A program made the position numbers and the translations under genes. Shown here piece by piece: positions 1-64,000 of a stretch of DNA of 64,000 nt. Numbering within the stretch: the first letter of the stretch is position 1; every line of letters starts with the position of its first letter. The DNA is from a virus, in the IMG/VR virus record IMGVR_UViG_3300050821_006071, positions 1-64,000 of that record, one strand, 5' to 3'. The notes under the pieces were generated by a model, which ran no database searches, had not been told where the DNA came from, and was given only the letters and a program-made list of their open reading frames with translations.

Positions 1-187
1 TCAATAGGCGCCGAATGTGTGAACTTATTGGCCCCCCTACCCTTTCCATTAAGAAAGCTTCGGGGGTTATCGCTTACCATTCCTGCCCATAGCTGATAGG
101 CATAACCTTATGCCTTCTCTGCATTAAAGGCTTTCTAGCATTGCATGCCTTGCAATTGTTTCGGCATAGCTTTACTGGCACAAACTT
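1..187 (-). other. Left-edge non-coding stretch downstream of HNH gene
   Basis: No convincing complete gene. The leftward strand contains small hairpins: GGCATAA/TTATGCC at about 98-113 and ATTGCA/TGCAAT at about 159-174. An ATG at 49-47 opens a frame that runs off the left edge (first residues MERVGGPISS). This could be the start of the next late gene, possibly terminase small subunit by position, but no clear ribosome binding site supports it. Confidence 0.3.
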
Positions 188-496
188 TCAGGGGGCGTGC
201 TTTCCAAAGTTGCACCTGCCATGGGCAGGCCCGAGATTATCTAGCGAGTTGTCCCCACCACGTCGCAGAGAGACAATGTGCTCAGCCGTGATATCCGACT
301 TGGACGCGAACGGCCTACCACATATGACGCACGGCTCAAGATTGATCCATGCTCTGTCGATCATCAGCCGTCTATTCCGTATGTATTCAGGCTCACGGTA
401 CCGAGGATTAACAGGTCTGTGTAGGCGAGCACGGCAATGATCACACAATGGCTTACCGGGTTTACCACACTTTATGCATGGCTTAGGTAGCGTCAT
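188..496 (-). CDS. HNH endonuclease
   Basis: 102 aa. Two N-terminal zinc-knuckle pairs (CIKCGKPGKPLCDHC) are followed by a further CxxC (CVICG) and an HNH core: an AEH segment around residue 70, then N (SLDNLGPAHGRCN) and the final H/N positions. HNH nucleases nick or cut DNA with a beta-beta-alpha metal fold. In HK97-like phages a small HNH protein next to terminase often assists cos or pac packaging, and its place at the window edge fits terminase lying just beyond. A free-standing homing nuclease is the alternative. The start overlaps the upstream stop by 4 nt. Confidence 0.85.
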   Translation of the reverse strand: MTLPKPCIKCGKPGKPLCDHCRARLHRPVNPRYREPEYIRNRRLMIDRAWINLEPCVICGRPFASKSDITAEHIVSLRRGGDNSLDNLGPAHGRCNFGKHAP

Positions 497-684
497 TGTA
501 TTTTCCTTAACCCCAATACGGCAATAACCTTGTCTCTAGATCTGAGGACCATGTTTCCGTCATTGTCATGGCAGATGTGTTCTAGCGGGTTGCTGCTAAT
601 GCAGTTCCAAAGCTCACCGTTGCTAAAACCGCATATATCGCACCGCAGAAAGCACAGATCGCCATTATGCTCGTGAATGATCAC
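493..684 (-). CDS. Small putative zinc-binding protein
   Basis: 63 aa, family not recognised. It contains CDIC near residue 15 and further Cys/His (NCIS, HICH) that could complete a zinc site. It overlaps both neighbours by 4 nt in the leftward operon, which supports it as a real gene. It lies between a virion-type protein and the HNH nuclease. Confidence 0.6.
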   Translation of the reverse strand: MIIHEHNGDLCFLRCDICGFSNGELWNCISSNPLEHICHDNDGNMVLRSRDKVIAVLGLRKIQ

Positions 685-1040
685 GGCTGGTACACGAAGC
701 TGTAGCCATTGGTGTTAAGAATATCCCAAACGCTTTGGGTAGAACCCGTGGCAAAGTTTACGACCATCGCCGATGCATTTACCGTTGGCATGCCTCGGAT
801 ATTGATGATGATGTCCCAATTCAGGACTCCAGCGGAAAAGTTGTCCGAGGCGACTAGCTGAACTGTCGCTGTGCCGTTAACCAATGTCCCGTGCTGAACA
901 TTCGGCACGATCGGCAGCGTTCCTGGCGTTCCTGGCCACATGACGCCATTCGGCGAAAAGACGTACATGCCTTCGGGCGGAACCACGTCTACAGGTGATG
1001 CAGTAGCGGTTATCGTCACGCTGACTACGTTGTAAGTCAT
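681..1040 (-). CDS. Putative virion-associated beta-rich protein
   Basis: 119 aa, rich in Val, Thr, Ser and Asn with alternating hydrophobic residues, no Cys or charged clusters. This is typical of Ig-like or jelly-roll phage surface or tail accessory proteins. No specific family recognised. The start at 1040 faces the divergent gene at 1110, leaving a 69-nt intergenic gap that must hold both start regions. Confidence 0.65.
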   Translation of the reverse strand: MTYNVVSVTITATASPVDVVPPEGMYVFSPNGVMWPGTPGTLPIVPNVQHGTLVNGTATVQLVASDNFSAGVLNWDIIINIRGMPTVNASAMVVNFATGSTQSVWDILNTNGYSFVYQP

Positions 1041-1109
1041 GATTTACCTGTGATACCATTGTCAAACACTTTCCACTCACAGACGAAGACAAGCAAAAGG
1101 AGACCAGCG

Positions 1110-2018
1110 ATGATGAGCAATGCTTCCCTAGCGACGATTCAGCCTAGACCACGTGAGACGACTCTCAAGCAATACCTAGAGCGCCATGGGCACGACACCG
1201 ATTCCTACGGCGCGTTCTACAATCCTAGCGAACTCTATCGGTGGTTGGTACGCATTGATTGTGGGTGTGTCACAGAGGTGCTGACCCGTGGAAACGCGAT
1301 ACCGCCGACAGAGCAAACGCTTGAGCATTCCCTTGGAGGTGACGAGGAACCAATTTATAAGCGGACCTGGCTTCTTACGCCGTTTGGCATACAATGCGCA
1401 CTTAGCCGTGAAAAGCTTTGTCCTGGTGAATACTGCTACCCCAAAGGTCATCTCTGGCACGCCCACGGAGAGGACGTGCCCATGCGCGGAATTACAGAAT
1501 GGTTGCTCCGTGAGAAAGTGTGTCATTCCAGTTCTGGCAAACCCTTCACACCATGGTTGGTCCGTCTGTCATGCGGGCATTGTGGGCACGCTAACTCAGA
1601 TCCTGAGTGGTCTCCAGGAATACCACACGTAACAAATTACGATGTAGTAAAGGCCCTTCGGGAGGAAGTGTTGAGCCGAGATGATCTAAGCGAACGCATG
1701 CGGCGATTTCACGAAGAGCAAATTGAGTTTGAAGGTTTTCTGGTATGCGACCCTGCAAAGGCTGCGAGGTGCGCGCGGTGTGTGTTTATGCGACGCATTA
1801 CGGAATATGGGGAAATCGGGAAACTAGCGGACTCATGGCCAAAACCTGAACCCAAGCCTACCCCACCAAAGCCGACCTCACGGGAGGCCGCTGCTAAGCA
1901 ATTGCAAGCGGTCGAGAGGGAAATCCATCGCTTGCAAAAGAAGGCTGAGACACTTCGAGAAGGCTCAGCGCCAGATTCCCAAGATGATGTGCCCGCCAAG
2001 CCAAACCAGGCCGACTAG
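1110..2018 (+). CDS. Cys-rich hypothetical protein, opposite-strand cassette
   Basis: 302 aa from an ATG preceded by AAAAGGAG seven bases upstream; an in-frame ATG at 1050 lacks a site. The protein has paired Cys motifs (DCGC near 50, CGHCGH near 175, CARC near 235) suggesting one or more zinc sites. It also has a proline/lysine-rich hinge (PKPEPKPTPPKPTS) and a C-terminal heptad-like coiled coil of about 35 residues. Family and function not recognised. It is the only rightward gene inside the leftward operon, and its last 54 nt overlap the convergent membrane-protein gene. This pattern resembles an independently transcribed 'moron'. Confidence 0.75.
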   Translation: MMSNASLATIQPRPRETTLKQYLERHGHDTDSYGAFYNPSELYRWLVRIDCGCVTEVLTRGNAIPPTEQTLEHSLGGDEEPIYKRTWLLTPFGIQCALSREKLCPGEYCYPKGHLWHAHGEDVPMRGITEWLLREKVCHSSSGKPFTPWLVRLSCGHCGHANSDPEWSPGIPHVTNYDVVKALREEVLSRDDLSERMRRFHEEQIEFEGFLVCDPAKAARCARCVFMRRITEYGEIGKLADSWPKPEPKPTPPKPTSREAAAKQLQAVEREIHRLQKKAETLREGSAPDSQDDVPAKPNQAD

Positions 2019-2219
2019 CAGAATCGAGGCTAGCAGGTAATGAAGCCAGGTCCAATCGGCAAAATCAAAGGGATGGCCAAAGTTAATTCGCTCTAGGCCC
2101 CAAAACTGCCAAGAGAGCGTGTCCCTGGCATTGAAAAGAAGGCCGAAGGCCTCAGCTATGCCGAATCCGCCAACAAACCAGATGAGCCAATACCAGCCCC
2201 AACCAGAAATGTGGTTCAC
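1965..2219 (-). CDS. Small membrane protein
   Basis: 84 aa from a GTG that overlaps the upstream stop (GTGA), so translation is probably coupled. Two hydrophobic segments are visible: WYWLIWFVGGFGIAEAFGLL near the N-terminus and a C-terminal WLHYLLASILLVGLVWLGGH. Trp-rich. Function unknown; a role in lysis or exclusion is possible but not shown. A longer frame from 2345 exists but has no better start. Confidence 0.65.
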   Translation of the reverse strand: MNHISGWGWYWLIWFVGGFGIAEAFGLLFNARDTLSWQFWGLERINFGHPFDFADWTWLHYLLASILLVGLVWLGGHIILGIWR

Positions 2220-2584
2220 GTTATAACCGCGCTTCCCGCCAAGATGGCCGAGATGTCTTGTGTGGCGCCCAAGGAAAAATAGAGTTTGAACTTGCGGGCT
2301 GGTATTGCCAAGCCCGCTATGGTTCCCGAAACCTGCCAAAACCAATCGGTGTTGATGTTCAGGTTGTCGTGGCTCAGCAGGTTTATGGTAAACGCGCCTA
2401 CGCCGTTAAGCGTGGCACCCAACGGCGCGGTTGCTCCGCAAGCTCGCAAGGGAACTGCCCAAAGCAAGTCAGTCATCTGGAATTGAAGGGCACCAGTCGC
2501 GTAACCGCCCGAGTTGGTGTCAAAAAACGTGCCCGACACGGTAACCGTGTTGAAGGTCGTGCCGCCAATAACAATTGTCGGCAT
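2216..2584 (-). CDS. Putative virion-associated protein downstream of pup
   Basis: 122 aa, beta-rich, low in charge, with repeated hydrophobic/Thr/Ser strands (TFNTVTVSGTFF). This resembles small minor tail or head-fibre proteins of actinophages; no exact family recognised. It begins 3 nt after the pup stop and ends overlapping the membrane-protein start, so it is part of the same transcript. Confidence 0.65.
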   Translation of the reverse strand: MPTIVIGGTTFNTVTVSGTFFDTNSGGYATGALQFQMTDLLWAVPLRACGATAPLGATLNGVGAFTINLLSHDNLNINTDWFWQVSGTIAGLAIPARKFKLYFSLGATQDISAILAGSAVIT

Positions 2585-2587
2585 CTC

Positions 2588-2776
2588 TTACTCGCCACCA
2601 CGCTGGATATACCCTTTGACGAACGCTTCGGCCTCAGGCTCTAGCACTCGGTCAATCTCGTCTAGCAGGTCTAGAACGTCCTGGCCAAGTTCCTCGTTGC
2701 GCAGGTCTTTGGCCTCGGCCTCGGGTTGCTCTTCGGTGTTTTCGCGCTGAGCCGCTTGCTTTTGGGCTTGCTTCAT
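2588..2776 (-). CDS. pup: Prokaryotic ubiquitin-like protein Pup
   Basis: 62 aa. The sequence shows the Pup hallmarks in order. An acidic/polar, probably disordered N-terminal half is followed by the helix core (residues 33-47: DVLDLLDEIDRVLEP), then EAEAFVKGYIQRGGE at the very C-terminus. Known family biology: PafA ligates the gamma-carboxylate of the C-terminal Glu of Pup to substrate lysines, and the helix docks on the Mpa/ARC ATPase for proteasomal degradation. Pup ending in Gln must first be deamidated by Dop. This copy already ends in Glu, so it should be ligation-ready. No PafA, Dop, Mpa or proteasome gene is in the window, so the host machinery must be used. It sits 3 nt after a 1060-aa tail-type gene and 3 nt before another virion-type gene, implying late co-expression. 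Confidence 0.93.
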   Translation of the reverse strand: MKQAQKQAAQRENTEEQPEAEAKDLRNEELGQDVLDLLDEIDRVLEPEAEAFVKGYIQRGGE

Positions 2777-2779
2777 TGG

Positions 2780-5700
2780 TCATACCGCCACGATGTATAG
2801 GTTGCCGTAAAGGCATGTGCTCACGTTAAGGGAAGCGTCTATGACGTCGGCTCGCCACCATTGGGTTGTGGCCGAGGTCGCTGCCGCGTGTGGTAGCTTC
2901 CACGAGACCTCGCCGGCTAGCGCTTGTATAACGGTCAAACCGCTGCCAACGGTGTATACGGTTGCTGACGAATCCAAGGCTTGCTCGTTGGCCTTGACGT
3001 ATAGCTTTACTGTCAAACTCGCCAAATTAAGCGGCTGGTTGTACTGCGTGAGGTTGAGAATGAATGTCGTGTCATTGCCTTGCAGCGCTACGAGATTCTG
3101 AGCGGTAGCCATGTTTTTGTCATTCCATCCGCCGTAAACAGCCGTTGCTGTGCCAAGTTGGTTTGTAGCCGTACCGCCGTACGGCACAGCAGCCTGAGCC
3201 GAGCCACCGAAAAGAACCGTGGAGGCTCTGCCGCCTAGGGCAGGCCCATAGAGGATTACCTGCGCGCCGATGATGACCAACGGCGCTACGAACGTCGCTG
3301 AGCCGCTGAGAACCGAGGGTGATACAACCACCCCGGTAGTGAGCGACACAGCCCCAAACGCTGTCGTGGCGCTCAGCAAGGGTGCTGTAGCCGTTTCGCC
3401 AGCGCTGGTTACCAGCAACGTGAACGATGCCGACACGCTGAGAGCCGTAGGCGTCACAGTCGCGTTGCCACCCGCTGAAACAGTGGGTGCTGGGAACGAT
3501 GCAAGGGTGCTAAGCGTGCCGAGTGCAACAGTCTCATCTATTCTGATCAACGCTGGGCTGAATGCTGCTGTTGCCGCCAACGTGGTGGGCGTAGCGCTTG
3601 AACCCTCGTTGACAATAACCGCAAAACCTGTTGCCGTGAAAACAGCCGTAGGCGTTACGGTGGTCCCGGTTTGAACTGTCAGGCTCGGGAACGATGCTGA
3701 AACACTCAGCGTAGTGGGTATGACGCTCTCGCTGGCAACCACTGTCGAGCTTGCGAATGCCACCGAGGCGGTTAGCGCCGTAGGCGTAACGACAGAACCC
3801 GTGCTAATGGCGGGCATCACGAACGATGCCGACAGACTTAGCGTTGATAGCGCTACCGTCTCGCTGGCGTTAATCGTCAGCGGGCCAAACGCAACCGAGG
3901 TGTTCAGCGCTGTCGTGGTTACGTTAGCGTTCCCGCCGGCGGATATCGTCGGTGTCGGGAAACTAACCGTTCCGCTGAGGACAGCAAGCGGGACAACCTC
4001 GCCTGTTGATATCGTAGGTGCTGAAAAAGCGGTGGTTCCGGCTAGAACCGCTGTAGTGACTACCTCACTGGCTGAAATAGCTGATGCAGGGAAAATGGCC
4101 GTGACGAGCAACGCCCCGGAAACCGTGTTGCAATCAGCCCGGAACGCAAGAGCCGGGAACGCAGCTGATCCTGCTAGAACCGCCGTTGTCTCCGTCTGGC
4201 TCTGGTTAATTACAGGAGCCGGGAACGTCACGGCGCCACTTAGCGACGATGGCGCTACAGTCTCACCTGCATTGACCACCGAGGCGCCAAAAGCTACTGT
4301 GCCGCTGAGGACAACAGGGGCGGCTATTTCGCTTGCCGATATGGCCAGCGCCGGGAATGACGCCGTGGTCGTGAGAACCGACGACGTGAATTGTTCACCC
4401 GTGGTGATCGCCACAGCCGGGAATGCGGTGGTGCCGGCGAGAACCGCTGTGGTGGCAGTCTCGTCAGCGCGGATAGCCGCTGCCGGGAATGTCACGGCAC
4501 CGTTGAGCAAAGAAGGCGTAACGACGGAGCCGGCGACCGTCTGGAAGCCGCTTGACCAAGGCGGCCAAGGAGTGAAAGGCTCCGCAACAAACGGCAATCC
4601 AGGGCGCTTACCGGGCAGGTAACGGGGTGGCTCCGGTGGCTGCAATCCTGGCGCTGCGCCACCCAGAGCGGTAACCGTAGCGGTCCATATGAAGCATGGC
4701 TGGAAGCCATCTGAGGCGCTAGACACCACACGCTGAGTCCACGCCAGGCCACCGCCAGAAACCGTCATTGTAATACCGGTGCCTGAACCTGTACCACCGG
4801 CGACGACTAGCGCAACGAGGACGGACCCCACTGGTGGTGTGAAGTTTGTCGTTGACACTGTCAGCAGCGTGTCTGACTCAACCAAAGGCGGTGATGATGC
4901 ATCTATTGCGGGCGTGCTCCCACCGGACGGTTTAACCTCAAGCGCGGCCCAGTTAGAGTGATCGCCTATCGCTGCACCAGCACCAACCGTTACCGGGGTA
5001 CCGGAGGTTACCGCTCCCGTGTAAGACCCGTGCGCATAACTCCAGAGGTCAGTAGCATCCCCGCCATTGTCGAAATAGGCATTGTTAGTTGCTGCTGCCC
5101 CGAAACCAGTTGCCGCGTCATCGTAACTGATTGCAAATACAGGCAGTGAATTGGTTGAACTTGGATTGATGGAAGCTTGCGCTACAGCGCCAGTGCCCGA
5201 GCTTCCAGCTCCGGTAACACCGCCGCCTTCAATCGCTCCCGTTAGCACCTTGACTATCAGCGCCATACCACGGTTGGAGCTGGAGCCTGACTGAGTCGCG
5301 GTTATGATTGGGTCATTTGGGCCGGGGGTGGGAGCAATCGCAATCCACACGCCTGCATAGCTGCTGTTGGCTGCATTCGCCTCAGATAGCGGAGTCCATG
5401 TCACCCCACCACCGGAGACTGTCATTGTCTCAACACCGGTAGAGCTGGAAGCAGAGACAAGCGCTACAAGCAGCGATCCGCCTGGCGGAGCGAAGTCCGC
5501 AGTTGTAACAGTAGTATTAAGGTCGTCTTCCGCCACCGATGGAGCTGAAGTATCTTCAGCTAGAGTGCCATTCGGCAAGATTTCAGCGAGTGCGCAGCCG
5601 CCACCGCCTACAGGAGCCGACGCACCTACCGCAACGATGCCTGGAGTTCCAGTCGGTGCCGATGTGACGCAGTCGGCGAACCACTCAGTAACATTAGAAT

Positions 5701-5962
5701 CGAAATATGAATTGATTGTGGTATTTGCGAGTGCGGTTAGCGCAGTCGAGCCCTGAGAATCTATTGCGCCATACACAAGAGAACCGGTGACCGTAGTGGT
5801 CAACGTTGCTTGGTGCGCTGCCCCAACTGTGAAGTCGCACGACTGTGCGGCCGTAGCACCATTCTGAACGGCCGCTGCACCCGTTAGTACCTTGACAACT
5901 AGGCGTATGCCGTCAGATGTCGAGCCTCCTGATGTGGCGGTGACATGCATGCTGAATGACAT
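2780..5962 (-). CDS. Large repetitive virion/tail protein
   Basis: 1060 aa. The N-terminal ~440 residues contain three or more related beta-rich modules (motif GGGVTWTPL, then LVVALV..., SSNRGMALIVKVLTGA). A Pro-rich linker (about residues 445-470) follows, then nineteen ~22-residue repeats to about residue 895. The C-terminal ~130-residue domain (NDTTFILNLTQYNQPLNL...) resembles phage BppU/baseplate-type N-domains by its look, but this is uncertain. Low charge and high Ala/Thr/Val/Ser fit a virion surface fibre. It is the gene directly upstream of pup. Confidence 0.75.
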   Translation of the reverse strand: MSFSMHVTATSGGSTSDGIRLVVKVLTGAAAVQNGATAAQSCDFTVGAAHQATLTTTVTGSLVYGAIDSQGSTALTALANTTINSYFDSNVTEWFADCVTSAPTGTPGIVAVGASAPVGGGGCALAEILPNGTLAEDTSAPSVAEDDLNTTVTTADFAPPGGSLLVALVSASSSTGVETMTVSGGGVTWTPLSEANAANSSYAGVWIAIAPTPGPNDPIITATQSGSSSNRGMALIVKVLTGAIEGGGVTGAGSSGTGAVAQASINPSSTNSLPVFAISYDDAATGFGAAATNNAYFDNGGDATDLWSYAHGSYTGAVTSGTPVTVGAGAAIGDHSNWAALEVKPSGGSTPAIDASSPPLVESDTLLTVSTTNFTPPVGSVLVALVVAGGTGSGTGITMTVSGGGLAWTQRVVSSASDGFQPCFIWTATVTALGGAAPGLQPPEPPRYLPGKRPGLPFVAEPFTPWPPWSSGFQTVAGSVVTPSLLNGAVTFPAAAIRADETATTAVLAGTTAFPAVAITTGEQFTSSVLTTTASFPALAISASEIAAPVVLSGTVAFGASVVNAGETVAPSSLSGAVTFPAPVINQSQTETTAVLAGSAAFPALAFRADCNTVSGALLVTAIFPASAISASEVVTTAVLAGTTAFSAPTISTGEVVPLAVLSGTVSFPTPTISAGGNANVTTTALNTSVAFGPLTINASETVALSTLSLSASFVMPAISTGSVVTPTALTASVAFASSTVVASESVIPTTLSVSASFPSLTVQTGTTVTPTAVFTATGFAVIVNEGSSATPTTLAATAAFSPALIRIDETVALGTLSTLASFPAPTVSAGGNATVTPTALSVSASFTLLVTSAGETATAPLLSATTAFGAVSLTTGVVVSPSVLSGSATFVAPLVIIGAQVILYGPALGGRASTVLFGGSAQAAVPYGGTATNQLGTATAVYGGWNDKNMATAQNLVALQGNDTTFILNLTQYNQPLNLASLTVKLYVKANEQALDSSATVYTVGSGLTVIQALAGEVSWKLPHAAATSATTQWWRADVIDASLNVSTCLYGNLYIVAV
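3275..4543 (-). repeat. Nineteen degenerate 22-residue protein repeats
   Basis: Within the 1060-aa protein, a unit of the form T-x-x-L-x-x-x-x-x-F-x-x-x-x-I-x-x-x-E-x-V recurs about nineteen times with a period near 66 nt. Examples are TTAVLAGTTAFPAVAI, APVVLSGTVAFGASVV and TPTALSVSASFTLLVT. DNA identity between units is moderate, so the array is old or under protein-level selection. It probably forms a regular beta solenoid or fibre shaft. Confidence 0.8.
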
Positions 5963-6000
5963 AACGTCACCACCACCTCATTTACTAAGAAAGAGGAAGG

Positions 6001-6318
6001 CTAACCTACACCTACCACGCCGCATAGCTGGTCGCTGTTGAAAAGGTAGTTGTTATTTGCCCCGTTGCTCGCCAGTCCGTTCGCGATACGGAACAGAGAT
6101 ACGCCAGTGCCGCCCAGGTCAGTGGCGGCAGCCTTCAATAGCGTCACCTCCGCTTCGCTGTACCCGAGAGCGGTCATGTTGGCATCGGTAGACCACGGGG
6201 TGGCCTGGAGTAGCGCACAGAACGATGACCACTGTGCTAGGTTCTGCCGCAATGCAACCGCGAGTCCCCCGGCGCGTGAGTCGAAGTCGGCTTTAGTTGA
6301 CGGGAATCCTACTGACAT
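6001..6318 (-). CDS. Conserved-looking hypothetical protein in virion operon
   Basis: 105 aa. It begins MSVGFPSTKADFDSRAGG and reads as a helical protein (NLAQWSSFCALLQATPW; LGYSEAEVTLLKAAATDLGG). It appears related to short actinophage and actinobacterial proteins that accompany virion genes, but I cannot name a family. It lies in the leftward operon with 12-nt spacing to the upstream gene. Confidence 0.65.
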   Translation of the reverse strand: MSVGFPSTKADFDSRAGGLAVALRQNLAQWSSFCALLQATPWSTDANMTALGYSEAEVTLLKAAATDLGGTGVSLFRIANGLASNGANNNYLFNSDQLCGVVGVG

Positions 6319-6330
6319 TCTGAATCTTCC

Positions 6331-6915
6331 TTACGCGACTAGCTCACATGTGAACTCGTCACACGTGATCGAGGTCAGGGCAGTTGTCACGTTCGGTGTG
6401 ACTGCCACGCTCATGGTTTGCGGCGTGTTAGTGTTAAGAGCGGTTGCTGTCTGAACCACAGTCCTTAGCGCTGCCGTTACTGGGATAGGCACATCAGCCG
6501 CGAACACGGTAAGTGACGTCGGAAGCGTTAGCCTGCCTTGGCCCATGACTGTGGCAGCGGTGCCTGTTGGATTTGACATGGTACGGACAACACCCCAGTA
6601 GAGCATCTGCCACGGCCATGCAACAGACACGGTATTAGGGACTGTGATTGCGGAAGAGGCCGCCAGAACAGCCGGGGTGGTAGTAAGAGATGTGCCTTGG
6701 GCGTTCATGTAGAACCCCCACACTACCGTGGCGGTCGCCGCTGTTGTTATGATGTTGCCGCACGCAAAAAGTCGGATTCTCGTGCCGGACTGCCACATAC
6801 CAGGCCAGATGACTGTCTGCTGTGAGGTTATGTCAGTAATAGCCGCTGCTACAGCCGGAGTAGCAGAGACAATACCCATCGGCGGAACGGGGCCTGACCA
6901 TACAGTTGATGGCAT
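6331..6915 (-). CDS. Putative virion structural protein
   Basis: 194 aa, beta-rich, rich in Thr/Ala/Val with few charges. Looks like a decoration or fibre protein. Residues 40-60 (WPGMWQSGTRIRLFACG) suggest a jelly-roll entry strand. No exact family recognised. It is part of the same leftward operon. Confidence 0.65.
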   Translation of the reverse strand: MPSTVWSGPVPPMGIVSATPAVAAAITDITSQQTVIWPGMWQSGTRIRLFACGNIITTAATATVVWGFYMNAQGTSLTTTPAVLAASSAITVPNTVSVAWPWQMLYWGVVRTMSNPTGTAATVMGQGRLTLPTSLTVFAADVPIPVTAALRTVVQTATALNTNTPQTMSVAVTPNVTTALTSITCDEFTCELVA

Positions 6916-6951
6916 AGCTTTATGTCCAGGTGATTGCGGTGACGGTTGCGC

Positions 6952-7482
6952 TCACGCGGTAAGCGTCAATTGAGAAAGGCCAGAGCCGGACGGGGTTATC
7001 CCGAATGTTCCGGCTACCGTCGCGTACGATGCGCCGAAGCACAACAGCAACAGCATGGGCTTGTTAACCGGCGCCGTGATGCCATGAGCGTAGACGATGC
7101 AGCCGTAGATTCCGGTTAGCGTGGTGCTCGCCACCGAAAGCGGGTTGGTCCAGCTGTATTGCAGGTAGTACGGGCCGCTGCCGCCTTGCGCGAAGGTGGT
7201 CGTTACCGACGTCGCGCCTGCCGCTGCAACAGACAACTGAACACCACCGGTCGCCCAACCGGTGCCGGTCACCTCGTTGGTGTTCACCCAAGCAATGGTG
7301 CTCGTGGCGCCTCCGGTGGCAAGCTCGGTGGTGTAGTCGGTGCCGGTGATGCTGTGCAGAGACAGGTAGTTGGTCGAGTCCTGGCCAGTCGGCAGGATCG
7401 TCGCAGGCGAACCTGTCATGGCCGTGCCGGACATCATGTAAAGCAGTGACTGTGTATACCAGCCGGATTTGGTGAACGCCAT
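6952..7482 (-). CDS. Putative virion structural protein
   Basis: 176 aa, Ser/Thr/Gly-rich beta protein, starting MAFTKSGWYTQSLLYMM. This opening resembles small phage proteins that precede tail or decoration genes. It follows the 76-aa gene by 1 nt. No catalytic motif seen; structural role inferred from composition and context. Confidence 0.65.
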   Translation of the reverse strand: MAFTKSGWYTQSLLYMMSGTAMTGSPATILPTGQDSTNYLSLHSITGTDYTTELATGGATSTIAWVNTNEVTGTGWATGGVQLSVAAAGATSVTTTFAQGGSGPYYLQYSWTNPLSVASTTLTGIYGCIVYAHGITAPVNKPMLLLLCFGASYATVAGTFGITPSGSGLSQLTLTA

Positions 7483-7483
7483 G

Positions 7484-7714
7484 TCAGATTCCTATTGACA
7501 GCTCTTGAATGCAGGTTTTCGGGTGAATGTTAACGTCCTGCCGATTTAGCGTCTCGGTGATCACCGTGCCAAATTCATCCGTGGTTTCCTTAGCGCGCTC
7601 ACCCGTCTCGGGGTGGGCGATAGTCCGCACCTTGTCACGGGTACGGCCGCCCGGCATGAAGCCGATCGACCGCATACGGTCACGGAACTCCTCGGGAGTT
7701 TCGGTGTGTGCCAT
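7484..7714 (-). CDS. Hypothetical protein, first gene of left virion operon
   Basis: 76 aa, charged and soluble (ETPEEFRDRMRSIGFMPG; GERAKETTDEFGTVITETL). Family not recognised. It is the promoter-proximal gene of the leftward operon, opposite the rightward gene at 7850. AGGAC lies about 10 nt upstream of the ATG. Confidence 0.65.
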   Translation of the reverse strand: MAHTETPEEFRDRMRSIGFMPGGRTRDKVRTIAHPETGERAKETTDEFGTVITETLNRQDVNIHPKTCIQELSIGI

Positions 7715-7849
7715 GGGTCATCTGTCCTGGTTTGTGTTGGTTTGCCCTGGCTTGTGGGGGCCGGGAAATTTCCACTTGAAATTCAAAATGGCGCGGCGTA
7801 GGCTTGCTGCCACACAAGCCCATCGGACACAAAGGGAAAGGAACGGCCA
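7715..7849. promoter_or_regulatory. Divergent intergenic region between left operon and rightward genes
   Basis: 135 nt between two divergent starts, so it should contain promoters for both directions. Visible symmetry: GAAATTTC palindrome near 7770 with a nearby GAAATTC, and a GGCTTG/CAAGCC hairpin near 7800-7821. No consensus -35/-10 pair stands out. A ribosome binding site AAAGGAA precedes the rightward ATG. Confidence 0.5.
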
Positions 7850-8125
7850 ATGACGGTTCTTGATCCGTGGCAGGCCTCAACATTGCTGTGGCAAGACGGG
7901 GACGCTGCTAAGACGGCGCTCTATGCCCTGAAGGGTGCCAGCGAGGGTGACACAATCGACTTCGGCCCGAGCGGCTCGGGCCACTTCAATGCCCTCACGC
8001 GCGCCGTGGTGGTCGGTAGCGACATCGGCACGACAGCGGGCATCGAGGGCACTATTGTCACCGTGCCGCATGGCATGACGAACGACAGCAAGTACTACCT
8101 GTTTGCCATGGGCGACAGCATCTAG
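7850..8125 (+). CDS. Hypothetical small beta-rich protein
   Basis: 91 aa with a good AAAGGAA ribosome binding site. Sequence is Gly/Thr/Asp-rich with an acidic middle and strand-like ends (GIEGTIVTVPHGMTNDSKYY). Could be a small decoration or fibre protein; family not recognised. It is oriented opposite to the virion operon beside it. Confidence 0.65.
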   Translation: MTVLDPWQASTLLWQDGDAAKTALYALKGASEGDTIDFGPSGSGHFNALTRAVVVGSDIGTTAGIEGTIVTVPHGMTNDSKYYLFAMGDSI

Positions 8126-8229
8126 GCGGCAACCGAACCTAGCCACCACAACGGCAGCGGTGTTCAGGGCCTTCAGGGGCCGACTGGCACCGCTGTCGTG
8201 TCTCTTGCGTTTCGAGGTAAGATGCGGGC

Positions 8230-8397
8230 ATGACCGAGCAGACCCCAGAAGATGAGGCCCCCGTGGTGGTTCACTGCGAGCGTTGCGGGCAACCAAAGGT
8301 GCCCGACTTCTCCAGCAGCAACAACATACCCGTGCTCTCGTGCCCGACGCACGGGCCGACGGTAATTCACAACCCGATGTCGGCAAAGGGGCGCTAG
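8230..8397 (+). CDS. Small zinc-ribbon-like protein
   Basis: 55 aa: ATG, acidic leader, then HCERCGQPKVPDF and LSCPTHGPTVIHNP. A CxxC and a CPTH pair 18 residues later form a plausible four-ligand zinc site. GAGG lies about 11 nt upstream of the start. Such mini zinc proteins are frequent elsewhere in this genome. Function unknown. Confidence 0.6.
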   Translation: MTEQTPEDEAPVVVHCERCGQPKVPDFSSSNNIPVLSCPTHGPTVIHNPMSAKGR

Positions 8398-8634
8398 CGC
8401 GGGTATCACCGCTGTCACGCTAGGAGTAGTCAGCGGCACTCGGCAGAGTGCCACGGTGCGCTGTGAGCGGCCTTATACGGGCTATCACCGCTCTGGGTTA
8501 TCGCGGCTGCCACGCGTCCCGTGAAAGCCTTAACATTGCGTTCCGCTATTAAGGCTTACAAGTGCTCGGCTGCCCGGACATTGACCCAGCATTTAACCGT
8601 AGTGCTGCGCTTACGGCACCGAACTTTTCTTTTG
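8398..8634. other. Non-coding region with hairpins upstream of tRNA cluster
   Basis: No protein gene seen. Stable inverted repeats include GGCACTC/GAGTGCC with a 4-nt loop (8435-8452) and AAGCCTTAA/TTAAGGCTT with a 15-nt loop (8525-8557). A longer interrupted stem on the leftward strand spans roughly 8564-8630. It may be part of the same structured locus as 8837-9212. Confidence 0.5.
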
Positions 8635-8705
8635 CTCCCGTTCATGGATTCGAACCACGATAGCGAGAACCAAGGTCTCGCGTCCTGCCTTTGGACGAAA
8701 CGGGA
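8635..8705 (-). tRNA. tRNA-Gln (TTG anticodon)
   Basis: Full cloverleaf can be drawn: acceptor TCCCGTT/AACGGGA, D stem GTCC/GGAC, anticodon stem CGAGA/TCTCG with loop CCTTGGT, T arm CGTGG-TTCGAAT-CCATG, discriminator G, no encoded CCA. Positions 34-36 read TTG (Gln CAA/CAG). Position 33 is C instead of the nearly universal U, which could impair decoding or be an adaptive feature. 71 nt. Confidence 0.85.
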
Positions 8706-8765
8706 TGGGCTGCGCCATCGGTAGATGGCTAGCCAGAGCCTAGGCAATCCTTGCCGTAGGCGATG

Positions 8766-8832
8766 TGACGACACCGGGAATCGAACCACGGGGAAGCGAG
8801 CTTATGAGGCTCGCACCGTGCCTACTGCCGTC
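8766..8832 (-). tRNA. tRNA-Met (CAT), D-arm-poor
   Basis: Acceptor GACGGCA/TGTCGTC pairs fully (one G-T), anticodon stem CGAGC/GCTCG encloses CTCATAA, and the T arm has loop TTCGATT with a five-pair stem if one T is bulged. Only 12 nt separate acceptor and anticodon stems, so no normal D arm can form. It is either a specialised or a decaying tRNA. Anticodon CAT could also be read as Ile if the C were modified to lysidine. 67 nt, leftward. Confidence 0.65.
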
Positions 8833-8836
8833 AAAC

Positions 8837-9212
8837 CCCGCAATGCATAGCCATGATCTAGTCGTGCCATCGTTAGGCTATCGCCGCTGAATAGCGGTTA
8901 CGACTCATTGCGGGTTAAGGGGATTCACAGCCTCACTTGTATGCCGCTGGGCTGTGTCAGCGGCCCTTGCAGGTCTATGCGGAGGGGCCGACGGCGGCAG
9001 CGCCGTCTAGGCCCGAGGTCAGCCCGAAGCCCCTCCGGGGCTGGAATCGGCTGGTAAGCCGGCGGAATGCGCATCGCTCGCTGAAGCTCGCTCTGCACTC
9101 AAGTGGCGAAGCCACCCCTTCTATGGGCAACGCTAAGGCGTTGCCCCACGGGGTGTTCGCTCCATAAGCGCTCTCACGCAACGCCACCGCAACGGGCGGT
9201 GGCTCTAGCGTG
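8837..9212. ncRNA. Candidate large structured RNA
   Basis: 376 nt with no credible ORF and a series of strong folds. An outer stem pairs 8837-8845 with 8906-8914 (nine pairs). It encloses two crossing helices (8847-8852 with 8876-8881; 8860-8865 with 8900-8905) and a local hairpin 8884-8897, a pseudoknot topology. Further hairpins: 8943-8964 (7 bp), 8985-9014 (GGGCC plus GACGGCG, loop GCAG), 9028-9042, 9125-9146 (9 bp, loop TAAG), 9175-9212 (nested). Large ornate RNAs such as GOLLD and ROOL are known to sit near phage tRNAs. Membership in such a class is inference, and the transcribed strand is unknown. Confidence 0.5.
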
Positions 9213-9223
9213 TTCGCATTCCG

Positions 9224-9398
9224 CTCACACTTATAAGACTCACAAGAATTCGGCCAAGTAGGCCAAAATAGCCGTGTGACTTACGTCACATATACCCTAC
9301 CTATCCGGTCGTAACGGTCGCGTACCCCCCTCCTCTTTATGCTGGCAACCGCAAGGGCAACGGAAGGCACAGCGACATGAGCAGGGAAAACAGGCACA
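9224..9398 (+). promoter_or_regulatory. Leader of early operon with inverted repeat
   Basis: About 175 nt before the sigma-like gene. TGTGAC-ttac-GTCACA (9275-9290) is a perfect 6-bp inverted repeat, and GGCC-aagta-GGCC lies at 9253-9265. Both are plausible operator sites. No clear consensus promoter could be read. GGAAGG precedes an ATG at 9377 that opens only a short out-of-frame ORF. Confidence 0.45.
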
Positions 9399-10103
9399 AT
9401 GGAAAATTCCTCGACCGAAGTTGGCCTACCTCCGGAAAATCCTGTGAGTCTTACAGATGTCAGCGCTTCACAGACCGAGCACCCCGAGGATGCCCCCACG
9501 ATGAACGAACGCAAGGCCCGGCGAGTGCTCAACCGATTCAGCCGGCAGATAGACCACGCGGCAAGGGTTGCGGTGGACAGGTTCTCCCCCAAGGTGGAAA
9601 CCGACGACGCCAAGCAAGAGGCGTCCCTGCTGGTCTTGTCATACGCGGGGTTGGTGCAGGGAAGGCTTAGCGGCCAACTCGACCGCTGGACGAAGTTCGC
9701 CGGCGGGGACGAGCGGAGGATACGCGGGTTCCTCGGCAAGCAATTGATGCTGGACGTGCAACAGGTGTTCGGACGCCAGCTAGAGCATGATGTCACTGGG
9801 GTTTCCCTCGAAAACCTGCCGCCATCGCGGGAACCAAGCTGCTCCCCCGAGGACGGTTGGATAGCGCGGATAGACCAGGAGCGGTACGTCCGCAAGGAAT
9901 ACCCCTACCTGGCCATGCTGGCGCTAGACGAGATGACCGAGGCCGAGATGTCCGCAGAGACAGGCGTGCCCGATCGGACGATCAGGCGCCGGCTTGCTGA
10001 AGAGCGGCGTAGGGCACAGCATGACCCGTACTTCGTCCAGACCCGAGACGAGTTCCATTGGGTGCCGTGCCGAGACGACACGGCTTACAGTCAGGCGGCT
10101 TAG
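9399..10103 (+). CDS. RNA polymerase sigma-like factor
   Basis: 234 aa. The N-terminal 35 residues are polar. Residues about 38-110 resemble sigma region 2 (DDAKQEASLLVLSYAG). A C-terminal helix-turn-helix (MTEAEMSAETGVPDRTIRRRLAEERR) fits region 4, which contacts the -35 element. Being the first gene of the ~20-kb rightward operon, it could redirect host RNA polymerase to phage promoters. An internal ATG at 9501 (MNERKARR) is a possible alternative start. Assigned from motif layout; a non-sigma HTH regulator is the alternative. Confidence 0.65.
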   Translation: MENSSTEVGLPPENPVSLTDVSASQTEHPEDAPTMNERKARRVLNRFSRQIDHAARVAVDRFSPKVETDDAKQEASLLVLSYAGLVQGRLSGQLDRWTKFAGGDERRIRGFLGKQLMLDVQQVFGRQLEHDVTGVSLENLPPSREPSCSPEDGWIARIDQERYVRKEYPYLAMLALDEMTEAEMSAETGVPDRTIRRRLAEERRRAQHDPYFVQTRDEFHWVPCRDDTAYSQAA

Positions 10104-10105
10104 CC

Positions 10106-10411
10106 ATGATCCACACCGGACAACCCGAGATGGTCCTTTGCGCCGGACTAGCGCAATCCCTCGATGACAAAGGGGACACCGTTCTGAGCACGTGCGGCCA
10201 GCCGTTCGTGAAGGGAAGCGGGGTGGAAGCGTGCTGCTCGCTTTCCTGCTGGCTAGAGGCCAGTGAACGAAGGATAGCCACCGAGGTAGCGGCATGGGAT
10301 GACGTGTTCGGGTACGTGTTCGGGCACGGTGGAGATGACCCGCGCCGCACGCATCCGAAACTGTACGCCTACAAAGGCTGGAAAGCGCTCGATAGGGAGA
10401 CAACCCCGTGA
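10106..10411 (+). CDS. Hypothetical Cys-containing protein
   Basis: 101 aa starting 2 nt after the preceding stop. Contains several Cys (MVLCAGL, TCGQPF, CCSLSCW) that could bind zinc, then a mixed helix region (GWKALDRETTP end). No family recognised. It overlaps the next small gene by GTGA. Confidence 0.6.
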   Translation: MIHTGQPEMVLCAGLAQSLDDKGDTVLSTCGQPFVKGSGVEACCSLSCWLEASERRIATEVAAWDDVFGYVFGHGGDDPRRTHPKLYAYKGWKALDRETTP

Positions 10412-10545
10412 AGTACATCACGATCAGCGGCGAATGGCTTAACTCTTTCCCGAAGCTAGAGCGTCCCGTCCGGCTACGGCAGGTCTTCGACCTGGCCGAG
10501 CAACATCACTGGACCATCCGAGTATCAGGCCAGCACTGGTCATGA
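10408..10545 (+). CDS. Small hypothetical protein
   Basis: 45 aa from a GTG overlapping the upstream stop; its own stop overlaps the next ATG (ATGA). The peptide is MKYITISGEWLNSF..., basic with Trp and His. The double overlap and codon use argue that it is a real gene although very short. Function unknown. Confidence 0.55.
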   Translation: MKYITISGEWLNSFPKLERPVRLRQVFDLAEQHHWTIRVSGQHWS

Positions 10546-10742
10546 GTTCCGCCACGATATTCCTCACTCGCGATTGCCTCGAATCGCTGACAGGCCTTCT
10601 GGTAGCGCTGGTGCCGCTCAAGGAACGCGGCATCATCATCTGGTCAGCTCAAGTCGAGGTTGAGGGGCTGGATTGTGCCAAGGCGGCTGTTGCCTACAGT
10701 GAGTCCTTTGATGACTTCGTGGTCAGCCTGGAAAGCGTGTAG
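10542..10742 (+). CDS. Hypothetical protein
   Basis: 66 aa, compact alpha/beta appearance (ATIFLTRDCLESLTGLLVALVP; IIIWSAQVEVEGLDCAKA). Coupled by ATGA to the upstream gene. No family recognised. Confidence 0.6.
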   Translation: MSSATIFLTRDCLESLTGLLVALVPLKERGIIIWSAQVEVEGLDCAKAAVAYSESFDDFVVSLESV

Positions 10743-10744
10743 CC

Positions 10745-11104
10745 ATGGCTGTTGTCCATTACGACGACGGTTCCGACACGTACCGCGTGCGGACGGTAAA
10801 CCTGGAGTCCGGCAGCGCGTATGACACGGACGAGCCTGCCGACCCCAACGAGGTGGCGGCAGAGAGGGAACTGCGGTCTAAGTACCCGCTGCTCTGCGAG
10901 CGGTTCCTGGACGGCTACAGCGAAAGCCAGGTGGCCCGAGGGCACGGGGCCACCGTGGCGCGGATACGCCAGATGGTGGCCGTAGAGCTGTACAACGCCC
11001 AACTAGACCCTCACACGAAGAGCGGCCTCGGCCACGCACTGGTGACGATGCCCGCCACCTGCCGCCAGGTACGCGACGTGTGCCAGTCCCGGCCGGTGTT
11101 ATAA
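10745..11104 (+). CDS. Sigma-region-4-like HTH protein
   Basis: 119 aa. Residues 45-80 (YPLLCERFLDGYSESQVARG followed by TVARIRQMVAVEL) parallel the C-terminal HTH of the sigma-like protein at 9399 (EYPYLAMLALDEMTEAEMSA...). It may therefore be a shorter relative lacking region 2, acting as a transcriptional co-factor. It begins 2 nt after the upstream stop. Confidence 0.6.
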   Translation: MAVVHYDDGSDTYRVRTVNLESGSAYDTDEPADPNEVAAERELRSKYPLLCERFLDGYSESQVARGHGATVARIRQMVAVELYNAQLDPHTKSGLGHALVTMPATCRQVRDVCQSRPVL

Positions 11105-11108
11105 GCCC

Positions 11109-11276
11109 ATGCTAGATGAGAGCAGGAATCGCAAGATCGAGGCACGCGCGTCGCGTTGGCTTGATGATGGCATTAACTGGTCACGGTGGGAGCGAGAAAT
11201 GCGCGGCCGAGCGGTCAAGGCTCGGGCAGCCGACCGAATTCTCTACGTCCTTTATCGGCTATGGGCATGGCTCTAG
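11109..11276 (+). CDS. Small basic hypothetical protein
   Basis: 55 aa, very Arg/Trp-rich (WSRWEREMRGRAVKARAADR; ending YRLWAWL). Starts 4 nt after the upstream stop and overlaps the next gene. Possibly nucleic-acid binding by charge alone. Confidence 0.55.
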   Translation: MLDESRNRKIEARASRWLDDGINWSRWEREMRGRAVKARAADRILYVLYRLWAWL

Positions 11277-11635
11277 CAATTTCCCCGCACGACCACTTCG
11301 TGTTCACGTGCGGTGCCTGCCACCAACTTGCGTTCGCGATTCATGAGGCCACGGGGTGGCCGGTGTGCGCGTTCTGGGGTGTGTACAAGGGCAAGTATGA
11401 CTATGACGTTCACGCCTTCGTCAGGACGCCTCGGGGCACGTTCCTTGACATAGACGGCGAGCACACCCGCTACGGCATGTGCAAGAAATGGCACTCGCGG
11501 CACATTCACACAGTCAGGGATGTTACCACGTTCATGGCCGAGTGGGACTCGGATTGCTGGTGCAGTGCATACGACAGAGCAAGAGAGCTTGTACCCACGG
11601 TACTCGCGTTTTACGAGGAAGGCACGCAGCGATGA
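11267..11635 (+). CDS. Putative papain-fold cysteine hydrolase
   Basis: 122 aa. Cys at CGACHQLA near the start of a helix, His in the strand YDVHAFVRTP and Asp in TFLDIDGEHT occur in the order and spacing of NlpC/transglutaminase-like papain folds. Additional Cys pairs (CGAC, CWC) may be structural. It is ATGA-coupled to the phosphoribosyltransferase, so the two may act on a common substrate. Substrate unknown. The start at 11267 is chosen because it overlaps the upstream stop; 11261 is equally possible. Confidence 0.55.
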   Translation: MALAISPHDHFVFTCGACHQLAFAIHEATGWPVCAFWGVYKGKYDYDVHAFVRTPRGTFLDIDGEHTRYGMCKKWHSRHIHTVRDVTTFMAEWDSDCWCSAYDRARELVPTVLAFYEEGTQR

Positions 11636-12108
11636 TTTACGGCGATGGCACGTTCGACGATCTCGCCCGAGTGGTAGACCTCACCGTGGATAAACTCAAA
11701 AAGCACGCACATGAATTTGACACGATCGTAGTCTGTGGCCTGAGCGGCGTTGTGGTCGGCTCGCCGGTAGCGCTGAGGCTTTGCAAGCCGCTGGTCATCA
11801 TCCGCAAAGCGGATGACACGAACATTCACCATTGCGGCGGGCAGATCGTCAACCCATACCGCTTGGAGAGGTCGAGGCGGTACCTGATACTTGATGACTT
11901 CATCTCATCGGGCCGCACGGTGAAATACATTCACGATCGGGTTACCCTTGCGCTTAAGCATGCCCTTGACGGGCAGCCCAAGTGCGTCGGGGCATGCCTT
12001 TACGAGGAGCTTTGCCAGGATTCTGACGCGATCAGGGATGTTTCAACCTTGTGCTTGCCACCGCTGCCGCAACCAAAGCTGGCTCAGAGTGCAATACCTT
12101 GGTGGTAA
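11632..12108 (+). CDS. Type I phosphoribosyltransferase-like protein
   Basis: 158 aa. The PRPP-binding loop is clear (YLILDDFISSGRTVK: two acidic residues followed by SGRT), preceded by the fold's early beta strand and loop (TIVVCGLSGVVVGSPVA). Family enzymes transfer ribose-5-phosphate from PRPP to a base or release it. The natural base cannot be told. A role in nucleotide salvage or base modification during infection is inferred. ATGA overlap gives the start at 11632. Confidence 0.75.
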   Translation: MIYGDGTFDDLARVVDLTVDKLKKHAHEFDTIVVCGLSGVVVGSPVALRLCKPLVIIRKADDTNIHHCGGQIVNPYRLERSRRYLILDDFISSGRTVKYIHDRVTLALKHALDGQPKCVGACLYEELCQDSDAIRDVSTLCLPPLPQPKLAQSAIPWW

Positions 12109-12200
12109 GGATTCGATTGCCTGCTCATCGAGCAAGAGCAAAACTATATGCCGCATATCGCTCAGCGCATGGAGAAATACACGGAGTCAGGTGAAGCGGC
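12089..12200 (+). pseudogene. Possible fragment of an adenine methyltransferase start
   Basis: In the gap before the polymerase, a GTG frame reads VQYLGGKDSIA, resembling the N-terminal GGK motif of D12-class adenine methyltransferases. It then loses similarity after about 11 residues. No further methyltransferase sequence follows, so this would be a remnant left by replacement. Weak evidence. Confidence 0.25.
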
Positions 12201-13931
12201 ATGAGCGTTGTCACGTTTGACCTAGAGGCGGCCGACGCTGACCAGTTGTTCACCTATGGCCCCGAGTTCGTCAGGCTCTGCGGCAGTGACGCCATGGGCG
12301 AGGTGGAGCTGACCACCAACCCCTATGAACTGGTCAAGATCCTCGATGACGCGGCATACGTCACAGGCCATAACATCATGGGGTTTGACCTCTTGGCGCT
12401 GGCCTACTACTACGGGGCCGACTGGGAATCACTGGCGGCCAAGAGCATAGACACGCTGCTGTTGGCCCGGCTCGACTACCCGCCCGAGTCACGCGATACG
12501 GGCGGCAGCGTAGACCGCTACGACTTGGATCACGTGGCGGAACGCCTCGGGGTAGCGGGCAAGACAGACAGCATCAAGGAACTCGCACTCAAGCACGGCG
12601 GGTACGACAAAATTCCCGTGGATGATCCTGAGTACCGCGCGTACCTCATGGGAGACGTTCGGGCTAGCAGAGAGGTGTTCAAGGCCCTGCACTCGGCTTG
12701 GACACCGTACGCGCAGCGAGAGCACAAGGTTCAGACCATCTTCGGCAGGATGAGCCTTAACGGCTTTTTGGTTGACGTTCCGCTACTCGGCCAGCGGCTG
12801 GCCGATGGTGAGGCTCACAAGCATGAGGCCCTGGAGATCCTGCGAGACGACTACGATTTGCCGCTCGGCCGCTTTGTGTGGAAGGGCAGAGGGGACGCCA
12901 AAGAGGAGCACTGGGAGGATTTCACCAACCCGCTGTCATCCCTCGAAGGCCGGCAATGGCTCATAGACGTCTATGATGCCTACGGCATCAACAACCCTCC
13001 CGTCACGGATAAGGGCAGGCTCGCCACTAGCGCTGAGTCGCTGAAGTCAATTGCAGAGAATGAGGCCAACCACCCCGACCTGCGCAGGATCATGGAACTG
13101 ATGTCGATCGTCACTACCACGCGTACGGTTTACCAGACCGTTGAGGGGTGCCTGACCGATGACGGCCGCGTGCATCCTCTCATCAACATGGGCCAGGCCT
13201 CGGGCCGATCGAGCGTCACCAACCCTGGCCTAACGGTGTTCGGCAAGCGTGGCGGCCGATGGCGTGAGCGAGAGATCTTCGTGCCCGAGGAAGGGCATGT
13301 GATCCTGTCTTGCGACATGAGCCAACTCGACATGCGGGCGATAGCTGCACTCAGCCAGGACCCTGCCTATATCGAGATGTGCCAGCAAGGCAAAGACCTG
13401 CACACGGAGATTGCAATTGCGGTCACGGGTGACCCGAGCATGCGCAACGCGTGCAAGCCAATCGGCCATGGCTACAACTACGGGCTGGGCAAAAACAAGA
13501 TGATCTCGGAGGGCTTTGACGCTGACTTGGTCAAGCTCTTCTTCGAGATGATGCCGAGGCGGTTCCCGCGCGTGCGGGAATGGCAGGAAGACACACGGCA
13601 CATAGGCGCATCGGGTCAGCTACTAGACAACGGGTGGGGCCGAAAGATGCGCTGTGACCCTCAGCGCGCTTATACACAGGCGCCGGCCCTGATGGGCCAA
13701 GGCTGCGCGGCCGACATCATGAAAGAGGCATTGCTGCGCATGCCGTCGGACCTTAGGCCTTACTACCGCATGTTCATGCATGACGAAGGCGTGTGGTCGG
13801 TGCCAGCAAAGGACGCTGACGAGATTGGGCGCGCGATACAGGAAGCGATGACGTTTGAATGGCGTGGCGTGCCGATGCTCTGTGAGCTGAGCAAGCCGGG
13901 CGAGAATTGGGGTCAAGTGAGTGCGAAATGA
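12201..13931 (+). CDS. DNA polymerase, family A, with 3'-5' exonuclease domain
   Basis: 576 aa. Exonuclease motifs: FDLEAAD (Exo I), GHNIMGFDLLAL (Exo II) and YRAYLMGDVRAS (Exo III). Polymerase motifs: SCDMSQLDMRAIA (motif A with the catalytic Asp), RNACKPIGHGYNYG (motif B, R-K-YG) and MFMHDEGVW (motif C, HDE). Compact compared with T7 gp5 (704 aa). It is the replicative polymerase, acting with the helicase and primase genes downstream in the same operon. Confidence 0.95.
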   Translation: MSVVTFDLEAADADQLFTYGPEFVRLCGSDAMGEVELTTNPYELVKILDDAAYVTGHNIMGFDLLALAYYYGADWESLAAKSIDTLLLARLDYPPESRDTGGSVDRYDLDHVAERLGVAGKTDSIKELALKHGGYDKIPVDDPEYRAYLMGDVRASREVFKALHSAWTPYAQREHKVQTIFGRMSLNGFLVDVPLLGQRLADGEAHKHEALEILRDDYDLPLGRFVWKGRGDAKEEHWEDFTNPLSSLEGRQWLIDVYDAYGINNPPVTDKGRLATSAESLKSIAENEANHPDLRRIMELMSIVTTTRTVYQTVEGCLTDDGRVHPLINMGQASGRSSVTNPGLTVFGKRGGRWREREIFVPEEGHVILSCDMSQLDMRAIAALSQDPAYIEMCQQGKDLHTEIAIAVTGDPSMRNACKPIGHGYNYGLGKNKMISEGFDADLVKLFFEMMPRRFPRVREWQEDTRHIGASGQLLDNGWGRKMRCDPQRAYTQAPALMGQGCAADIMKEALLRMPSDLRPYYRMFMHDEGVWSVPAKDADEIGRAIQEAMTFEWRGVPMLCELSKPGENWGQVSAK

Positions 13932-14062
13932 AACATGACATCTTCGCCTTCCACATTTTCTGTGGTTGCATGAATCAGGGCTGCCAGGAACACCGAAGGT
14001 GCATGATCTGCAAGCAATGGAACCCAGACCCCATGTCCGATTGTCCGGGGCCGCTGAAATGA
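13928..14062 (+). CDS. Small Cys-rich protein
   Basis: 44 aa, ATGA-coupled on both sides. Cys pattern CGCMNQGCQEH then CMICK and a later C gives a plausible zinc-binding microprotein. Located between polymerase and a broken zinc-ribbon gene. Function unknown. Confidence 0.55.
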   Translation: MKHDIFAFHIFCGCMNQGCQEHRRCMICKQWNPDPMSDCPGPLK

Positions 14063-14291
14063 GCGTGCCTATGAGACTTGATGACCCGTGCTATTGGATG
14101 CTCTCTGACGACTTCACGACAACCCCAGTGGTTTTCCATAAGGGTTGCTATATATATGCGAAGACCCTGAGTTCGCGCAAATGGGCCTGCCGCTCTGCCG
14201 CAAGTGCATTAAGTGCGGCGGCCACGTTGCGGCCGACGATGACGCTTGCGACGATTGCGGGCATGTAGAGACCCCCGAGGATTATCTATGA
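14059..14291 (+). pseudogene. Zinc-ribbon protein split by a TA-repeat frameshift
   Basis: The first frame from ATG 14059 gives MSVPMRLDDPCYWML...VVFHKGCYIY and then loses its pattern. Two bases out of phase, the sequence continues CEDPEFAQMGLPLCRKCIKC, CGGHVAADDDACDDCGH and ends ATGA-coupled to the methyltransferase. The switch falls exactly in TATATATAT (14149-14157). One TA fewer would give GCYICEDPEF and restore a ~76-aa protein with at least four CxxC/CxC ligands. Either a decay mutation, an assembly slip, or a phase-variable repeat. Confidence 0.7.
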
Positions 14292-15007
14292 GCAAGCCTC
14301 TGCTGTTGGACTTGTTTTGCGGGGCCGGCGGGGCTTCAATGGGCTACTACCACGCGGGGTTTGATGTTGTGGGAGTAGACATCAAGCCTATGCCTCGGTA
14401 CCCCTTTGCCTTTATCAAGTCCGATGCCTTGGAGTTCCTAGACTACTTCCTTGCGCAAAGGCAAGAGCATGGCGAGAGTGCTCTACTGGATAAGGTGGTG
14501 GCCATACACGCTAGCCCACCATGCCAGCAATGGTCCGTGATGAGCCGTTGCCGTCCGGGGCTGGCCGCTACCTACCCGGCACTGATCGAGCCGACTTGCG
14601 AGAGGCTGCAAGCCCTCGGCTTGCCCTACGTCATCGAGAATGTACCCAAGGCACCGCTAAACAACCCAACGGTTCTGTGCGGTAGTCAGTTTAACCTGAC
14701 CTCGGCATGGAAGGGCGACAGAGTTGGGCTACGGCGACACAGAGGCTTTGAGGCTAGCTTCTGCCTACCTGATCCGGGGCCATGCGACCACACTTACCGG
14801 TTTGCTACTGTTGCCGGCCACGGTAGGAGGAACGTGCCCTATTGGAGTGGCAAAGGGTATGCGCAGCTAGCGCGTGATTTGATGGGCATTCAATGGATGA
14901 GCCGTGATGAACTCGATGAGGCCATACCGCCCGCATACACGCGGTATGTTGGTGGCCATCTCATGGCGCACCTACGCGATAGAGCACAACTGAGGTTGGC
15001 CGCATGA
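14288..15007 (+). CDS. DNA (cytosine-5) methyltransferase
   Basis: 239 aa. Motif I DLFCGAGGASMGYYHAGF (SAM binding), motif IV ASPPCQQWS with the catalytic Cys, motif VI YVIENVPKAPL and a C-terminal motif X-like AIPPAYTRYVGGHL. Short for the family, with a minimal target recognition region between residues 130 and 200. Probably methylates phage DNA to evade host restriction. Start fixed by ATGA overlap. Confidence 0.9.
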   Translation: MSKPLLLDLFCGAGGASMGYYHAGFDVVGVDIKPMPRYPFAFIKSDALEFLDYFLAQRQEHGESALLDKVVAIHASPPCQQWSVMSRCRPGLAATYPALIEPTCERLQALGLPYVIENVPKAPLNNPTVLCGSQFNLTSAWKGDRVGLRRHRGFEASFCLPDPGPCDHTYRFATVAGHGRRNVPYWSGKGYAQLARDLMGIQWMSRDELDEAIPPAYTRYVGGHLMAHLRDRAQLRLAA

Positions 15008-15008
15008 C

Positions 15009-15818
15009 ATGTACACATTGAAGAAGCTAGCCTCACGGACGGGAAACCTCGGCAAGCCGCTCCCGACGCCATGCGGGTTTGACTCGTGGTCGCTGTCGAG
15101 CGTCCAGTTCCGGCATGGGGCTACCTCGATGATCGCTGGCAAGCCAGGGAGTTTCAAGAGCATTCTCGGGCTGAACATGGCCGCGTGGTGGGCAAGCCAC
15201 GAAAAGCTGAGCGTGTTGTATTTCTCGGCCGATAGCGACGAATTCACCGTGGGCCGCCGGCTGGCAGGGGTGATCACGGGTCATCTTCAGTCAACCGTCG
15301 AGGCCAACATGGAGAAAGACCCCCATTGCTATGACCAGGCATTCAAGAGCCTCGGGGACATAGAATTCGTCTACGATCAGATGGACGCGGAAGGCGTAAA
15401 GGACTACATAGAGGCATTCGAGCTGATCTATGGTGCCTACCCGGACGTGGTCTTCATAGACAACTTGATTGACTTCGCGGACAGCCCCGATGATTGGGCC
15501 GGCATGCTGCTGTTCATCCGGGCTATGGACGGCATAGCGCGCAAGACGAAGGCGCATGTCTGCATTCTGCACCACGCCAAGATACGGACGGACAACAAGC
15601 GGGACGGGTGGCCCCCAAGCGATTGGGAGATAAGCGGGAAGGTAACGCAGCTATCCCGCATGGTCATCACCGTTGCCTCCGAGGGCCGCCACCTCTATTT
15701 CGCGCCCGTCAAGAACACCAACGGGCCGCAAGACGACAGTGCGCGCGTGCGCTACGGCTTCTTCGTAAAAGAGTCCCTGAGGATCAGGGACACAGGATAC
15801 AGGGGGGTAGCGGAATGA
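15009..15818 (+). CDS. DnaB/RecA-like ATPase (replicative helicase candidate)
   Basis: 269 aa. Walker A is SMIAGKPGSFKSILGLNMA, Walker B is DVVFIDNLIDF, followed by a sensor-like strand ending CILHHAK. This is the RecA-fold core of DnaB-family or RepA-like helicases without an N-terminal primase-binding domain. With polymerase and primase in the same operon, a replicative helicase role is likely. A helicase-loader ATPase is the alternative. Confidence 0.75.
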   Translation: MYTLKKLASRTGNLGKPLPTPCGFDSWSLSSVQFRHGATSMIAGKPGSFKSILGLNMAAWWASHEKLSVLYFSADSDEFTVGRRLAGVITGHLQSTVEANMEKDPHCYDQAFKSLGDIEFVYDQMDAEGVKDYIEAFELIYGAYPDVVFIDNLIDFADSPDDWAGMLLFIRAMDGIARKTKAHVCILHHAKIRTDNKRDGWPPSDWEISGKVTQLSRMVITVASEGRHLYFAPVKNTNGPQDDSARVRYGFFVKESLRIRDTGYRGVAE

Positions 15819-16210
15819 GCACGGCGCTTTGGGTGCTGTTCCTTATCCTGGCGATAGCCGTGATCGGGGCAGTACGCCTATGCGGCATGGGAACGACACA
15901 ACGATCGGAAACACCGATGAGTGACATGCTGATGACGGATGAAGATCTAATCCTTCTAGGTGGCGTTGGCGGGCAAATGCTTTATGACATGATGACTGCG
16001 TGCGTGCTCGCAGACCTTGAAGAGCAAAATGGTTTGCCGGCTCGGATTAACGTTGAGGGTGCCAACGTCTTTGCTGACATAGCCGATGAGTTCAGCGATG
16101 CCCTTGAATGGCTGAGCACGCTGAGGTCGTTATGCTGGCGCTTGTGCTTGACGGGGTCGCCTACCCACTTCGCTGGCAGGCAAGCCCGAATGACAGGCAT
16201 GGCCTGGTGA
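15815..16210 (+). CDS. Membrane-anchored hypothetical protein
   Basis: 131 aa from an ATGA-coupled start. One N-terminal transmembrane helix (ALWVLFLILAIAVIGAVRL), then an acidic cytoplasmic helix region (VLADLEEQNGLPARINVEG...). The 3' 79 nt overlap the acetyltransferase gene in another frame. The tail beyond about residue 105 reads unlike a natural protein, so a shorter product or a frameshift is possible. Confidence 0.5.
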   Translation: MSTALWVLFLILAIAVIGAVRLCGMGTTQRSETPMSDMLMTDEDLILLGGVGGQMLYDMMTACVLADLEEQNGLPARINVEGANVFADIADEFSDALEWLSTLRSLCWRLCLTGSPTHFAGRQARMTGMAW

Positions 16211-16467
16211 TGGTCAACCCCGATGACGGCAGCGTCATAGCCGAATTGGCTTGGAACACTTGGACAGGTTTGATAGCCACCGTGCGCATACGCCCGGAGT
16301 ACCGTCCCGACTTCTGCCGTAAGGGCATAGCTACGGCGTTGCTTGGGGTTGCTCGCCATCGTTGCCCGTGGATTCGGCACAGCCCCGACCGTACGGCCGA
16401 TGGCGACGCATGGGCACGCTCGCTACATGAGGAACTACCCGAGTTGGTTCCCGTGGCGTCGGCATGA
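16132..16467 (+). CDS. GNAT-type N-acetyltransferase-like protein
   Basis: 111 aa. RIRPEYRPDFCRKGIATALLGVARHR carries the GNAT acetyl-CoA loop (R-x-x-G-I-A/G) followed by a helix. It is preceded by a beta sheet of the usual order (IAELAWN, LIATVRIRP). Short for the family. Start ATG 16132 has GAGG 7 nt upstream. Substrate unknown. Confidence 0.65.
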   Translation: MLALVLDGVAYPLRWQASPNDRHGLVMVNPDDGSVIAELAWNTWTGLIATVRIRPEYRPDFCRKGIATALLGVARHRCPWIRHSPDRTADGDAWARSLHEELPELVPVASA

Positions 16468-16480
16468 AAGGGCAAGGACA

Positions 16481-16762
16481 ATGATTGACTTTATAGCGCC
16501 ATCGAGGCCAGGAACGGAAGACCGCATGAAGATTCGCATTGAGGAACCTAACCCGTGTGTCAGGAAGTTGCGGCGGGACACCGTAGACGTTCGTTTTATC
16601 CGAGTCCTAGACGACGGTAATTCCCAGACTACGATAATCAACCTCAGCATATCAGAGTTGGCCGACCTGAGCACAGCCGTTAACGAATGGTTCATGCGCA
16701 AGGGAGTAGAGCAACTGAAAGGCCAGCTGGCTAAGTTGGTTGAGATGCTAGGAGAAGCATGA
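16481..16762 (+). CDS. Hypothetical protein
   Basis: 93 aa (or 78 aa from ATG 16526, which has a better GGAAG site). The conserved-looking part is MKIRIEEP...VDVRFIRVLDD...INLSISELADLSTAVNEW, a beta-rich domain followed by a helix. No family recognised. ATGA overlap with the nuclease gene downstream. Confidence 0.6.
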   Translation: MIDFIAPSRPGTEDRMKIRIEEPNPCVRKLRRDTVDVRFIRVLDDGNSQTTIINLSISELADLSTAVNEWFMRKGVEQLKGQLAKLVEMLGEA

Positions 16763-17577
16763 CTCAGCCCAAGTTTAGCGAGTCAACGGAGTTCGGCCGC
16801 TACTACCGCAACCCCAATCGGCAGCAACTCTACCCGTCCATAACAAACATCAAGAAGCTGAAGGCTATCGATGCCCTGCCAGGTTGGGCCGCTCGGGAGT
16901 GTGCCGACTACGCCATAGACCGTTGGCAGCAACTGTCTGGGCTAGATCCTGTTGAGCGTCGGGCATTGATCAAGGGTTCCCCGTGGCGGGTTGACCCTGA
17001 TAAGCCGTCGGCAAGCCAGATCGGGGATATCGTTCACGACTGGATAGACGGCTACGTTCGGGGAAGCACCATCAACCCCGAGACCTACCTAGACGCGCGA
17101 GGCGATGAGCACAAGTCACCGCTTCAGGCGAAACAGATGTGGCGTCAGTTCGGGGGGTGGGTAGAGCGGTACCACCCGAAGTTCTATGCCTCGGAATTTA
17201 CGGTCTGGTCTGATACGCACGGGTACGCCGGAACTGCCGACCTCGGTGCGTGGATAGGCCAGGGGGCTAACGCGCCGTTGGTGCTGATTGACCACAAAAC
17301 CGGCAACGGGGTTTACCCGGATACCGCTATGCAGTTGGCAGCCCTATCGCACGCTGACGTGATCTTGCAGGACGACGGAACGGAAACCCCCATTCCGCAC
17401 TTCGACCGCTACGCAATCCTGCACATCCGCCCGAGATACACGCAGTTCGTTCCGGTCCAGCACGTAGAGGATTGGTTCCAAGCGTTCCTCGGGCTGAAGA
17501 AACTGTTTGACGTTGTGGTCGAGTGCGAGAGTTCTACTCTCGCAATGGCCCCGAAGGTAGAGGTAAGGGCATCATAA
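16759..17577 (+). CDS. PD-(D/E)XK exonuclease (RecB/Cas4-like)
   Basis: 272 aa. Nuclease core: His in QIGDIVHDWIDGY, Glu in FYASEFTVWSD, Asp in GYAGTADLGAWI, the D-x-K pair in LVLIDHKTGN and the QLAAL helix. This is the RecB/Cas4 arrangement. Phage relatives act as recombination or replication exonucleases. No Cys cluster for an iron-sulfur centre is seen, so it is closer to RecB-type than Cas4. Confidence 0.85.
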   Translation: MTQPKFSESTEFGRYYRNPNRQQLYPSITNIKKLKAIDALPGWAARECADYAIDRWQQLSGLDPVERRALIKGSPWRVDPDKPSASQIGDIVHDWIDGYVRGSTINPETYLDARGDEHKSPLQAKQMWRQFGGWVERYHPKFYASEFTVWSDTHGYAGTADLGAWIGQGANAPLVLIDHKTGNGVYPDTAMQLAALSHADVILQDDGTETPIPHFDRYAILHIRPRYTQFVPVQHVEDWFQAFLGLKKLFDVVVECESSTLAMAPKVEVRAS

Positions 17578-17579
17578 TT

Positions 17580-17855
17580 ATGGACGCATCACAATACGCG
17601 CGGGTCTCTCAACACGGGCATGCGATTACTGTCCGAACCTCGGTTCACACCCCGTGGGATGATGCTCACGCGTGGCCCCTAGGCGAGGCTCAGGAATTGG
17701 CCGAGTACCTCCCAAAGCTTGTGCGCAAGGCGATGCATGACCTGCCCGAGGTTCGGGAACTCACCAAGGCCATAGGGGAGATTGATACCGACGCCCCTGT
17801 CTTGGTGTGGGAAGACTTGGCGTACGCATTGGTCCAACGGGGGTACCACAAGTGA
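17580..17855 (+). CDS. Hypothetical protein
   Basis: 91 aa; MDASQYARVSQHGHAITV at the start, amphipathic helices in the middle (AQELAEYLPKLVRKAMHDL). AGGTAAGGG lies upstream. Function unknown; placed between nuclease and small operon genes. Confidence 0.6.
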   Translation: MDASQYARVSQHGHAITVRTSVHTPWDDAHAWPLGEAQELAEYLPKLVRKAMHDLPEVRELTKAIGEIDTDAPVLVWEDLAYALVQRGYHK

Positions 17856-18064
17856 CTGACCAAGCCATCAAGCAAGCAGCGAGCAAGGTGGCCGACTTTG
17901 CGGAATACCTGTTTGAGGCTTTCGGCTTGACTGTCCCCTCCGAGTTCACACAGAAGTTGGTCGAGACGGCCACCCCGGTCATCGTGGCGCAAGTCTTGTA
18001 CGAAAGTGAATGGCTGTCAACAATGGAGCATGTGTCCTTATGGCCACGATCACAATCAGCATAG
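17852..18064 (+). CDS. Small hypothetical protein
   Basis: 70 aa from a GTG overlapping the upstream stop. Helical (QAIKQAASKVADFAEYLFEAF). Its end overlaps the start of the next gene by 25 nt. Function unknown. Confidence 0.55.
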   Translation: MTDQAIKQAASKVADFAEYLFEAFGLTVPSEFTQKLVETATPVIVAQVLYESEWLSTMEHVSLWPRSQSA

Positions 18065-18495
18065 AGATTCCCGACGCTCTCATCGGCAACGTCAGCGTGA
18101 GCAAGGCAGGCGGCACCTCGCCGGCGATTCCGGCCCCGAGCGGCACCACGCCCGAGCCACCTCAGGATGACCCGTGGGGAACCCCGTGGCCCGACGCACC
18201 AGCCGATGACAGGAACGCCTCTGAGGCCCCTCCTAGGGCCGCACAGAGCGGCTCTAGCGGCAGTGGCCCCCGTAGGGGTGCGCCGGCCCGGAGTGGCGTG
18301 GTCACAGACGACAAGGGCCGAACTTGGACCTTCAACGCGCCCAACGCACCTGACTGCCAGTGCGGTGAGGCTTGCGTCCTGGTCAAGGGGCCGAAGGCCA
18401 ACGGCAACGGCACCTACAGCCAATGGCGTTGCGCCAAGGATTTCGACGATTACAAGAACAAGTGCACGTTCGCGAAGTGGGTAGGGGGCAAGTAA
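18040..18495 (+). CDS. Putative zinc-finger nucleic-acid-binding protein
   Basis: 151 aa: short beta-rich N-terminus (MATITISIEIPDALIGNVSV), a Pro/Ala/Gly linker of about 70 residues, and a C-terminal Cys module. The module contains CQCGEACVLVKG, a YSQWRCAKD segment and NKCTFAKW. The CxC, WRC and CTFxKW pattern resembles GRF-type zinc fingers that bind single-stranded DNA. Could be the ssDNA-handling protein of this replicon, which otherwise lacks a recognisable SSB. The start at 18010 is an alternative. Confidence 0.6.
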   Translation: MATITISIEIPDALIGNVSVSKAGGTSPAIPAPSGTTPEPPQDDPWGTPWPDAPADDRNASEAPPRAAQSGSSGSGPRRGAPARSGVVTDDKGRTWTFNAPNAPDCQCGEACVLVKGPKANGNGTYSQWRCAKDFDDYKNKCTFAKWVGGK

Positions 18496-18497
18496 GG

Positions 18498-18662
18498 ATG
18501 ACCCTCGGGATACTGCTGATCGTGGCTGCCGCCATCAATGAGATTGCAATGCTAATGTCCCTAGCCGACCACGCGTTGCCACCCGCCGGCAGGGTTGTCG
18601 TTGCCATCGTGTGGAGCTTCATCGTCGTGGTTACAGTCCTCGGTGGGCTGGCCCTGGTGTAG
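18498..18662 (+). CDS. Two-helix membrane protein
   Basis: 54 aa: ILLIVAAAINEIAMLMSLA and VVVAIVWSFIVVVTVLGGLA are two transmembrane helices in a hairpin. AAGG is immediately upstream. Function unknown. Confidence 0.6.
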   Translation: MTLGILLIVAAAINEIAMLMSLADHALPPAGRVVVAIVWSFIVVVTVLGGLALV

Positions 18663-18668
18663 GCCTCG

Positions 18669-19085
18669 ATGGCGAGCCAACACAAGGTCTGCCCCGATTG
18701 CGGCAAGCCTCTGAGCGTTCAGCGGGCTAGCCAGCGTAAGAAGCGCTGCTACCGGTGTGAGAGGGCCGCCATACGGCAACAGGCACGAGCGGCCCACGAT
18801 CATCGGGTGGAACAGCTCTACGGGCTGCGGCCCGGAGAGTACCGCTTGCTGCTGGCAGCCCAAGGCGGCCATTGCGCCATCAAGGGCTGCCCGGCCAGGG
18901 GAATCGCCAAGGCACTCGCCGTTGACCACGACCACAAGCTAGGGTTGCACAACCGCAAGGCCGTTCGCGGCCTAACATGCGCGCTCCACAATGGCTGGAT
19001 CGGGAAAGCCGGCGACAACCCCGAGGTATTCGAATCGCTAGCGCGGTACCTACGCGAACCACCAGCCCAAGAGGTTCTGACATGA
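18669..19085 (+). CDS. Recombination endonuclease VII-like protein
   Basis: 138 aa. N-terminal zinc pairs CPDCG and CYRCE, a linker helix ending YRLLLAAQGGHCAIKGC, then the His-Me catalytic segment LAVDHDHKLG and VRGLTCALHNGWIGKAGDNP. This is the endonuclease VII signature. The family resolves branched DNA such as Holliday junctions before packaging. A homing-type nuclease is the alternative. Confidence 0.88.
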   Translation: MASQHKVCPDCGKPLSVQRASQRKKRCYRCERAAIRQQARAAHDHRVEQLYGLRPGEYRLLLAAQGGHCAIKGCPARGIAKALAVDHDHKLGLHNRKAVRGLTCALHNGWIGKAGDNPEVFESLARYLREPPAQEVLT

Positions 19086-19267
19086 CCACGAGCGAACCAA
19101 TCCTGATCGGCCCACTCCTGCCCACCACCACGGGCAGGAAGGGCCGCAAGACACAGCAAAAGCAAAATGAGGCCATCGGCAGGCTAGTCCGCACGCTAGC
19201 CGACCAGGGCTTTGATTTTGTCTACGCCCAAGGCCTGGCCTTCCCCGACAGCATGAGAGAGTGGTGA
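19082..19267 (+). CDS. Small hypothetical protein
   Basis: 61 aa, ATGA-coupled to the nuclease. Basic middle (TTGRKGRKTQQKQNEAIGRL) and helical C-terminal half. Function unknown. Confidence 0.55.
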   Translation: MTTSEPILIGPLLPTTTGRKGRKTQQKQNEAIGRLVRTLADQGFDFVYAQGLAFPDSMREW

Positions 19268-19269
19268 CC

Positions 19270-19536
19270 ATGGCATTGCCCGAGGTCACAGAGGTTGACC
19301 CTGATGAGCCGCAAGGCTTTATGGTGCCGCCAGGTTTTGCAGAGGATTTGAAGGCACAGATTGCACTGCTCCATGACGTGCCCTTGTGGCTTCTAGGCGA
19401 GGGTGAGCCACCCGAGCCGGTACACGTTCCGTGGTGGCGTCGCCTACTCCGTTGGGGTAGCGACGCAAGGCTATGGCTCGCCTGTTGGGCATTCTGCCTT
19501 ATCGCCGGCTACAAGGTACCCGATGACCACGAGTGA
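19270..19536 (+). CDS. Small protein with C-terminal membrane helix
   Basis: 88 aa. Acidic N-terminus, then WWRRLLRWGSDARLWLACWA leading into a hydrophobic C-terminal segment (FCLIAGYKV). GTG codons at 19261 and 19264 are alternative starts; 19264 overlaps the upstream stop. Function unknown. Confidence 0.5.
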   Translation: MALPEVTEVDPDEPQGFMVPPGFAEDLKAQIALLHDVPLWLLGEGEPPEPVHVPWWRRLLRWGSDARLWLACWAFCLIAGYKVPDDHE

Positions 19537-19678
19537 GGAATTCCGGCTCATTCCGGTCAGCGAGTGGACTGATGATGAATGGCTACGAATCTTGCAAGAG
19601 TTCCCACCTGACACTCACAGCATTGAAGTAGCCGAGGCTGTTTATCGTTGGAGGCATGCCGACAATGGGCTTGAATGA
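19523..19678 (+). CDS. Small hypothetical protein
   Basis: 51 aa (MTTSEEFRLIPVSEWTDDEW...VAEAVYRWRHADNGLE), acidic and helical. Overlaps both neighbours in other frames, as is usual in this operon. Function unknown. Confidence 0.5.
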   Translation: MTTSEEFRLIPVSEWTDDEWLRILQEFPPDTHSIEVAEAVYRWRHADNGLE

Positions 19679-19880
19679 CGAACTCGAAAAGATCAGGCAG
19701 GCAGAGGCATGGCTGCTGAAAGAGCCACCAGGCTCTCAGTTGTACAACGCCGCAAAGGATCACCTTTTCACCGTGGCCATGTGGGGTGACACCGAATCTG
19801 TCAGGAAAGCGGCAACCGAGGCCATAGCCCGTTGGGCTGACAGGTGCTCGCATGCCAACTTACACGTTTCGCTGTCGTGA
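19665..19880 (+). CDS. Small helical hypothetical protein
   Basis: 71 aa; MGLNDELEKIRQAEAWLL then a second helix pair ending in ARWADRCSHAN. GGAGG lies 10 nt upstream of this ATG, so it is preferred over 19656. Function unknown. Confidence 0.55.
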   Translation: MGLNDELEKIRQAEAWLLKEPPGSQLYNAAKDHLFTVAMWGDTESVRKAATEAIARWADRCSHANLHVSLS

Positions 19881-20187
19881 GTGCGATTGCAGCAAAGATT
19901 ACTTTGTGCCGATGGCCCAGGCCGGCTCGGTGCCTGTTTGCGCTGTCTGTGGTCGGCCGATGCACAAGGTCATGACAGCGCCCGGAGTGATATTCAAAGG
20001 CTCGGGATGGGCCTGCAAGCCAGAGGATGGGAAGGGCAATGAACCTGAGAAAGTACATCGAGTACCGTCGGGCGGAACTGACAGCGGAACGGGACCGGAT
20101 AGCAGGCCAGAGCCAGGCGGGCATATCGATGGGCGGGCTGATGGCCCACGACAACAGGGCGAAGATCGTCGATCTGCTGTTGACTGA
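19852..20187 (+). CDS. FmdB-family zinc-ribbon protein
   Basis: 111 aa. The first ~57 residues are classic FmdB: MPTYTFRCRECDCSKDY, VPVCAVCGRPM, then APGVIFKGSGWACK. After that the reading frame runs on for about 50 Pro/Gly/Arg-rich residues which overlap the next gene and look unlike natural protein. The normal stop may have been lost. FmdB-like zinc ribbons are putative regulators of unclear function. Confidence 0.7.
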   Translation: MPTYTFRCRECDCSKDYFVPMAQAGSVPVCAVCGRPMHKVMTAPGVIFKGSGWACKPEDGKGNEPEKVHRVPSGGTDSGTGPDSRPEPGGHIDGRADGPRQQGEDRRSAVD

Positions 20188-20326
20188 ACTCGACCTAATA
20201 CTCAAATGGATCGAGGCCGGCGAGCCAGCCTTTATCCCACCGTTGACGGCAGAGGAACAGCGCTTCTGGCGGAACGCGCTAGATCGTGGCTTGGCGATAC
20301 CCGAGGAAATCCGGGATCTGCTGTGA
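20039..20326 (+). CDS. Hypothetical protein
   Basis: 95 aa, start supported by GGGAAGG. Helical: MNLRKYIEYRRAELTAERDR..., IVDLLLTELDLILKWIEAG, RFWRNALDRGLAIPEEIRDLL. Overlaps the run-on part of the FmdB frame. Function unknown. Confidence 0.6.
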   Translation: MNLRKYIEYRRAELTAERDRIAGQSQAGISMGGLMAHDNRAKIVDLLLTELDLILKWIEAGEPAFIPPLTAEEQRFWRNALDRGLAIPEEIRDLL

Positions 20327-20475
20327 GCAGAAAGCACGTGAAAGGGGACACCGGATTCTTTGCCGGCATGTGGCAGTACTTTGCGCCAGCGGGGTGGGCG
20401 ACTCAGTGGTACTGGGAAGGCTCACACGGCAAGGTCTGGAATTTCTTTCACGGGAAGGGCTGGCGCGTAGGATGA
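20323..20475 (+). CDS. Small aromatic-rich protein
   Basis: 50 aa from GTG overlapping the upstream stop; rich in Trp, Phe, Gly (GFFAGMWQYFAPAGWATQWY). Coupled by ATGA to the next gene. Function unknown. Confidence 0.5.
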   Translation: MSRKHVKGDTGFFAGMWQYFAPAGWATQWYWEGSHGKVWNFFHGKGWRVG

Positions 20476-20675
20476 CGGGCAATGAGGTACCGCTTAAGCG
20501 CAAATACCTGCTGTACAAGCCGGCCAGGAACAACCGCAACGGGCACTCGGAAAACGCTGGGGTCAAGGTGCTGCACAAGCCCTTGACGGAGCGAGAGAAG
20601 GCGTTGCACGCGGCACAGCCCCGCAAGGTCATGATCTTGGGTGCCAACGGCAGGACCCGAATGGAGCTGGCCTGA
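20472..20675 (+). CDS. Small basic hypothetical protein
   Basis: 67 aa, Lys/Arg-rich (LKRKYLLYKPARNNRNG; LTEREKALHAAQPRKVMILG). ATGA-coupled. Possibly nucleic-acid binding by charge only. Confidence 0.55.
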   Translation: MTGNEVPLKRKYLLYKPARNNRNGHSENAGVKVLHKPLTEREKALHAAQPRKVMILGANGRTRMELA

Positions 20676-20978
20676 ATGGTCGTGCTCGTGGTTCTCGCGT
20701 CGCTGGCCGCTGTCGGCTCGATGATCTTCAATGGCATAACGGCTTACTGGCACCATTGCGACCGCAAGGAACACCGCGCGGACATGGCTCGGCTTACGGC
20801 CGACGAAAAGCGGCTGACTGATGACGAGTCAAGGCTTACGGCCGACGAAAAGCGGCTAGAGGATGACGAACTGATTGGCGGTCTCGTGAGGTTGCCTGAT
20901 GGAACTATCCATCTCTCATGTCCTGAATCACTACGGCGCTATGTTCAGCGTGCCCCTAACGGGATGGCACAGCATTAG
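20676..20978 (+). CDS. Membrane-anchored protein with charged repeat
   Basis: 100 aa: N-terminal transmembrane helix (VVLVVLASLAAVGSMIF), then a basic stretch and a coiled coil built from a 14-residue repeat (RLTADEKRLTDDES / RLTADEKRLEDDEL). The last 80 nt overlap the primase gene. Topology resembles an i-spanin or membrane scaffold, but no such role is shown. Confidence 0.55.
   Translation: MVVLVVLASLAAVGSMIFNGITAYWHHCDRKEHRADMARLTADEKRLTDDESRLTADEKRLEDDELIGGLVRLPDGTIHLSCPESLRRYVQRAPNGMAQH
20791..20871 (+). repeat. 42-nt direct repeat inside coding sequence
   Basis: Two near-identical copies begin at 20791 and 20833, each starting GGCTTACGGCCGACGAAAAG, in frame with the 14-residue coiled-coil repeat. 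DNA identity is much higher than expected from protein constraint, so the duplication is recent. Confidence 0.8.
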
Positions 20979-21258
20979 GTGCCCGTTCCACGCAGACCGC
21001 ACGGCAAGCGGCAGGGTCAACCTCGCCCTCGGGGCGTACAAGTGCCTGGCTTGCGACGTGTCGGCCGGTAGTGCTCTCGGATTGGTGATGAGGATTGAGA
21101 ACCTAGATCGAGTGGCGGCACGTGAGTACATCACGAAGGAAATTGGACCGTATAGCAGCGAGGTACCATCGCCAACTCATACAGCCACCACCGGGCGTGG
21201 AAAGCGCAACAGAGATGGTTGGAAACGCAAGGCGGTACCTCGAAGAGCATGGGATTAA
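20899..21258 (+). CDS. DNA primase, CHC2 zinc-finger part
   Basis: 119 aa. Zinc ligands follow the CHC2 order: SIRCPFHADRTASG then YKCLACD, with the following helix (SALGLVMRIENLDRVAAREYI). The last ~40 residues overlap the Toprim gene in another frame and look unlike natural protein, so the useful part is residues 1-80. It recognises template and initiates primer synthesis together with the Toprim gene downstream. Confidence 0.8.
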   Translation: MELSISHVLNHYGAMFSVPLTGWHSIRCPFHADRTASGRVNLALGAYKCLACDVSAGSALGLVMRIENLDRVAAREYITKEIGPYSSEVPSPTHTATTGRGKRNRDGWKRKAVPRRAWD

Positions 21259-21811
21259 CGATAAAGGGATCGTTGAGAAGTACAGGCTCGGCATCGTGGC
21301 TGACCCGCTGTCGGGCGATGAGAGGTTCACGGGAATGCTTGTAATCCCGTACCTCTCTCAGCGTGGCGGGGTGAAAAGCGTCAAGTTCCGCCGGCTGAGC
21401 GGCGAGGGGCCGAAGATGTCCCAGTACCAAGGCCAGGACGCGCGGCTCTACAACACGGACGCCTGGTTTCTCGAAGACATCCGGATCGGGCTGACCGAGG
21501 GCGAGATTGACGCCATATGCGCCACGGAATGCCTCGGACTGCCGAGCATGGCGGTACCCGGCTCAGAGATGTGGGCGGCACACGAACGCGTGTGGCGCCG
21601 GTGCTTCAAGGATTTTCAGGCGGTGTTCGTGCTCTGTGATGGCGATCAGCCGGGAAGGAACCTGGGGCGGCAGGTGGCAAGCACCCTCGGTTGGCGGGCG
21701 AATGTCGTTGACTTGCCCGATGGCGAGGATGTTTCGAGCATGGTCGCCTCGGGGCGAGCGGATTGGTTCAAGGGCAAGCTGAGCTTGGACACAGAAGATG
21801 AGGATGAATGA
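21122..21811 (+). CDS. DNA primase, Toprim part
   Basis: 229 aa from GTG 21122. After a helical linker (RRYLEEHGINDKGIVEKYRLG), the catalytic core shows GRISTNEV-like rearrangement IRIGLTEGEIDAICA (motif with E-G-E) and VFVLCDGDQPG (D-x-D). These are the Toprim metal-binding residues. It needs the CHC2 zinc finger encoded just upstream, which overlaps by 137 nt in a different frame. A single ancestral primase split by a frameshift, or a programmed frameshift, is possible. Confidence 0.8.
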   Translation: MSTSRRKLDRIAARYHRQLIQPPPGVESATEMVGNARRYLEEHGINDKGIVEKYRLGIVADPLSGDERFTGMLVIPYLSQRGGVKSVKFRRLSGEGPKMSQYQGQDARLYNTDAWFLEDIRIGLTEGEIDAICATECLGLPSMAVPGSEMWAAHERVWRRCFKDFQAVFVLCDGDQPGRNLGRQVASTLGWRANVVDLPDGEDVSSMVASGRADWFKGKLSLDTEDEDE

Positions 21812-22548
21812 CTGTACTACGCCCGTTCTTTTCTTTCTACGGTAGCAAGTGGCGGCTAGCCCCTAAGTACCCAGCGCCACGATATGACACCATCATAGAG
21901 CCGTTCGCGGGCAGCGCGGGATATTCGCTGCACTACCCCGAGCGGCAGGTGATCCTAGTCGAGAAAGACCCAATCATCGCCGCTATATGGCGTTGGCTTA
22001 TAGCCGCCCACCCCGACGACATACTATCGCTGCCTTGCGATTTGGTACGCGGCGATACCCTAGCAAATTACGACATGCCGCAAGAGGCACGGTGGCTTAT
22101 GGGGTTTTGGGTTGGACATGCTAGGTGTTCACCCGCGAAGACTGTTACAAAGTTTGGCGACGACCCCGATGAAGGTTCTTATTTTTCGCGCTTCCCGGTA
22201 AGATGCGCCGAGCAACTTAAGTACATTAGCCATTGGACGATAATTGAAGGTGACTATTCCTTTAATGCCCCAGATGTTTGCGCCACGTGGTTTATCGACC
22301 CGCCTTACCAAGTCGCCGGAAAGCATTACCACAATGGGGCATCACAAATCAACTACGACACATTGTCTGCGTGGTGTCGAAAGCGTAAGGGCCAAGCAAT
22401 GGTGTGCGAAAACAGTGGGGCTAACTGGCTGCCATTTGAGTATTTTTCAGAAGTGAAAAATGTAACCTATGGTGGTGAACGGAAGGTGAGCGCAGAAGTT
22501 GTCTGGCTAAATGATGCGGCCTTGTCGGATCGCGCGAAGGTGGCTTAA
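21808..22548 (+). CDS. DNA adenine methyltransferase (D12/Dam class)
   Basis: 246 aa. FFSFYGSKWRLAP (N-terminal GSK motif), IIEPFAGSAGYSL (FxGxG SAM site), TWFIDPPYQ (DPPY catalytic). This is the order of Dam-type enzymes. Likely protects phage DNA from restriction; the recognition site cannot be inferred. Start by ATGA overlap. Confidence 0.92.
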   Translation: MTVLRPFFSFYGSKWRLAPKYPAPRYDTIIEPFAGSAGYSLHYPERQVILVEKDPIIAAIWRWLIAAHPDDILSLPCDLVRGDTLANYDMPQEARWLMGFWVGHARCSPAKTVTKFGDDPDEGSYFSRFPVRCAEQLKYISHWTIIEGDYSFNAPDVCATWFIDPPYQVAGKHYHNGASQINYDTLSAWCRKRKGQAMVCENSGANWLPFEYFSEVKNVTYGGERKVSAEVVWLNDAALSDRAKVA

Positions 22549-23304
22549 ATGAAGATACTCTCACTAGATGTTGAGACCTCGCCCAACCTGGCCTACGTGT
22601 GGCGGTTGTTCCATATCGATAGCCTCACCAACGACAAGATACTCCGGGCAAGCCAGATGATTTGCTTCGCCGCTAAGTGGATAGAGGCGGAATCGGCCGA
22701 CACGGAGACGATGTTCTTTTCTGACTTCACCGATGGCCATCAATCGATGCTAGAGCGGCTCTTTGATCTGCTAGACCAAACGGACGTTTTGGTTCACTAC
22801 AACGGGCTGACATTTGACGAGCCGCAATGCAACCGCGAGTTGATCACCAATGGATTCAACCCGCCGGCCCCTTACAAGCGGGTAGACCTCTACCGGACTA
22901 TTCGGTCTAAGTTCGCCTTCCCGAGCGGCAAGCTTGATTTCGTCTGCCAAGAACTGGGCATCGGCAAGAAAGCGGAGCATGAGGGTTTCGAGCTTTGGAA
23001 GGGCTGCATGGCTAACAACCCTGACGCTTGGGCCACGATGGAAGCCTATAATCGGCAGGATGCCGTTTTGAATGAAGAGCTTTACCGCGTCTTGCTGCCA
23101 TGGATTCCGGGGCTGCCGTCGTACGGGGCCGACCTCGGCCAGGACGTGTGTCCCGCGTGCGGCTCGGATGACCTCTCGCCGCAAGGCTACGCGCTGACAA
23201 AGACAGGCAGGTACCAACGGTACTTGTGCCGTCGTTGCCACACTTGGAGCCGCGCCAGCCGTCGGGAATCCTTCACGCGCATTGTTCAGGCATCGTCATC
23301 GTGA
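22549..23304 (+). CDS. DEDD 3'-5' exonuclease with C-terminal zinc ribbon
   Basis: 251 aa. RNase H-like exonuclease: LSLDVETSPN (DE), HYNGLTFDEP (second Asp after N) and AYNRQDAVLNEELY (final Asp). At residues 198-236 CPACGSDD and CRRCHTWSR form a zinc ribbon. Family members with this layout occur in actinophages as stand-alone exonucleases. It may process DNA or RNA ends; the zinc ribbon would supply substrate binding. Confidence 0.8.
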   Translation: MKILSLDVETSPNLAYVWRLFHIDSLTNDKILRASQMICFAAKWIEAESADTETMFFSDFTDGHQSMLERLFDLLDQTDVLVHYNGLTFDEPQCNRELITNGFNPPAPYKRVDLYRTIRSKFAFPSGKLDFVCQELGIGKKAEHEGFELWKGCMANNPDAWATMEAYNRQDAVLNEELYRVLLPWIPGLPSYGADLGQDVCPACGSDDLSPQGYALTKTGRYQRYLCRRCHTWSRASRRESFTRIVQASSS

Positions 23305-23513
23305 GCACGGTTATCGTGAGGACGAAAGACCTTGAATACTTGGTCGAGGACTTGACCGCAAGCACCGCGCCAGAGGTGGCCAAGGCCCTGAATGACATGT
23401 GGGCCGCCGGCTACGCGCTGCTGACCATCTCACGACACCAAATCTGGGGTACCGATCGTGACCGATCTTTCTACATCTTCAAGAGGAAGACAGGCAGGCC
23501 TACAGTCAAGTGA
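23301..23513 (+). CDS. Small hypothetical protein
   Basis: 70 aa from GTG overlapping the exonuclease stop. Compact alpha/beta (LEYLVEDLTASTAPEVAKAL; GYALLTISRHQIW; FYIFKRKTG). Function unknown. Confidence 0.6.
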   Translation: MSTVIVRTKDLEYLVEDLTASTAPEVAKALNDMWAAGYALLTISRHQIWGTDRDRSFYIFKRKTGRPTVK

Positions 23514-23773
23514 CCAAGAAAGTGCTCTTCCTTGACGGGCCGCTAAAGGGAGAAATTTTGGCGGTAGATGTAAGTCATCAAGCCGTCTCGGTGGCAGAGG
23601 ATTTCGTCAATGGAGGTTCAAGGATTTTGACGTTCTTTATTCGCAAGATCGCCATCTTTAACCGTGTGCTCTACGTGGCCGCTGCTACGGAAGACCAAGA
23701 CACGCTAGATGCTCTGGCTTGGGACTTGCTGACATCCGACTTGGCTAAAGAGATCCAAGCGGCCAGCCCGTGA
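23510..23773 (+). CDS. Hypothetical protein
   Basis: 87 aa from GTG, starting VTKKVLFLDGPLKGEILAV. The 'FLDGPLKGE' opening followed by beta strands resembles a widespread small actinobacterial/phage beta-barrel-like protein, but I cannot name the family. GTGA overlap with the next gene. Confidence 0.6.
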   Translation: MTKKVLFLDGPLKGEILAVDVSHQAVSVAEDFVNGGSRILTFFIRKIAIFNRVLYVAAATEDQDTLDALAWDLLTSDLAKEIQAASP

Positions 23774-24186
23774 GGATCTTGGTAACAGGCTCCCGAGACT
23801 GGACGGACGCCCGAACCCTAGAACGTGCCCTAGACGGGGCTGTAAGGGGCCTGCCAGCGGATGAACTGGTCATCTTGGTGCACGGGGGCAACCCTCACGG
23901 TGCAGACGCTCTAGCGCACGCTGAGGGGCTAGAGCGAGGGTGGGTCATCGAGGTACACGAAGCACTGTGGACGGTTTACAACCTCGCTGCCGGCGCCGTG
24001 CGGAACCAAGAGATGGTCAACACCAAACCTGACGTGTGCGTGGCCTTTATCCGGCCCTGCCGTAGGGCGGGTGCATGCAAGGACGCGAACGGCCGAGCGA
24101 AGCCCAAGCCTCACGACTCGCACGGTACGGCCGATTGCATCGAGCGAGCAAAGGCGGCAGGCATAGATGTTAGGGAGTACAGATGA
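23770..24186 (+). CDS. SLOG/DUF2493-like Rossmann protein
   Basis: 138 aa from GTG. MRILVTGSRDWTDARTL (Rossmann loop), LVHGGNPHGADALAHAEG and AAGAVRNQEMV are the hallmark motifs of the YspA/DUF2493 SLOG family, thought to bind nucleotide-derived ligands. Small and single domain. Role in the phage is unclear; host-signal modulation or nucleotide salvage are possible. Confidence 0.8.
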   Translation: MRILVTGSRDWTDARTLERALDGAVRGLPADELVILVHGGNPHGADALAHAEGLERGWVIEVHEALWTVYNLAAGAVRNQEMVNTKPDVCVAFIRPCRRAGACKDANGRAKPKPHDSHGTADCIERAKAAGIDVREYR

Positions 24187-24740
24187 TCAAGGAAGGCACG
24201 GGTGGCAGGATCTACCCGTGGCCCGATAGGCGTCAGCTAGAAGGATTGCTGTCAACAAACAAATTCACTATCAGGCTTGGCGGGTACCGCTGTGCCAATC
24301 CCCGTTGTGAACGGGTCTTTAACCCTCGGGCAGAGGGAGACCTGTACTGCTCTGAATCCTGCGACTTGGACGCGAACCCTAACTTGAAGGCGCATACACC
24401 GATGATCGATCATTTCACGCACGTTCTCTCTGTCGTCAAGGAAGAGCTGGCCAAGGTGTCACTTGCCAACGGCGTAGACAAGTCGCTTGTTGGCTTTGTC
24501 GTCTCGGCTCTCGGCCCGACGCCAATCCAGACGCCTGGCGGGGCGGCCATGATTAACGGCGCATGGCTTGTTACCGTCACGCTGCGGACGGAGCTTATCG
24601 GGCAGCCCCCGATTCCCGCACCCGTGATCATTCCGGGGCCTATGCCCGATGACGCTGATTTCAGGGGTGCCGTCGGCATGGCCGTGAAGGCGTGCGTCGA
24701 GGCCCGAGACAAGTTGATGCGCGGTGAGATCCCAGCATGA
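24183..24740 (+). CDS. Zinc-finger protein of unknown function
   Basis: 185 aa. N-terminal zinc site CANPRCERVF ... LYCSESCD (CxxxxC + CxxxC), typical of short HNH-like or FCS-like fingers, then an alpha/beta domain (LVGFVVSALGPTPI; INGAWLVTVTLRTELIG). C-terminal helix ends the protein. Function unknown. ATGA overlaps on both sides. Confidence 0.6.
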   Translation: MIKEGTGGRIYPWPDRRQLEGLLSTNKFTIRLGGYRCANPRCERVFNPRAEGDLYCSESCDLDANPNLKAHTPMIDHFTHVLSVVKEELAKVSLANGVDKSLVGFVVSALGPTPIQTPGGAAMINGAWLVTVTLRTELIGQPPIPAPVIIPGPMPDDADFRGAVGMAVKACVEARDKLMRGEIPA

Positions 24741-25405
24741 CCACCTATTACCTAAGCGGCCCGATGCGGTCAAAACCGCAATACAACTTCCCCGCGTTCC
24801 ATGCGGTGGAAAAAGCCCTCTGGGGACACTTGGGCATGGGCAATCATAAGATCCTGAACCCTGCCGATGACTTCAATGGCGACCCAAGCCACCCTGTCAC
24901 GGAATACATGAAGGTTGACCTAGCCCAAGTGCTAGAGGCCGATTGCATCGTGTTGCTGCCAGGGTGGGAATCCTCCGAGGGGGCAAACCGGGAAGTTCAG
25001 GTGGCGCTGTGGACTGGTGCGCGGTTCATGACGGCAAGCGAAAGCGTCGGCTCTGATGACATACTCTATTGGTACTTTGAGCCGATCGAACCGCCGGCTC
25101 TCAGCAACTCGGTTCGTGGTGGCGCACTCGATGAGGCCAAGGGCCTGATCACGGGTGACCGCAACAACTCATACGGGCCGCCTTGGCAGGATTTCTCACG
25201 CACGGCCGAGGCCCTTAACGCCTACGGCTACCGAGGCCCCGACGGCAGGAAACTGGAAAGCCACGATATAGCAATCCTGATCATGGCTGTAAAGATGTCT
25301 CGGCTCATGTGGACACCGACCAAGCGTGACTCGTGGGTTGACATAGCGGGGTACGCGGGTTGCGGGCTTGAGTGCGCGCTACACGATGCGGGCATCAAGT
25401 CATGA
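24737..25405 (+). CDS. DUF4406-DUF6378 fusion protein
   Basis: 222 aa. Residues 1-105 match DUF4406, a nucleoside deoxyribosyltransferase-like fold (YYLSGPMRSKPQYNFP, LLPGWESSEGANREVQVAL). Residues 125-220 match the phage DUF6378 pattern (EAKGLITGDRNNSYGPP, DIAILIMAVKMSRLMW, DSWVDIAGYAGCG). Probably acts on nucleotides or nucleosides during infection. Fusion of the two in one chain is uncommon but seen in actinophage proteins. Confidence 0.8.
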   Translation: MTTYYLSGPMRSKPQYNFPAFHAVEKALWGHLGMGNHKILNPADDFNGDPSHPVTEYMKVDLAQVLEADCIVLLPGWESSEGANREVQVALWTGARFMTASESVGSDDILYWYFEPIEPPALSNSVRGGALDEAKGLITGDRNNSYGPPWQDFSRTAEALNAYGYRGPDGRKLESHDIAILIMAVKMSRLMWTPTKRDSWVDIAGYAGCGLECALHDAGIKS

Positions 25406-25695
25406 GCGACACAACCCTAGAGCTGGAATCGCCGATGTTCTCATGTGGTGCCTGCCATTTCGGTACGTGCATTGCTGGTGAGTGGTCGATTGAGGAAGGG
25501 CGGTTGGTATTCAGGGCTAGCCCAGACCCTCAGCAACGTCGGGGACCTGATTTGGATGGGTGTTGTGAGGGTTACGCTTGCGGCCACTTCACCAAGATAG
25601 TTGCCGACACAGACCAGGTTTTTGAGGGTGAACAGCTAGAGCAACTGCGGAGTACCGCTCACGCTTGGGTTGACTCGCAGGATTGGAGCGTGTGA
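25402..25695 (+). CDS. Cys-containing hypothetical protein
   Basis: 97 aa, ATGA-coupled. CGACHFGTC near residue 15 and CCEGYACGH near 60 suggest a zinc site. C-terminal helix acidic. Function unknown. Confidence 0.55.
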   Translation: MSDTTLELESPMFSCGACHFGTCIAGEWSIEEGRLVFRASPDPQQRRGPDLDGCCEGYACGHFTKIVADTDQVFEGEQLEQLRSTAHAWVDSQDWSV

Positions 25696-25696
25696 C

Positions 25697-26239
25697 ATGA
25701 ACCTAACAAACATGGCCGCTGAGGTCGAGCAAGTCAACAAAGAGCACGGATGGTACGACGATGAGCGCACGTTCTGCGAGCTTATCGCGTTGCTGCATTC
25801 CGAGGTGTCCGAGGCACTAGAGGCTTATCGGCAATGGGGCCTTGATGACGCGACCGTTAACGCTCAGCTGGATATGCCTTTGCAAAAGCCCGAGGGGGTC
25901 GGCAGTGAGTTCGCTGACATCCTCATCCGGCTTCTCGACATGAGCAAGCGCTTCGGGGTTGACCTACGCGAAGAGGTGGCGAACCACCCTGGCCGATTCG
26001 GGATAAACGTGCAATTCGGCGACTCGGCATGCTACATGCATATGCACATCTCGCACCTAGCTTTTGCTGCCGAGGACACACCTTGGGAAGCCGAGCCGAT
26101 CGGCCCCTATTACGCGGCGATTTTCGTTTACCTGGTTCAGTGGTCTGTGTTCTGCGGCATAGACCTCGAAGCGGAGTACGCGCGCAAGCTCGCATATAAC
26201 AAGACTCGGCCGTACCGCCACGGGGGCAAGAAGCTATGA
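25697..26239 (+). CDS. MazG-like nucleotide pyrophosphohydrolase
   Basis: 180 aa. The MazG/all-alpha NTP pyrophosphatase helices are visible: ELIALLHSEVSEALEAYRQW (E-x-x-E) and GSEFADILIRLLDMSKRFG (E-x-x-D). The family hydrolyses noncanonical or alarmone-like nucleotides; phage versions are proposed to lower ppGpp or clean dNTP pools. Starts 1 nt after the upstream stop. Confidence 0.85.
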   Translation: MNLTNMAAEVEQVNKEHGWYDDERTFCELIALLHSEVSEALEAYRQWGLDDATVNAQLDMPLQKPEGVGSEFADILIRLLDMSKRFGVDLREEVANHPGRFGINVQFGDSACYMHMHISHLAFAAEDTPWEAEPIGPYYAAIFVYLVQWSVFCGIDLEAEYARKLAYNKTRPYRHGGKKL

Positions 26240-26580
26240 CCGAGGACATCAACAGGCTGCCCAAGTGGGCACAGCGCCGTATGGCCGAGCTAGAGCGTGA
26301 GCTGGGCAGGGCTAGGAGTGAGCTAGCGGATACCCGAGGCGTTCACCTCGGCACCAACGTCAGGGTGTACAACGGGACGCTTGCACCCGACACCACGTTG
26401 CCGCCCGACTCGCAAATCGACTTCTACATGACGCCATCACCGCAGCCGAGGACACGCGGGTTTCGGACAATCTCTGTTCGCCACAAGGACGCGCGGACTC
26501 TGTATGTCATGGGAGACATTAGCGGGGTTAGCATCGTGCCCCAATCTAACAACTCGTTTGAGGTGACCTTGAATGCCTGA
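26236..26580 (+). CDS. Hypothetical coiled-coil and beta-domain protein
   Basis: 114 aa. N-terminal helix (KWAQRRMAELERELGRARSE) and a beta-rich C-terminal half (FRTISVRHKDARTLYVMG). Resembles a small family found beside MazG in actinophages; not named here. Overlaps the RNA ligase start by 8 nt. Confidence 0.6.
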   Translation: MTEDINRLPKWAQRRMAELERELGRARSELADTRGVHLGTNVRVYNGTLAPDTTLPPDSQIDFYMTPSPQPRTRGFRTISVRHKDARTLYVMGDISGVSIVPQSNNSFEVTLNA

Positions 26581-27337
26581 GTTCCAGGGATTCACGAAGA
26601 TCGCACGGCTTTTCCGGCCGTGCGTGATCACGGAGAAGATAGACGGCACCAACGGGGCCATCGGAATCACGGAGTTCCCGTTCGGCTTCCACGTTGGCGG
26701 AATCGAGGACACGCCGGTGGGGCCGATTGATCACGATGTGCCCGGTAACGCACTGCTGGTCATGGGGCCTAACAACACGCGGGATTGGGGCCACCCTGAA
26801 ACGGAATACCTTGTGTACGCACAAAGCCGTAACCGCATCATCACCCCGAAGGCCGACAATCACGGCTTCGCCGCATGGGTGTGGGCTAACGCTGAGGCCC
26901 TTGTTGACGTGCTTGGCCCTGGTCTGCACTTTGGCGAGTGGTGGGGGTCGGGCATCAACCGGGGGTACGGCCTGCCGAGTGGCGAACATCGGTTCTCGCT
27001 ATTCAATACGTCCCGTTGGACCCGTGAGTACTTGGGAACCAAGCGCGCGCCGATGACGCTTGACGTTGTCCCCGTGCTCTACGAAGGCGCGTTCTCATCG
27101 CTGGCCGTGGTCGGCACCAAGCAACGATTGCTGTTGCACGGGTCTTACGCCTCGCCGGGGTTCATGAACCCCGAAGGGGTTGTGGTCTACCACGCGGCAG
27201 GAAACGTGATGTTCAAGAGCACGCTTAAGGATGATGAAGTGCCCAAGGCGGTAGCAAAGCGAAAGCCCTATGCCGAATGGGTGAATCTTGCCCCGCACTG
27301 CCGGGAACTAATACCGGAATACGAGCTGGCCGCATGA
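26573..27337 (+). CDS. RNA ligase
   Basis: 254 aa. Nucleotidyltransferase motifs: I TEKIDGTNGAI (catalytic Lys), III LHFGEWWGSGINRGYG, IV PEGVVVYH, V MFKST (Lys). This is the RNA_ligase/T4 Rnl2-like set, here with no C-terminal extension. Such enzymes repair RNA cut by host anticodon nucleases; the presence of phage tRNAs fits this. Substrate not proven. Confidence 0.85.
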   Translation: MPEFQGFTKIARLFRPCVITEKIDGTNGAIGITEFPFGFHVGGIEDTPVGPIDHDVPGNALLVMGPNNTRDWGHPETEYLVYAQSRNRIITPKADNHGFAAWVWANAEALVDVLGPGLHFGEWWGSGINRGYGLPSGEHRFSLFNTSRWTREYLGTKRAPMTLDVVPVLYEGAFSSLAVVGTKQRLLLHGSYASPGFMNPEGVVVYHAAGNVMFKSTLKDDEVPKAVAKRKPYAEWVNLAPHCRELIPEYELAA

Positions 27338-27501
27338 CCAAGCGAGAGCTGATCGAGGAACTAGCGCCATACCCCGATGATGCATGGATTGACGTTCGGC
27401 TAGAAGCGGATGACAGAGCCGTTGAGGGCGTAGCTGATGTGCTAACGCACGCCGGTAAAACGTGGGTCACCCTCGGAGTCGTAGGGGTGTTGGCCAAGTG
27501 A
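27334..27501 (+). CDS. Small hypothetical protein
   Basis: 55 aa, ATGA-coupled to the ligase. MTKRELIEELAPYPDDAWIDV... then VTLGVVGVLAK; compact alpha/beta. The opening TKxELIEELAPYPDDAxI is a recurring phage/prophage motif of unknown function. Confidence 0.6.
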   Translation: MTKRELIEELAPYPDDAWIDVRLEADDRAVEGVADVLTHAGKTWVTLGVVGVLAK

Positions 27502-27764
27502 TATGTCACAACTGCGAGGTGGCAGGCTACATCAACGCTGAGGCTAACCGCCAGGTGTTTTGGAACTTCAAGCTTTCAGAGAAAGTCCGTGAGTTGGCTC
27601 GGTCGTGGCATCGGACGTGCAAGGGCAGGAGTTACTGCACCTGCCAGCACCGCGTAGGCGACTACACCGACCGGACCAAGGTTGAAGACACGACCACGAC
27701 CAATCAGAGGGTAAAGGACGATGCAACAGCAGAACTCGCCAAGATTGACGTGTCTTTGGTTTGA
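27498..27764 (+). CDS. Small zinc-binding protein
   Basis: 88 aa from GTG. ICHNCEVAG and CKGRSYCTCQH give at least four Cys plus His, a plausible zinc knuckle; a DxT-rich tail follows. Overlaps the next gene by 44 nt. Function unknown. Confidence 0.55.
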   Translation: MICHNCEVAGYINAEANRQVFWNFKLSEKVRELARSWHRTCKGRSYCTCQHRVGDYTDRTKVEDTTTTNQRVKDDATAELAKIDVSLV

Positions 27765-27906
27765 CGACTCTGAGCTACAGATGCTCTATCACGCGGTGTG
27801 GCGGGTAAAGCCGTTCGCCGAGATGGGCCAAGAGATGGCCACGGCCGAGGCCTTGCTAGAGAAACGCCTTTTTGATGCCGTAAAGGGTCTCACGTGTCCA
27901 AGCTAG
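27721..27906 (+). CDS. Small helical protein
   Basis: 61 aa with AAAGGA immediately upstream of the ATG. Helical (DSELQMLYHAVWRVKPFAEM; TAEALLEKRLFDAVKGL). Function unknown. Confidence 0.55.
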   Translation: MQQQNSPRLTCLWFDDSELQMLYHAVWRVKPFAEMGQEMATAEALLEKRLFDAVKGLTCPS

Positions 27907-28046
27907 AGGCGGCACTGCTCTTTCAAGTGTTGCTGCTAAGCGTCGGGGCCGAGCTAGATCCGCCAGACCCGAGCCTATACGGCTATGAGCCGCACTCCGT
28001 TTTCGCCCCGTTCACCTTTAGAGCAAGGGATGTAGAGCATGGCTAA
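27894..28046 (+). CDS. Small hypothetical protein
   Basis: 50 aa from GTG: SKLEAALLFQVLLLSVGAEL then DPSLYGYEPHSVFAPFTFRA. Overlaps the upstream stop and the next ATG. Not hydrophobic enough for a clear membrane helix. Function unknown. Confidence 0.5.
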   Translation: MSKLEAALLFQVLLLSVGAELDPPDPSLYGYEPHSVFAPFTFRARDVEHG

Positions 28047-28482
28047 CTGGACTTCCCGAGAAAAAGACGCATACATGCACGTGCTAGGCATGCTCATGAA
28101 GGGCGACCCAAAGCGCAAGGCCGAACTTGACGCTGAGGCCGCTCTGCTGATTGCCGCCATGCGCGAGCAGATGCCCTCGGCCGACGAAGCCGTTTTGGCC
28201 GAGTTCTCATCGTGCATGCACGTCATCGGGGCATCCGTGCTCAGGATGACGCTAGCGGAAGCGCTCAGCTACGCCAAGCGGCTCTATGAGTCATACAGCG
28301 TGGTCACAGCCCAGCTGATCGGGGCTTATGACCCCAAGTCCGACAGCATCCCTAACTACACAGTCCCTGAGATCCTGAGCATGCTCGGGATGGATGCCGA
28401 GACCAGTACCAAGGTTTGGGAAGCCGTTCAGCGCCAGGGGCACCACCAGGGGGCAGACGAGCTACAGGGGCAGTACCTGTGA
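28039..28482 (+). CDS. Hypothetical helical protein
   Basis: 147 aa, almost entirely helical, charged at the start (MANWTSREKDAYMHVLGMLM) and with repeated Ala/Leu helices; ends Gln/Gly-rich. Function unknown; not recognised. Confidence 0.6.
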   Translation: MANWTSREKDAYMHVLGMLMKGDPKRKAELDAEAALLIAAMREQMPSADEAVLAEFSSCMHVIGASVLRMTLAEALSYAKRLYESYSVVTAQLIGAYDPKSDSIPNYTVPEILSMLGMDAETSTKVWEAVQRQGHHQGADELQGQYL

Positions 28483-28655
28483 TGGCCGCCACGGGTGACA
28501 ATCCAGCGGCGTGCATCATTTGCGAAGCCACCGAGGATCTATGGACTGATGACCTCGGGCGGCACTTCTGCCGCAACTCCAAAAGGTGCGTAAGGCGTTG
28601 GCGCACGCTACGTGCCGAGGCCATACGCGCCGAGGCCCTTAAGGCCACAAAATGA
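28482..28655 (+). CDS. Small zinc-finger protein
   Basis: 57 aa. CIICEATEDLWTDDLGRHFC then NSKRCVRRW gives CxxC-HxxxC-like ligands, followed by a basic Arg/Ala helix. The ATG shares a base with the upstream stop. Probably nucleic-acid or protein binding. Confidence 0.6.
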   Translation: MAATGDNPAACIICEATEDLWTDDLGRHFCRNSKRCVRRWRTLRAEAIRAEALKATK

Positions 28656-28924
28656 GCCACGCGAACCCGTGGCCTGAGCACTGGCAGGTTTCCTTCGCGT
28701 GGCCCTTCATGGGCCACGTGCTGGAATCCCGACGCTCTGAGTTCACGATTGAGTCAGACGACGATCCGCAATGGTACACGTTTGAACGCTACGTCTACAA
28801 CACCAAGACAAAGACGGATTGGGTTGACGGCTTTGCCCACAAGCCCTACGGGGCGTTCGTCAGCTTTAGGCCTGACGATATCAGCAAGGTACGGGCAAAG
28901 AGGGTGCCTCCGTGTGATGGATGA
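28652..28924 (+). CDS. Hypothetical protein
   Basis: 90 aa, Trp/Phe/His-rich, beta-type (WQVSFAWPFMGHVLESRRSE; YGAFVSFRPDDISK). ATGA-coupled. Function unknown. Confidence 0.55.
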   Translation: MSHANPWPEHWQVSFAWPFMGHVLESRRSEFTIESDDDPQWYTFERYVYNTKTKTDWVDGFAHKPYGAFVSFRPDDISKVRAKRVPPCDG

Positions 28925-29171
28925 ATGCGAGGTGCTAGAAGGGTGCTTCATTTGCGGTGATCGGGGGTATAACCGCAACCCATCCACGTGGGCGTGCCTC
29001 ATATGCGATGTGGAGTGGTCAGGCCCTCGGGCATGGCTGCCCAGAAACTGGCCAGGGTCCTATGCGTACTACCGCCGTAGCCGTGAGGCCGTCGAGGCGA
29101 GCTTTGCTGAGACATACGATGTGGAGTTCGTTGACTTCCGCAATCCCGATGCCCCTCACAGCCCTGCCTGA
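28917..29171 (+). CDS. Zinc-finger protein, last gene of early operon
   Basis: 84 aa. CFICGDRG and WACLICDVEW form a four-Cys zinc site 17 residues apart; a Trp/Arg-rich and then acidic tail follows. Overlaps the upstream stop. It ends 46 nt before the operon terminator. Confidence 0.6.
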   Translation: MDECEVLEGCFICGDRGYNRNPSTWACLICDVEWSGPRAWLPRNWPGSYAYYRRSREAVEASFAETYDVEFVDFRNPDAPHSPA

Positions 29172-29217
29172 TACATTAAACGCGCCTAGCCTCTAGACGC
29201 GTCCAGAACGAACGCTA

Positions 29218-29264
29218 AAGCCCCTTGGGGTGTGGCCTAGGTGACCACACCAACCAAGGGGCTT
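29218..29264. terminator. Terminator at end of early operon
   Basis: Stem AAGCCCCTTGG/CCAAGGGGCTT (11 bp) with an inner GTGTGG/CCACAC stem. No long T-run, but the stem is strong. It separates the rightward early operon from the leftward integrase block; a second weak hairpin (ACGGCC/GGCCGT) follows near 29275-29293. Confidence 0.8.
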
Positions 29265-29300
29265 CAGGCTGTCTACGGCCATTTTAGGGCCGTCTAGGGG

Positions 29301-29366
29301 CTATTTCGGGCAGCCGCAGATCGTGAGCTTGCATACGGGGCATACCCACTGGAGTAGCTTTTTCAT
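29301..29366 (-). CDS. Micro-protein with zinc-type Cys pairs
   Basis: 21 aa, MKKLLQWVCPVCKLTICGCP..., with a near-perfect AAAGGA eight bases before the ATG. The CPVC and CGC pairs could bind one metal. Too short for statistics; supported by its ribosome binding site and motif. Lies between the terminator and the leftward gene at 29390. Confidence 0.45.
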   Translation of the reverse strand: MKKLLQWVCPVCKLTICGCPK

Positions 29367-29389
29367 CTTTGATCCTTTCTGTTGAGGGT

Positions 29390-29671
29390 CTACAGGTGCC
29401 GCAAACGGTGGCGCTGCTCTGCCGTCATCATATCGGTTTTGCCGGCGACGATTGCGGCAGTTACGCACGCGTCGCATAGCGGGTGTGTCTTGCTCCGCTC
29501 ACGTGCCTCGGGGGTTGGCTCGATTGTGGTTGCGGTGCCGTCTACGATTGCCACGTCGGGCGGTAGCCCTGTCTCAGGGTCTACGGCCATCATGTTCACG
29601 CAGTCAGGGCAAGCCGTTGCGCGCCTGCCGCATGCTGCGCAGGTGAACATCAGCGTAGCTATTCCAGTCAT
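29390..29671 (-). CDS. Cys-rich protein downstream of integrase
   Basis: 93 aa. CAACGRRATACPDC and later CDAC are zinc ligand pairs. AGGGAAAG lies upstream. It starts inside the last 68 nt of the integrase gene, so it is likely co-transcribed with it. Could be a small accessory of recombination, but nothing proves this. Confidence 0.6.
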   Translation of the reverse strand: MTGIATLMFTCAACGRRATACPDCVNMMAVDPETGLPPDVAIVDGTATTIEPTPEARERSKTHPLCDACVTAAIVAGKTDMMTAEQRHRLRHL

Positions 29672-31232
29672 GATCTTTCCCTCTTTCCCTTATGCGTCCT
29701 AACCTGACGATGATGGTTCGCGCGTCTACGACATTGATGCGCCGTAGGTCGCCGTTGGCCTGTTGTACCGCCGTGTTCCAAGCCACGGGGTTAACCCTTT
29801 CGCTTAGCGTCTTGGCATCGCGCTCAGGGTCGCTGGTGTCTATCGTCACGGTAGGTGGCTCGCCTCGGTGGTCGGCAGCACGAGCGTAGACCTTCCAGCC
29901 CATCCCCGTTAGGTACTGCCGTTTTTCCGTGGCATCAAGCGTGGCCCAGTGCTCGGCTACCGTGGTGCCGGTGTCTATCTGCTGCCACGCGTCGGGCAGG
30001 GGCTTGATGGTGGCGAGTTCCGCGCGGATTTCCGCTATCCGCGCGTCGTAGTCTGCCGCCTCGATGTCGAGGGCCGACGCCTGCCGCTTGAGTTCCTTGC
30101 GCCGTCGTTCGCCGTCGTCACCCTGTATCAGGGTCAGAGAGATGTGTGGCAGCATGCCGTAGGCCTCGGTCACGGCCTCATCAACAACCGCTTCGAGTTC
30201 GGCAGTCCTGATCATCCTGACCTCAGGGTTGCCCGAGCAGGCAAAGCACCTGTAGTAGGGCCACACCGTAGAGCCACGCTTGGTGTTGTGGCCATACAGC
30301 GGCCCTGAGCAGACAGCGCAGAACACCACTCCGCTCAGCGCTCGGGCATCGTAGCGGTTGACCTTGGGCTTGCTTGCGGCGTTGATGATGGGCTGTAGCT
30401 CAGTCCACGTTTCGGTGTCGATGACCTCGGGGGGCGCGTTCCGCAGAATCATGTAGATCGAGCTAGCGTCCCATTTCGGGGTGCCCTTCTTGCGCTTTTG
30501 GTCTGCTCTTGCCGTCGGTATGCCCTCTGCCGTCAAGTCGCGTGCGATCTGGCAGGCTGACTTACCAGCGAGGATGTCCCGAGCCATGCGGTTCGCCACG
30601 GCCTTTTGCCGTTCGTCAACGACCACCTCATAGTGGTCGTCTACCTTGACGGGCTTGGTTCCGTACTTGGTGGAACCCCCGCCCCAGTAGCCCATAGCCT
30701 TTAGCTTGGTGGCCGCCTCTGAACGCCGTTCCCCCATCCGTTCGCGTTCGAACTCGGCGAACATCACGAGGATGTTCGCGATGAGACGCCCCACGGGGGT
30801 AGAGAGGTCAAAGCCTTCCGCTACCGAGATGATCGTCTTGCCGTTGGCCTCACACCACTGCAAGATGCGCTGAAAGTCCAGCAACGATCGGGTGAGCCGA
30901 TCGAGCTTGGCGACTACGAGCACATCCCACAGTTTGACTAGCTTAGGGTCAGTGAGCCATGGCTCTAGGTCTCGGTTCCATGCGCTGACACTGCCGCTCA
31001 CGTCGAGGTCTTCCACGATGGCCACAAGGTGGCCGTTGCGGAGCTTGACTGACAGCGTGATCGAGTCGCGCTGACGCTCGGGGCTGGTAGTCTCGTCTGT
31101 CAGGTGGCTGAGCCGGACCGCGCCGAGGTACCGCACATCCTCTGCCGGCTTGCCGCCAGCCGGCCCCGTGGCCTTTGGCCTTGGGTTACGCGGGGCCGGC
31201 GCCTTGCCCCTTATGCTCTGACCTGCGCTCAT
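29604..31232 (-). CDS. int: Large serine recombinase (integrase)
   Basis: 542 aa. Resolvase domain at residues ~35-185: RLSHLTDETTSPERQRDSI contains the catalytic Ser, VLVVAKLDRLTRSLLDF the catalytic Arg pair, and the long helix follows. Recombinase domain at ~190-300 (MGYWGGGSTKYGTKPV; GIPTARADQKRKKGTPKW). Zinc ribbon FCAVCSGPLYG ... YRCFACSG at ~310-340, then a coiled-coil region (about 375-400) and C-terminal domain. It catalyses attP x attB integration; excision needs a directionality factor. The likely attP lies 68 nt upstream of its start. Confidence 0.95.
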   Translation of the reverse strand: MSAGQSIRGKAPAPRNPRPKATGPAGGKPAEDVRYLGAVRLSHLTDETTSPERQRDSITLSVKLRNGHLVAIVEDLDVSGSVSAWNRDLEPWLTDPKLVKLWDVLVVAKLDRLTRSLLDFQRILQWCEANGKTIISVAEGFDLSTPVGRLIANILVMFAEFERERMGERRSEAATKLKAMGYWGGGSTKYGTKPVKVDDHYEVVVDERQKAVANRMARDILAGKSACQIARDLTAEGIPTARADQKRKKGTPKWDASSIYMILRNAPPEVIDTETWTELQPIINAASKPKVNRYDARALSGVVFCAVCSGPLYGHNTKRGSTVWPYYRCFACSGNPEVRMIRTAELEAVVDEAVTEAYGMLPHISLTLIQGDDGERRRKELKRQASALDIEAADYDARIAEIRAELATIKPLPDAWQQIDTGTTVAEHWATLDATEKRQYLTGMGWKVYARAADHRGEPPTVTIDTSDPERDAKTLSERVNPVAWNTAVQQANGDLRRINVVDARTIIVRLGRIRERGKDHDWNSYADVHLRSMRQARNGLP

Positions 31233-31299
31233 GTCAAGGTTCTCCGCTCTGTGTACCTACACCGTACCTGCGTTGTCAGGGTTGGGGCCTTCATCCCTT

Positions 31300-31347
31300 G
31301 CATGTACTTTGATGAGTATGACCCGTCGTACTCATCAGACTACATGC
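31300..31347. other. attP: Candidate attP site
   Basis: A 48-bp imperfect palindrome with left half GCATGTActtTGATGAGTA, TGAC, a central CC (31323-31324), then GTCG, TACTCATCA-gac-TACATGC. The two 23-nt half-sites agree at 20 positions. Size, symmetry around a non-palindromic dinucleotide and position just before the serine integrase match known attP sites of this class. Both arms intact implies the phage is not integrated here. Confidence 0.75.
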
Positions 31348-31363
31348 TTCTAGGGGCCGACGG

Positions 31364-31567
31364 CTACCCCTGCTCAAGCATGATGTATAGCAGACCCTCA
31401 GGGGTTCTCGGGTCAGGGTCTATCGGCGGGCGGTTGCCTGCCACCGACCGCCACACGTCAGGATGATCTTCATAGACGTGCCACGTAGAGAGATAGCCGA
31501 CCACGTCCTTAACAGGATGAGCAGCCGTCCACGTGCAACCGCTAACGCGACACTCGGCTCGTGCCAC
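31364..31567 (-). CDS. Small zinc-finger protein upstream of integrase
   Basis: 67 aa from GTG with AGGAGG 6 nt upstream. CRVSGCTWTAAHPVKDVVGY then a WHVYEDHPDVW segment give a C2H2-like ligand set. It is transcribed toward attP and the integrase. Position makes it one candidate for a recombination directionality factor or integrase regulator; similar small fingers are common in actinobacteria. Confidence 0.65.
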   Translation of the reverse strand: MARAECRVSGCTWTAAHPVKDVVGYLSTWHVYEDHPDVWRSVAGNRPPIDPDPRTPEGLLYIMLEQG

Positions 31568-32072
31568 CTAGGCCTCCTAGGCACCTTTGGCAACGGCAAA
31601 GGCCCTCAACGACCGGGCGCCGAAGGGGGCCTTGCCTTTGTTGCGTTTCAATCCTCGACGGGTGCCCCGCCGTATGTCGCTAGCGAACTTCAATGGAGCC
31701 GGCGGAGACTCCGCCGGAAAGCCCCCCGCGTTTGCGGGGCGGTCATGCATCGCTTGCGACATCAGGAACCCTACCACGCGGCGAGGGTCGCCGCTAGCGG
31801 CCCCCCTGATGTGCTGGGTGTCACTCGGGATGGGGTGTGCCGTCCGCCCCCGAACCTCATGCCACCCTCACCGGGGTTATCCCCACTCGGGACCTGGGGA
31901 GATAGAAGACCGCTAGCGACTTGCGCCAAAAATACCACGCGGCCGACAGCGCAGGACAAGACGCCAAGGTTGTTGGGATCGTGCACATGGTGGTAGCGTC
32001 GGCCCCGAGGCGTACGCCCGTAGAGCCGAGCGCCCAACCCCCCGGTCCCCCGAGAGCAAAGGGCAACCCCCG
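31568..32072. other. Intergenic region with tandem hairpins
   Basis: About 505 nt without a convincing gene; open frames in both directions have unnatural composition. Two adjacent strong hairpins occur at 31699-31717 (CCGGCGGAG/CTCCGCCGG) and 31724-31739 (CCCCGC-gttt-GCGGGG), possible terminators or structured RNA. GGTGGCACG and AGGAGG near its left end belong to the leftward zinc-finger start. AAAGGG precedes the gene at 32073. Confidence 0.5.
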
Positions 32073-32378
32073 ATGACTGACGCTGATGTTCCGCGCATGC
32101 GTGATGACCTCAAGATGAACGATGAGGTCTCGGTTACCCTGCCTGCTCACGTATGGTTGGCCTTTGTGACTGTCTACATGGTCGCCAAATGGAGCAACCC
32201 CTATGCAACAATGGTCGCCCTGGCCGCGCGAGAGACGATCTACCACCCGCGTTACCTCAGTGAGCAGGAAGCGCAGAGGCAACAACACCATGACATGCAC
32301 CAGAAGATCATCTCTCGGATGATTCCCGGTTTCCCGACCCCCGATGTTCCGCCCGATGCCGACGACTTTCGCGACTAG
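32073..32378 (+). CDS. Hypothetical protein
   Basis: 101 aa. Soluble helical protein (AHVWLAFVTVYMVAKWSNPY; SEQEAQRQQHHDMHQKIISR). ATG has AAGGG about 11 nt upstream. It is convergent with the GntR gene, overlapping by 4 nt. Function unknown. Confidence 0.6.
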   Translation: MTDADVPRMRDDLKMNDEVSVTLPAHVWLAFVTVYMVAKWSNPYATMVALAARETIYHPRYLSEQEAQRQQHHDMHQKIISRMIPGFPTPDVPPDADDFRD

Positions 32379-32602
32379 CTGAGTCCCGAGAGCCAACGTA
32401 AGTGCCCGAGGCCGCGCCAAGGCGCGAGCCTGCCTTCGCGGGTGAGCAGGTTCAGCGCGTGCTCTGCCGTCTGTAGCCCAACGTGATACTGAGATGCAAC
32501 CTCACCGATAGTCAGCCACTCTCCCGGTTTGATGCTGCCGTCATCGATCGCCGCGCGCAACGCGTCGGCCACTTGGACGTACTTTATGGGTTGACCGCTC
32601 AT
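32375..32602 (-). CDS. GntR-type winged helix regulator
   Basis: 75 aa, only the DNA-binding domain: IKYVQVADALRAAIDDGSIK, PGEWLTIGEVASQYHVGLQTAEHAL (HTH) and a short wing (LTREGRLAP). No effector domain. Its size matches Streptomyces KorSA-like or phage regulators. Coupled by ATGA to the upstream 180-aa gene. Confidence 0.8.
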   Translation of the reverse strand: MSGQPIKYVQVADALRAAIDDGSIKPGEWLTIGEVASQYHVGLQTAEHALNLLTREGRLAPWRGLGHLRWLSGLS

Positions 32603-33141
32603 GCTGACCCTTGCTCTTGCCTGATGTACTCAACGATGTCTTCCTTAATGTCCTGTAGCCGCAAGTAGGCAACGATGTGCTGGCGGGCCGGCTGGCCAGT
32701 AACCCCCGTCTCCGCCTCTATGAGGTGCATGAGTGCCGCTGGCGCGGCCAGCGTCCTGTTGACGTACAGAGACCTGTAAGACGACCCGGCCAGGAGCTGG
32801 TAATACGTTCCGGCCTTCTCGATGGCATCTTTCGCGTCCTGCTCATCGGGAAACCGGTTGTACACGTCTATCGCCCGCTTGACCGAGGTCTCACCGTAGG
32901 GCCTGTTGCGTGTCTCGTTCATCTTCGTGGACACGCCAAGTGCTTCACATATCCTGATGGTGGTCTCAACGGAAATGGTGCTCGTACCCTTGACGTAGAG
33001 TTCAGGGTCGGAAACGAGGGTCCTGCCCACGTGCCACCAGTGCCAGCAAATATCAACGCTGCGCTGTTTCACCACGGTGCCGTCACGCTTGATCTCCTCG
33101 CCCAGCCTTGCGAGTTGCTCTAGGGTCGCCTCTGAGATCAT
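32599..33141 (-). CDS. Hypothetical protein upstream of GntR regulator
   Basis: 180 aa, mostly helical: LEQLARLGEEIKRDGTVVKQ, SVDICWHWWHVGRTL, then VKRAIDVYNRFPDEQDA and a C-terminal acidic helix. No family recognised. Co-transcribed with the GntR gene, so a regulatory or partner role is likely. Confidence 0.6.
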   Translation of the reverse strand: MISEATLEQLARLGEEIKRDGTVVKQRSVDICWHWWHVGRTLVSDPELYVKGTSTISVETTIRICEALGVSTKMNETRNRPYGETSVKRAIDVYNRFPDEQDAKDAIEKAGTYYQLLAGSSYRSLYVNRTLAAPAALMHLIEAETGVTGQPARQHIVAYLRLQDIKEDIVEYIRQEQGSA

Positions 33142-33296
33142 GGCCCGATCCTTTCTCTCACGTTACGTAACTGGCTACCACTGCAAAGTTGACTAGCCCT
33201 ACGCGGCCCGCAGAGCCACGCAGAGCGCTCCGACCCCCTCTTAGCCGTGGCCGTACCAACCCGAGGCGGCTAGGGATTTCCGCACGTCAGAGGGGG
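33142..33296. promoter_or_regulatory. Intergenic region with palindrome GTTACGTAAC
   Basis: 155 nt upstream of the 180-aa/GntR operon. A perfect 10-bp palindrome lies at 33162-33171, about 20 nt before the start codon, a plausible operator for the GntR protein. No sharp promoter consensus seen. Confidence 0.5.
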
Positions 33297-33611
33297 TCAA
33301 CTACACTCCGGGGCCTGGTCACCCGTCGTTGCGTCGAACTGATACCAGAGTTGGCGGGCAACGGCCTTGGCCGCCTGCTCGGCCTTGGTTTTCTCGGCCT
33401 CGATGACCAGCGGCTCTAGCTCGCTCAGTTCAGCGGCGGAGAAACCCGACCTAAAGTTTTCGCCCCTGCACGCGACGTGGTATATGCCGTTTGACCACCA
33501 CACCGTGTAGTCGCTGTGCTGTGCCTCAAAGGCGAACACCGCGTCAGCGGCCCCCTCGGGCCACCCGAGGCGTTCTGCTACCTGTTCGTAATGCTTACGA
33601 CTGAGGGTCAA
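33297..33611 (-). CDS. Hypothetical protein
   Basis: 104 aa: VAERLGWPEGAADAVFAFEA, VWWSNGIYHVACRGENF, and a C-terminal helix with many Ala/Lys. Overlaps the ATPase gene by 17 nt. No family recognised. Confidence 0.6.
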   Translation of the reverse strand: MTLSRKHYEQVAERLGWPEGAADAVFAFEAQHSDYTVWWSNGIYHVACRGENFRSGFSAAELSELEPLVIEAEKTKAEQAAKAVARQLWYQFDATTGDQAPECS

Positions 33612-34068
33612 CGGGTGCCCCTATCACTGCGTAGACGCACTTCCACCCCCGAGCATCAGGCTTTGTCCAGCCTAGGTGTCGGGTCATTGCGGCCACGATG
33701 CAAAGGCCCCTGCCGCCTTCGGCCGTGTCCTCGGGTACGGCGACCTTGGGCAGGGCTGGTGATTGGTCCCACACCTCTAGCCGCACGTCGGATCTATTCG
33801 TGAACACATCTATGCACACTTGCATCATGTGACCTTGGATGTACCTTGGCTGACGAGTGGCGTGGTGGGTAGACGCTGTAACGGCGTTCGTCGTCAACTC
33901 GCTGGCCACGAGTTGCGCTGTGTCAATCAGGTCTAGCAGGCCCCACTGTCGTAGGGCTACCTCAACTTGCGCACGCGCCACACCGGGGGCTGTAGGCAGG
34001 GCACCGAGCATAGGTGATCGATGTCTTAGCGGCCAGGGCGAGAGGGTGAGGGCTTGGGCTGGTGTCAT
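33595..34068 (-). CDS. Streptomyces-type ATP-binding protein (HATPase, RsbW-like)
   Basis: 157 aa. GHKL motifs: N box QLVASELTTNAVTAS (Glu, Asn), G1 VWDQSPALPK, G2 GGRGLCIVAAMTRH and final strand GWKCVYAV. These small anti-sigma-like kinases commonly sit beside XRE-DUF5753 and DUF397 genes in Streptomyces. It is divergent from exactly such a pair here. Likely regulates host or phage transcription by binding a partner. Confidence 0.85.
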   Translation of the reverse strand: MTPAQALTLSPWPLRHRSPMLGALPTAPGVARAQVEVALRQWGLLDLIDTAQLVASELTTNAVTASTHHATRQPRYIQGHMMQVCIDVFTNRSDVRLEVWDQSPALPKVAVPEDTAEGGRGLCIVAAMTRHLGWTKPDARGWKCVYAVIGAPVDPQS

Positions 34069-34282
34069 GAGCGGCCTCGGTTTGAAAGTTCTGGCTTACC
34101 TCGGGGTACCCCCTACGTGCGTCGGGGCTAACACGGTTTAGCGCTGAGAACGTTTGCCACCGTGTGTGGAACCCGCCACCGTAGGAGACTGTGAGATACG
34201 CTACCAACTACGTGAGCCAACTAGGCTAGGTGACTCACGATGTCTTCCCGGTTTTGACACGGCGTGAGTAGGAGTTATCACG
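34069..34282. promoter_or_regulatory. Divergent control region of the WhiJ-like cluster
   Basis: 214 nt between the ATPase and XRE genes. Contains the palindrome GGGGTACCCC (34103-34112) and GTGAG/CTCAC arms (34212-34216, 34234-34238), candidate XRE operators. GGAG precedes the XRE GTG start. Confidence 0.5.
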
Positions 34283-35122
34283 GTGCTGAGCCACCCAAGT
34301 CAGCCTGACGACCATAGCCCCCTGGTGCGGCTCGGCCGCAAACTGCGTGAGGCTCGGGTAGCCGCTGGCTACCCGAGTGCTCAGGCTCTGGCCGACGCCA
34401 TGACCTGCGATCGCTCATACGTCTCCCGTATCGAGTCGGGCAAGCTTGCCCCCTCGGGCAAGATTCTGCGCATGTGGTGTGAGTTGTGCCACGTTGACCC
34501 TGAGCTGTATGAGGCTCAGGTGCGCTTGGCGCGCACGATCGACGCCGCCTCCGTTCCGCTGTGGTTCGAAGACTTCGTCGGTGCGCAACGCCTAGCCCAC
34601 ACGATTCGAACATGGCAACCCACCATCGTTCCAGGCCCGTTCCAGATTCCCGACTACTGCCGCCCGTTGTGCGCGTCACTAGGCGAGAGCGATGATCGGA
34701 TAGAAGAGCTAGTCACGGCTCGCACGGTGCTGCAAGAACTGTTCACTCGGCCGAAAGACCCCGTGACGTTGCATGCCGTGGTGGACGAGTTCGTTCTACG
34801 ACGGTGTGTAGGATCTGCGGATGTCATGCACCGACAGCTCACGCACCTGGCCGAGATGGGCCAACTCCGAAACGTTGGCCTACAGGTGGTGCCCACTAGC
34901 CGAGCGTGCAACGCCGGCCACGTGGGAGCCTTCACCATAGCTAGCCTTCCGGATAGCCCTGATGTGCTCTTGATGGGCGCGGTAGAGGATGTGACCAGCG
35001 TCCGGCCCGCCTCGGTGTCGCGCGCACATGCAATCTTCGACCGAGTACGCTGGGACGCACTATCCAAGGCAGACAGCTTGGAGTTCATCCGAGAGTTGGT
35101 GAAAGAGTTATGGAGACGCTAG
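34283..35122 (+). CDS. XRE-DUF5753 transcriptional regulator (WhiJ-like)
   Basis: 279 aa from GTG. HTH at 15-75: LGRKLREARVAAGYPSAQAL, ADAMTCDRSYVSRIESGKL. The remaining ~190 residues match DUF5753 (TWQPTIVPGPFQIPDYCRPL; RTVLQELF; VDEFVLRRCVG; HLAEMGQLRNVGLQVVP; FTIASLPDSPDVLLM). Homologues such as WhiJ control development in Streptomyces together with a DUF397 partner, encoded next. It may be the phage's repressor, or a host-directed regulator. Confidence 0.9.
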   Translation: MLSHPSQPDDHSPLVRLGRKLREARVAAGYPSAQALADAMTCDRSYVSRIESGKLAPSGKILRMWCELCHVDPELYEAQVRLARTIDAASVPLWFEDFVGAQRLAHTIRTWQPTIVPGPFQIPDYCRPLCASLGESDDRIEELVTARTVLQELFTRPKDPVTLHAVVDEFVLRRCVGSADVMHRQLTHLAEMGQLRNVGLQVVPTSRACNAGHVGAFTIASLPDSPDVLLMGAVEDVTSVRPASVSRAHAIFDRVRWDALSKADSLEFIRELVKELWRR

Positions 35123-35298
35123 ACCGACCATGGCGCAAGTCCACATACAGCGGTCACGGCGGACAGGACTGCGTAGAGGCGGGCAACGCGGCCGGCGCGG
35201 TTCTGGTGCGCGACACCAAAGACCGTGGGAACGGCCCCGTGCTGCGGGTGAACCCTGCCGACTGGCAGCGGTTTACCTCAGCCATCCGCACCAGCTAG
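35110..35298 (+). CDS. DUF397 protein
   Basis: 62 aa. WRKSTYSGHGGQDCVEAG, then VLVRDTKDRGNG and WQRFTSAIR are the DUF397 signature in order. Overlaps the XRE gene by 13 nt. In Streptomyces these pairs behave as regulator plus small partner, and some authors view them as toxin-antitoxin-like. Confidence 0.92.
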   Translation: METLDRPWRKSTYSGHGGQDCVEAGNAAGAVLVRDTKDRGNGPVLRVNPADWQRFTSAIRTS

Positions 35299-35934
35299 GG
35301 AGCATGCGCTACCCTAGATACGTCCCACGCTGACACCGTGAGCTAGCGTTAGGGACGCTGCTAGGCCCCGGTAGGGGGCATGGGAACCACCTGGCTTCCC
35401 GGCCCCTCCGGGGCTTAGTCGTTCGCGAGACTTTTCGAGTGGGGACCTTGGCCCCCTCGCGATCACCAACCCTGGTTGGCCTGCCGTTTTGCACGATCCC
35501 ACTTACTTGCATTTGGTGGGATAGTGCATATGATGAGGAGTGCAGGACAAAAACTGAAACATGGGTTGGGCGAAGGCCCCACGGAACCCCGCGCGCTGAG
35601 AGTCATCTCAGGTGCTACAACGGGGGTGCTACGCAAGGGTAGCTAGTGAGAGGGACAGTAGCCGAAGCGCTAGGCTCGGCGAACCCCCAACCTCTTGAAT
35701 ATATGGGAGCAAGGCAGAGGCCAACCGTTGACATGTCCGGTTGAGCCGTACCTGTGAGACTCCTAAAGACTTTTGGGGTTCCTCTGATAGAAAGGAACCC
35801 CCGAGCCTAGTGCGACTAGCTAGGCTCGTCACGGGCAGAGATTCGGGACGGTTCCCGAGATCACGCATCGGGCGCTAAGATCGCGCCCAACAACAACAGG
35901 CTCAACACCTGCTCTGCCCCCGAAGGGAGTGATC
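35299..35934. other. Intergenic region with palindromes and a promoter candidate
   Basis: 636 nt with no convincing gene. Besides the operator/promoter at 35490-35534 it has hairpins CGAGCCTAG/CTAGGCTCG (about 35800-35826) and GGGCGC/GCGCCC (about 35871-35889). A CCCCTCCGGGG hairpin lies at 35400-35412, a likely terminator-like stem after DUF397. A TTGACA hexamer near 35728 lacks a good -10 partner. Confidence 0.5.
35490..35534 (+). promoter_or_regulatory. Promoter overlapped by 13-bp inverted repeat
   Basis: Arms TGCACGATCCCAC (35490-35502) and GTGGGATAGTGCA (35516-35528) match at 12 of 13 pairs across a 13-nt spacer. The same stretch holds TTGCAT (35507-35512) and TATGAT (35529-35534) 16 nt apart, a reasonable -35/-10 pair reading rightward. 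A regulator bound to the repeat would occlude the promoter. Confidence 0.6.
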
Positions 35935-36132
35935 ATGAAAATCACTTTGACGCTACAAGTTGACATCCCCACGGATGGCATTTCGGAACTAAAGGACCGC
36001 TACGGACTCACCACCACGGCCCAGGTTCGCAAGCTAGTCCACGAGCGCGTGATCGAACAGAATAACCCCGAAAACGTTCCGTGGCTTGATGAACTCGGGG
36101 CCACGGCAACCGTGAGCATGAGGGCATCATGA
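35935..36132 (+). CDS. Hypothetical protein, possible small DNA-binding or antitoxin-like
   Basis: 65 aa with AAGGGAG upstream. ITLTLQVDIPTDGISELKDR followed by TTTAQVRKLVHERVIEQ: beta strand then helices, reminiscent of ribbon-helix-helix layout but not proven. First gene of a rightward operon. Confidence 0.55.
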   Translation: MKITLTLQVDIPTDGISELKDRYGLTTTAQVRKLVHERVIEQNNPENVPWLDELGATATVSMRAS

Positions 36133-36290
36133 ACGAAACAGTCATCATGCTTACCGACGCGGTAGACGAGTTGGCAGCGATCGACTTGGAACAGCTCAAC
36201 ACCGAAGAGCGCTCGGACTTGGCCAACGACCTCGCCGTGTCCCTTCGCAGGCTGCGCGGAATCCAAGCCAACCTCGCCACGATCATCTAG
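36129..36290 (+). CDS. Small acidic hypothetical protein
   Basis: 53 aa, ATGA-coupled. Acidic helical: VIMLTDAVDELAAIDLEQLN and RSDLANDLAVSLRRLRGIQA. Function unknown. Confidence 0.55.
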   Translation: MNETVIMLTDAVDELAAIDLEQLNTEERSDLANDLAVSLRRLRGIQANLATII

Positions 36291-36300
36291 GGGGGCTACG

Positions 36301-36510
36301 GTGTACTTCATCGAGCAAGAAGATCTCACAGAGGATCTGATGACCGTTCGCACACGCTTTGGACTGCTCAAGGGCTGGTATTTCCCGAACAACGCGGTTG
36401 GCGGAGTCGCTGCCACCCGCTACCACCCGACGCCTTACGATGGCCCTCAACACAAGCACTTTCCGACCGAGCCGACAGCAGTCGGCTGGATCACCGCAAG
36501 CACCGACTAG
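36301..36510 (+). CDS. Hypothetical protein
   Basis: 69 aa from GTG with a GGGGGG run 7 nt upstream. MYFIEQEDLTEDLMTVRTRF, then aromatic/His-rich strands. Function unknown. Confidence 0.55.
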   Translation: MYFIEQEDLTEDLMTVRTRFGLLKGWYFPNNAVGGVAATRYHPTPYDGPQHKHFPTEPTAVGWITASTD

Positions 36511-36517
36511 CCGTTGA

Positions 36518-36548
36518 CCATCGTGCTCAACTAGTTTGAGCACGATGG
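36518..36548. terminator. 13-bp hairpin, terminator or operator
   Basis: CCATCGTGCTCAA-ctagt-TTGAGCACGATGG is a perfect 13-bp inverted repeat in a 66-nt gap between genes. No T-run follows, so it may be an attenuator or an operator instead of an intrinsic terminator. Confidence 0.6.
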
Positions 36549-36576
36549 CGGCAAACCTAGCCAGGGGGAACAGATC

Positions 36577-36768
36577 ATGAATGCCCGTACCGTTGACGAT
36601 TGGGTCACCGCGATAACCAACGCTGCCAGCGACGATGCAGCCCTCACGATGCTGCGATCCGCCGGCCCGAAGATGCTCGCAGAGCTGGCCGATCAACTCT
36701 ACATCGAGGCCGACGGCCACGGGCCGGCATGGCAGCGGCGTGCGATCGTGAGGGAGGCAAGGGCATGA
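36577..36768 (+). CDS. Small hypothetical protein
   Basis: 63 aa; MNARTVDDWVTAITNAASDD, helical (MLAELADQLYIEADG...RRAIVREARA). GGGGAA upstream. Function unknown. Confidence 0.55.
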   Translation: MNARTVDDWVTAITNAASDDAALTMLRSAGPKMLAELADQLYIEADGHGPAWQRRAIVREARA

Positions 36769-37091
36769 GCGAGTGGGATCACGAGCCGGCGGATTCAACA
36801 GGGCCGACGGCATCATCATCAGTGCAAACGGGACGAACCACGATGAACGCAATGTACGGATTCACGCTGCTAAACTACCTCCAAGCCCGTGACTTCATGC
36901 CTGATGATGACTCAGAGCAATCGTTCGGCTGCGGGAAGGTCCGCGTGGCGTTCGATGACACGGATATCGTGGTCATCGCGTGTGAGAGCGAGCGCACGCG
37001 CGTAGAGCGGTGGAATGCGCGTTTCAGGAACGCGCCGGCAGCGGCAGTCATCGCTGCCATCGAGTCAGCACTAGATGGGGCCGGACAATGA
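36765..37091 (+). CDS. Hypothetical protein
   Basis: 108 aa, ATGA-coupled. Low-complexity N-terminus, then FTLLNYLQARDFMPDDDSEQ and a beta/helix unit ending IAAIESALDG. An internal ATG at 36843 is an alternative start. Function unknown. Confidence 0.55.
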   Translation: MSEWDHEPADSTGPTASSSVQTGRTTMNAMYGFTLLNYLQARDFMPDDDSEQSFGCGKVRVAFDDTDIVVIACESERTRVERWNARFRNAPAAAVIAAIESALDGAGQ

Positions 37092-37252
37092 GGCAATTCG
37101 CCATGGGGTCTTACGTCACGGCACACGTGCCAAACCACGATGCTCCTCAAATCTGCGTGGTCGTTCGGCGGTTCACCTGTGATGGCACCTATCACCTACG
37201 CGATCAATCCGGCCAAGACTACTACGGCATACCCGCCACCGACATAACCTGA
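37088..37252 (+). CDS. Small beta-rich protein
   Basis: 54 aa, ATGA-coupled: MRQFAMGSYVTAHVPNHDAP, VVVRRFTCDGTYHL, probably a small SH3-like barrel by pattern. Function unknown. Confidence 0.55.
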   Translation: MRQFAMGSYVTAHVPNHDAPQICVVVRRFTCDGTYHLRDQSGQDYYGIPATDIT

Positions 37253-37270
37253 ACTACCGCGTTTTACCTC

Positions 37271-37309
37271 AAAGGGGATGGCTCTCTTAACAAGAGCCGT
37301 TCCCTTTTT
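37271..37309 (+). terminator. Rho-independent terminator
   Basis: AAAGGGgatGGCTCT / AGAGCCgttCCCTTT stem with inner loop CTTAACA and a following T-run (CCCTTTTTG). Sits 19 nt after the stop of the preceding operon; a classic intrinsic terminator. Confidence 0.85.
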
Positions 37310-37339
37310 GTGCTTCCCCCTGAAAGTGGGTGACAGGCC

Positions 37340-37738
37340 ATGATCATCGTCAACACCGAAAGCTTTGCGCGGTACTGCCGAACGTTCCGCGCAGCCATCA
37401 GCACATCAAAGCGGCGAGAGCTGTTTGACGCCATGGTCGGCAAGCTCACCGAGGCCGACGGGGCTTGGGAGTTCATCCCCACTTACGGCCTTACGATTTG
37501 CTGGAAGCAAGCGCTGGACACTCCGGAGTACTACCGTGAGCCGCACTACGGCTTGCCGCCTCAGTGGGACCTGCCCACGTACGAAAACCTCGTGTTCCTC
37601 ACGCTATCAAGCCCGACGGCCCGCCCCATCCTCGGGACATGTCGAGGCCCCGGAGCTGGACGGCGAGACCAACTCGTGTCGCTAGCCCGTGCGCTAGATG
37701 CCCTAGCAAACCCTGAGAAGGTGCTTGAGCTGTGCTGA
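37340..37738 (+). CDS. Hypothetical protein
   Basis: 132 aa. IIVNTESFARYCRTFRAAIS, RELFDAMVGKLTEADGAWEF, then Tyr/Pro-rich middle and helical end. No family recognised. First gene after the terminator, GTG/ATG-coupled to the next. Confidence 0.6.
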   Translation: MIIVNTESFARYCRTFRAAISTSKRRELFDAMVGKLTEADGAWEFIPTYGLTICWKQALDTPEYYREPHYGLPPQWDLPTYENLVFLTLSSPTARPILGTCRGPGAGRRDQLVSLARALDALANPEKVLELC

Positions 37739-38115
37739 CAGACGAGAAAATAGAGGCCACCCCGATTCGCCTCACGGTGCACAGCGGCAAGCAAATGGGC
37801 GGCACGGGGTGGGATGTGGAGTGTGGTCGCATCACTGCCCACGGAAGCACCTTGACCGAGGCCAAGAGGAACCTCGCCGACGACATCACCGAGGCCCTCA
37901 ACTCACCCGACGATGAGCCATCGTTCGCACGGGCGGATGACGGGGCACTGTGGGTGGCCATCCCCGATGGCATCGGGGGTTACCACGAGTGGCGGGTTGC
38001 CAGCGTGGCCGAGAATTGCGGTAGCTGCGAAGGACAGGCAGCCTACGCGTTCGGCCGATCGGTCGGCATGACGATCATCCATCCAAAGTGGGGGTCCAGA
38101 GGCGAGCCAACGTGA
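37732..38115 (+). CDS. Hypothetical protein with HicB-like pattern
   Basis: 127 aa from GTG. WDVECGRITAHGSTLTEAKR followed by NLADDITEAL resembles the HicB half-barrel (G-x-T-x-x-E-A-x-x-N), but no HicA partner is adjacent. CGSCEG near the end. Function uncertain. Confidence 0.55.
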   Translation: MLTDEKIEATPIRLTVHSGKQMGGTGWDVECGRITAHGSTLTEAKRNLADDITEALNSPDDEPSFARADDGALWVAIPDGIGGYHEWRVASVAENCGSCEGQAAYAFGRSVGMTIIHPKWGSRGEPT

Positions 38116-38441
38116 CCCTTACAGAGGCCATCCAAGCCAGTGCCGATGCCGACCATGCCCGCATGCCCCGGTGTGCGTGGTGTGGCCGCTCGGGCGTTCC
38201 CTACGCATACAGGGGCGTTCGCTTTGACGGCTTGACGTGCGTACGCGGTGAACGTCTGTGCCCGACGTGCGTTGCCGAAGACCTCGGCCGCAACGGCGTT
38301 GACATCAAAGTCATAGATGGTCGGCCAGGACGAGAGTCGTACGTTTACAACACCGTGCGCGATGCTGACAAGGTGACCATTCGCTGTGAATTCGCCGATG
38401 GCAGGGACAGACCACGGCGCAAAAGGGCCAAGAGATCATGA
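38112..38441 (+). CDS. Zinc-binding protein
   Basis: 109 aa from GTG. CAWCGRSGVPYAY and ERLCPTCVAED give a four-Cys zinc site; C-terminal RDRPRRKRAKR is strongly basic, suggesting nucleic-acid contact. Function unknown. Confidence 0.6.
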   Translation: MTLTEAIQASADADHARMPRCAWCGRSGVPYAYRGVRFDGLTCVRGERLCPTCVAEDLGRNGVDIKVIDGRPGRESYVYNTVRDADKVTIRCEFADGRDRPRRKRAKRS

Positions 38442-38665
38442 AGCCCTACGTGGTGATTGAATTCCCGATGGTCGGCAGGAGATACTTCGAGGAACGTTGG
38501 GGCGTTTACTGCTATGACGAGTACCCCGAGGGCTGCGATCTCGCCGGCCTCAAACGCCGTACGTGCCTCGACAGCTACGACACGGTAGACGATGCGGTGC
38601 GCGAATACCCTGATGTGGATATCGTCATCAACGGGAGCGGCTATGAAATGCCCGTTCTGGAATGA
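38438..38665 (+). CDS. Hypothetical protein
   Basis: 75 aa, ATGA-coupled. VVIEFPMVGRRYFEERWGVY, CYDEYPEGCDLAG, VDDAVREYPDVDIVING. Compact alpha/beta. Function unknown. Confidence 0.55.
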   Translation: MKPYVVIEFPMVGRRYFEERWGVYCYDEYPEGCDLAGLKRRTCLDSYDTVDDAVREYPDVDIVINGSGYEMPVLE

Positions 38666-38862
38666 CAACCTGCGACGCTGACGCCAGCGGCAGCGAGGTT
38701 GCAACCTATGCCGTCTACACGAAGCGCGGCCCGGTCATGCTTTGCGATCACCACCTCAGGGTGCACCTTCTGGTGATCATGGCTACCGGGCTGCCCGTGG
38801 TGCCCGTATCACCTCTCATCGAGCCGGCGGATTACTACAGGAAGGACTCGTGGTGGAGTTGA
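38662..38862 (+). CDS. Small hypothetical protein
   Basis: 66 aa, ATGA-coupled. CDADASGSEVATYAVYTKRG then LCDHHLRVHLLV: Cys/His spacing like a single-site zinc ribbon found on phage small proteins. Function unknown. Confidence 0.55.
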   Translation: MTTCDADASGSEVATYAVYTKRGPVMLCDHHLRVHLLVIMATGLPVVPVSPLIEPADYYRKDSWWS

Positions 38863-39152
38863 CCACAAAACATAACTGTAAGCACCCCGAGAGGGCGCGC
38901 AGCCGCTATCCCGAACGTCTCCGTGCCCGAGGCCTAAGCAAAGCACCGCTCATGCTGCCGTTGGCCACGCTGAGGTCTAGGCACCTGGCGAGAATCAAAG
39001 AGCACGGCACGCCATGGCCGACAGACAGCGGCCCGACCACCCTTCAATTCGTAACCCTAGAGGGGGTTCCCTACGCCCAGAGCAGCGGGCACGAGCAAGA
39101 GGAAGAGAGCTGGTTAAGCCCATGCCCGAGCAAGACCCACTCACTGACCTGA
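38853..39152 (+). CDS. Small basic hypothetical protein
   Basis: 99 aa from GTG. NCKHPERARSRYPERLRARG, then PLMLPLATLRSRHLARIKE; the last ~20 residues overlap the next gene and may be unnatural. Function unknown. Confidence 0.45.
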   Translation: MELTTKHNCKHPERARSRYPERLRARGLSKAPLMLPLATLRSRHLARIKEHGTPWPTDSGPTTLQFVTLEGVPYAQSSGHEQEEESWLSPCPSKTHSLT

Positions 39153-39391
39153 TCAACACCCTTTTCGACAGGGTACCTAGGGCCGAGGCACTTGACGCGA
39201 TAAATCAACGAGTCGCGAACCTCTTGGCTATCGCCGAATTCACCACGGCGTTCATCCTCTCAGATGAGCGCACCCTAGATGAGTTCATCGCGTTCATGAG
39301 AGCGCATGGGGCCAGCCCCCTGGTCGAAGATCGCGAACGGCTGAGGGGAGAACTCACGATGGCTCTGTTCACCTTCGCCACAGTCAAGTAA
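39122..39391 (+). CDS. Helical hypothetical protein
   Basis: 89 aa from ATG 39122 (MPEQDPLTDLINTLFDRVPR); the frame is open back to 39014. Helical throughout (ALDAINQRVANLLAIAEFTT). Function unknown. Confidence 0.5.
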   Translation: MPEQDPLTDLINTLFDRVPRAEALDAINQRVANLLAIAEFTTAFILSDERTLDEFIAFMRAHGASPLVEDRERLRGELTMALFTFATVK

Positions 39392-39399
39392 AGAAGCAT

Positions 39400-39527
39400 G
39401 GGGCCGGAGTTTTGTCGGTTCCCCTCCAAATCAGGCCCAAAGGGTGCGGCTGTGCTCTTGCCCCTCAACTCACAGAGCACAGCTTCCCCTTTTTTGGAGG
39501 GTGGAGGTTCGATTCCTCTCGGCTCCA
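39400..39527 (+). ncRNA. Compact tmRNA-like / tRNA-like RNA
   Basis: Ends form a tRNA acceptor: GGGGCCG (39400-39406) with CGGCTCC (39520-39526), including the G3-U70 pair that is the alanine identity element, discriminator A at 39527. The T arm is GGAGG-TTCGATT-CCTCT (39503-39519). Instead of D and anticodon arms, a 9-bp helix CCCTCCAAA/TTTGGAGGG (39422-39430 with 39493-39501) closes a 62-nt insert, as P2 does in tmRNA. The insert carries a perfect 10-bp hairpin (39449-39458 with 39474-39483). No tag-peptide ORF is evident. It lies between genes; the hairpin plus C/T-run could also terminate transcription. Confidence 0.5.
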
Positions 39528-39611
39528 CGGGTAGCAAAGCCCAACAGATCGCTCCGGACAAGAGGTGACCTGACTAATTTCCTATGCAAAGGATTTAAAG
39601 GTGACCTCCGA

Positions 39612-40019
39612 ATGCGCGGAACTATGCCGCTCATAATGCTCCTGGCGATACCCTCTATCGACTCCGATGGCATCGCCCACGGGAGCGCCGACCCTCTTAA
39701 GTTCACGGTGAGAAACGCCTTGCGGGGCAAGCGCGTGCACGATCACCCGTATTACGAGGTCTTGGCGGCAGCAATGCGGCGAGACGGCATCAACTGCGTT
39801 CCGATTCACGTGGCCCCCGTGTGGTTCATGTGCCGGGAGTATCAGATGTTCATAGACGGAGAATGGCAGCCCATCCCCCTACCCGCGTGCCTGAACCCGC
39901 TACAGCCCATGCTCGGCAACGGTGGGCATCGGGTCAAGATCGCTCGTGAGCTACGGCTTCCCATACTCCGCTGGACAACGGACCTATGGGAAAGCGGGTG
40001 GGGCGATGAGCCTCGGTGA
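39612..40019 (+). CDS. Hypothetical protein with ParB-like HR motif
   Basis: 135 aa, AAAGGTG upstream. IPSIDSDGIAHGSADPLKFT, then WFMCREYQMFIDGEWQPIP and MLGNGGHRVKIARELRLPIL. The NGxHR-ARELG-like motif recalls ParB/Srx N-terminal domains, but the DNA-binding part is missing. Function unknown. Confidence 0.55.
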   Translation: MRGTMPLIMLLAIPSIDSDGIAHGSADPLKFTVRNALRGKRVHDHPYYEVLAAAMRRDGINCVPIHVAPVWFMCREYQMFIDGEWQPIPLPACLNPLQPMLGNGGHRVKIARELRLPILRWTTDLWESGWGDEPR

Positions 40020-40048
40020 AAAAGTCGTGGCGGGGCAGAGAGCTATCC

Positions 40049-40342
40049 CTATGGTTTCTCGAAGGCCCGAGTCTGAAGCTCGGCTTGGTAGGTGCGCCAG
40101 TCGTGATGATACGCGAGCGCGAAGACCACGATGCTTAGAGGCCAGACCAGGAGGCTAATAACCACAGAGAGGGTCACCATCACCCGCGCGCCGCCAATTC
40201 TGTGCATGGCGTCGCGGTACTCCGCCCGGACGGTTGCGCCTAGCCTACCGGAGAGCCGACGCCACGCCATGATCAAGTCTGTTGCCGCCACGAGCACGCC
40301 CATGGCCGCCCACACGGCGACCTCGGGGGAAATCGGATTCAC
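40049..40342 (-). CDS. Two-helix membrane protein
   Basis: 97 aa from GTG with AGGAG 6 nt upstream. VAVWAAMGVLVAATDLIMAW and VMVTLSVVISLLVWPLSIVV are transmembrane segments; a Tyr/Gln-rich cytoplasmic tail ends the protein. Convergent with the gene at 39612. Possibly involved in superinfection exclusion; not shown. Confidence 0.65.
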   Translation of the reverse strand: MNPISPEVAVWAAMGVLVAATDLIMAWRRLSGRLGATVRAEYRDAMHRIGGARVMVTLSVVISLLVWPLSIVVFALAYHHDWRTYQAELQTRAFEKP

Positions 40343-40438
40343 TTGAGTCTCCTGTTTGGGGGGCGGGGTGTGGGGTGGCCCCGCGCCCGTAACACGAGAC
40401 CACCCCGAGCCGCTGTGAGAGGTACTTAGCCCTTGTAT

Positions 40439-40465
40439 AAGGGGGCCTTCCACCGCCCCCCTTTT
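40439..40465 (+). terminator. Hairpin with T-run
   Basis: AAGGGGG (40439-40445) pairs with CCCCCTT (40457-40463) across an 11-nt loop and is followed by TT. Lies upstream of the leftward membrane gene, so it would stop rightward read-through. Confidence 0.45.
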
Positions 40466-40911
40466 CCTCGGTCAGGTGAGGAACCAAAGGCTTGCTTCCA
40501 TACCCACAGCGACCGAGACACAGGCTAGCACACATCAAACGGAGAGACCCCCTCACGGCCGACAGATCGCCTCAGATCTGCCCACTCACCTTTAGCGGCA
40601 ACGTGGCCTGGGTGCCGACGGGGGTCTCTCCTTGCCTATCTTGCGGGCAAGACGCTACCAAACAGGCGAGGGCCTTCGCAAGCGCCCGACAGACGATCAG
40701 GAATCTTGACATTCAGTAAACCCTCAGGCTTGCTAAGATTTGGTGAAGATGCAAAACGGGGGTTTGTGGGTGGTTCACAACTGACTTCGCGTGGGTCTAG
40801 GGTGCAACTATCCCCCGGAATTCCTACTAAAAGGGGTTTATGAGTTGGGAGGGTGCAGGCCAGGTGATAAGAGATCGAAGCCAGAGTGATAAAGGGTTAG
40901 GAGGTGTGGCT
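40466..40911. other. Intergenic region with long-range stem
   Basis: 446 nt without a convincing gene. GGAGAGACCCCC (40541-40552) pairs perfectly with GGGGGTCTCTCC (40620-40631), enclosing CAGATC/GATCTG at about 40563-40580, a folded RNA or recombination remnant. Toward the right, TTGACA (about 40708) and TAAGAT (about 40735) form only a poorly spaced promoter. Confidence 0.5.
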
Positions 40912-41211
40912 GTGTCCGTGACGATAGTGGTTCCGTACTACAACGCCGCCGCCTACGTGGCGCTAGCCTTGGTGGTGGCTGGCCTGGTGGTGACGGCCAT
41001 CGGGGTGCTCGCCCTGAGGCGTGATTCAAGAAACATGCGCGCAAGCTATAACGTGCTTCTAGACCACCTGATAGCGGCCCATGCCATGCCAGACATAGCC
41101 CTACTAGAGCGAGTTCGAGGGTACTCGGTACTAGGGCAGCGCAACCCGCAAGCGGCCCCAAAGGACTCTCAGCCAGAGGACTCACAGCCCGAGACGGGGG
41201 CCGAGTCGTGA
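40912..41211 (+). CDS. Single-pass membrane protein
   Basis: 99 aa from GTG with GGAGG 8 nt upstream (a longer frame from 40840 lacks a good site). AYVALALVVAGLVVTAIGVLAL is the membrane helix; a charged cytoplasmic region follows with a tandem DSQPEDSQPE near the C-terminus. Convergent overlap with the leftward HTH gene. Function unknown. Confidence 0.55.
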   Translation: MSVTIVVPYYNAAAYVALALVVAGLVVTAIGVLALRRDSRNMRASYNVLLDHLIAAHAMPDIALLERVRGYSVLGQRNPQAAPKDSQPEDSQPETGAES

Positions 41212-41654
41212 GCCGGCGCTTGTTCCTCGATCGGGTTACGGTGGATATCGATGTCAGTCTTATTGGCGATGGCAAAGAACCAACCCAGGTCAGGGAAGTA
41301 GACAGTGACCATCCGCACGCCTCGGTGAGTGAGGATATCCCGCAACCACTCCGCGCGGGAACGCTCGGCCCTGGCCACCCGGTGCCCCTTGCGTTGGCTA
41401 TCAATCGCCATAAGGCCGCGATAGATCGGGTCACGGCGATGCTCGGGGCGAATCTCCTGCCGTATCAGGTCCCGATGGGACGCTCGCCGTGGTGGCAAGC
41501 CCAGCTCTGCGAACTTGCGAGAGACCATGCTCGGATGTGGCTGCCAACCGGTTGCCTGCCCGTTGGCGTGAGCTATGTCCGCATTTCTCCAACCCAAGTT
41601 GTAGAACCCTCTGAGCGTCTCGTCCGGCAGCCATGGCTTCTTGGTTGGTGGCAC
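41169..41654 (-). CDS. HTH DNA-binding protein
   Basis: 161 aa. An N-terminal resolvase/homeodomain-like HTH (DETLRGFYNLGWRNADIAHA, then MVSRKFAELGLPPRR) and a basic middle (RRDPIYRG...KGHRVARAERSR) are typical of actinophage DNA-binding proteins. A conserved-looking beta unit TVYFPDLGWFF follows. Could be a repressor or accessory recombination protein. The rightward frame on the other strand is its shadow. Confidence 0.75.
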   Translation of the reverse strand: MPPTKKPWLPDETLRGFYNLGWRNADIAHANGQATGWQPHPSMVSRKFAELGLPPRRASHRDLIRQEIRPEHRRDPIYRGLMAIDSQRKGHRVARAERSRAEWLRDILTHRGVRMVTVYFPDLGWFFAIANKTDIDIHRNPIEEQAPAHDSAPVSGCESSG

Positions 41655-41726
41655 GTTCGTTTCGTCCTTAGAGGTTCTGGCCCTTGACCCCGCCAGCTGC
41701 GGGAACCGAGAGGTGGTGAGTATCCC

Positions 41727-42083
41727 ATGTGCAGAGAAGCCGGATGCAACCGACCTACACGCAGTGCTGGCTACTGCACATCAGACTATGCGACGCACCG
41801 CCGTCAAGCACAGCCCCGTCGGCAAAAAGACCGGCTACGCTTGCCGTCTGACAACGTGATTGATGATCTTGCAGTTGGGATTGCAGTGAGGGGGAGTCGG
41901 GTGGTGCCGCTGACGCAAGCTGAAAGATGGTGGGCTACCGCACAGTTGCTCACCCTCGGTGGCAACAGCCTCGACGTCGAGGCCCACCTAGGCGTCACCC
42001 CGACGCAAGCACAGCGGCTAGCAAATCACGTAAGGCAATCCGGCCTAACGTACAACGCGATAAGGCCCACCGAGAGGGAATAG
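41727..42083 (+). CDS. Zinc plus HTH regulatory protein
   Basis: 118 aa with a purine-rich site upstream. CREAGCNRPTRSAGYCTSDY is a CxxxxC-C-H-like finger; WWATAQLLTLGGNSLDVEAH then LGVTPTQAQRLANHVR is an HTH. Likely transcriptional regulator. Precedes the lsr2-like gene by 9 nt, so the two may be co-expressed. Confidence 0.65.
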   Translation: MCREAGCNRPTRSAGYCTSDYATHRRQAQPRRQKDRLRLPSDNVIDDLAVGIAVRGSRVVPLTQAERWWATAQLLTLGGNSLDVEAHLGVTPTQAQRLANHVRQSGLTYNAIRPTERE

Positions 42084-42092
42084 GGAGAACAA

Positions 42093-42815
42093 ATGGTCCA
42101 GAGGATTCAGACGCTGCTCATCGATGACCTCGATGGCAGTGAGGCTACCGCCACCACCAAGTTCGGGCTTGACGGCAATGCCTATGAAATCGACCTGAAC
42201 GATCCGCACACCGAGGCCCTACGGGGCGTGCTCATGCGCTACAGGAACCACGCACGAGCGGTTCCTAACACCTCGCGGTTCCCGAGCACGCGCAATGCGA
42301 CCATCACGCGGGGTGCGGGCAAGCGCCCGGACACCAAAGAGGAACGGGCGTACCTGATGGCCGCCGGCTACCCCATCAAGGTCCAGGGCAGGATTCCTAA
42401 GGAGCTGCACGCGATATGGGAAAACCGTGGGAATGGCATGCCGCTCCCGTCGGTGGCCGTCGTAGAGAACGGGGTCACCGCCCCGACCACCTCGGCCGAG
42501 TCCAACGGCACTGCCCCCGAGGTGGCTGACAAAGCGTGCGGATGCTGCGGGGGCGTCGCCGAGATGGCGCCAAAAGATGAGCATGGCGTGTGTTGCAACG
42601 AGCAGCACGACGTCAAGGCTCCTGCACCGAAGGTCACTAGGGCACGTGGCAAGCGCGGGGCATCGCCATCGGACAACGCGCCGGCGGCAGTGTTCCAAGG
42701 GCCGGCCACCCCGACCACCAGCACCGAGCAGGCCTCGGCCGGGCAAGCGGCCCCCGAGGAGCCGGCTGCCTCGCCCGTCAAACGGGCGCGTAAGCCGCGC
42801 GCAACCACGACATGA
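42093..42815 (+). CDS. lsr2: Lsr2-like nucleoid/xenogeneic silencing protein with Cys-rich tail
   Basis: 240 aa. Residues 1-52 match the Lsr2 dimerisation domain (TLLIDDLDGSEATATTKFG, LDGNAYEIDL, then ALRGVLMRY). Residues 86-115 match its DNA-binding domain (RAYLMAAGYPIKVQGRIPKE), with QGR in place of the RGR AT-hook core. Beyond ~115, absent in host Lsr2 (~112 aa), is a tail with CGCCGG and VCCNEQH (possible zinc site), a Pro/Ala/Thr linker and basic end KRARKPRA. Lsr2 bridges AT-rich DNA and silences foreign genes; a phage copy may silence its own genes or compete with host Lsr2. Confidence 0.88.
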   Translation: MVQRIQTLLIDDLDGSEATATTKFGLDGNAYEIDLNDPHTEALRGVLMRYRNHARAVPNTSRFPSTRNATITRGAGKRPDTKEERAYLMAAGYPIKVQGRIPKELHAIWENRGNGMPLPSVAVVENGVTAPTTSAESNGTAPEVADKACGCCGGVAEMAPKDEHGVCCNEQHDVKAPAPKVTRARGKRGASPSDNAPAAVFQGPATPTTSTEQASAGQAAPEEPAASPVKRARKPRATTT

Positions 42816-42854
42816 GCCGCACGGGCACCCTACGCCTTCGGGGGCGATGGGGTC

Positions 42855-43115
42855 ATGGCCGACGATGACACCATAGAGTTTTTCCCCGACATGGTCTTCG
42901 TGCCTCACCGCATGAGGCACGCGCTGGTGGTCGAGGTCACCCACGGGCCGGCTCTCGTGGGGTTCATCCTGCACCCGAGCGGCGAGCGTTTCCACGTGCT
43001 CAACGAGCGTGGCAACCCGATTCGCGTCACGGCAGAGGAAGACGACGCCATACAAGCGCTACACACCTATGAGAGGCGCCGGATAGACCGAGACGACAAC
43101 TGGCTTTACGTCTAA
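42855..43115 (+). CDS. Hypothetical protein
   Basis: 86 aa: DTIEFFPDMVFVPHRMRHAL, VVEVTHGPALVGFILHPSGE. Beta-rich with acidic ends. Follows the lsr2-like gene by 39 nt. Function unknown. Confidence 0.6.
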   Translation: MADDDTIEFFPDMVFVPHRMRHALVVEVTHGPALVGFILHPSGERFHVLNERGNPIRVTAEEDDAIQALHTYERRRIDRDDNWLYV

Positions 43116-43145
43116 GAGGGAAGCAAGGCAAATGAAACTCGGAGT

Positions 43146-43316
43146 ATGGCACCAGGATACTTGGACTTTCACATGGTTACGGCGGCACTCATCGTCAGCA
43201 CCCTCGCGATAGCCGTCTCAGGATTCACGGTGTGGTTCGTGGCCCGAGCGTCAGCAGACAAGCGCGACCACCAAGGCCAGCACATCAAGAGGCCCCCCGG
43301 AAATGCCCGTTACTAG
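43146..43316 (+). CDS. Small membrane protein
   Basis: 56 aa: MVTAALIVSTLAIAVSGFTV and WFVARASAD form one transmembrane segment and a charged tail. The nearer ribosome site (GGAAG at 43123) fits a competing 26-aa ORF from 43132, so the true start is uncertain. Confidence 0.45.
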   Translation: MAPGYLDFHMVTAALIVSTLAIAVSGFTVWFVARASADKRDHQGQHIKRPPGNARY

Positions 43317-43326
43317 AACACGCGAA

Positions 43327-43384
43327 AAGCCCCCTCTAAGGCACGCACACCGCGTTTGGTGTGGTTGTACCAAGGAGGGGGCTT
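43327..43384 (+). terminator. Terminator-like hairpin
   Basis: AAGCCCCCTC (43327-43336) pairs with GAGGGGGCTT (43375-43384), 10 bp, with an inner ACACC/GGTGT. It ends the lsr2-containing operon. Confidence 0.7.
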
Positions 43385-43468
43385 GCATGTCTCAGCGTGT
43401 CTCTGTGGGCCGCGTAGGGGCATTCTAGGGCCGGGCGTGGAAAACGCAGTGAGAAGGGGGGTGGCCTG

Positions 43469-43675
43469 ATGAGTGACCTTCGATACCAGCGGATATGTGA
43501 TGAAACGACGGGGTTCACCATCGGGCATTGGGACTCGGCAACATCAACCGTTGCCGACAACAAAGGCAACGTCAGGTGTGGCGTAGAGAGCTACCGCATG
43601 GCGGTTGTGGTGATGCACGGATGGGGCTGGAACGTGAACCCCTTCAACCCTGACCTCTCGGACGGAACGGAGTAA
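43469..43675 (+). CDS. Hypothetical protein
   Basis: 68 aa with AAGGGGGG upstream. MSDLRYQRICDETTGFTIGH; Trp/His-containing beta protein. Function unknown. Confidence 0.55.
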   Translation: MSDLRYQRICDETTGFTIGHWDSATSTVADNKGNVRCGVESYRMAVVVMHGWGWNVNPFNPDLSDGTE

Positions 43676-43683
43676 TCAAAGCA

Positions 43684-44295
43684 ATGGGCGAGGGCTATGA
43701 GACCTTTCACATCAAGGAAGAGAATGCCGATTACTTCCTGATTGTGATCGGGACTACGCGGACGATCTACATAGCGGTGTTCACAGACATCGCGCATTAC
43801 TGGGAGGTCTACGTGGCGGGTACGCGCATCGTGGTACCAGGGGACCATCCCGCTACCGAGCAAGTCAAGACCGAGGCGTACGGCTACGCGCTGCTCCACC
43901 CGTCCCAGGTGACCAGAGGGCTATACGATGAGGCTTTGATGTGGTGCCCGCGTCTGCCGGACCCGCGTACGTTAGGGAGGTCGGTAAACATGCAGCACAA
44001 GAAACCCGGTAGGAAATTCACTAGGCCATCGTATGCGGTTCTCGAAGAACTTGTCGGCCCTGATGAGCGTGCCATAGCTCTGGCAATGGTTTTCTGGGAA
44101 AACCTGCTAATAGAGTTCGGCATAGACAAGACGGGCCGCCATGCCGATTGCCATCCAAAACTAGCGCGCAAAGGTTTCCCGCCAATCGTCCAGATCAGGA
44201 TGTACACCCCTGCCAACGCACCCGACGTGCCGCGCCACGTTTTGGCCGCCCTCACGCGGCGAGTCCGCGCCAAGAAAGAAAGTGAAAACTCATGA
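43684..44295 (+). CDS. Hypothetical protein
   Basis: 203 aa. N-terminal beta domain (FHIKEENADYFLIVIGTTRT), middle Pro-rich linker, C-terminal part with AVLEELVGPDERAIALAMVF and basic tail. An internal ATG at 43990 could give a shorter C-terminal product. No family recognised. Confidence 0.6.
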   Translation: MGEGYETFHIKEENADYFLIVIGTTRTIYIAVFTDIAHYWEVYVAGTRIVVPGDHPATEQVKTEAYGYALLHPSQVTRGLYDEALMWCPRLPDPRTLGRSVNMQHKKPGRKFTRPSYAVLEELVGPDERAIALAMVFWENLLIEFGIDKTGRHADCHPKLARKGFPPIVQIRMYTPANAPDVPRHVLAALTRRVRAKKESENS

Positions 44296-44306
44296 GGTGA
44301 TGATTT

Positions 44307-44594
44307 ATGTGCTGTACAACTCACGATGAACGGGACAGGCTCGATAGGGCCGACGGCATCAACGTAGACGCGTTGCTAACGCGCGACGAACGGTTCCGCT
44401 GTCAGTGCAAGTTCGGGCACCCTTGCCACCGCGCGATGACGGCAGAGGACTTGGTGTGTGACTGGTGCCGGGGCACCAATCACGAGACCGCATGCAAACA
44501 GATGCAGTTGCCGTCAGACATCACGTATTCGCCGCCAGGCCAAACGCTACGCGCAAGGCCGGGTTGGCGGCCTCAGAACCCAAGGCTGCTGTAG
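44307..44594 (+). CDS. Zinc-binding protein, last gene of rightward block
   Basis: 95 aa. CCTTHDER, CQCKFGHPCHR and CDWCRGTNHETAC supply many Cys/His ligands; likely one or two zinc sites. Ends directly before the bidirectional terminator. Confidence 0.65.
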   Translation: MCCTTHDERDRLDRADGINVDALLTRDERFRCQCKFGHPCHRAMTAEDLVCDWCRGTNHETACKQMQLPSDITYSPPGQTLRARPGWRPQNPRLL

Positions 44595-44600
44595 AAGCGC

Positions 44601-44664
44601 AAAAAGCCCCTCTAGGCGTGGCCATAGCTAATCAAAGCGTGGTCATGCCCGGAGGGGCTTTTTT
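44601..44664. terminator. Bidirectional terminator between convergent operons
   Basis: AAAAAGCCCCTC (44601-44612) pairs with GAGGGGCTTTTTT (44652-44664). A-run on one side and T-run on the other serve both the rightward block and the leftward late operon. Confidence 0.9.
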
Positions 44665-44697
44665 GTGTCTCTAGGTGCCTTGCAGAAGCCTTACGGG

Positions 44698-45519
44698 CTA
44701 CAGTCCTAGCAGAGCCTCGATCCACGCCCAGACCCTGGCCCAGAAACCGGGCATCGGGGGGTTGGGTGCAGGCGTAGGCGTCGGGGTGGGAGTTGGCTGT
44801 GGACCTGGTGACGGCGGAGCTGCGAGCGGCAGGGGCTGTGTGGCGTCCCCATCCTCTGACAGCAGGCGTGTGAGGGTCGCAAAGGACATCTTGAACGATC
44901 CGCCAACGCTGTAGGACGTGCCCCACGAGTTGTCGAATCCGATTACTTGGCTTGCAACGTCAACGATGCGGGCAACCACCTCATGGCCGCCACGGATGTA
45001 GGCATTGCTGTCAATGGCAACTGTGCCGTCGGCCGAGGGTGTGTCAAACGAAGAATACCAATTCATGCCGACGATGACCGGGCCACTCATCAATGCCTGA
45101 AGAGTCGAGTCAAGGTCGGTGTAGTGGTTGTATCCGGCAATAAGGCCGTCTTGCTGTGCAGCCCATGCGACGGACGTTCCGCTAGAGCCGTTGTCATTCG
45201 GGGGGTAAGGTCCGTCGCCGTCGTGGGTCTCGGCTTCGCTGTAAATGCGCAGAGCCTCGGCCTCATCTAGCGCGGGGTGGTTTGCCGGCAGGGACTCAAA
45301 AAGCGTGTCCGTGCCGAGTGCCCCTGTCATGGCGTTGCCGGTGCAACTGCCTACGTCGCCCTGGTCAAGGATTGGCGTGTTCCGCTTCCAGTTGACCGAG
45401 ACAACAGCCTTGCGCGGCCCTGCGAACGGGCGGGCGAGCCGGCGGGCATCGAGGTCAACGTGACGGCCAAGACGCTTGCCGGGAACGCGCATCTCTTGAA
45501 TGCGACGAATTTCCGCCAT
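44698..45519 (-). CDS. Papain-like (C1A) cysteine protease in lysis module
   Basis: 273 aa. Catalytic set of C1 pe­ptidases: ILDQGDVGSCTGNAMTGA (Gln, Cys), IRGGHEVVARIVD (His) and IGFDNSWGTSY (Asn). After residue ~230 a Pro/Thr/Ala linker (PTPTPTPTPA) leads to an amphipathic or membrane-seeking end (FWARVWAWIEALLGL). No signal peptide. Last gene of the late operon, after endolysin and holin. It may cleave host or virion proteins at the membrane; function not established. Confidence 0.85.
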   Translation of the reverse strand: MAEIRRIQEMRVPGKRLGRHVDLDARRLARPFAGPRKAVVSVNWKRNTPILDQGDVGSCTGNAMTGALGTDTLFESLPANHPALDEAEALRIYSEAETHDGDGPYPPNDNGSSGTSVAWAAQQDGLIAGYNHYTDLDSTLQALMSGPVIVGMNWYSSFDTPSADGTVAIDSNAYIRGGHEVVARIVDVASQVIGFDNSWGTSYSVGGSFKMSFATLTRLLSEDGDATQPLPLAAPPSPGPQPTPTPTPTPAPNPPMPGFWARVWAWIEALLGL

Positions 45520-45525
45520 CAGGGT

Positions 45526-45753
45526 TTACTTCCTAGCCTGAGCCTTGAGGGTGGCCTTGAGGGCAACATGCACGAACGCGCCGATAAGTGCGGCAGCAAC
45601 CGCGTACGCGGCGGTCAGTTCGTTGACGGTCAGGTGCAACCCGAACCGCGCGGCCAGGGCCACGGCGACCCCAAGGACGGCAGCCATCCCGCCAGGATAG
45701 GCAAAGAGAGCGGCCTTGATGGATGCATACACGCGCTTAAGGAAAGCGAGCAT
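45526..45753 (-). CDS. Holin-like membrane protein
   Basis: 75 aa: basic N-terminus (LKRVYASIKAA), two hydrophobic helices (GMAAVLGVAVALAARFGL; AYAVAAALIGAFVHVALKA) and a Lys/Arg end. Location next to the endolysin supports holin. Ends 6 nt before the protease start. Confidence 0.8.
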   Translation of the reverse strand: MLAFLKRVYASIKAALFAYPGGMAAVLGVAVALAARFGLHLTVNELTAAYAVAAALIGAFVHVALKATLKAQARK

Positions 45754-45804
45754 TCTAACTCCAATTGACTTGCAAATTCGCTCGTGGTCGAGGCCACGAG
45801 ACGT

Positions 45805-46692
45805 TCATATGGTGATCGGGGGAACGACTGCCCAAGCGCTTACCGCGCCGGTTGTTGAGACCGATTGAACGGACATTGCCCACGGGCCTACGCCAGTAAG
45901 GACAACCCCGTTGACCCTCGGGACGGTGACATTGCCCGAGGCGATCGGATTGCCGCTGCTATCCGCAACCTGGAAGTTGTATGAGGTCACGTGCATGTCA
46001 TCCCAATTCGCGTTCACGACCTTGTGAGGCGTTGCGCTAAGGCTTGTGGGCGCCGCCGGCGGGGCCGGGGGCGGAGTCGGCACCGGGCTAGGCCACTGGC
46101 CGAAGTCATCGGATAGGCCGAGAATCTTGCTGGCAGCCCAGAATGCGGCCTCATCTATATCGCAGCTAGCGGGGCCGACGGTAACGGAACCCAACTGCCG
46201 GAGCAGCGCGCGGCTATCCCAGGAGCCACCCGACCATGCCGTTGTCTGCCACCCGTAGGTGACCACGCCGGCGTTGAAGGCCTGAGACACGGTCCCGTAC
46301 CCGCCATAGATGCCCGTGCGAGCCTTGCCGAGCACCGAGTTGGCGCCTTCCATGTAGGGCAGCATGGCCGGCTCTTGAGACTCGTCAGCGGCAAAGTACA
46401 CGGGGGCACGCGTCAGCGATGTATCCTTGATGGCGATCGACAGGGAATTGAGCTGTGCCTGCGCCGCCCTGGCGTCGGCAACGCCGTTGGCGGTGCTGGT
46501 CATGTCGGTTCCGGTGGTCTCCCACACGAATACGACGGGCAGGACGCCGGCTTTGAAGTTGGCTAGCTCAGCGGCCGAGATGTCCTTGGAGTTGCCACCA
46601 GACAGGTAGCGGCACACGAATTGGTAGCCTGCCGCCTTGATCTGGGCTACGGTGACCCCAGAGCCAAAACTGAAATCGATGCCTTTTAGCAT
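45805..46692 (-). CDS. Endolysin candidate, DUF1906 glycoside-hydrolase-like
   Basis: 295 aa from ATG 46692, which has AGGAG about 11 nt upstream (the longer frame to 46728 is less likely). GIDFSFGSGVTVAQIKAAGY, FVCRYLSGGNSKDI and IYGGYGTVSQAF match the Rv2525c-like/DUF1906 TIM-barrel, related to GH25. After a Pro-rich linker (~195-210) an FN3-like domain (residues 210-295). Likely degrades peptidoglycan for lysis; enzymatic bond unproven. Confidence 0.75.
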   Translation of the reverse strand: MLKGIDFSFGSGVTVAQIKAAGYQFVCRYLSGGNSKDISAAELANFKAGVLPVVFVWETTGTDMTSTANGVADARAAQAQLNSLSIAIKDTSLTRAPVYFAADESQEPAMLPYMEGANSVLGKARTGIYGGYGTVSQAFNAGVVTYGWQTTAWSGGSWDSRALLRQLGSVTVGPASCDIDEAAFWAASKILGLSDDFGQWPSPVPTPPPAPPAAPTSLSATPHKVVNANWDDMHVTSYNFQVADSSGNPIASGNVTVPRVNGVVLTGVGPWAMSVQSVSTTGAVSAWAVVPPITI

Positions 46693-46706
46693 TTCGAAAG
46701 AAACTC

Positions 46707-47294
46707 CTATGATCCTTGCCGGACCCAACGCCCGGTAAAGTTGGTTACGAAACGGCCGAGCACGGCGCTAGAGCACGTGTTGGCGTCAGTCACGACGGCA
46801 ACGCTTGCGTAGAGCTGGACTGCAAGCGTGTCGCCCGGATAGCAGACCACGGGGCAGACATCGTCAACGCACACCGATTCATCAAAGTTAATTGCCGTCC
46901 AAGAGAGGCCGGAGCGGTACCCGAAGCGGTTGGTCGTGCCCGATGTGTAATGCGGGTTGGCAAGTCCGGCCGTAAAGAGGATGGCGACTTGCATGTTAAA
47001 GGCTGCCGCTTGCGTCTTGACGGGAACGCATGCCTCCATGGCGTAGTAGCCCTGCGTGCGCACCGTGATGGCGCTGCTGCCCGAGGACATCCCGTCGCTG
47101 TCTATCGCGGTAGCCGGGAATGAGATCGATGTCCACGTTGTGGCCGGAACGGATTGGGTTCCCGAGGCCCGGTAGACGTGCCAAACCGGGAAGCTCGATG
47201 CGACTGTCAGGAATGACACGCATTGAGATAGTTGCTGTAGCTTTGTAATGCTTATGTCCCCGGCCACAAAGGCCGGGACTGTCGGAATGAGCAT
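46707..47294 (-). CDS. Putative receptor-binding jelly-roll tail protein
   Basis: 195 aa. C1q/TNF-like pattern: TWTSISFPATAIDSDGMSSG, YYAMEACVPVKT, and C-terminal strands. Paralogue of the next upstream gene (same GxYxVxxxV and C-rich loop). Probable tail tip or receptor-binding decoration. Confidence 0.65.
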   Translation of the reverse strand: MLIPTVPAFVAGDISITKLQQLSQCVSFLTVASSFPVWHVYRASGTQSVPATTWTSISFPATAIDSDGMSSGSSAITVRTQGYYAMEACVPVKTQAAAFNMQVAILFTAGLANPHYTSGTTNRFGYRSGLSWTAINFDESVCVDDVCPVVCYPGDTLAVQLYASVAVVTDANTCSSAVLGRFVTNFTGRWVRQGS

Positions 47295-47295
47295 T

Positions 47296-47832
47296 TCAGG
47301 TGCTGACCCATTCGAGAGTCAAGAAGGCACCAGGGGCGATCGTGGTCGAGGTGGCGTTACCCGCAAAGGTAATCGTCACGAAGTCGGCGGGGTAGAGGTA
47401 CTGCCCGATGATGCCCGAGGCGCCGGGGCTAATCCCGACGGGTGCCCCGCCGTAGCAAAAACCCTCGCACCAAAAGGCGGTCACGCCTGAACCGGCGGGG
47501 TTGTTAGCCCCTGTCACAACGAACACGGCCGATGCTCCCGAAACGCCGTTCTGGCTTACGCCATACCGAACCTTATAGAAACCGGGGGTCTGTATCGTCA
47601 GCTGGGCGTTATGGGAGACAGACCACATGCCATCAGGGTCAAAATCTACTGTGTCGAAAGTAAGCGCTGTGTTGAGGCCCGACGGCAGGCTTTGCCCCGT
47701 GGCTACACAGTGAATCCTCGCCATCGGCTTGCCCATCAGGAACGTGCAAGCGCTTGTGAGCGCTTGCATGTCCGACAGCTGCGCTACGCTCCCAGCCGAC
47801 ATGGGGGTCAGCACGGGGATAGTCATTGACAT
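47296..47832 (-). CDS. Putative receptor-binding jelly-roll tail protein
   Basis: 178 aa. LTFDTVDFDPDGMWSVSHNA, LTIQTPGFYKVRYGVSQNG, and C-terminal TITFAGNATST form a C1q-like beta sandwich layout, as in the gene downstream. N-terminal short helix (QLSDMQALTSACTFLMG) may trimerise or attach to the tail. Confidence 0.65.
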   Translation of the reverse strand: MSMTIPVLTPMSAGSVAQLSDMQALTSACTFLMGKPMARIHCVATGQSLPSGLNTALTFDTVDFDPDGMWSVSHNAQLTIQTPGFYKVRYGVSQNGVSGASAVFVVTGANNPAGSGVTAFWCEGFCYGGAPVGISPGASGIIGQYLYPADFVTITFAGNATSTTIAPGAFLTLEWVST

Positions 47833-47839
47833 TTGCTGT

Positions 47840-50800
47840 TCACTTCGTGTAAGAAATGGTCAGTGTCCAAGTGGCAGGGGCACCCCAATCGGTGAGGTAC
47901 TGGAAACCGCCCGAGGTGTTGTCCCCGATGAACAGTGACGTGGCCGTGGTCGCGAACGCGTTAGCCCAAGAGAGCAGCCCGACGCTCTTTGCCTGGCCGA
48001 GCGAGAAGCCTACTTGCTGGCTGTTGATGTGATCCGTCGCGGAAGAGGGTGTTAGCGAGCTGCCCCACGACGTGCGGGTAGACCACCCGAGGATCAGCGT
48101 CCCCGACGTGTAGTACGTCAGGATGTTGGTGCATTGCAAGCTGACTGACGTGATGGTCGCGCCGGTTAGCGCCGTGCGCATCGCGGCATAAGGGAAAACG
48201 ACGAACCCGAATTGGCAGCCCGTTGTGTTCGGCTGGCCGATAATCCCGACCGGCGCCAGCCCTTGCTCAACGTCAGAGTTGGTCGCCCGCAATTGAGGCG
48301 TCCAACTAGACCACGTGCCGTAATAGGAATAGGTGGCGTTAGCCGTCCACGATGTGGCGTAGTGCCGCTTCGCGCTTGCCCCCGAGCTTGTGGCAGCGGG
48401 GCCGCTCGCCGGCAGTTGGGTGACCGAACCGCCCCCACCGAGGCTAGAATTGATCATCACCTGGTCATTGAGCGTGCCGTACCCGCACCACCGAAGGGAC
48501 ATCTGGGGAGCGCCAGTAAGGTTCTCTATTGTGTCGTTGCCGCCTTCGCTAGAGGTGGTGCATAGGGCTACCATGTCGCCCAGCCCGAGGTACACCTGCG
48601 TTGACGGGCAAACCGCCGTAGGTATGTTCCAGTTCTGCGTAGAGTGCTGCTCACCCACGGGGCAGACATAAGAGTTGACGGTGGTTGGGTTGGCTGTGCC
48701 TGCCGCAACGGCTTGCGCCGCTTGCTGTGCCACTGCGATATACCCCGTGCGCGTGCCAACGTCGCCTGACGACACGTTAAGGTACGGAATGCTTCCCATG
48801 ATCTCGTAATAGCCCGGAACCATGCACGTATACCAATTCGGGTACGCCGGCACGGCAGCGAATCCAGCGGCTGAATCGGTGTATATGGTGTCCCACACGA
48901 CCACGGGATTTACGTTGTTGCCCGTTGGAATCGTTTGGATGTGGTTATACAAGCCGGCTACCGCCAGCGGTGGATGCAAGGCCGTGGCCAAGGTGTCGTG
49001 CAACCCGCGTATTTCGAGGCTCCCTATAAACGAGCGGCTGTTGCCGCTCGGGTTGTTCAGGGAGTTCGGGCGCACGCGGAATGTGAGCATGATCGCACCC
49101 CATGCCACGCTGCCGGTATAGCCGCCCGAGAAGGCGTCTGTTGCCGCTGTCGAGCCTTGTTTCCAAAGCACGGACTCATACACAGAGCTGGGGTTGAAAT
49201 CGGCCCCGAGTGTCCAGCCGCCCGGAACGCCAACATCAAGCCCACCCGCGTTAGCGGCTAGGGTGACCTCAAGTTCATACGGTACCGCCATGGTGCCCGA
49301 GGTGACCGAGGCCGTAGCGCTCGTGCCCGATGCCGTGGTCACCTGATCGAGAGCTGACACGTTCTGTATGCCGATCAGGCTCATGGTGTACTGCTGACTT
49401 ACGGACATCGTGACAGGCACCGTGTCGGCTGCGTTCATTGGCGCGCAATTCGTCGCCACGAACACGTATTGCACATAGCCGCTCGGCAGGGTCACCGAGG
49501 ATGCCAGGGTGTATGTGTTCCCCTCGGTGTCTGGCCCTACGGTGATCGTTGAGGCGGCAGGACACATGATCTGGACTAGCAGCGCATCGCCCTGGTAGCT
49601 GCGCATGGTGCCGCTGTTGATGGCGATCGTCGCGCTAGTGCCCGAGGGTGCCAGCGTGCCGAGCCTGTAGATTCCCGTCGGCTTGGTGACGAACTGGGGT
49701 GGCCAGTAGGGTGAGCCAGCGTCGTGGCTGACATCCTTGCCGATGGCTTGCGGGGTTGAAAGGTCGGGCTGTGATATCCCGATTCGGGATGTTACCCCAA
49801 GCCTGCCGTAGACAGGATCTCCGGGTATCCAAGCTCGCTGGGTTGACACCGGCGATGTGTAGAACTGTAGGGTGTGGGTCTGTAGCCCGATGACCTCGGT
49901 AACCCCTTCGATGAACAGTTCATTGGCCCCGAGCAAGTTCGCGAACCCAGCCGGCTGGCCATTCTGAGCCGCGCCATACCGGGCGAATACCTGAGCAGCC
50001 GTAAAGGCCACGGGGGTTAGCGCGCATTGGCCGATGAGGCCTGTAAAGAAATCACCGCTGCCTCCGGGCAGCCCACCGATCGTGACAGTCTTGCCTACTG
50101 CCGCCGCAAGGGTGCCGCTCAGCGATGCGTTGCTAGCGAACTGGCCATCAACGTAAAGCGTGATGGTGGTGCCATTCCACGTTGCCGCCAAGTGGTGCCA
50201 GCCTGTCAGCGGCAGGACCGAGGCCGAGCAAGTGGCGAAGGTCGTGCCGTTGCCGAATGCCGCGCGTGGTGCGTTGGTCGAGAGGTACAGAGCGAAGCCA
50301 GCGTTGTCGCCACCCGAGGTGTTGGCGCTGGAATACAGGAAAACAGTGCCTGACAGGCTGACGCCATTGAGGTTGACCCAGCATTCGGCAGACCAGTTGC
50401 CACCGCCCGACGGGGCATAGGTTGATGTCAGGACCCCGCCAACGTTGCTGAGGTACGCACACGAAGGGGATGTCACCACGGGCGGTGGGCTTGCGCCGTA
50501 GGCGACCAACCCGCCTATGCTCGGGGTGAGGGTTCCGCCGTTGCCCGCCAGGTCGGCCCCGACGCCATCATCAAGCGCGTAGTAGCTCACGGGGCTGTAA
50601 GACAACACCATGGCGTCATAGGACAACAGCGACACCATGTTGTTGATGTCAATCGCGTAGAGCTGGCTAACGGTGAGGCCCGACAGAGAATCCAGCGTCA
50701 GAAGGTCAACCGTGAGCGAACCCATGATGAGCCGCTGAGCCGACCTCGTGTTTACCTGCCATGCCACGTTGTCATTGAGGCAAGGGTCGGGCCAGTAGTT

Positions 50801-53206
50801 ATAGGCAGGCAACCCTAGGTTGCTGAATGCGCGGTTCCACGTGATCAGGGGCAACGAGGTCGGACTCCCGACCGTACCGTTAGCGTAGGTCCCGTATTGG
50901 CTGTTGCTCGCTACGTTGGACCACGCGACGCCCTTTTGGTACGTTTGGGTGCTGACAGCGGCTTGGTTTACAAGGTACGTGTCTATGAGCTGGTAGTGGA
51001 GATCAGACGTGTAGGTGTCGGGCGGCAGGTTAACGTCTGGGCTGCGGTAGCCCATGCGCCAGTCACGCGTCGAGAATTGCAGCGTGCCGTTAGCCGGCAC
51101 GAACAGAAGCCCTTGCTCCGCCTGCTCATAGACTTGCATGGCGCTAAGCGCGTTTGAGCCTGAGATGTCAAAATAATCAGCCAGGGAGAGACCAGCGCTT
51201 TGCCCCACCAGGCCATTCCAAAATGACGGGATTCCCGCATACTGCCCGAGGGCCGCAACACAGTTGTCTGTGGTTTGCTCCCACATGCCATACTGGCCTA
51301 GCTGAAAATGCTGCTGTATCTCGGCCTTGGTCAACAGGCGTTGGTAGACGCTGACAAGAGAGATGTTCCCATACCAGCAACCGCAACCGCCGTATGCCCC
51401 GCCAACGGTGATGGTGTCAAACACCTGGCCGTTGGGGGTGAGGGTGAACGTCCCGTAATCGGTGTTGTCTAGGGTGAGGTCAACGGTGCCCGGAGTAGCC
51501 GGCGTGCCTCCCGTGATGCTCAACACGCAGTGATGAACCAGGGGTTTCGTTTCGCCGTTCACCAGCCCGGTGCTGACGATGTGTACTCCCGTCGGGAGTC
51601 CGCTGCCCGAGGCGCCCCAATTGACGTTAGAGAACCCTCCGGGTTGCGTCATGATGCCGGCGCTGAATACGGTGGTGAAACCGCCTATCGGGCAGAGGCC
51701 GGCAAAGATGTTGGCGTTCGTTCGGGTGCTGCCGAGGCCTATCGCCACGAATGGCCCCGTGTTGCTGTTGCTGAGCGGCCAGATGTTGGGATCTACGCTA
51801 AACCAGAATTCAATCGCGTAGTTGGCCCCGACTGACGTAGGGGCGATGAAGCCCGTTTGCGCGGTCAGCGAACCCGTGAGCGTGTAGCCAAGGCTGCCGA
51901 CAAAGGTATCCTGAAAACTGCCCGTGGTGATGACAGGAGTAAAGTACGCGCTGGCCAGCGGGGTGGAGTACGGCCCGACCATGACAGGGTCTAGTGCGTT
52001 AACCCCCGTGCTGACCACGTTACCGGGACCCCAGAATTCCGACTCGTCAGCCCTGCCAGGGCTTGACGCGTCGGCCAGGGTCTCAACGCCACCGTTAGAG
52101 TTGCGCCATGCGATCGAGGCACTGGCCGAGGTGGTAGAGGGTATGGCATGCAAGACCGGCCCGTTGTTGCCGCTGGTCTCGGCCGCATTCCCCAAGCTTC
52201 CCGCGTTGTTGGGGTCATCTAGTGCCCAATGCAGCCATGGGCTTGAGTTCAAGACGGCTTGCTTGGTCCAACACTGTAGATTCTGTTGTCGGCTGAGGGA
52301 CGCAAGCACGTCAGCGCATGTGATTGACGCTACATCCTCGGTGCCTGCCGTCGGAGAGATGGCATAATCTATCTCCGCTACAGGGCCATCAAAGCGCGTG
52401 TGCCAGACGCCGTTTTGGTCTGGGACGTTGATTTGGCACCTGGCACCAAGGCCGGGAGTACCACCATAGGTGACGATCGGGGAACCAGTGTTTCCAGGGG
52501 TAAACCACCCCGTATCGTTCTGCACATAAAATTGCGCTTGCCCTGCCGAGATTTCCGATATGCCATTTTGTCGGCCTCGGCCAACGCTGATGTTGTCGCT
52601 GTAGCGAACCCATGGCGTCATGTCGAGGAAGTCGCTGCCCGCTATGGACTGGGCTGAGAACGCGGGGTTAATCCAGTCAATCAGCACTTGCGCGGGCACT
52701 TGGGCCGCAAATTCGAGGTCAATCGCGAAGTACTCGTTTGCGAGCACGGTGGTTGCGACCCATACGGCAACCTTCATGTAGGCAGCGTTGGCAGGCGAGG
52801 TAACTGCCGCCACCTGGGATTGCCACACGTTGGCAACGGTCGCATTGACCTTGCCCCACGAGTCTGATATGTGGGTGTGGCCCGAGTCATACCAGCGCAC
52901 GCCAATGAATGCGTTGTGGCCAGCGGTGATGGTCAGAACCCCGCCTGACACGTCGTACCCCTTGCTAGGGGAGCAAGGGTAGAACCCGGTTGAGATGATG
53001 GAGTCGCCAATTGCAGTCGCCTGCCACATCAAGGCGTAAGAACCGCTCAGGGCGGCCGAGGCGACGAACCCGCCTCCCCCGTTCGTCCTGATGGGCGCGT
53101 TCGCATTGGTGTCGGCCGCCCACGTGAACCCCGTCGTTTCGAAGTCGGAATCGGCGAGAGTCAGGATGTTGCCCGGTAGGACGGATGGGGGAACGGTGTA
53201 CGTCAT
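47840..53206 (-). CDS. Large minor tail protein with LamG-like domains
   Basis: 1788 aa. N-terminal ~170 residues: carbohydrate-binding-like beta sandwich (ETTGFTWAADTNA). Residues ~180-330 resemble baseplate hub proteins (RYSDNISVGRGRQNGISEIS). A first LamG-like fold spans ~455-640 (YAIEFWFSVDPN; ISLVSVYQRLL) and a second ~910-1075 (WSAECWVNLNG; WHHLAATWNGTTITLYVDG). Further repeats and a C-terminal TNF-like part follow. It probably combines baseplate attachment and host glycan binding. Overlaps the tape measure start by 4 nt. Confidence 0.8.
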   Translation of the reverse strand: MTYTVPPSVLPGNILTLADSDFETTGFTWAADTNANAPIRTNGGGGFVASAALSGSYALMWQATAIGDSIISTGFYPCSPSKGYDVSGGVLTITAGHNAFIGVRWYDSGHTHISDSWGKVNATVANVWQSQVAAVTSPANAAYMKVAVWVATTVLANEYFAIDLEFAAQVPAQVLIDWINPAFSAQSIAGSDFLDMTPWVRYSDNISVGRGRQNGISEISAGQAQFYVQNDTGWFTPGNTGSPIVTYGGTPGLGARCQINVPDQNGVWHTRFDGPVAEIDYAISPTAGTEDVASITCADVLASLSRQQNLQCWTKQAVLNSSPWLHWALDDPNNAGSLGNAAETSGNNGPVLHAIPSTTSASASIAWRNSNGGVETLADASSPGRADESEFWGPGNVVSTGVNALDPVMVGPYSTPLASAYFTPVITTGSFQDTFVGSLGYTLTGSLTAQTGFIAPTSVGANYAIEFWFSVDPNIWPLSNSNTGPFVAIGLGSTRTNANIFAGLCPIGGFTTVFSAGIMTQPGGFSNVNWGASGSGLPTGVHIVSTGLVNGETKPLVHHCVLSITGGTPATPGTVDLTLDNTDYGTFTLTPNGQVFDTITVGGAYGGCGCWYGNISLVSVYQRLLTKAEIQQHFQLGQYGMWEQTTDNCVAALGQYAGIPSFWNGLVGQSAGLSLADYFDISGSNALSAMQVYEQAEQGLLFVPANGTLQFSTRDWRMGYRSPDVNLPPDTYTSDLHYQLIDTYLVNQAAVSTQTYQKGVAWSNVASNSQYGTYANGTVGSPTSLPLITWNRAFSNLGLPAYNYWPDPCLNDNVAWQVNTRSAQRLIMGSLTVDLLTLDSLSGLTVSQLYAIDINNMVSLLSYDAMVLSYSPVSYYALDDGVGADLAGNGGTLTPSIGGLVAYGASPPPVVTSPSCAYLSNVGGVLTSTYAPSGGGNWSAECWVNLNGVSLSGTVFLYSSANTSGGDNAGFALYLSTNAPRAAFGNGTTFATCSASVLPLTGWHHLAATWNGTTITLYVDGQFASNASLSGTLAAAVGKTVTIGGLPGGSGDFFTGLIGQCALTPVAFTAAQVFARYGAAQNGQPAGFANLLGANELFIEGVTEVIGLQTHTLQFYTSPVSTQRAWIPGDPVYGRLGVTSRIGISQPDLSTPQAIGKDVSHDAGSPYWPPQFVTKPTGIYRLGTLAPSGTSATIAINSGTMRSYQGDALLVQIMCPAASTITVGPDTEGNTYTLASSVTLPSGYVQYVFVATNCAPMNAADTVPVTMSVSQQYTMSLIGIQNVSALDQVTTASGTSATASVTSGTMAVPYELEVTLAANAGGLDVGVPGGWTLGADFNPSSVYESVLWKQGSTAATDAFSGGYTGSVAWGAIMLTFRVRPNSLNNPSGNSRSFIGSLEIRGLHDTLATALHPPLAVAGLYNHIQTIPTGNNVNPVVVWDTIYTDSAAGFAAVPAYPNWYTCMVPGYYEIMGSIPYLNVSSGDVGTRTGYIAVAQQAAQAVAAGTANPTTVNSYVCPVGEQHSTQNWNIPTAVCPSTQVYLGLGDMVALCTTSSEGGNDTIENLTGAPQMSLRWCGYGTLNDQVMINSSLGGGGSVTQLPASGPAATSSGASAKRHYATSWTANATYSYYGTWSSWTPQLRATNSDVEQGLAPVGIIGQPNTTGCQFGFVVFPYAAMRTALTGATITSVSLQCTNILTYYTSGTLILGWSTRTSWGSSLTPSSATDHINSQQVGFSLGQAKSVGLLSWANAFATTATSLFIGDNTSGGFQYLTDWGAPATWTLTISYTK

Positions 53207-56200
53207 GATAGCCCTAGTGGTTTATTTCCCATGTGCTTCTTAAGGACCCTAAGTTGCTGCCAAACCTCACGCGCGACTTCATCTGGGCTGTTGGACGGGT
53301 GGGCATAGACATTAACGATAACGGAACCTGAATCAGGCACAGCTTGGGCGGCGTTCCCGCCGCTTACTGCTGAAACCGCGTTCTGGACCTTGGCCCCTAT
53401 GGCGGCCCCAGCGGAAGTCAGAAGCCCCGGAATGCTGGCACCAATGGCCGACAAGAAGCCCTTACCGGGTTTCCAGCCGGTTGTTAGTCCTTGGAGGAAT
53501 CCAGACATGATGGCTACACCATGCGGCACAAGCAATTGTGCATCGTGGTCAAGCGGCCCCTTGAGGGAACTGATAATCCCTCCCAATGACTTCAGCCAAG
53601 ACGCAGGGCCGCTGTTCCACATGGCCTTCAGGCCATTCCAGAGGCCGTTTATGATTGACGCTCCGATGTTGTAAAGCAGCCTGCTAAGATCCCCTATCGC
53701 TCCCGTGATCAGGCCGCCAATGCCCTTGAAAAATCCGACGATGGTATTCCACGAGCTTTTTACCGCAGCGTAGACGGAGTTCCATGCGTTTTTGAGCACC
53801 CCCTCAACCACAGCGAGGGATGTATTGAACACGCCGGTTAGCGCGCTCCACCAGGTTGTGAAGAATGCCTTGATCGCATTCCAGACCTGAGACGCGACTA
53901 GCTTAACCTCGGCCCACGCTCGGCCCCATTTTCCGGTAACCAAGTCTATGCCAACGGTGAATATCCCGACTAGTACATCCCACCCTACTTTCAGGATGAG
54001 CTTTACGGCGGCCCAGGTGACTTTCAGGGCATCAACTACGATCGCCCATCCAATCTTCCAAACACCGACTAGCACGTCGCCCGCGACTTGGAATATCGCC
54101 GTGAGGATTGCCCACCCGACGCGCGCCGACGCTGTGATGACATCCCAGGCAGCGCGGAAAAGGGTGGTGGCCACGAGCCACAATACGCGCCAGGTCCCCA
54201 GTACCACCGTGCTGCCGACGCTGAATGCAACCTTGAGGACTTCCCAATCGAATTTCACCAGGGCGGCTACCACGTCCCAGACAGCATGGAACACAGCGGA
54301 TATTCCGGCCCACAGAATACGCCATTCGTCCTGAACAATGGCGCTGCCCACGTGGAACGCAGTTCGCAGGATGTCCCAGCCGGCCTTTGCCACGTTCACG
54401 ACCACGTCCCAAGTGGAGTGGAGCACGGCGGTCATTCCTGCCCACAGATCATGCCAGATCTGCTTAATGGTGTCGCCGTTTGTTTTCCACCACGAGTCGA
54501 AGCTACTTGAGACAAAGGTCTTGATCTTGTCGAATTCACGGATGGCCGGGCCTGCTAGGTCATCCCACACGCGGCTGAAGGTGGTGGCAATATAGTTCTT
54601 GACCTTGTCGAATTCCTGAATTACGGGGCCGGCGAAGTCGGCGAAAAGCCTCGTCACTTGCTGCCAGTGGGTGACGATGAGTGCGACAGCAATGCCAATC
54701 GGCCCGGTAAGGATGCCTATCAAGAGTGGCCAGTTGTGCTTTACCCAGTTAAAAGCAAAGTCAACGGCAACCAAGATGTCGTGCCATACGGCTATCCAGA
54801 AGTCGCGAAATGCGGCACTGTGCTCCCAAAGCATTACGAAACCAGCCACGAGGGCAACGATTCCGATTATTATAAGCCCTATTGGGTTGGCGAGGAATGC
54901 GAGGTTTAGCCCTTCTTGGGCTACTGTCGCTTCCTCGGTCGCTACCGTCTCGACCTCTTGGGCAGCAAACAGCGCGAGGAACTTGCTAACCATCTCGGTT
55001 GCAAAGACGACAACTTTCTTGCCAGACTTCCACAACACCTCGAAACCCTCGGCCGCGCCTTTGACGCCATCTTCCAGCTTCTTCAGCGCAAAGCCCGCGA
55101 GGACCGTCCCGATAATGCCTCCGAGAATTCCCGCAACAGCGGCGTTCCTCTGGAGTACCTGCATAAAGGAATTGAGGCCCTTCATGACGGCCAGGGCGGC
55201 CGGGAGAAGTTTTATCCCGAGGCTTATGACCAGTGCGTCAGCGCCGGCCTTGAGGTCGGCGAACTGCTGTGCCGATGTCTTGTTTGTCGCGTCCCAAGCT
55301 GCTCCGAAGCTCTTCGCGCCGTCGGTCAGAACCTTTTGCTTGGAATCCAGTCGGGCAACTTGGTCAATAAGTACGGCAATCCCAGCACCAGCCTTTTTCC
55401 CAAAAAGCTCGGTGACGATTGCCCCTGTTTCAGTCGAGGTAATCCCCGCTGCCTTCATCCGCTGGACGAGAAGGTTTATCGTCGCAACTGTGCCGTGTAG
55501 GCTCTGGTATTTTCCCAGCTCGCCAATCGATAGCCCGAGTTCTTTCAGAGCCGGTCCAGCCGTCTTAGCCTGAACGGCTATGGATTGGACCGATACCCGT
55601 AGCTGGGTGCCCGCCATGGCACCCCTGATATTGTTGTCGCCAAAGGTAGCGAGAATGGCGCCTACGTCGTTTAGCGTTGATCCATATATTTTAACGTTGC
55701 TCAGGAATCCAGTGCCCAAAGCATCGGAAAGATCCTGCATCGTCATATCGCCGGCGCCCACGGTCGCGTTAAGCGCGCCCATTGCGGACTGATAATTCTG
55801 CACGCCCGGAATACCACTCGCGATGGCAGCGCCAAGGGCATTCGTAACATCAACGAGATTTGCGCCACCGACCCTAGCACCCTCGGCCGCAATCTTCACG
55901 GCGAGAAGCATCTGAGGCCCAGTGCCGCCAATTGAGGCCATGCTGCTGGCGACGTGGTAGAAAGCCTCGGCCAGTGAATCCGGATTTTCTCCGATTTGCC
56001 CGGCTAGCGCGAGAATCTGGGGGGTCATCGTGTTCAGCTGAGCCTGTGTCAGGCCAGCCTGTGTATGGATGCGCTCCATAGCCGCATTGAACCCGGAGGC
56101 TTTATAAATGCCGATGCCCAGTACAGCGCCGATGCCAACTAGCGCCGGCAACAGCAACCCGTTGAGCTTTGACCCAAAACCGCCGGCCTTGGCGCCTTCA

Positions 56201-56508
56201 TCCTCCAAGGTGGTGCTGACCCTGGCGCCCGATGCCGCTAGGGCATCGGACTCTGCGGTAATTTTTGTCAGATCCCCTGTTGTCCCCGACATGTTAACCC
56301 GGACGGTTGCACCCTTATCGGTGATCGCCTTGATCTCCGCTTCGAGTGCAGCGAGCTTTTCCTCGGTGATGTCTCCGCCGATGAGGTTAACCCTGACGAC
56401 TGCATCACCGGTAAGCTTGTCTTTGCTTGCGCCGAGCTTTGACATCCCGGAAATAGCACTGTCAATACCACTCGTGAGAACGGCCATGCGCACGGTTTTA
56501 GTTGGCAT
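53203..56508 (-). CDS. Tape measure protein
   Basis: 1101 aa. N-terminal ~120 residues of short coiled-coil/beta (SKLGASKDKLTGD), then the phage_min_tail core (MERIHTQAGLTQAQLNTM, FYHVASSMASIG, VDVTNALGAAIASGIPG, GTGFLSNVKIYGSTLNDVGA). Hydrophobic segments around 440-580 (AAVAGILGGIIGTVLAGF; LIIIGIVALVAGFVMLW) are followed by many ~35-residue Trp-rich repeats (HDLWAGMTAVLHSTWDVVV...). Length predicts a tail of roughly 160-170 nm. Follows the tail chaperone pair. Confidence 0.93.
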   Translation of the reverse strand: MPTKTVRMAVLTSGIDSAISGMSKLGASKDKLTGDAVVRVNLIGGDITEEKLAALEAEIKAITDKGATVRVNMSGTTGDLTKITAESDALAASGARVSTTLEDEGAKAGGFGSKLNGLLLPALVGIGAVLGIGIYKASGFNAAMERIHTQAGLTQAQLNTMTPQILALAGQIGENPDSLAEAFYHVASSMASIGGTGPQMLLAVKIAAEGARVGGANLVDVTNALGAAIASGIPGVQNYQSAMGALNATVGAGDMTMQDLSDALGTGFLSNVKIYGSTLNDVGAILATFGDNNIRGAMAGTQLRVSVQSIAVQAKTAGPALKELGLSIGELGKYQSLHGTVATINLLVQRMKAAGITSTETGAIVTELFGKKAGAGIAVLIDQVARLDSKQKVLTDGAKSFGAAWDATNKTSAQQFADLKAGADALVISLGIKLLPAALAVMKGLNSFMQVLQRNAAVAGILGGIIGTVLAGFALKKLEDGVKGAAEGFEVLWKSGKKVVVFATEMVSKFLALFAAQEVETVATEEATVAQEGLNLAFLANPIGLIIIGIVALVAGFVMLWEHSAAFRDFWIAVWHDILVAVDFAFNWVKHNWPLLIGILTGPIGIAVALIVTHWQQVTRLFADFAGPVIQEFDKVKNYIATTFSRVWDDLAGPAIREFDKIKTFVSSSFDSWWKTNGDTIKQIWHDLWAGMTAVLHSTWDVVVNVAKAGWDILRTAFHVGSAIVQDEWRILWAGISAVFHAVWDVVAALVKFDWEVLKVAFSVGSTVVLGTWRVLWLVATTLFRAAWDVITASARVGWAILTAIFQVAGDVLVGVWKIGWAIVVDALKVTWAAVKLILKVGWDVLVGIFTVGIDLVTGKWGRAWAEVKLVASQVWNAIKAFFTTWWSALTGVFNTSLAVVEGVLKNAWNSVYAAVKSSWNTIVGFFKGIGGLITGAIGDLSRLLYNIGASIINGLWNGLKAMWNSGPASWLKSLGGIISSLKGPLDHDAQLLVPHGVAIMSGFLQGLTTGWKPGKGFLSAIGASIPGLLTSAGAAIGAKVQNAVSAVSGGNAAQAVPDSGSVIVNVYAHPSNSPDEVAREVWQQLRVLKKHMGNKPLGLS

Positions 56509-56985
56509 CGTTGGCCCGTTCTACTTCCTTGATGTAAGCGTCTATTCCCAATATGAGCTGATAGAAATCAGAGACGCGTAGGCCGTCAATATCAGAGGGG
56601 GCGACATGGCACAAATGCGCAAGCTGGAAAAGGTACCGCTGCCTTACATCCGCTATGTCGGAGTCGAGCAACCTCTGAACGTCGTAATTCGGGCGGCTAA
56701 GTCTTTTGGGGTCTCTGCTTCTTGCTCGGTGGTGGCTGCTTTCGCCACGGCCTCGGCAAACTTGATGGCCGGGAAATCGATGCGATCGATGTCAATCCCT
56801 GTGTCGCCGCTTTGTACCCGCATGAGCCAGTAAACGGCTACCAACGCGTCAGGGTCTAGCTCATTTAGCCCCTCGGAGAGTCCCTTAAGGGTCAGTTGGC
56901 GGTGTACCTTGATGACCTTGGCTTGAGCCACGGTAATATCGTCAAGGTCCAAGGTGTACTCGCGGCCTTCAAAGTCAATGTTCAT
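56498..56985 (-). CDS. Tail assembly chaperone, -1 frameshift product (gpGT-like)
   Basis: The upstream frame is read to CCA AAA (codons 93-94) and then slips back one base. It continues RLSRPNYDVQRLLDSDIADV and ends DAYIKEVERANDAN, about 163 aa. The second frame has no independent start. It precedes the tape measure, as GT does in lambda. The product binds the tape measure and recruits tail tube subunits. Confidence 0.8.
56653..56985 (-). CDS. Tail assembly chaperone, unshifted product (gpG-like)
   Basis: 110 aa: MNIDFEGREYTLDLDDITVA, YWLMRVQSGDTGIDIDRIDF; acidic with a C-terminal helical part. The classic small G protein. Most ribosomes stop at 56653; a minority shift at the heptamer. Confidence 0.85.
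   Translation of the reverse strand: MNIDFEGREYTLDLDDITVAQAKVIKVHRQLTLKGLSEGLNELDPDALVAVYWLMRVQSGDTGIDIDRIDFPAIKFAEAVAKAATTEQEAETPKDLAARITTFRGCSTPT
56704..56710 (-). promoter_or_regulatory. Canonical -1 slippery heptamer
   Basis: C CCA AAA read in the zero frame (X XXY YYZ), located 52-58 nt before the zero-frame stop, exactly between the G and GT frames. Position and phase match programmed frameshifting of long-tailed phages. Confidence 0.88.
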
Positions 56986-56996
56986 TGCAACGCCTC

Positions 56997-57407
56997 TTAC
57001 AAATCAAGTTCCTTGCACCAATCATCAATGATGGCGCTAAAGGCCTCAGCGGCTGCATCGCCGGCTGAGGCAATTGCTTCTTCAAGAAATGGCTTATGTG
57101 GTTGCTTGGCCCAATGCCATTTACCACGGTCGCCGCTGGCAAACACGGGGTGCCAAGAGCCGTTTTCAAACGGGGCACCGTTGGGGGCCGACTCTCCGCC
57201 GGCCACGATAAAGACCTCGGTGGTACCGCCCATGATCCTGACGCTTGCGGGAATCCGTTTAGAGAATCCGCCTGAGATGCCGCGTGCGGCATCGGCCAGG
57301 ATCTGAGCGGCTTCCCTTAGTCGGGCGGCTACCGCCCGCTTGAGTGCCGGCGTTGATGCCGCGCGGTACGTGGCTAGCTGGGAACTGGTTACCTGGGTGA
57401 CACTCAC
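56997..57407 (-). CDS. Tail-associated minor protein (HK97 gp10-like)
   Basis: 136 aa from GTG 57407 (longer frame to 57548 overlaps the tail tube gene). LKRAVAARLREAAQILADAA, SKRIPASVRIMGGTTEVFIV and ENGSWHPVF, then GKWHWAKQPHKPFLEEAI match the HK97-gp10 tail-completion pattern. Order relative to tail tube and chaperone is unusual but plausible. Confidence 0.65.
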   Translation of the reverse strand: MSVTQVTSSQLATYRAASTPALKRAVAARLREAAQILADAARGISGGFSKRIPASVRIMGGTTEVFIVAGGESAPNGAPFENGSWHPVFASGDRGKWHWAKQPHKPFLEEAIASAGDAAAEAFSAIIDDWCKELDL

Positions 57408-57502
57408 CGGAGGAACACCCCTAGACAGGGCAGAGAGGCCCCTAGGGGGCACTGTGGGCAGTACCCCGTACGGGCGCGTAAGGGCTGAGGTTTGCCGACG
57501 CC
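57408..57502 (-). other. Gap between tail tube and gp10-like genes
   Basis: 95 nt with a GGGGTG-rich stretch and inverted CTAGACAGG/CCCCTAGGGGG elements (CCCCTAGGGG near 57437-57448). It could be part of a longer N-terminus of the neighbouring protein. Confidence 0.3.
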
Positions 57503-58645
57503 TCAGCGTGCGGTGTCCTCTGACTGATAGATGACCTGAATTGGGCAAGTGGTCTCGTCATCGAGGCCGGTAAAGCCAACCGCTTGCGTGAGCACGGCAG
57601 GGCCGCCCGCCTTCGGCGATTCGCCGTCAAGGCGGATGTTCGGGATGATGACATCAAGCAGATAGTTGCTTGCGCCCACCGTGGGGCCGACGAACGTAAG
57701 CTCCATGCTCGTTGGCACGTCGCCAGCAAAGGCGTTATACCAAGCCATTGAGCTTTGCCATTCGGCCGTGAACTGCCCGGTCAACATTCGGAAGCCGTTT
57801 TCGATTTGCTCGGCCTTGAATCCAGCGGAACCGAGGAAGTAACGGTTGGCCTCGAACTTCACGGCATGCTTTATGTCTATGTCGCGAATCTGCGCCGCAG
57901 CGTAAGTGCTGTTGGTGCATCGGGCGATCTGGTTTGCGGCGTAAACGTATGTGAAGCCCGTGTAGATCGTGGCTTCCCTAAAGTGGAAAAGGCCTTCTCC
58001 GAGTCCCGAGGTGGGCACGCCAAAGCTAGCCAGAGCCGGGGTAGCGGCATTCAGCGGATCACCGCTAGAACCAACGCCACCGTTGGGGAAGGGACCTGCC
58101 AACTCGTTGCGGCCATCGATCGTGAGCGACAGCTCTGCAATCTGGCCTACCGCGCACTTGATTTCCCAATCGGTGAGCTTGCAGCCAACCTCGGTGATCG
58201 GCTCAACCGCGCCGTTGTCGGCCGCTGCCAAGCCCTTCTGCACACTGAAACTGTGCCCGAGCATGCCACCCACGAGTTGCGATCCGCCTAGGCCCTGGTG
58301 AATCGATTGGTAAATGCCCGTGGAGCCGATCTGAGTCGGGGCAACCAAGGTCTGGCCCCAACTGCCGATCATGTAATTCAACCAAAAGGCAAGCTGACGT
58401 GTTGGCAAGTCCATAACGATGGCCCCGCCCATGTCATAGTTGGTCAGAACACGCCGCTTGGAACGGTCATAGACACGACCTGCCGCGAGTCCCTGCCCTT
58501 GAACGGTGGTTTTCTTAAGCGCTAGAGTCTCTGACTTAATCTCATAGCTACGGCCAGCGGTAAGGTTGGCGGCTACGCCAAATGCTCCTTCATCGCCTGC
58601 CACAACTTGGGTACCGAGACCAGAAGCAACAGATGGGTAAGGCAT
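57503..58645 (-). CDS. Major tail tube protein
   Basis: 380 aa. MPYPSVASGLGTQVVAGDEG is the usual opening of actinophage tail tube proteins, then SYEIKSETLALKKTTVQGQG, and AEWQSSMAWYNAFAGDVPTS; C-terminal strand YLLDVIIPNIRLDGESPK. Single domain beta-barrel forming the tail tube. Confidence 0.88.
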   Translation of the reverse strand: MPYPSVASGLGTQVVAGDEGAFGVAANLTAGRSYEIKSETLALKKTTVQGQGLAAGRVYDRSKRRVLTNYDMGGAIVMDLPTRQLAFWLNYMIGSWGQTLVAPTQIGSTGIYQSIHQGLGGSQLVGGMLGHSFSVQKGLAAADNGAVEPITEVGCKLTDWEIKCAVGQIAELSLTIDGRNELAGPFPNGGVGSSGDPLNAATPALASFGVPTSGLGEGLFHFREATIYTGFTYVYAANQIARCTNSTYAAAQIRDIDIKHAVKFEANRYFLGSAGFKAEQIENGFRMLTGQFTAEWQSSMAWYNAFAGDVPTSMELTFVGPTVGASNYLLDVIIPNIRLDGESPKAGGPAVLTQAVGFTGLDDETTCPIQVIYQSEDTAR

Positions 58646-58670
58646 TGTTGAGCTTCCTTAGTTTTAAAAA

Positions 58671-59081
58671 TCAGGCTGCCGCACCGGGCAGCGTAAGAAG
58701 CCCCGCGTACGAACTAGCGGAAACAGTGCCGCTCACCGCAATGTTGACCAGGCCGTTGGCGTCGTTGAAAATACGCTGGGAAAACGGCCCGTATAGGTAC
58801 TGCTTACCGGTGGCCATGGCGGATGTCTGGAAGGTTGTCATTGCCGTGAGAGAGACGCCAAGGATGGTGTTGGACTCAATGAGCAAGTTGAATACCGGGG
58901 TATCAGCCCCGGCTACCACGACATGCAACAGCACCCCGCCGGTATTGGCGAACTGAATAAGGGTGACGCTCGCCAGCGTCTGGCCGGCGTATGTCAGCGG
59001 CAGCAACGTGATAGCGAGACCAGACGCACCGGGAATATTGGAGACTGCCGCCGCTGGCGCGGCGAGCGAGAGTGTTGCCAT
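58671..59081 (-). CDS. Head or tail decoration-like protein
   Basis: 136 aa, Ala/Thr/Leu-rich beta protein (MATLSLAAPAAAVSN; LLPLTYAGQTLASVTLIQFA). Similar in start and composition to the proteins at 60275 and 60750; probably a set of related capsid/tail surface proteins. Not assigned further. Confidence 0.6.
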   Translation of the reverse strand: MATLSLAAPAAAVSNIPGASGLAITLLPLTYAGQTLASVTLIQFANTGGVLLHVVVAGADTPVFNLLIESNTILGVSLTAMTTFQTSAMATGKQYLYGPFSQRIFNDANGLVNIAVSGTVSASSYAGLLTLPGAAA

Positions 59082-59105
59082 TGTGAAAAGTCCCTAGAAG
59101 GAAAG

Positions 59106-59594
59106 TCAGGAAAGGGAATAGACGCGTTGGGAGCATTTGGCTAGCCACGTGATTGTTCCCATGGTCATGCCCTTGTTGTCCACATCGGGTATGTAATCCA
59201 GTTCGCCGAACTCGGCGAACCGCACCACCCCGTTAAGCGTCGGGTTGTTAGCCACGGCAATTGCAAGGGCTTTCCACGCTGCCCAACAGCTGTTCTTATT
59301 GGCCAGGAAGCTCTGTAGCGTCGGGGCCATGCCACCGAATACCGTTAGCTTGCACTCGATGGAAAACAGTTCCTCGCGCGTGTAGTCGGGGCCGAGGGCT
59401 GCCGGCTCTTGGTCGGCAGGGTGGACACCGATAACCTGTACCGTGGTCGGTGCAGACCACGCGCCAAGCTCTTTCCCAAACCAGAAATAGACGGCCTCGC
59501 CGTTGGCATCTGTTGGGTACGCCGCCTGATAGATCGTGAACAGTTGATCTATCGCGTCGGGAATGCTGGTGATGTGGCCAAACGCATAGGGCAT
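59106..59594 (-). CDS. Tail terminator / head-tail completion protein candidate
   Basis: 162 aa. AIDQLFTIYQAAYPTDANGE, ELFSIECKLTVFGG, SCWAAWKALAIAVANNPTLN. Alpha/beta pattern and position between connector and tail tube match tail terminator proteins. Confidence 0.6.
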   Translation of the reverse strand: MPYAFGHITSIPDAIDQLFTIYQAAYPTDANGEAVYFWFGKELGAWSAPTTVQVIGVHPADQEPAALGPDYTREELFSIECKLTVFGGMAPTLQSFLANKNSCWAAWKALAIAVANNPTLNGVVRFAEFGELDYIPDVDNKGMTMGTITWLAKCSQRVYSLS

Positions 59595-59600
59595 CTCTGG

Positions 59601-60257
59601 TCACCCGATGATCGGTATGCGCCGATGGCGCTTTAGGAGTTCCAACACGCGGAAAGGCAGCCCCGAGTTGATCGAGGTGATGCCCGTAGCGCGCGTCCAA
59701 TCCTCGTTGAGTGCGTCATAGCTTGAGTACTGCTGTGAGCCTGCCATAGACCGCAATTGGCTGTTCTGATACCAATGGGCGATCATTTCCAGTGCGCCAA
59801 GGCGGATTGATGGGGGCACGGTGGCCCGACCTGCCGTATACCACACGTGGATGTTTTTCGTTCCGGGCACGAACGGAATCTGTACGTTGCCGGCGGAACG
59901 CCTTGTAATGCCCCCGATGGTCGGGGAATCGAGGCTGTAGGCATACATAGAGCTTGCGGGGATGGTGTTAACGGGCTGATAGTCCAGCATGTAATTGAAC
60001 CAGCCCCACCCTTCCTCTACGGCCTCGACGCTCAAAACGGGCCGATGGCGCAGGTAAACCCAAAATCCGCCACCGTCGTAATACTCGTCATAGTGAACCG
60101 GAATTACCTCGCCGCACTCGGCGACAACAACATCGTCAACCGCTGCAATAAAACCCATCAATGCCATGTCATCGGTAGTGTCGGTTTGGGACATGCGGAG
60201 ATGGGCTTTCACGTCTTGCAGTGTCACAACGTCTGTCGGAATATTGATACCAGGCAT
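59601..60257 (-). CDS. Head-tail connector protein (gp6-like)
   Basis: 218 aa. VVTLQDVKAHLRMSQTDTTD, AAVDDVVVAECGEVIPVHYD, and a C-terminal helix (LGALEMIAHWYQNSQLRSMA) match the HK97 gp6/SPP1 gp15 adaptor family. Binds the portal ring. Confidence 0.8.
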   Translation of the reverse strand: MPGINIPTDVVTLQDVKAHLRMSQTDTTDDMALMGFIAAVDDVVVAECGEVIPVHYDEYYDGGGFWVYLRHRPVLSVEAVEEGWGWFNYMLDYQPVNTIPASSMYAYSLDSPTIGGITRRSAGNVQIPFVPGTKNIHVWYTAGRATVPPSIRLGALEMIAHWYQNSQLRSMAGSQQYSSYDALNEDWTRATGITSINSGLPFRVLELLKRHRRIPIIG

Positions 60258-60274
60258 CGTGACCTCGGCTCAGA

Positions 60275-60673
60275 TCAGTAGTCGGTTGCGGTGGCAGTCA
60301 TTTCAATAGGACTGTGGCCGACGTTGACAGCATTCAACGCGAGATACGCTGAGGCTGCCGCCGTGGTGACCGTGGTCACGTTCACCTGAATCAGTCCGCT
60401 AGAGTTCTGACAGTTAAACGGGATGTTCGCGAAGACAGCAAGGCCGAGCGTCAGCAGCGTTACCGTGGCGAACACAGAGGTTCCATCGGCCTTAAGGAGG
60501 TTGACAACGCCGGCGGCAGTGGCGCCCGACCAAACGAGTACAACAAGGTTGGCATTCCACGGGACAGTTAGGCCGGTATTCCCGGTCAATGCGGTGGAGC
60601 CGGCAAGGGTTGAGTTGATTCCGGCCAATCCCGATGTAGCGGTAGTGGGCGCGGCAACGGCAAGTAGAGCCAT
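60275..60673 (-). CDS. Head decoration-like protein
   Basis: 132 aa, Ala/Thr/Val-rich: MALLAVAAPTTATSGLAG, LVVLVWSGATAAGVVNLLKA. Lies between capsid and connector; probably decorates the capsid. Similar in style to the protein at 58671. Confidence 0.6.
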   Translation of the reverse strand: MALLAVAAPTTATSGLAGINSTLAGSTALTGNTGLTVPWNANLVVLVWSGATAAGVVNLLKADGTSVFATVTLLTLGLAVFANIPFNCQNSSGLIQVNVTTVTTAAASAYLALNAVNVGHSPIEMTATATDY

Positions 60674-60749
60674 GGTGTTTTTCTTTCAGTAAAGCGCAAA
60701 AGGTGGTTGTGAGAGCCGGGTGAGGCGTACCCGGCTCCCACGCTCTTGG

Positions 60750-61022
60750 TTAACTCGGATAGGTCAGCGTGACGTTAAATGCAACCGAGAAATAAAGGTA
60801 AAGCGTCAGCATGCCGTAGTTAATGAAAATTCCGGGCCACGTCCACAAAACAGCGGTGCTCGATGCCGGAATTGCTGCCACCACCACGCCCGAGGCCGCG
60901 CCTCCGCTGGTGAACCCTATGGTGACGTTTCCCGCATGCGTGCCATCACCGGTAAAGGCGACCGGTGTGCCTGGCGGTAGCGTGATGGCTTGCGCGCTAT
61001 TGGTTATCGTTGCAGTGGCCAT
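60750..61022 (-). CDS. Small head-associated protein
   Basis: 90 aa: MATATITNSAQAITLPPGTP, GNVTIGFTSGGAASGVVVAA, WPGIFINYGMLTLYLYFSVA. Immediately downstream of the capsid 3' exon; decoration candidate. Function inferred. Confidence 0.55.
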   Translation of the reverse strand: MATATITNSAQAITLPPGTPVAFTGDGTHAGNVTIGFTSGGAASGVVVAAIPASSTAVLWTWPGIFINYGMLTLYLYFSVAFNVTLTYPS

Positions 61023-61031
61023 GACGAACGC

Positions 61032-61988
61032 TCAGGTGGCGTTGTTGCTGAAGTAGGCCGCCGCGCGAAGGTCGTTAGACCTTGCGTCCATACGGATATA
61101 ACCAAGGTAGCCAATTTGCAAGTAGTCGGCATAACGCTCGGTAAGGCGCATCATGGTAGCGCCGTTAACCTGGCGTGCGACCATGGCCGTCTTGAAGTCC
61201 CCGAAAAGCAGTCCGCCGGCGGTTGATGCCGTGGTGGAGACGTTAGACGTATTTTGGTCAACGACAACCGGATACCCGTACAAAGTGTCGGGCTGACCGG
61301 GCGCAACGGCAGGAGACCACAACGGGTGCCCATATGCATCGGTGATTGAACGGAGCATTGCAAGGGTGATGTCATTCGCCACGAAAATGCAGCGGCCGGT
61401 GTTCCTGTAGGCAGGGTCAACGGTGGCGATCATGCCAAGCACGTCGTCAAATCCAATGAGGCCGGCACCAAGCTTGGTGGTTGCCGTAGTGCCGCCAAGA
61501 ATCGTGAACGCCTTGCCGCCTGCTGTTGCCGCCCAGTTGCCTGACGTGCCAGAGAGGTAAACCCCTCCGAGGGCAGGAGCTGACTGGTGACCACGCGCAA
61601 CAAGGGCCGTCTCGATGCCGAGGAAAGCGCTAGAACCTGTGCCCGAGTGGATCTCTGCCGCAACCTTACGGCCGATGGATTCGCCAATTCTATCATTGAC
61701 AAATCCGTCAAGATCGAATGCCGAATCATTAATCAACTGAACCGACGCGAGAATGACGCCAGAAACGATGGTCCAGGCGTTAAGCATGCCCTGACCGAAC
61801 TGGTAGTCAGTGCCGTTAGAGTCACCACCGAAGCCGAGTTGCTGCGCTTCGGTGATGTACCTACCAACGATCTGAGTTGGGTCAACAGTAGGCCAGGGCA
61901 TGGGCTGACCAGAGTCAGTCTGGATTAGCTGGATATAGGGCAAAATGCCCCCGTATGCCTTCAGGGCAATTTGCAAGTTGTGCCAAAA
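61032..61988 (-). CDS. Major capsid protein, 3' exon
   Basis: 318 codons, in frame with the 5' exon after removal of the intron. FWHNLQIALKAYGGILPYIQ continues the HK97 A/P-domain start; later VSGVILASVQLINDSAFDLD, VAAEIHSGTGSSAFLGIETA, VATVDPAYRNTGRCIF-type P-loop and E/G-loop regions. Ends LRAAAYFSNNAT. The open frame continues upstream to 62003 (MSNKS) but that part is intronic. Confidence 0.88.
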   Translation of the reverse strand, partial: FWHNLQIALKAYGGILPYIQLIQTDSGQPMPWPTVDPTQIVGRYITEAQQLGFGGDSNGTDYQFGQGMLNAWTIVSGVILASVQLINDSAFDLDGFVNDRIGESIGRKVAAEIHSGTGSSAFLGIETALVARGHQSAPALGGVYLSGTSGNWAATAGGKAFTILGGTTATTKLGAGLIGFDDVLGMIATVDPAYRNTGRCIFVANDITLAMLRSITDAYGHPLWSPAVAPGQPDTLYGYPVVVDQNTSNVSTTASTAGGLLFGDFKTAMVARQVNGATMMRLTERYADYLQIGYLGYIRMDARSNDLRAAAYFSNNAT

Positions 61989-62906
61989 CGATTTGTTACT
62001 CACTCGCTAGAGTGGGGTAGGTCATTTCTGCCCACCTCTGAATCTTTGCCATCGATTCAGACCAGACTATATTTTCAACCTTCAACAGAAGAACCGAGCG
62101 CAAGATACTTGGCTACATCGGCGGGAATTGAACTGACCAATTCACTTTGGTCTAGTGCCCAATCCCATTTGACGATAATCAAGTTGCAATTGCGGTGAAC
62201 ATAAGAACGGATGCAATGCTTGCATGCCTTCTTGGGATCATGCCCAAAGGGGCAACGACGGTTGTGGTCCACGTGCCCAGCGCTTCCCGAATTTTTATCA
62301 AAGACGGGAGCGAGCATGGGATCGGGGCATCGCACCCAACCACACCGCGTTGTATCAAGCAAACTTCTAAAACGATACGGAGGGTTTGGATAATCCAAAT
62401 TTCGATGCTCTTGGGAGCATGACGGACACCCATATTTTAGAATACACACCGCACGCAGCGTTTGTGTAGCTTGACATTGCAAGCATTGCACAAGATACCA
62501 ATAGCGATACTTACTGGTAGACTTGTCAATGCATTCGATTATCTTACGTTCGTGGTAAACATCGCCAAGGCTCAGAGCCACGGTTTGATGCTTCAATTCG
62601 CCTGGTTTGCGCGTAATGCCAAGAGAGTCTAGGTGGTTGTAAATAACACCCGTACTGCATTGGAATTTCTCAGCAATACGGATGACGGGCCAGCATTCGT
62701 CCATGTATAGACGTTGTAGCTCGTCCTCATCTAGTACCATCTTTAGCATAGCGCCTCTTCTAGCTAATAGGTTGCTTGCGTGTAGTCGTTACGGTGTCCG
62801 TATAGCTTTCGCTAATTGGTTCCCTCGGTATTCCCCGTTTGATTGGTGGGGTTCACCGATACAGCAAGTTATCAATTCACCTTACGGTGAAAGGGGGCTT
62901 TTGAAG
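61989..62906 (-). other. Group I intron in the major capsid gene
   Basis: 918 nt. 5' exon ends ...ATGGGT (U at 62907) and the intron ends in G (61989). Splicing gives ATG GGT | TTT TGG CAC, in frame. The 5' end folds as P1 with GCCC pairing the exon GGGU (U-G at the splice site) and P2 TTCACC/GGTGAA. P7 halves: GACTA (62783-62787 complement) and the hallmark ATATAGTC (near 62065). The HNH ORF lies between the P7 halves, in the P8 region. Confidence 0.85.
62075..62749 (-). CDS. Intron-encoded HNH homing endonuclease
   Basis: 224 aa. N-terminal HTH (LQRLYMDECWPVIRIAEKFQ), zinc-like CxxC (VQCLQCQ, YGCPSC) and the His-Me finger core VDHNRRCPFGHDPKKAC with CIRSYVHRNCN. Type close to endonuclease VII/HNH of phage introns. 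It would cut intron-less capsid genes to spread the intron. Confidence 0.88.
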   Translation of the reverse strand: MLKMVLDEDELQRLYMDECWPVIRIAEKFQCSTGVIYNHLDSLGITRKPGELKHQTVALSLGDVYHERKIIECIDKSTSKYRYWYLVQCLQCQATQTLRAVCILKYGCPSCSQEHRNLDYPNPPYRFRSLLDTTRCGWVRCPDPMLAPVFDKNSGSAGHVDHNRRCPFGHDPKKACKHCIRSYVHRNCNLIIVKWDWALDQSELVSSIPADVAKYLALGSSVEG

Positions 62907-63503
62907 ACCCATTGGAATCATGTAGCCAGCGGTGTAGCCGGTAGCCCCAGCAATACCCGGCTCGGTGCCACCCGTGCTAAGCGCGTTCACGTCAAGGGCC
63001 GCGCGGTATTCCTGCTCGGTCCAGTTGACATCACGCGTAGCGAATTGAGGGTAACCCGTGCGGACGTCGCGCCCGTGGGTATCCTTGCCCTGCTCATACT
63101 GCTTCGCGCCATGGGGGTGGCGAATGACAGTCGGGGAAGAGTAGATACCCCAGGCCTTCCGCTCATCAGGGTTCATGGTGTCGGTGGAGTTGGATGCCAT
63201 GAACTTGAGGAACGCGGTTTCATAGAGGCGTTCCTCGGTGGGCTTGGGCGTTCCGTCGGGCCGAGTGCCGGTCTCAATCTGAGTGCGGCTCTCGTCAGCA
63301 ACATCACTGAGGGTCTTGAATTGCTCGATGCGACGAATGTCTTCGTCAATCTGAGTAATTTTCTTGTTGCGCTTGTCGAAATCTTGGCGATCATCGCTGG
63401 TCAGCTCAACGCCTGTTTCGAGCTTCTCCATGATGGCGCGGCAGCCATCCCAGATCTTGGCCTTCTTCTCACGCAGTTCACGAATCTGAGTCGTGTAATC
63501 CAT
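62907..63503 (-). CDS. Major capsid protein, 5' exon
   Basis: 199 codons. N-terminal ~95 residues are a charged coiled coil (RELREKKAKIWDGCRAIMEK, TQIDEDIRRIEQF), the HK97 delta domain removed by protease. N-arm and start of the E-loop follow (YRAALDVNALSTGG), ending in GYTAGYMIPMG. Runs 9 codons further (LQKPP...) if unspliced, giving a truncated 208-aa product. Exons together make a 517-aa HK97-type capsid protein. Confidence 0.88.
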
Positions 63504-63529
63504 GATTACTTCTTACGAAATCGAAATGG

Positions 63530-64000
63530 TCAGAAACCCATATCGACATCGCGGCTTATCATGCGTAGACGCGCAAGAATAAGTGCTTGGTCGTTTGGGA
63601 TGTTTTCCGAAGTGGATTCATCCGGCTTCGGCTCGGCCGACCTGCCAGCGTCGTTGTCTGAAACGGCGTCGGTGGTGTCCAACTGTTCATGCTTAACCAG
63701 ATGGCTAGCATGCGTGGCGGCACTCGCGATGAGTGCTATTGCCTGCTTAACATCATCAGGGAGTGACTTGGGGTCGGCTCCACCGATAAGTTTCAATGCC
63801 TGACTGAGCAGTGCATCAATCTGCGGAATGCGCTTCTTGGTGCCGCTGGTCAGGTCGCTCGTGTCATCCTTGCGAGATTCGCAAACGTGGGCGGCTCGGT
63901 CGCCGCTCAGCTTGGCCCCGCATGCCGTACAGAACTTGCCGCTCGGGGCCGCTGTCGTCATGGGCTTGCCGCAACTAGAGCAGTATTTTCCGTACTGCCC
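63530..64000 (-). CDS. Zinc-ribbon protein upstream of capsid gene (partial)
   Basis: At least 156 aa visible; the frame is open to the window edge (YGKYCSSCGKPM precedes ATG 63961), so the true start is outside. Two CxxC pairs (CSSCG, CTACGAKLSG) form a double zinc ribbon, then an acidic, helix-rich part (DALLSQALKLIGGADPK; DDVKQAIALIASAATHASHL). Possibly a scaffold-like or accessory head protein; not recognised. Confidence 0.6.
   Translation of the reverse strand, partial: GQYGKYCSSCGKPMTTAAPSGKFCTACGAKLSGDRAAHVCESRKDDTSDLTSGTKKRIPQIDALLSQALKLIGGADPKSLPDDVKQAIALIASAATHASHLVKHEQLDTTDAVSDNDAGRSAEPKPDESTSENIPNDQALILARLRMISRDVDMGF

What the first reader, a model, noticed from the sequence alone, without database searches (positions are those of the whole stretch)
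2588..2776. Phage-encoded Pup, ligation-ready, inside the virion operon
A complete 62-aa Pup (helix DVLDLLDEIDRVLEP, C-terminus GGE) sits 3 nt from tail-type genes on both sides and would be made late. No PafA, Dop, Mpa or proteasome gene is present, so it must act through host pupylation. Ending in Glu it bypasses Dop deamidation. Possible roles: tagging of host proteins for degradation, decoy for PafA/Mpa, or attachment to virion proteins (compare bacterial ubiquitin-like tagging of phage tails). This looks like an undescribed phage strategy.
Basis: partly seen in the sequence, partly recalled or inferred. Interest (0 to 1): 0.92.

Follow-up and report, generated by a model that had tools for sequence, protein, structure and literature searches.

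The report
Phage-borne Pup tag beside terminase genes
A virus of an actinobacterium carries its own copy of Pup, the small tag its host attaches to proteins to mark them for destruction; dozens of unrelated phages also carry Pup and some carry the unfoldase that reads the tag, yet none carries the enzymes that attach it, so phages probably steer the host's protein-disposal system.

Summary
The ORF is real: 62 aa, minus strand, 2588-2776, Pfam Pup E=1e-16, with 3-nt gaps to both neighbours. It lies in a 70.6-kb temperate siphophage that has no PafA/Dop, Mpa or 20S proteasome gene. It is not a singleton. IMG/VR scans gave 49 further viral records with Pup, plus Streptomyces phage Dagobah (annotated as Pup, not discussed in its paper): 36 distinct phage Pups including this one. 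All 51 records lack PafA/Dop. In 15 of the 36, Pup lies within 2.5 kb upstream of the large terminase on the same strand, across seven terminase lineages. Phage Pups are under purifying selection and keep the PafA-groove residues and ligatable C-terminus, but 28% lose the lysine before GG[E/Q] that every sampled cellular Pup keeps; the window has Arg. Ending in Glu is not special: phages and hosts are both near half Glu, half Gln. Some phages encode a full Mpa/ARC unfoldase with the proteasome-docking tail: one T4-like phage has both Pup and Mpa, and another lineage has Mpa directly upstream of terminase. No IMG/VR contig gave a confirmed PafA/Dop. Most likely, phages feed their own Pup into host PafA to redirect Pup-dependent unfolding or degradation. 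Conjugation and targets are inferred, not shown.

The parts
2588..2776 (-). phage pup: 62-aa Pup ending GGE; Arg at the position equivalent to Mtb Pup K61
   Evidence: PF05639 E=1.1e-16; TIGR03687 E=4.9e-14; PDB 3m91
2780..5962 (-). 1060-aa beta-rich repeat protein directly upstream of pup (3-nt gap), probable virion/tail protein; C-terminal 120 aa BppU_N-like
   Evidence: (E=0.021, below cut-off); homologue in the related 97-kb phage
2216..2584 (-). 122-aa beta-rich protein directly downstream of pup (3-nt gap), unclassified
   Evidence: no family hit; no viral relative found; poor model
681..1040 (-). 119-aa protein without lysine, homologous to a late-region protein of the related phage G001
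188..496 (-). HNH endonuclease; in a related phage its homologue is directly upstream of TerS, implying that the contig ends join and pup lies about 2.85 kb upstream of TerS
6001..7482 (-). further co-directional small beta-rich genes upstream in the same block (6001-6318, 6331-6915, 6952-7482)
   Evidence: no family hits above cut-off
61032..62003 (-). major head protein, used to find relatives (56-79% identity in the two relatives that also carry Pup)
53203..56508 (-). tape measure protein (siphophage)
29604..31232 (-). serine integrase (temperate phage)

Best explanation
The gene makes a functional phage Pup that exploits the host's Pup-proteasome pathway. Host PafA would ligate it through its C-terminal Glu (Gln-ending phage Pups first being deamidated by host Dop) to lysines of host and/or phage proteins. 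The host's Mpa/ARC (in some phages the phage's own Mpa) would then unfold the tagged proteins and, where a 20S proteasome exists, feed them to it. Extra Pup made from the terminase/virion block would raise or redirect Pup-dependent turnover during infection. SHOWN: a complete Pup; conservation of ligation and docking residues; purifying selection; recurrence in unrelated phages; absence of PafA/Dop from every Pup phage searched; standalone phage Mpa/ARC with intact ATPase motifs and proteasome-docking tail; repeated position upstream of terminase. INFERRED: translation, conjugation by host PafA, targets, benefit, and timing.
For: Pup identity. 36 distinct phage Pups in 51 phage records. Across them the last 28 residues follow the cellular pattern: Phe(-11), Gln(-5) and Gly(-2) 36/36; D(-21), L(-18), E(-17) 97%; final residue E/Q 36/36. 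A decoy for the Mpa coiled coil alone would not need the ligatable GG[E/Q] end. dN/dS 0.06-0.33 in seven close phage Pup pairs. No PafA/Dop in any of 51 records, and an IMG/VR scan with a PafA alignment gave no confirmed hit. A T4-like phage (gp17, gp18, gp20, gp23, UvsY, UvsW, gp46/47) carries Pup and a full Mpa/ARC (TIGR03689 3e-185, above the equivalog cut-off; ends GQYL). A second phage lineage has Mpa/ARC just upstream of TerL, Walker A/B and Arg motifs intact, ending GQYL or GMYL; cellular ARC ends GQYL in 54/57. Delivery of tagged proteins is what Pup and Mpa have in common. Pup within 2.5 kb upstream of TerL: 5 of 21 records of at least 30 kb against 0.41 expected, P about 5e-5, and seven TerL lineages below 35% identity.
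Against: No experiment. Targets unknown. The host of this phage is inferred only: nearest TerL is a Pontimonas phage (43%), then Streptomyces phages. Hosts already make Pup (158 of 160 Pup-positive actinobacterial genomes have exactly one copy), so what extra Pup adds is not obvious. The lysine before GG[E/Q], invariant in sampled cell Pups, is lost in 10 of 36 phage Pups, so phage Pup is not simply a copy of the host's. Most Pup phages lack Mpa (1 of 36 has it). Terminase-proximal slots often collect accessory genes, so position alone does not prove a late role. Dagobah carries Pup in its replication/lysis region.
Confidence: 0.55

Rival explanations
1. Decoy or competitor: free phage Pup occupies host PafA, Dop and Mpa, so that host pupylation of phage proteins, or of factors that restrict the phage, stalls.
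For: Binding residues conserved. Phage Pups often lack the lysine before GG[E/Q]. Mycobacteriophage proteomes are enriched in lysine deserts, which PMC10665810 reads as avoidance of pupylation.
Against: The ligatable end residue E/Q is kept in 36/36, and half end in Gln, a poor PafA competitor before deamidation. Standalone phage Mpa with intact ATPase and docking motifs points to productive use of the pathway, not blockade.
Confidence: 0.22
2. Pup is attached to phage virion or packaging proteins (terminase, prohead, tail) and acts in assembly, quality control or scaffold turnover.
For: Recurrent position beside TerS/TerL and in virion blocks in seven terminase lineages. In the window it sits between beta-rich genes, the upstream one probably a virion protein.
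Against: Virion proteins of this phage are lysine-poor, though Arg is equally depleted. Pup is absent from at least one substantial relative (69 kb), so it is not an essential assembly factor. Dagobah carries Pup away from virion genes.
Confidence: 0.1
3. Passenger cargo: a host-derived gene that sits in an accessory-gene slot near the terminase with little function.
For: Patchy presence among relatives, and different slots in three related phages.
Against: dN/dS 0.06-0.33, recurrence in at least seven lineages, conserved C-terminus, and a phage-only motif [AP]KDLxNEEL shared by four phages and absent from 150 cell Pups.
Confidence: 0.08
4. Artefact: host DNA mis-binned as phage.
For: One INPHARED record (MT835496) is indeed a mislabelled bacterial chromosome piece with dop-pup-pafA.
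Against: None of the 51 phage Pup records contains PafA/Dop, whereas 75 of 80 cellular Pup loci have dop or pafA within 5 kb. Pup is embedded in phage operons and is present in the isolated phage Dagobah.
Confidence: 0.01

Closest known systems
Cellular Pup (prokaryotic ubiquitin-like protein, PF05639 / TIGR03687), e.g. Mtb Pup in 3m91 and 4bjr
   Same: Length, degenerate N-terminus, helix DLLDEIDxVLExxAExFV, Q-x-G-G-[E/Q] C-terminus
   Different: Encoded by a phage without dop, pafA or mpa; Arg (not Lys) before GGE; NEEL segment not found in 150 cell Pups
Streptomyces phage Dagobah HUN42_00036 'ubiquitin-like protein Pup' (MT711977)
   Same: Standalone phage Pup ending GGE with no ligase
   Different: 78 aa with an internal insertion; lies in the replication/lysis region, not near terminase; not discussed in its paper
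Mpa/ARC proteasomal ATPase (TIGR03689)
   Same: The phage versions found here have the coiled-coil, OB and AAA regions and the GQYL tail
   Different: Encoded by phages, upstream of TerL or in a T4-like genome, without other Pup-pathway enzymes; not present in the window phage
Viral ubiquitins of eukaryotic viruses, e.g. baculovirus v-Ubi (own knowledge, an analogy)
   Same: A virus carrying its own copy of the host's protein tag while relying on host conjugation enzymes
   Different: Unrelated protein and chemistry; bacterial host
Bacterial ubiquitin-like (ISG15-like, Bil) conjugation to phage tails (own knowledge)
   Same: Small modifier linked to phage virion biology
   Different: Host-encoded defence with a beta-grasp modifier; here a phage-encoded, intrinsically disordered Pup

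Membership tests
Pup (PF05639 / TIGR03687) | Profile match over the curated cut-off | tested here: met
   61.9 bits against 27; 52.0 against 41.45
Pup (PF05639 / TIGR03687) | C-terminal G-G-[E/Q] | tested here: met
   ends RGGE
Pup (PF05639 / TIGR03687) | Helical PafA/Mpa-binding segment with the invariant residues | tested here: met
   LLDEIDRVLEPEAEAFV; 36-phage and 73-cell comparison; aligns to 3m91
Pup (PF05639 / TIGR03687) | Lysine directly before GG[E/Q] (universal in sampled cells, not a formal criterion) | tested here: not met
   Arg in the window; K in 26/36 phage and 73/73 distinct cell Pups
Pup (PF05639 / TIGR03687) | Covalent conjugation to lysine by PafA | not testable with these tools
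   needs biochemistry
Complete Pup-proteasome locus (dop-pup-prcBA-pafA with mpa) | Adjacent dop/pafA/mpa/prc genes | tested here: not met
   PF03136, PF00227 and PF16450 absent from the 70.6-kb record
Phage accessory gene under selection | Conserved in independent phages, with dN/dS below 1 | tested here: met
   36 distinct phage Pups; dN/dS 0.06-0.33 in other phage pairs; window pair too diverged to measure
Virion structural protein | Present in virions | not testable with these tools
   no proteomics available

The most novel reading that the evidence does not exclude
Phages of Pup-using bacteria run a general strategy of commandeering the Pup-proteasome system by supplying its tag (Pup) and/or its unfoldase (Mpa/ARC), never its ligase, from a conserved slot beside the terminase genes: a phage-directed protein-degradation programme in bacteria, parallel to ubiquitin hijacking by eukaryotic viruses.
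Probability: 0.45. Interest if true: 0.95.

Novelty: new variant of a known kind. Interest (0 to 1): 0.86.

Why it matters
Pupylation is the main known protein-tagging degradation system of actinobacteria, and no role in phage infection was found in the literature searched. A recurrent phage Pup, and a phage Mpa, would show that phages manipulate it, would make the question 'does pupylation matter in phage infection?' directly testable in an isolated lab phage (Dagobah on Streptomyces coelicolor), and would offer natural Pup variants as tools.

Tried and rejected
Single-sequence scan of IMG/VR with the window Pup found nothing; an alignment was needed. MT835496 was first taken for a phage Pup and rejected: dop-pup-pafA chromosome piece. 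Glu ending as a phage adaptation: rejected. Lysine avoidance in this phage's virion proteins: inconclusive, because Arg falls equally. Relatives of the 122-aa downstream gene in IMG/VR: none, and its fold gave no usable model. Fold of the BppU-like domain: mostly generic Ig-like sandwiches in the PDB, phage tail proteins among the BFVD hits. Host through prophage relatives: only weak MCP matches in 3 of 396 actinobacterial genomes. Consensus promoters around the gene: no more than in shuffles. Literature searches for phage-encoded Pup: nothing.

Full report
OBSERVATION. The ORF at window:2588-2776 is on the minus strand and encodes a 62-residue protein ending GGE. It matches Pfam Pup with E=1.1e-16, well above the curated cut-off, NCBIfam TIGR03687 above its cut-off, and Mtb Pup bound to Mpa (3m91) in the PDB. 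It is separated by 3 nt from a 1060-aa gene upstream (2780-5962) and a 122-aa gene downstream (2216-2584), all on the same strand, so it is probably co-transcribed with them. The window is part of a 70,631-bp virus record with a siphophage head/tail set, DNA polymerase A, DnaB-like helicase and serine integrase, and a portal, prohead protease, TerS and TerL beyond the window. No PafA/Dop, proteasome or Mpa OB-domain gene lies anywhere in it.

NEIGHBOURS. The upstream protein is beta-rich and repetitive. Its last 120 residues are BppU_N-like (E=0.021, below cut-off), and a moderate AlphaFold model (pLDDT 72) matches phage minor tail, fibre and neck-passage proteins among BFVD entries. 'Tail-type' is therefore reasonable for the upstream gene and unproven for the 122-aa downstream gene. 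An HNH gene at 188-496 ends the block. In a related phage (L232) its homologue is directly upstream of TerS, which implies that the two ends of this contig join and that pup lies about 2.85 kb upstream of TerS (69859-70371 in the record). This is supported by one relative, not proven.

PHAGE PUPS ARE WIDESPREAD. The isolated Streptomyces phage Dagobah has a gene annotated 'ubiquitin-like protein Pup'; its paper does not mention it. Alignment-based scans of IMG/VR gave 49 viral records. With Dagobah and the window that is 51 records and 36 distinct Pups, in genomes from siphophages to a 296-kb jumbo phage and a T4-like phage. None of the 51 records encodes PafA or Dop, while 75 of 80 cellular Pup loci have dop/pafA within 5 kb. 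Host DNA mis-binned as phage is thus excluded as a general explanation. One INPHARED entry, MT835496, is such an error. Many of these records are fragments, so absences in short ones weigh little.

POSITION. In 15 of the 36 distinct Pups the gene lies on the same strand within 2.5 kb upstream of the large terminase gene, across seven terminase lineages that share less than 35% identity. In the 21 records of at least 30 kb, 5 show this against 0.41 expected, P about 5e-5; the window record is not counted among the five. Three related phages (window, the 97-kb G001 and the 14-kb G031; MCP 56-79%, TerL 57-65% identical) each have Pup in the terminase/virion region but in different slots: TerS-Pup-membrane protein-TerL in G031, and among late genes in G001 and the window. 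A 69-kb relative lacks it. So Pup is accessory and mobile, but repeatedly placed with terminase and virion genes.

SEQUENCE. Phage Pups keep the residues that fill the PafA/Dop groove and the Mpa coiled coil: Phe(-11), Gln(-5), Gly(-2) in 36/36, and a final E/Q in 36/36. Close pairs show dN/dS 0.06-0.33. Two differences from cells stand out. First, the lysine before GG[E/Q] (K61 in Mtb Pup) is present in every sampled cellular Pup (73/73 distinct; 69/69 in a phylum-wide sample after excluding one mis-called ORF) but in only 26/36 phage Pups; the window has Arg (Fisher P 8e-7 on full-length sequences; phylogenetic non-independence not corrected). Second, four phages with otherwise different genomes share [AP]KDLxNEEL, which no cell Pup of 150 has, suggesting exchange of Pup between phages. 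By contrast the Glu end is not distinctive: 17 E to 19 Q in phages, about 45:55 in cells, and one near-identical phage pair differs in it.

PHAGE MPA. Checking the Pup phages for Mpa gave one hit. The T4-like record IMGVR_UViG_3300025886_001308 (gp23, portal, sheath, terminase, UvsY, UvsW, gp46/47) carries Pup between UvsY and UvsW and also a 531-aa Mpa/ARC (TIGR03689 E=3e-185, above the equivalog cut-off) ending GQYL, the proteasome-docking tail of cellular Mpa. A scan found more phage Mpa genes: T4-like relatives, and an actinophage-like lineage where Mpa sits directly upstream of TerL. Walker A/B, pore-loop and Arg motifs are intact, and the tail is GQYL, or GMYL in one. The held parts of these other loci contain no Pup; their whole records could not be searched. 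A PafA alignment gave no confirmed hit in IMG/VR. Phages therefore carry the tag and the tag-reading unfoldase, but no ligase was found.

MECHANISM. Pup and Mpa share one function: delivery of Pup-tagged proteins for unfolding and degradation. Retention of a ligatable end, half of them needing Dop, argues for use as a tag, not only as an Mpa plug. The best-supported model (0.55) is that phage Pup is ligated by host PafA and increases or redirects Pup-dependent unfolding/degradation during infection. Translation, conjugation, targets and timing are inferred. Rivals are a decoy (0.22; compare the lysine-desert argument for mycobacteriophages in PMC10665810), attachment to virion or packaging proteins (0.1), and passenger cargo (0.08).

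HOST. The nearest TerL relatives are from Pontimonas and Streptomyces phages, so an actinobacterial host is likely. Of 396 sampled actinobacterial genomes 160 have Pup, 158 of them exactly one, so the phage brings a second copy to a host that most likely has its own.

NOVELTY. The protein is a member of a known family. Phage-encoded Pup has a precedent only as one undiscussed annotation found here, and no paper in the library searched describes its role. The recurrent use of Pup and Mpa without PafA/Dop appears undescribed.

Noticed in passing
L271:267-1862(-), L010:9992-10168(+) (IMGVR_UViG_3300025886_001308): A T4-like phage encodes both a Pup (between UvsY and UvsW) and a full Mpa/ARC proteasomal ATPase ending GQYL.
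   Followed up: yes
L274:598-2115, L278:9411-11018, L279:115-1626, L283:2245-3807, L284:2-787: A phage lineage carries Mpa/ARC directly upstream of its large terminase, with intact ATPase motifs and GQYL/GMYL tail and without PafA/Dop.
   Followed up: partly
L003 (MT835496.1): INPHARED 'Bacteriophage sp.' record is a bacterial chromosome fragment with the Pup-proteasome locus.
   Followed up: yes
L006, L007, L051 and the window: Phages of very different genome size (71 to 296 kb) share the Pup segment [AP]KDLxNEEL, absent from 150 cellular Pups.
   Followed up: partly
L065 and L070: Nearly identical phage Pups, one ending GGE, the other GGQ.
   Followed up: partly
L057: A phage Pup ending QSGQ instead of GG[E/Q].
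   Followed up: no
L002:9980-10216 and L025:2715-2951: Dagobah-type Pups have about 16 extra residues inserted before the conserved helix.
   Followed up: no
window:24737-25405: Fusion of DUF4406 and DUF6378 domains in one early gene.
   Followed up: no
window:8634-8705: Lone tRNA-Gln gene (TTG) between the two divergent gene blocks.
   Followed up: no
phages ON529867.1 and ON529863.1: Brevundimonas phages with a gene annotated 'proteasome-associated ATPase' (about 31% identical over 59% of the phage Mpa).
   Followed up: no

What the first reader, a model, noticed from the sequence alone, without database searches (positions are those of the whole stretch)
61989..62906. Group I intron with HNH endonuclease splits the major capsid gene
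The two halves of an HK97 capsid protein join in frame (GYMIPMG + FWHNLQ) when 918 nt are removed. Splice-site U and terminal G, the P1 U-G pair and P7 halves GACTA/TAGTC fit group I. Capsid output would therefore depend on RNA splicing, an unusual place for an intron and a possible late regulatory switch.
Basis: partly seen in the sequence, partly recalled or inferred. Interest (0 to 1): 0.78.

Follow-up and report, generated by a model that had tools for sequence, protein, structure and literature searches.

The report
Mobile group I intron in capsid gene
A self-splicing, mobile RNA element sits inside this phage's main shell-protein gene; it is a real example of something seen before in a cultured phage, and its relatives turn out to favour shell-protein genes across many unrelated phages.

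Summary
On the minus strand, exons 63503-62907 and 61988-61032 join in frame into a 517-aa HK97-type major capsid protein when exactly 918 nt (62906-61989) are removed. Rfam Intron_gpI matches the insert (E 0.0026, below its gathering score). Splice-site U, terminal G, P1/P10 and P7 fit group I. In all 18 relatives read at the junction the gene is uninterrupted there. The closest (L001, 81% identical) instead holds a HEG-less sister intron at codon 492/493 of the same gene (core tree 100/100).

It is not a new kind: Mycobacterium phage LittleE has a homologous, experimentally spliced intron in its capsid gene (PMC3706429). Nor is capsid an unusual place for this intron lineage. In gene-blind scans 37 of 49 distinct close relatives lie in major capsid genes of several sequence families, some with four or five introns. 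Other phage group I introns sampled alike also hit capsid genes most often.

The 224-aa ORF in P8 is probably an endonuclease-VII-type homing nuclease with an N-terminal HTH; "HNH" is unproven. Nothing supports a late regulatory switch; site variability and intron-less relatives point to a selfish element. Splicing was not tested here.

The parts
62907..63503 (-). Major capsid gene, exon 1 (199 aa: N-terminal domain and start of the N-arm, up to G199)
   Evidence: in-frame join; phrog_10 major head protein 7.9e-4; aligns with relatives L001-L007
61989..62906 (-). Group I intron, 918 nt
   Evidence: RF00028 62038-62916(-) E 0.0026; own model R1 83.5 bits, window being one of its training rows; absent from all 18 relatives given
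61032..61988 (-). Major capsid gene, exon 2 (318 aa, HK97 fold family)
   Evidence: PF05065 2.2e-40; TIGR01554 6.1e-49
62895..62903 (-). Internal guide sequence CAAAAGCCC: GCCC pairs with exon 1 GGGU (P1, U.G at the splice site), CAAAA with exon 2 UUUUG (P10)
   Evidence: 10 contiguous pairs across the join; 314 of 20,000 shuffles reach it
62877..62879 (-). In-frame stop of the unspliced exon-1 frame at intron nt 28-30, before the ribozyme core (208-aa product)
62773..62872 (-). 5' half of the ribozyme core (P3, P4, P5, P6, 5' strand of P7)
   Evidence: model R1; P3 shows compensatory changes in 37 aligned cores
62783..62787 (-). P7 5' strand, GACUA
   Evidence: sequence; Rfam alignment
62065..62069 (-). 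P7 3' strand, UAGUC, after the P8 insert
   Evidence: sequence; Rfam alignment
62075..62749 (-). Intron ORF in P8, 224 aa: N-terminal HTH-like part and C-terminal Cys/His-rich endonuclease-VII-like part; likely homing endonuclease
   Evidence: residues 5-54 match phrog_8446 'HNH endonuclease' 4.3e-4; residues 160-217 38% identical to the ORF L098:2482-3192, whose same region matches PF02945 at 22.0 bits

Best explanation
This is a mobile group I intron in the HK97-type major capsid gene of an uncultured tailed phage. Inferred mechanism: after late transcription the RNA folds into the ribozyme (P1/P10 guide at 62895-62903, P3-P8 core). Exogenous G attacks after the GGU Gly-199 codon, and the exons are ligated to encode the full capsid protein. 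An in-frame stop at intron nt 28-30 keeps ribosomes off the core. The ORF in P8 is probably a site-specific DNA endonuclease (endonuclease-VII-type metal finger plus HTH) that copies the intron into intron-less capsid alleles. The element is selfish rather than regulatory. It belongs to a lineage that preferentially occupies virion genes, above all major capsid genes, mostly after GGU. Its nearest sister sits, without an ORF, at another conserved Gly codon of the same gene in a related phage. Shown here: anatomy, homology, empty sites, sister relationship, gene preference in the samples. Inferred: splicing, nuclease activity, homing.
For: In-frame join and capsid families. RF00028 match to the window and to L001:4221-4418, 45.6 bits, E 2e-8. 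Empty site in 18 of 18 relatives given to (of 39 found), and uninterrupted capsid alignments in 38 of 39, some not covering both sites. P1/P10. Compensatory changes in P3 across 37 cores. Window and L001 introns are sisters, 100/100, and mutual best matches at 82.9%. Homologue LittleE spliced in vivo (PMC3706429 section 19 read whole), with the homology seen. GGT at the 5' splice position in 38 of 49 close-lineage introns versus 11-18 of 49 in neighbouring windows. Exactly one such intron in the 70.6-kb record.
Against: The window's Rfam score is below the curated threshold, and no RNA data exist. The ORF has no Pfam domain, no relative found in viral contigs or phages by the searches used, and its single-sequence fold failed (pLDDT 36), so nuclease activity rests on two weak similarities. 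The P1/P10 pairing is only moderately beyond chance (about 1.6%).
Confidence: 0.88

Rival explanations
1. The intron is a regulatory switch: unspliced RNA makes a 208-aa N-terminal (scaffold-like) protein and splicing times capsid production.
For: The unspliced frame ends cleanly at 208 aa, and the cut lies near the start of the capsid domain (exon 2 matches PF05065 from profile position 16).
Against: The site is empty in 18 of 18 relatives given. The closest relative has its sister intron near the 3' end of the gene, where no such N-terminal product would result. LittleE capsid splicing was judged presumably extremely efficient by its authors.
Confidence: 0.05
2. The intron is a relic in part: splicing still works but the ORF is dead and mobility is lost.
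For: No recognisable Pfam nuclease domain, 36 of 37 introns with both P7 strands recognised (duplicates included) lack an ORF-sized P8 insert.
Against: The ORF is intact over 224 codons, and its Cys/His-rich C-terminus resembles an intact endonuclease-VII-like ORF next to another intron-bearing capsid gene (L098).
Confidence: 0.2
3. It does not splice: two capsid fragments are translated separately (exon 2 from GTG 62003) and assemble, or the gene is dead.
For: An exon-2 ORF with a GTG start exists (323 aa).
Against: The whole ribozyme anatomy is present, no convincing ribosome site precedes the GTG (by eye), and a homologue splices.
Confidence: 0.03

Closest known systems
Mycobacterium phage LittleE gp13 capsid intron (Pope et al. 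2013, PMC3706429)
   Same: Group I intron in a major capsid gene, after a GGT codon in the N-arm motif region (GTGG^YAVP); homologous core (81.7-85.5% over 62-71 nt; R1 80.5 bits); carries an ORF; intron-less relatives exist; splicing shown by RT-PCR and N-terminal sequencing.
   Different: LittleE's ORF lies 3' of the core on the opposite strand, and the paper calls it related to LAGLIDADG and HNH proteins; here it lies in P8 on the same strand. The insertion is six codons apart relative to the GY motif (by eye), and the two capsid proteins show no significant BLAST similarity.
L001 intron (IMGVR_UViG_3300036793_000028), L001:4231-4476
   Same: Sister intron (100/100) in the orthologous capsid gene (81% identical protein), also after a conserved Gly codon ending in U.
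   Different: No ORF, 246 nt, at codon 492/493 instead of 199/200.
BAKA/Wanda-type tail-gene intron (Omegavirus phages)
   Same: Homologous HEG-less intron in a virion gene; splicing shown by RT-PCR for BAKA; R1 91.7 bits for Wanda (L169).
   Different: In a minor tail gene; no ORF.
Endonuclease VII (PF02945) type nucleases
   Same: C-terminal His- and Cys-rich segment shared with the ORF L098:2482-3192.
   Different: The window protein itself does not reach PF02945 and has a different N-terminal half.

Membership tests
Group I introns (RF00028) | Conserved P3-P9 catalytic core | tested here: met
   RF00028 full-model match 1-253, E 0.0026, but 25.2 bits versus gathering 50; sister L001 45.6 bits, E 2e-8; P3 compensatory changes
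Group I introns (RF00028) | U at end of exon 1 in a U.G pair of P1; G at intron end; P10 | tested here: met
Group I introns (RF00028) | Precise excision restores the gene; intron-less alleles exist | tested here: met
Group I introns (RF00028) | Self-splicing of the RNA | not testable with these tools
   no RNA data
LittleE-type capsid intron | Homologous intron core | tested here: met
LittleE-type capsid intron | Same insertion site and same ORF arrangement | tested here: not met
   site six codons away relative to the GY motif; ORF in P8 on the same strand versus 3' of the core on the opposite strand
HNH homing endonuclease | HNH catalytic domain | tested here: not met
   no HNH family in Pfam at E<=10; the phrog 'HNH' matches cover only residues 5-54, the HTH-like part
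Endonuclease VII-like nuclease (PF02945) | PF02945 catalytic metal-finger domain | tested here: inconclusive
   only by similarity to L098:2482-3192 (38% over 58 aa), whose own PF02945 score is 22.0 against a cut-off of 23.6
Mobile (homing) intron | Nuclease cuts the intron-less allele and the intron is copied in | not testable with these tools
   inference from anatomy

The most novel reading that the evidence does not exclude
Phage major capsid genes are the main reservoir of a lineage of small, mostly HEG-less group I introns. These spread between different GGU sites in the most abundant late mRNAs (capsid, tail tube), probably by reverse splicing into RNA and recombination back into DNA, and occasionally pick up an endonuclease-VII-type gene (as here) to home. 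Some capsid genes have thereby been cut into five or six exons, so virion assembly in these phages depends on several ribozymes at once.
Probability: 0.4. Interest if true: 0.75.

Novelty: new member of a known kind. Interest (0 to 1): 0.5.

Why it matters
The single intron is a further case of a known phenomenon. What it uncovers is larger: phage group I introns are usually discussed in nucleotide-metabolism, polymerase, terminase or lysis genes, yet in the samples taken here major capsid genes of several sequence families are the commonest recognisable host genes, some with four or five introns. If general, capsid annotation in viromes is often broken by introns, and the paired window/L001 introns give a clean system for asking how HEG-less group I introns move to new sites.

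Tried and rejected
Looked for relatives of the intron ORF: none by patterns in viral contigs or by tblastn in phages; one weak PDB hit (E 1.4); one NCBIfam hit at E 0.014 far below its cut-off (IS256 variant), rejected. AlphaFold of the ORF alone gave pLDDT 36, so no fold search was run.

A simple automatic P1 finder gave GGT-ending exons for only 16 of 50 introns because it often chose other pairings; it was replaced by a position count (38 of 49, window and LittleE among the 49; L060 and L021 lacked enough upstream sequence and were dropped).

Model R1 reached 69 bits in only 2 of 114 loci (L379 at 78.9, L345 at 70.9). No capsid gene was recognised at L379 and its host gene stayed unknown; no tRNA was found at L379 or L345; L345's host gene was not examined further. 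It neither supports nor refutes the capsid preference outside viral contigs.

Four close introns were too short for the automatic PHROG container A5; those in L038 and L051 were assigned by tblastn instead and L263 stayed unassigned. The assignment of the 49 to host genes is my reading, partly by exon similarity to a typed representative. Pfam and PHROG counts per family overlap, so no exact union is claimed for A4.

Full report
WHAT IS THERE. The window is bases 1-64000 of a 70,631-base virus record. Beyond and at its end, read on the minus strand, come a putative small terminase gene, an HNH-like ORF, large terminase, portal and protease, then the major capsid gene (names by eye except the capsid). 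The capsid gene is split: exon 1 at 63503-62907 and exon 2 at 61988-61032. Removing 62906-61989 gives one 517-aa frame. Exon 2 is an HK97-type capsid (PF05065 2.2e-40; TIGR01554 6.1e-49). Unspliced, the frame ends after 208 aa.

IT IS A GROUP I INTRON. Rfam's Intron_gpI covers the insert along its whole model (25.2 bits, E 0.0026; E 0.027 for 64 kb). The score is below the curated threshold, partly because of the ORF in P8 (inference). The guide sequence CAAAAGCCC pairs with both exons: GCCC with GGGU of exon 1 (U.G at the splice site) and CAAAA with UUUUG of exon 2. Ten contiguous pairs were reached by 314 of 20,000 shuffles. P7 halves GACUA and UAGUC are in place. In 37 aligned cores P3 shows compensatory changes in five of its six pairs (one of these five is broken in 10 rows), while P4 and P5 hardly vary.

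EMPTY SITES AND A MOVED SISTER. A capsid search found 7 relatives and an alignment search 39, which include the 7 contigs. Of the 39, 38 align without interruption, though some do not reach both sites. At codon 199/200 all 18 relatives given to one search are uninterrupted. The closest, L001 (81% identical), has no insert there but a 246-nt HEG-less group I intron at codon 492/493 (RF00028 45.6 bits, E 2e-8); that site is uninterrupted in the window and in the 15 relatives readable there. Both sites follow conserved Gly codons. The Gly codon ends in U where an intron sits, but the empty counterpart is GGG in L001 and GGC in the window. The two introns share a distinctive longer P6, are each other's best match (82.9%), and are sisters with 100/100 support among 42 cores. 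So homologous introns occupy two places in one gene in related phages.

PRECEDENT. A DNA search of GenBank phages with the introns hit 30 and 33 records, mostly Mycobacterium phages with a tail-gene intron, and LittleE, where the match lies in the major capsid gene annotated as containing a putative group I intron. Pope et al. 2013 (PMC3706429; passages, section 19 whole) showed splicing of the LittleE capsid intron by RT-PCR and N-terminal sequencing and of the BAKA tail intron by RT-PCR. From their peptide I place LittleE's junction after GGT-GGT, with an 808-nt intron (the paper's text gives 819-820 bp). The paper also cites a capsid intron in lactococcal phage Tuc2009.

CAPSID GENES ARE THE USUAL HOME. 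After removing identical cores, 49 distinct introns outside the window and LittleE remain (handles 51 with them; L001's own contig, found again gene-blind as L102, is one of the 49). By exon similarity and family searches, 37 of 49 lie in major capsid genes: 20 in the phrog_1357/Phage_capsid_3 and _4 type, 8 in the phrog_2263 type, 6 in PF05065/phrog_10 types, 2 in phrog_752, 1 in Phage_cap_E/phrog_29. Four lie in tail genes, 3 in phrog_13692 of unknown function, and 5 are unassigned. In the automatic count on 45 flanks, phrog_1357 alone has 14 members. As a comparison, 78 distinct downstream flanks of other group I introns from the second scan gave PF05065 10, SU10_MCP 9, Phage_capsid_4 9, Phage_capsid_3 1 (overlapping), against ribonucleotide reductase 4 and portal 3 (PHROG counts). 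So capsid is also the commonest recognisable host there. Caveats are in Tried and rejected.

MULTI-INTRON CAPSID GENES. In L075 capsid exons are separated by four gaps. Rfam finds introns in three of them and one more just downstream, and the fourth gap holds an R1 hit: five introns in all, the last one lying past the end of the query exon. L120 has four on the same reasoning. L018, L037, L038, L051, L107 and L108 have two each; the two in L107 are sisters, 100/100. The 5' exon carries GGT at the splice position in 38 of 49 introns, against 11-18 of 49 in six neighbouring windows.

THE ORF. The 224-aa ORF fills P8. Its N-terminal part matches phrog 'HNH endonuclease' families only over residues 5-54, an HTH-like stretch (HTH_11 at E 0.25). 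Its C-terminus is 38% identical over 58 aa to an ORF directly downstream of the intron-bearing capsid gene of L098, which matches Endonuclease_7 at 22.0 bits, just under the cut-off. L026, another capsid intron of the lineage, carries a 207-aa ORF with a DHDHxxGxVRGILCxxCN pattern in its 5' part (the family name for that pattern is recalled). I therefore favour an endonuclease-VII-type homing nuclease. In one search, 36 of 37 introns with both P7 strands recognised (duplicates included) have only 12-61 nt in P8, the window being the exception. L098 (free-standing neighbour), L026 (ORF in the 5' part) and the window (ORF in P8) look like stages of nuclease capture. Collaborative homing is described in PMC10448857 and PMC2988022 (passages).

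SWITCH OR SELFISH? Nothing supports a switch: sites differ between relatives and most relatives lack the intron. The early in-frame stops (nt 28-30 in the window, nt 4-6 in L001) fit the known need to keep ribosomes off the core (recalled for T4 introns; only a title was seen, in a reference list).

LITERATURE CHECK. Eight searches showed no paper that reports, in its listing or the passages read, capsid genes as the main home of phage group I introns or capsid genes with four or five introns. Passages read: PMC12363816 reports 2,513 introns in gut jumbo phages, with terL and nrdD as examples; PMC10448857 reports ICP1 genes with several introns; PMC11835236, a group I database, has no 'capsid' in its main text; PMC10580990, PMC7431792 and PMC8541194 do not describe capsid introns in the passages seen. 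Subscription papers and most preprints are not covered.

Noticed in passing
L075 (IMGVR_UViG_3300043752_000086): A phrog_1357-type capsid gene interrupted by five group I introns; L120 has four.
   Followed up: partly
L098:1265-3192: An intron-bearing Phage_cap_E-type capsid gene is followed at once by a free-standing endonuclease-VII-like ORF related to the window's intron ORF, an arrangement like collaborative homing.
   Followed up: partly
L026:3057-3680 (-): A 207-aa endonuclease-VII-like ORF in the 5' part of a capsid-gene intron of the same lineage, overlapping the core at its 3' end.
   Followed up: partly
L107:3363-4434 (-): Two sister introns (100/100) within one capsid gene, as if one had been copied to a second site.
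   Followed up: partly
L379, L345, L291, L374, L318 (bacterial genome contigs): Related group I cores scoring 66-79 bits in bacterial genomes; the three whose titles were shown (L291, L318, L345) are candidate-phylum (Patescibacteria-like) MAGs; RF00028 passes its threshold in three of the five (L291, L374, L379); host genes not identified.
   Followed up: partly
window 8635-8705 (-) and 8766-8832 (-): A tRNA (49.6 bits) and a weak second tRNA-like match (26.2 bits, below threshold) in the phage.
   Followed up: no
L008:3530-5149 (-), which continues the ORF at window 63530-64000: The 539-aa ORF upstream of the capsid gene, by position the prohead protease, carries a long C-terminal extension with zinc-ribbon-like CxxC pairs.
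   Followed up: no
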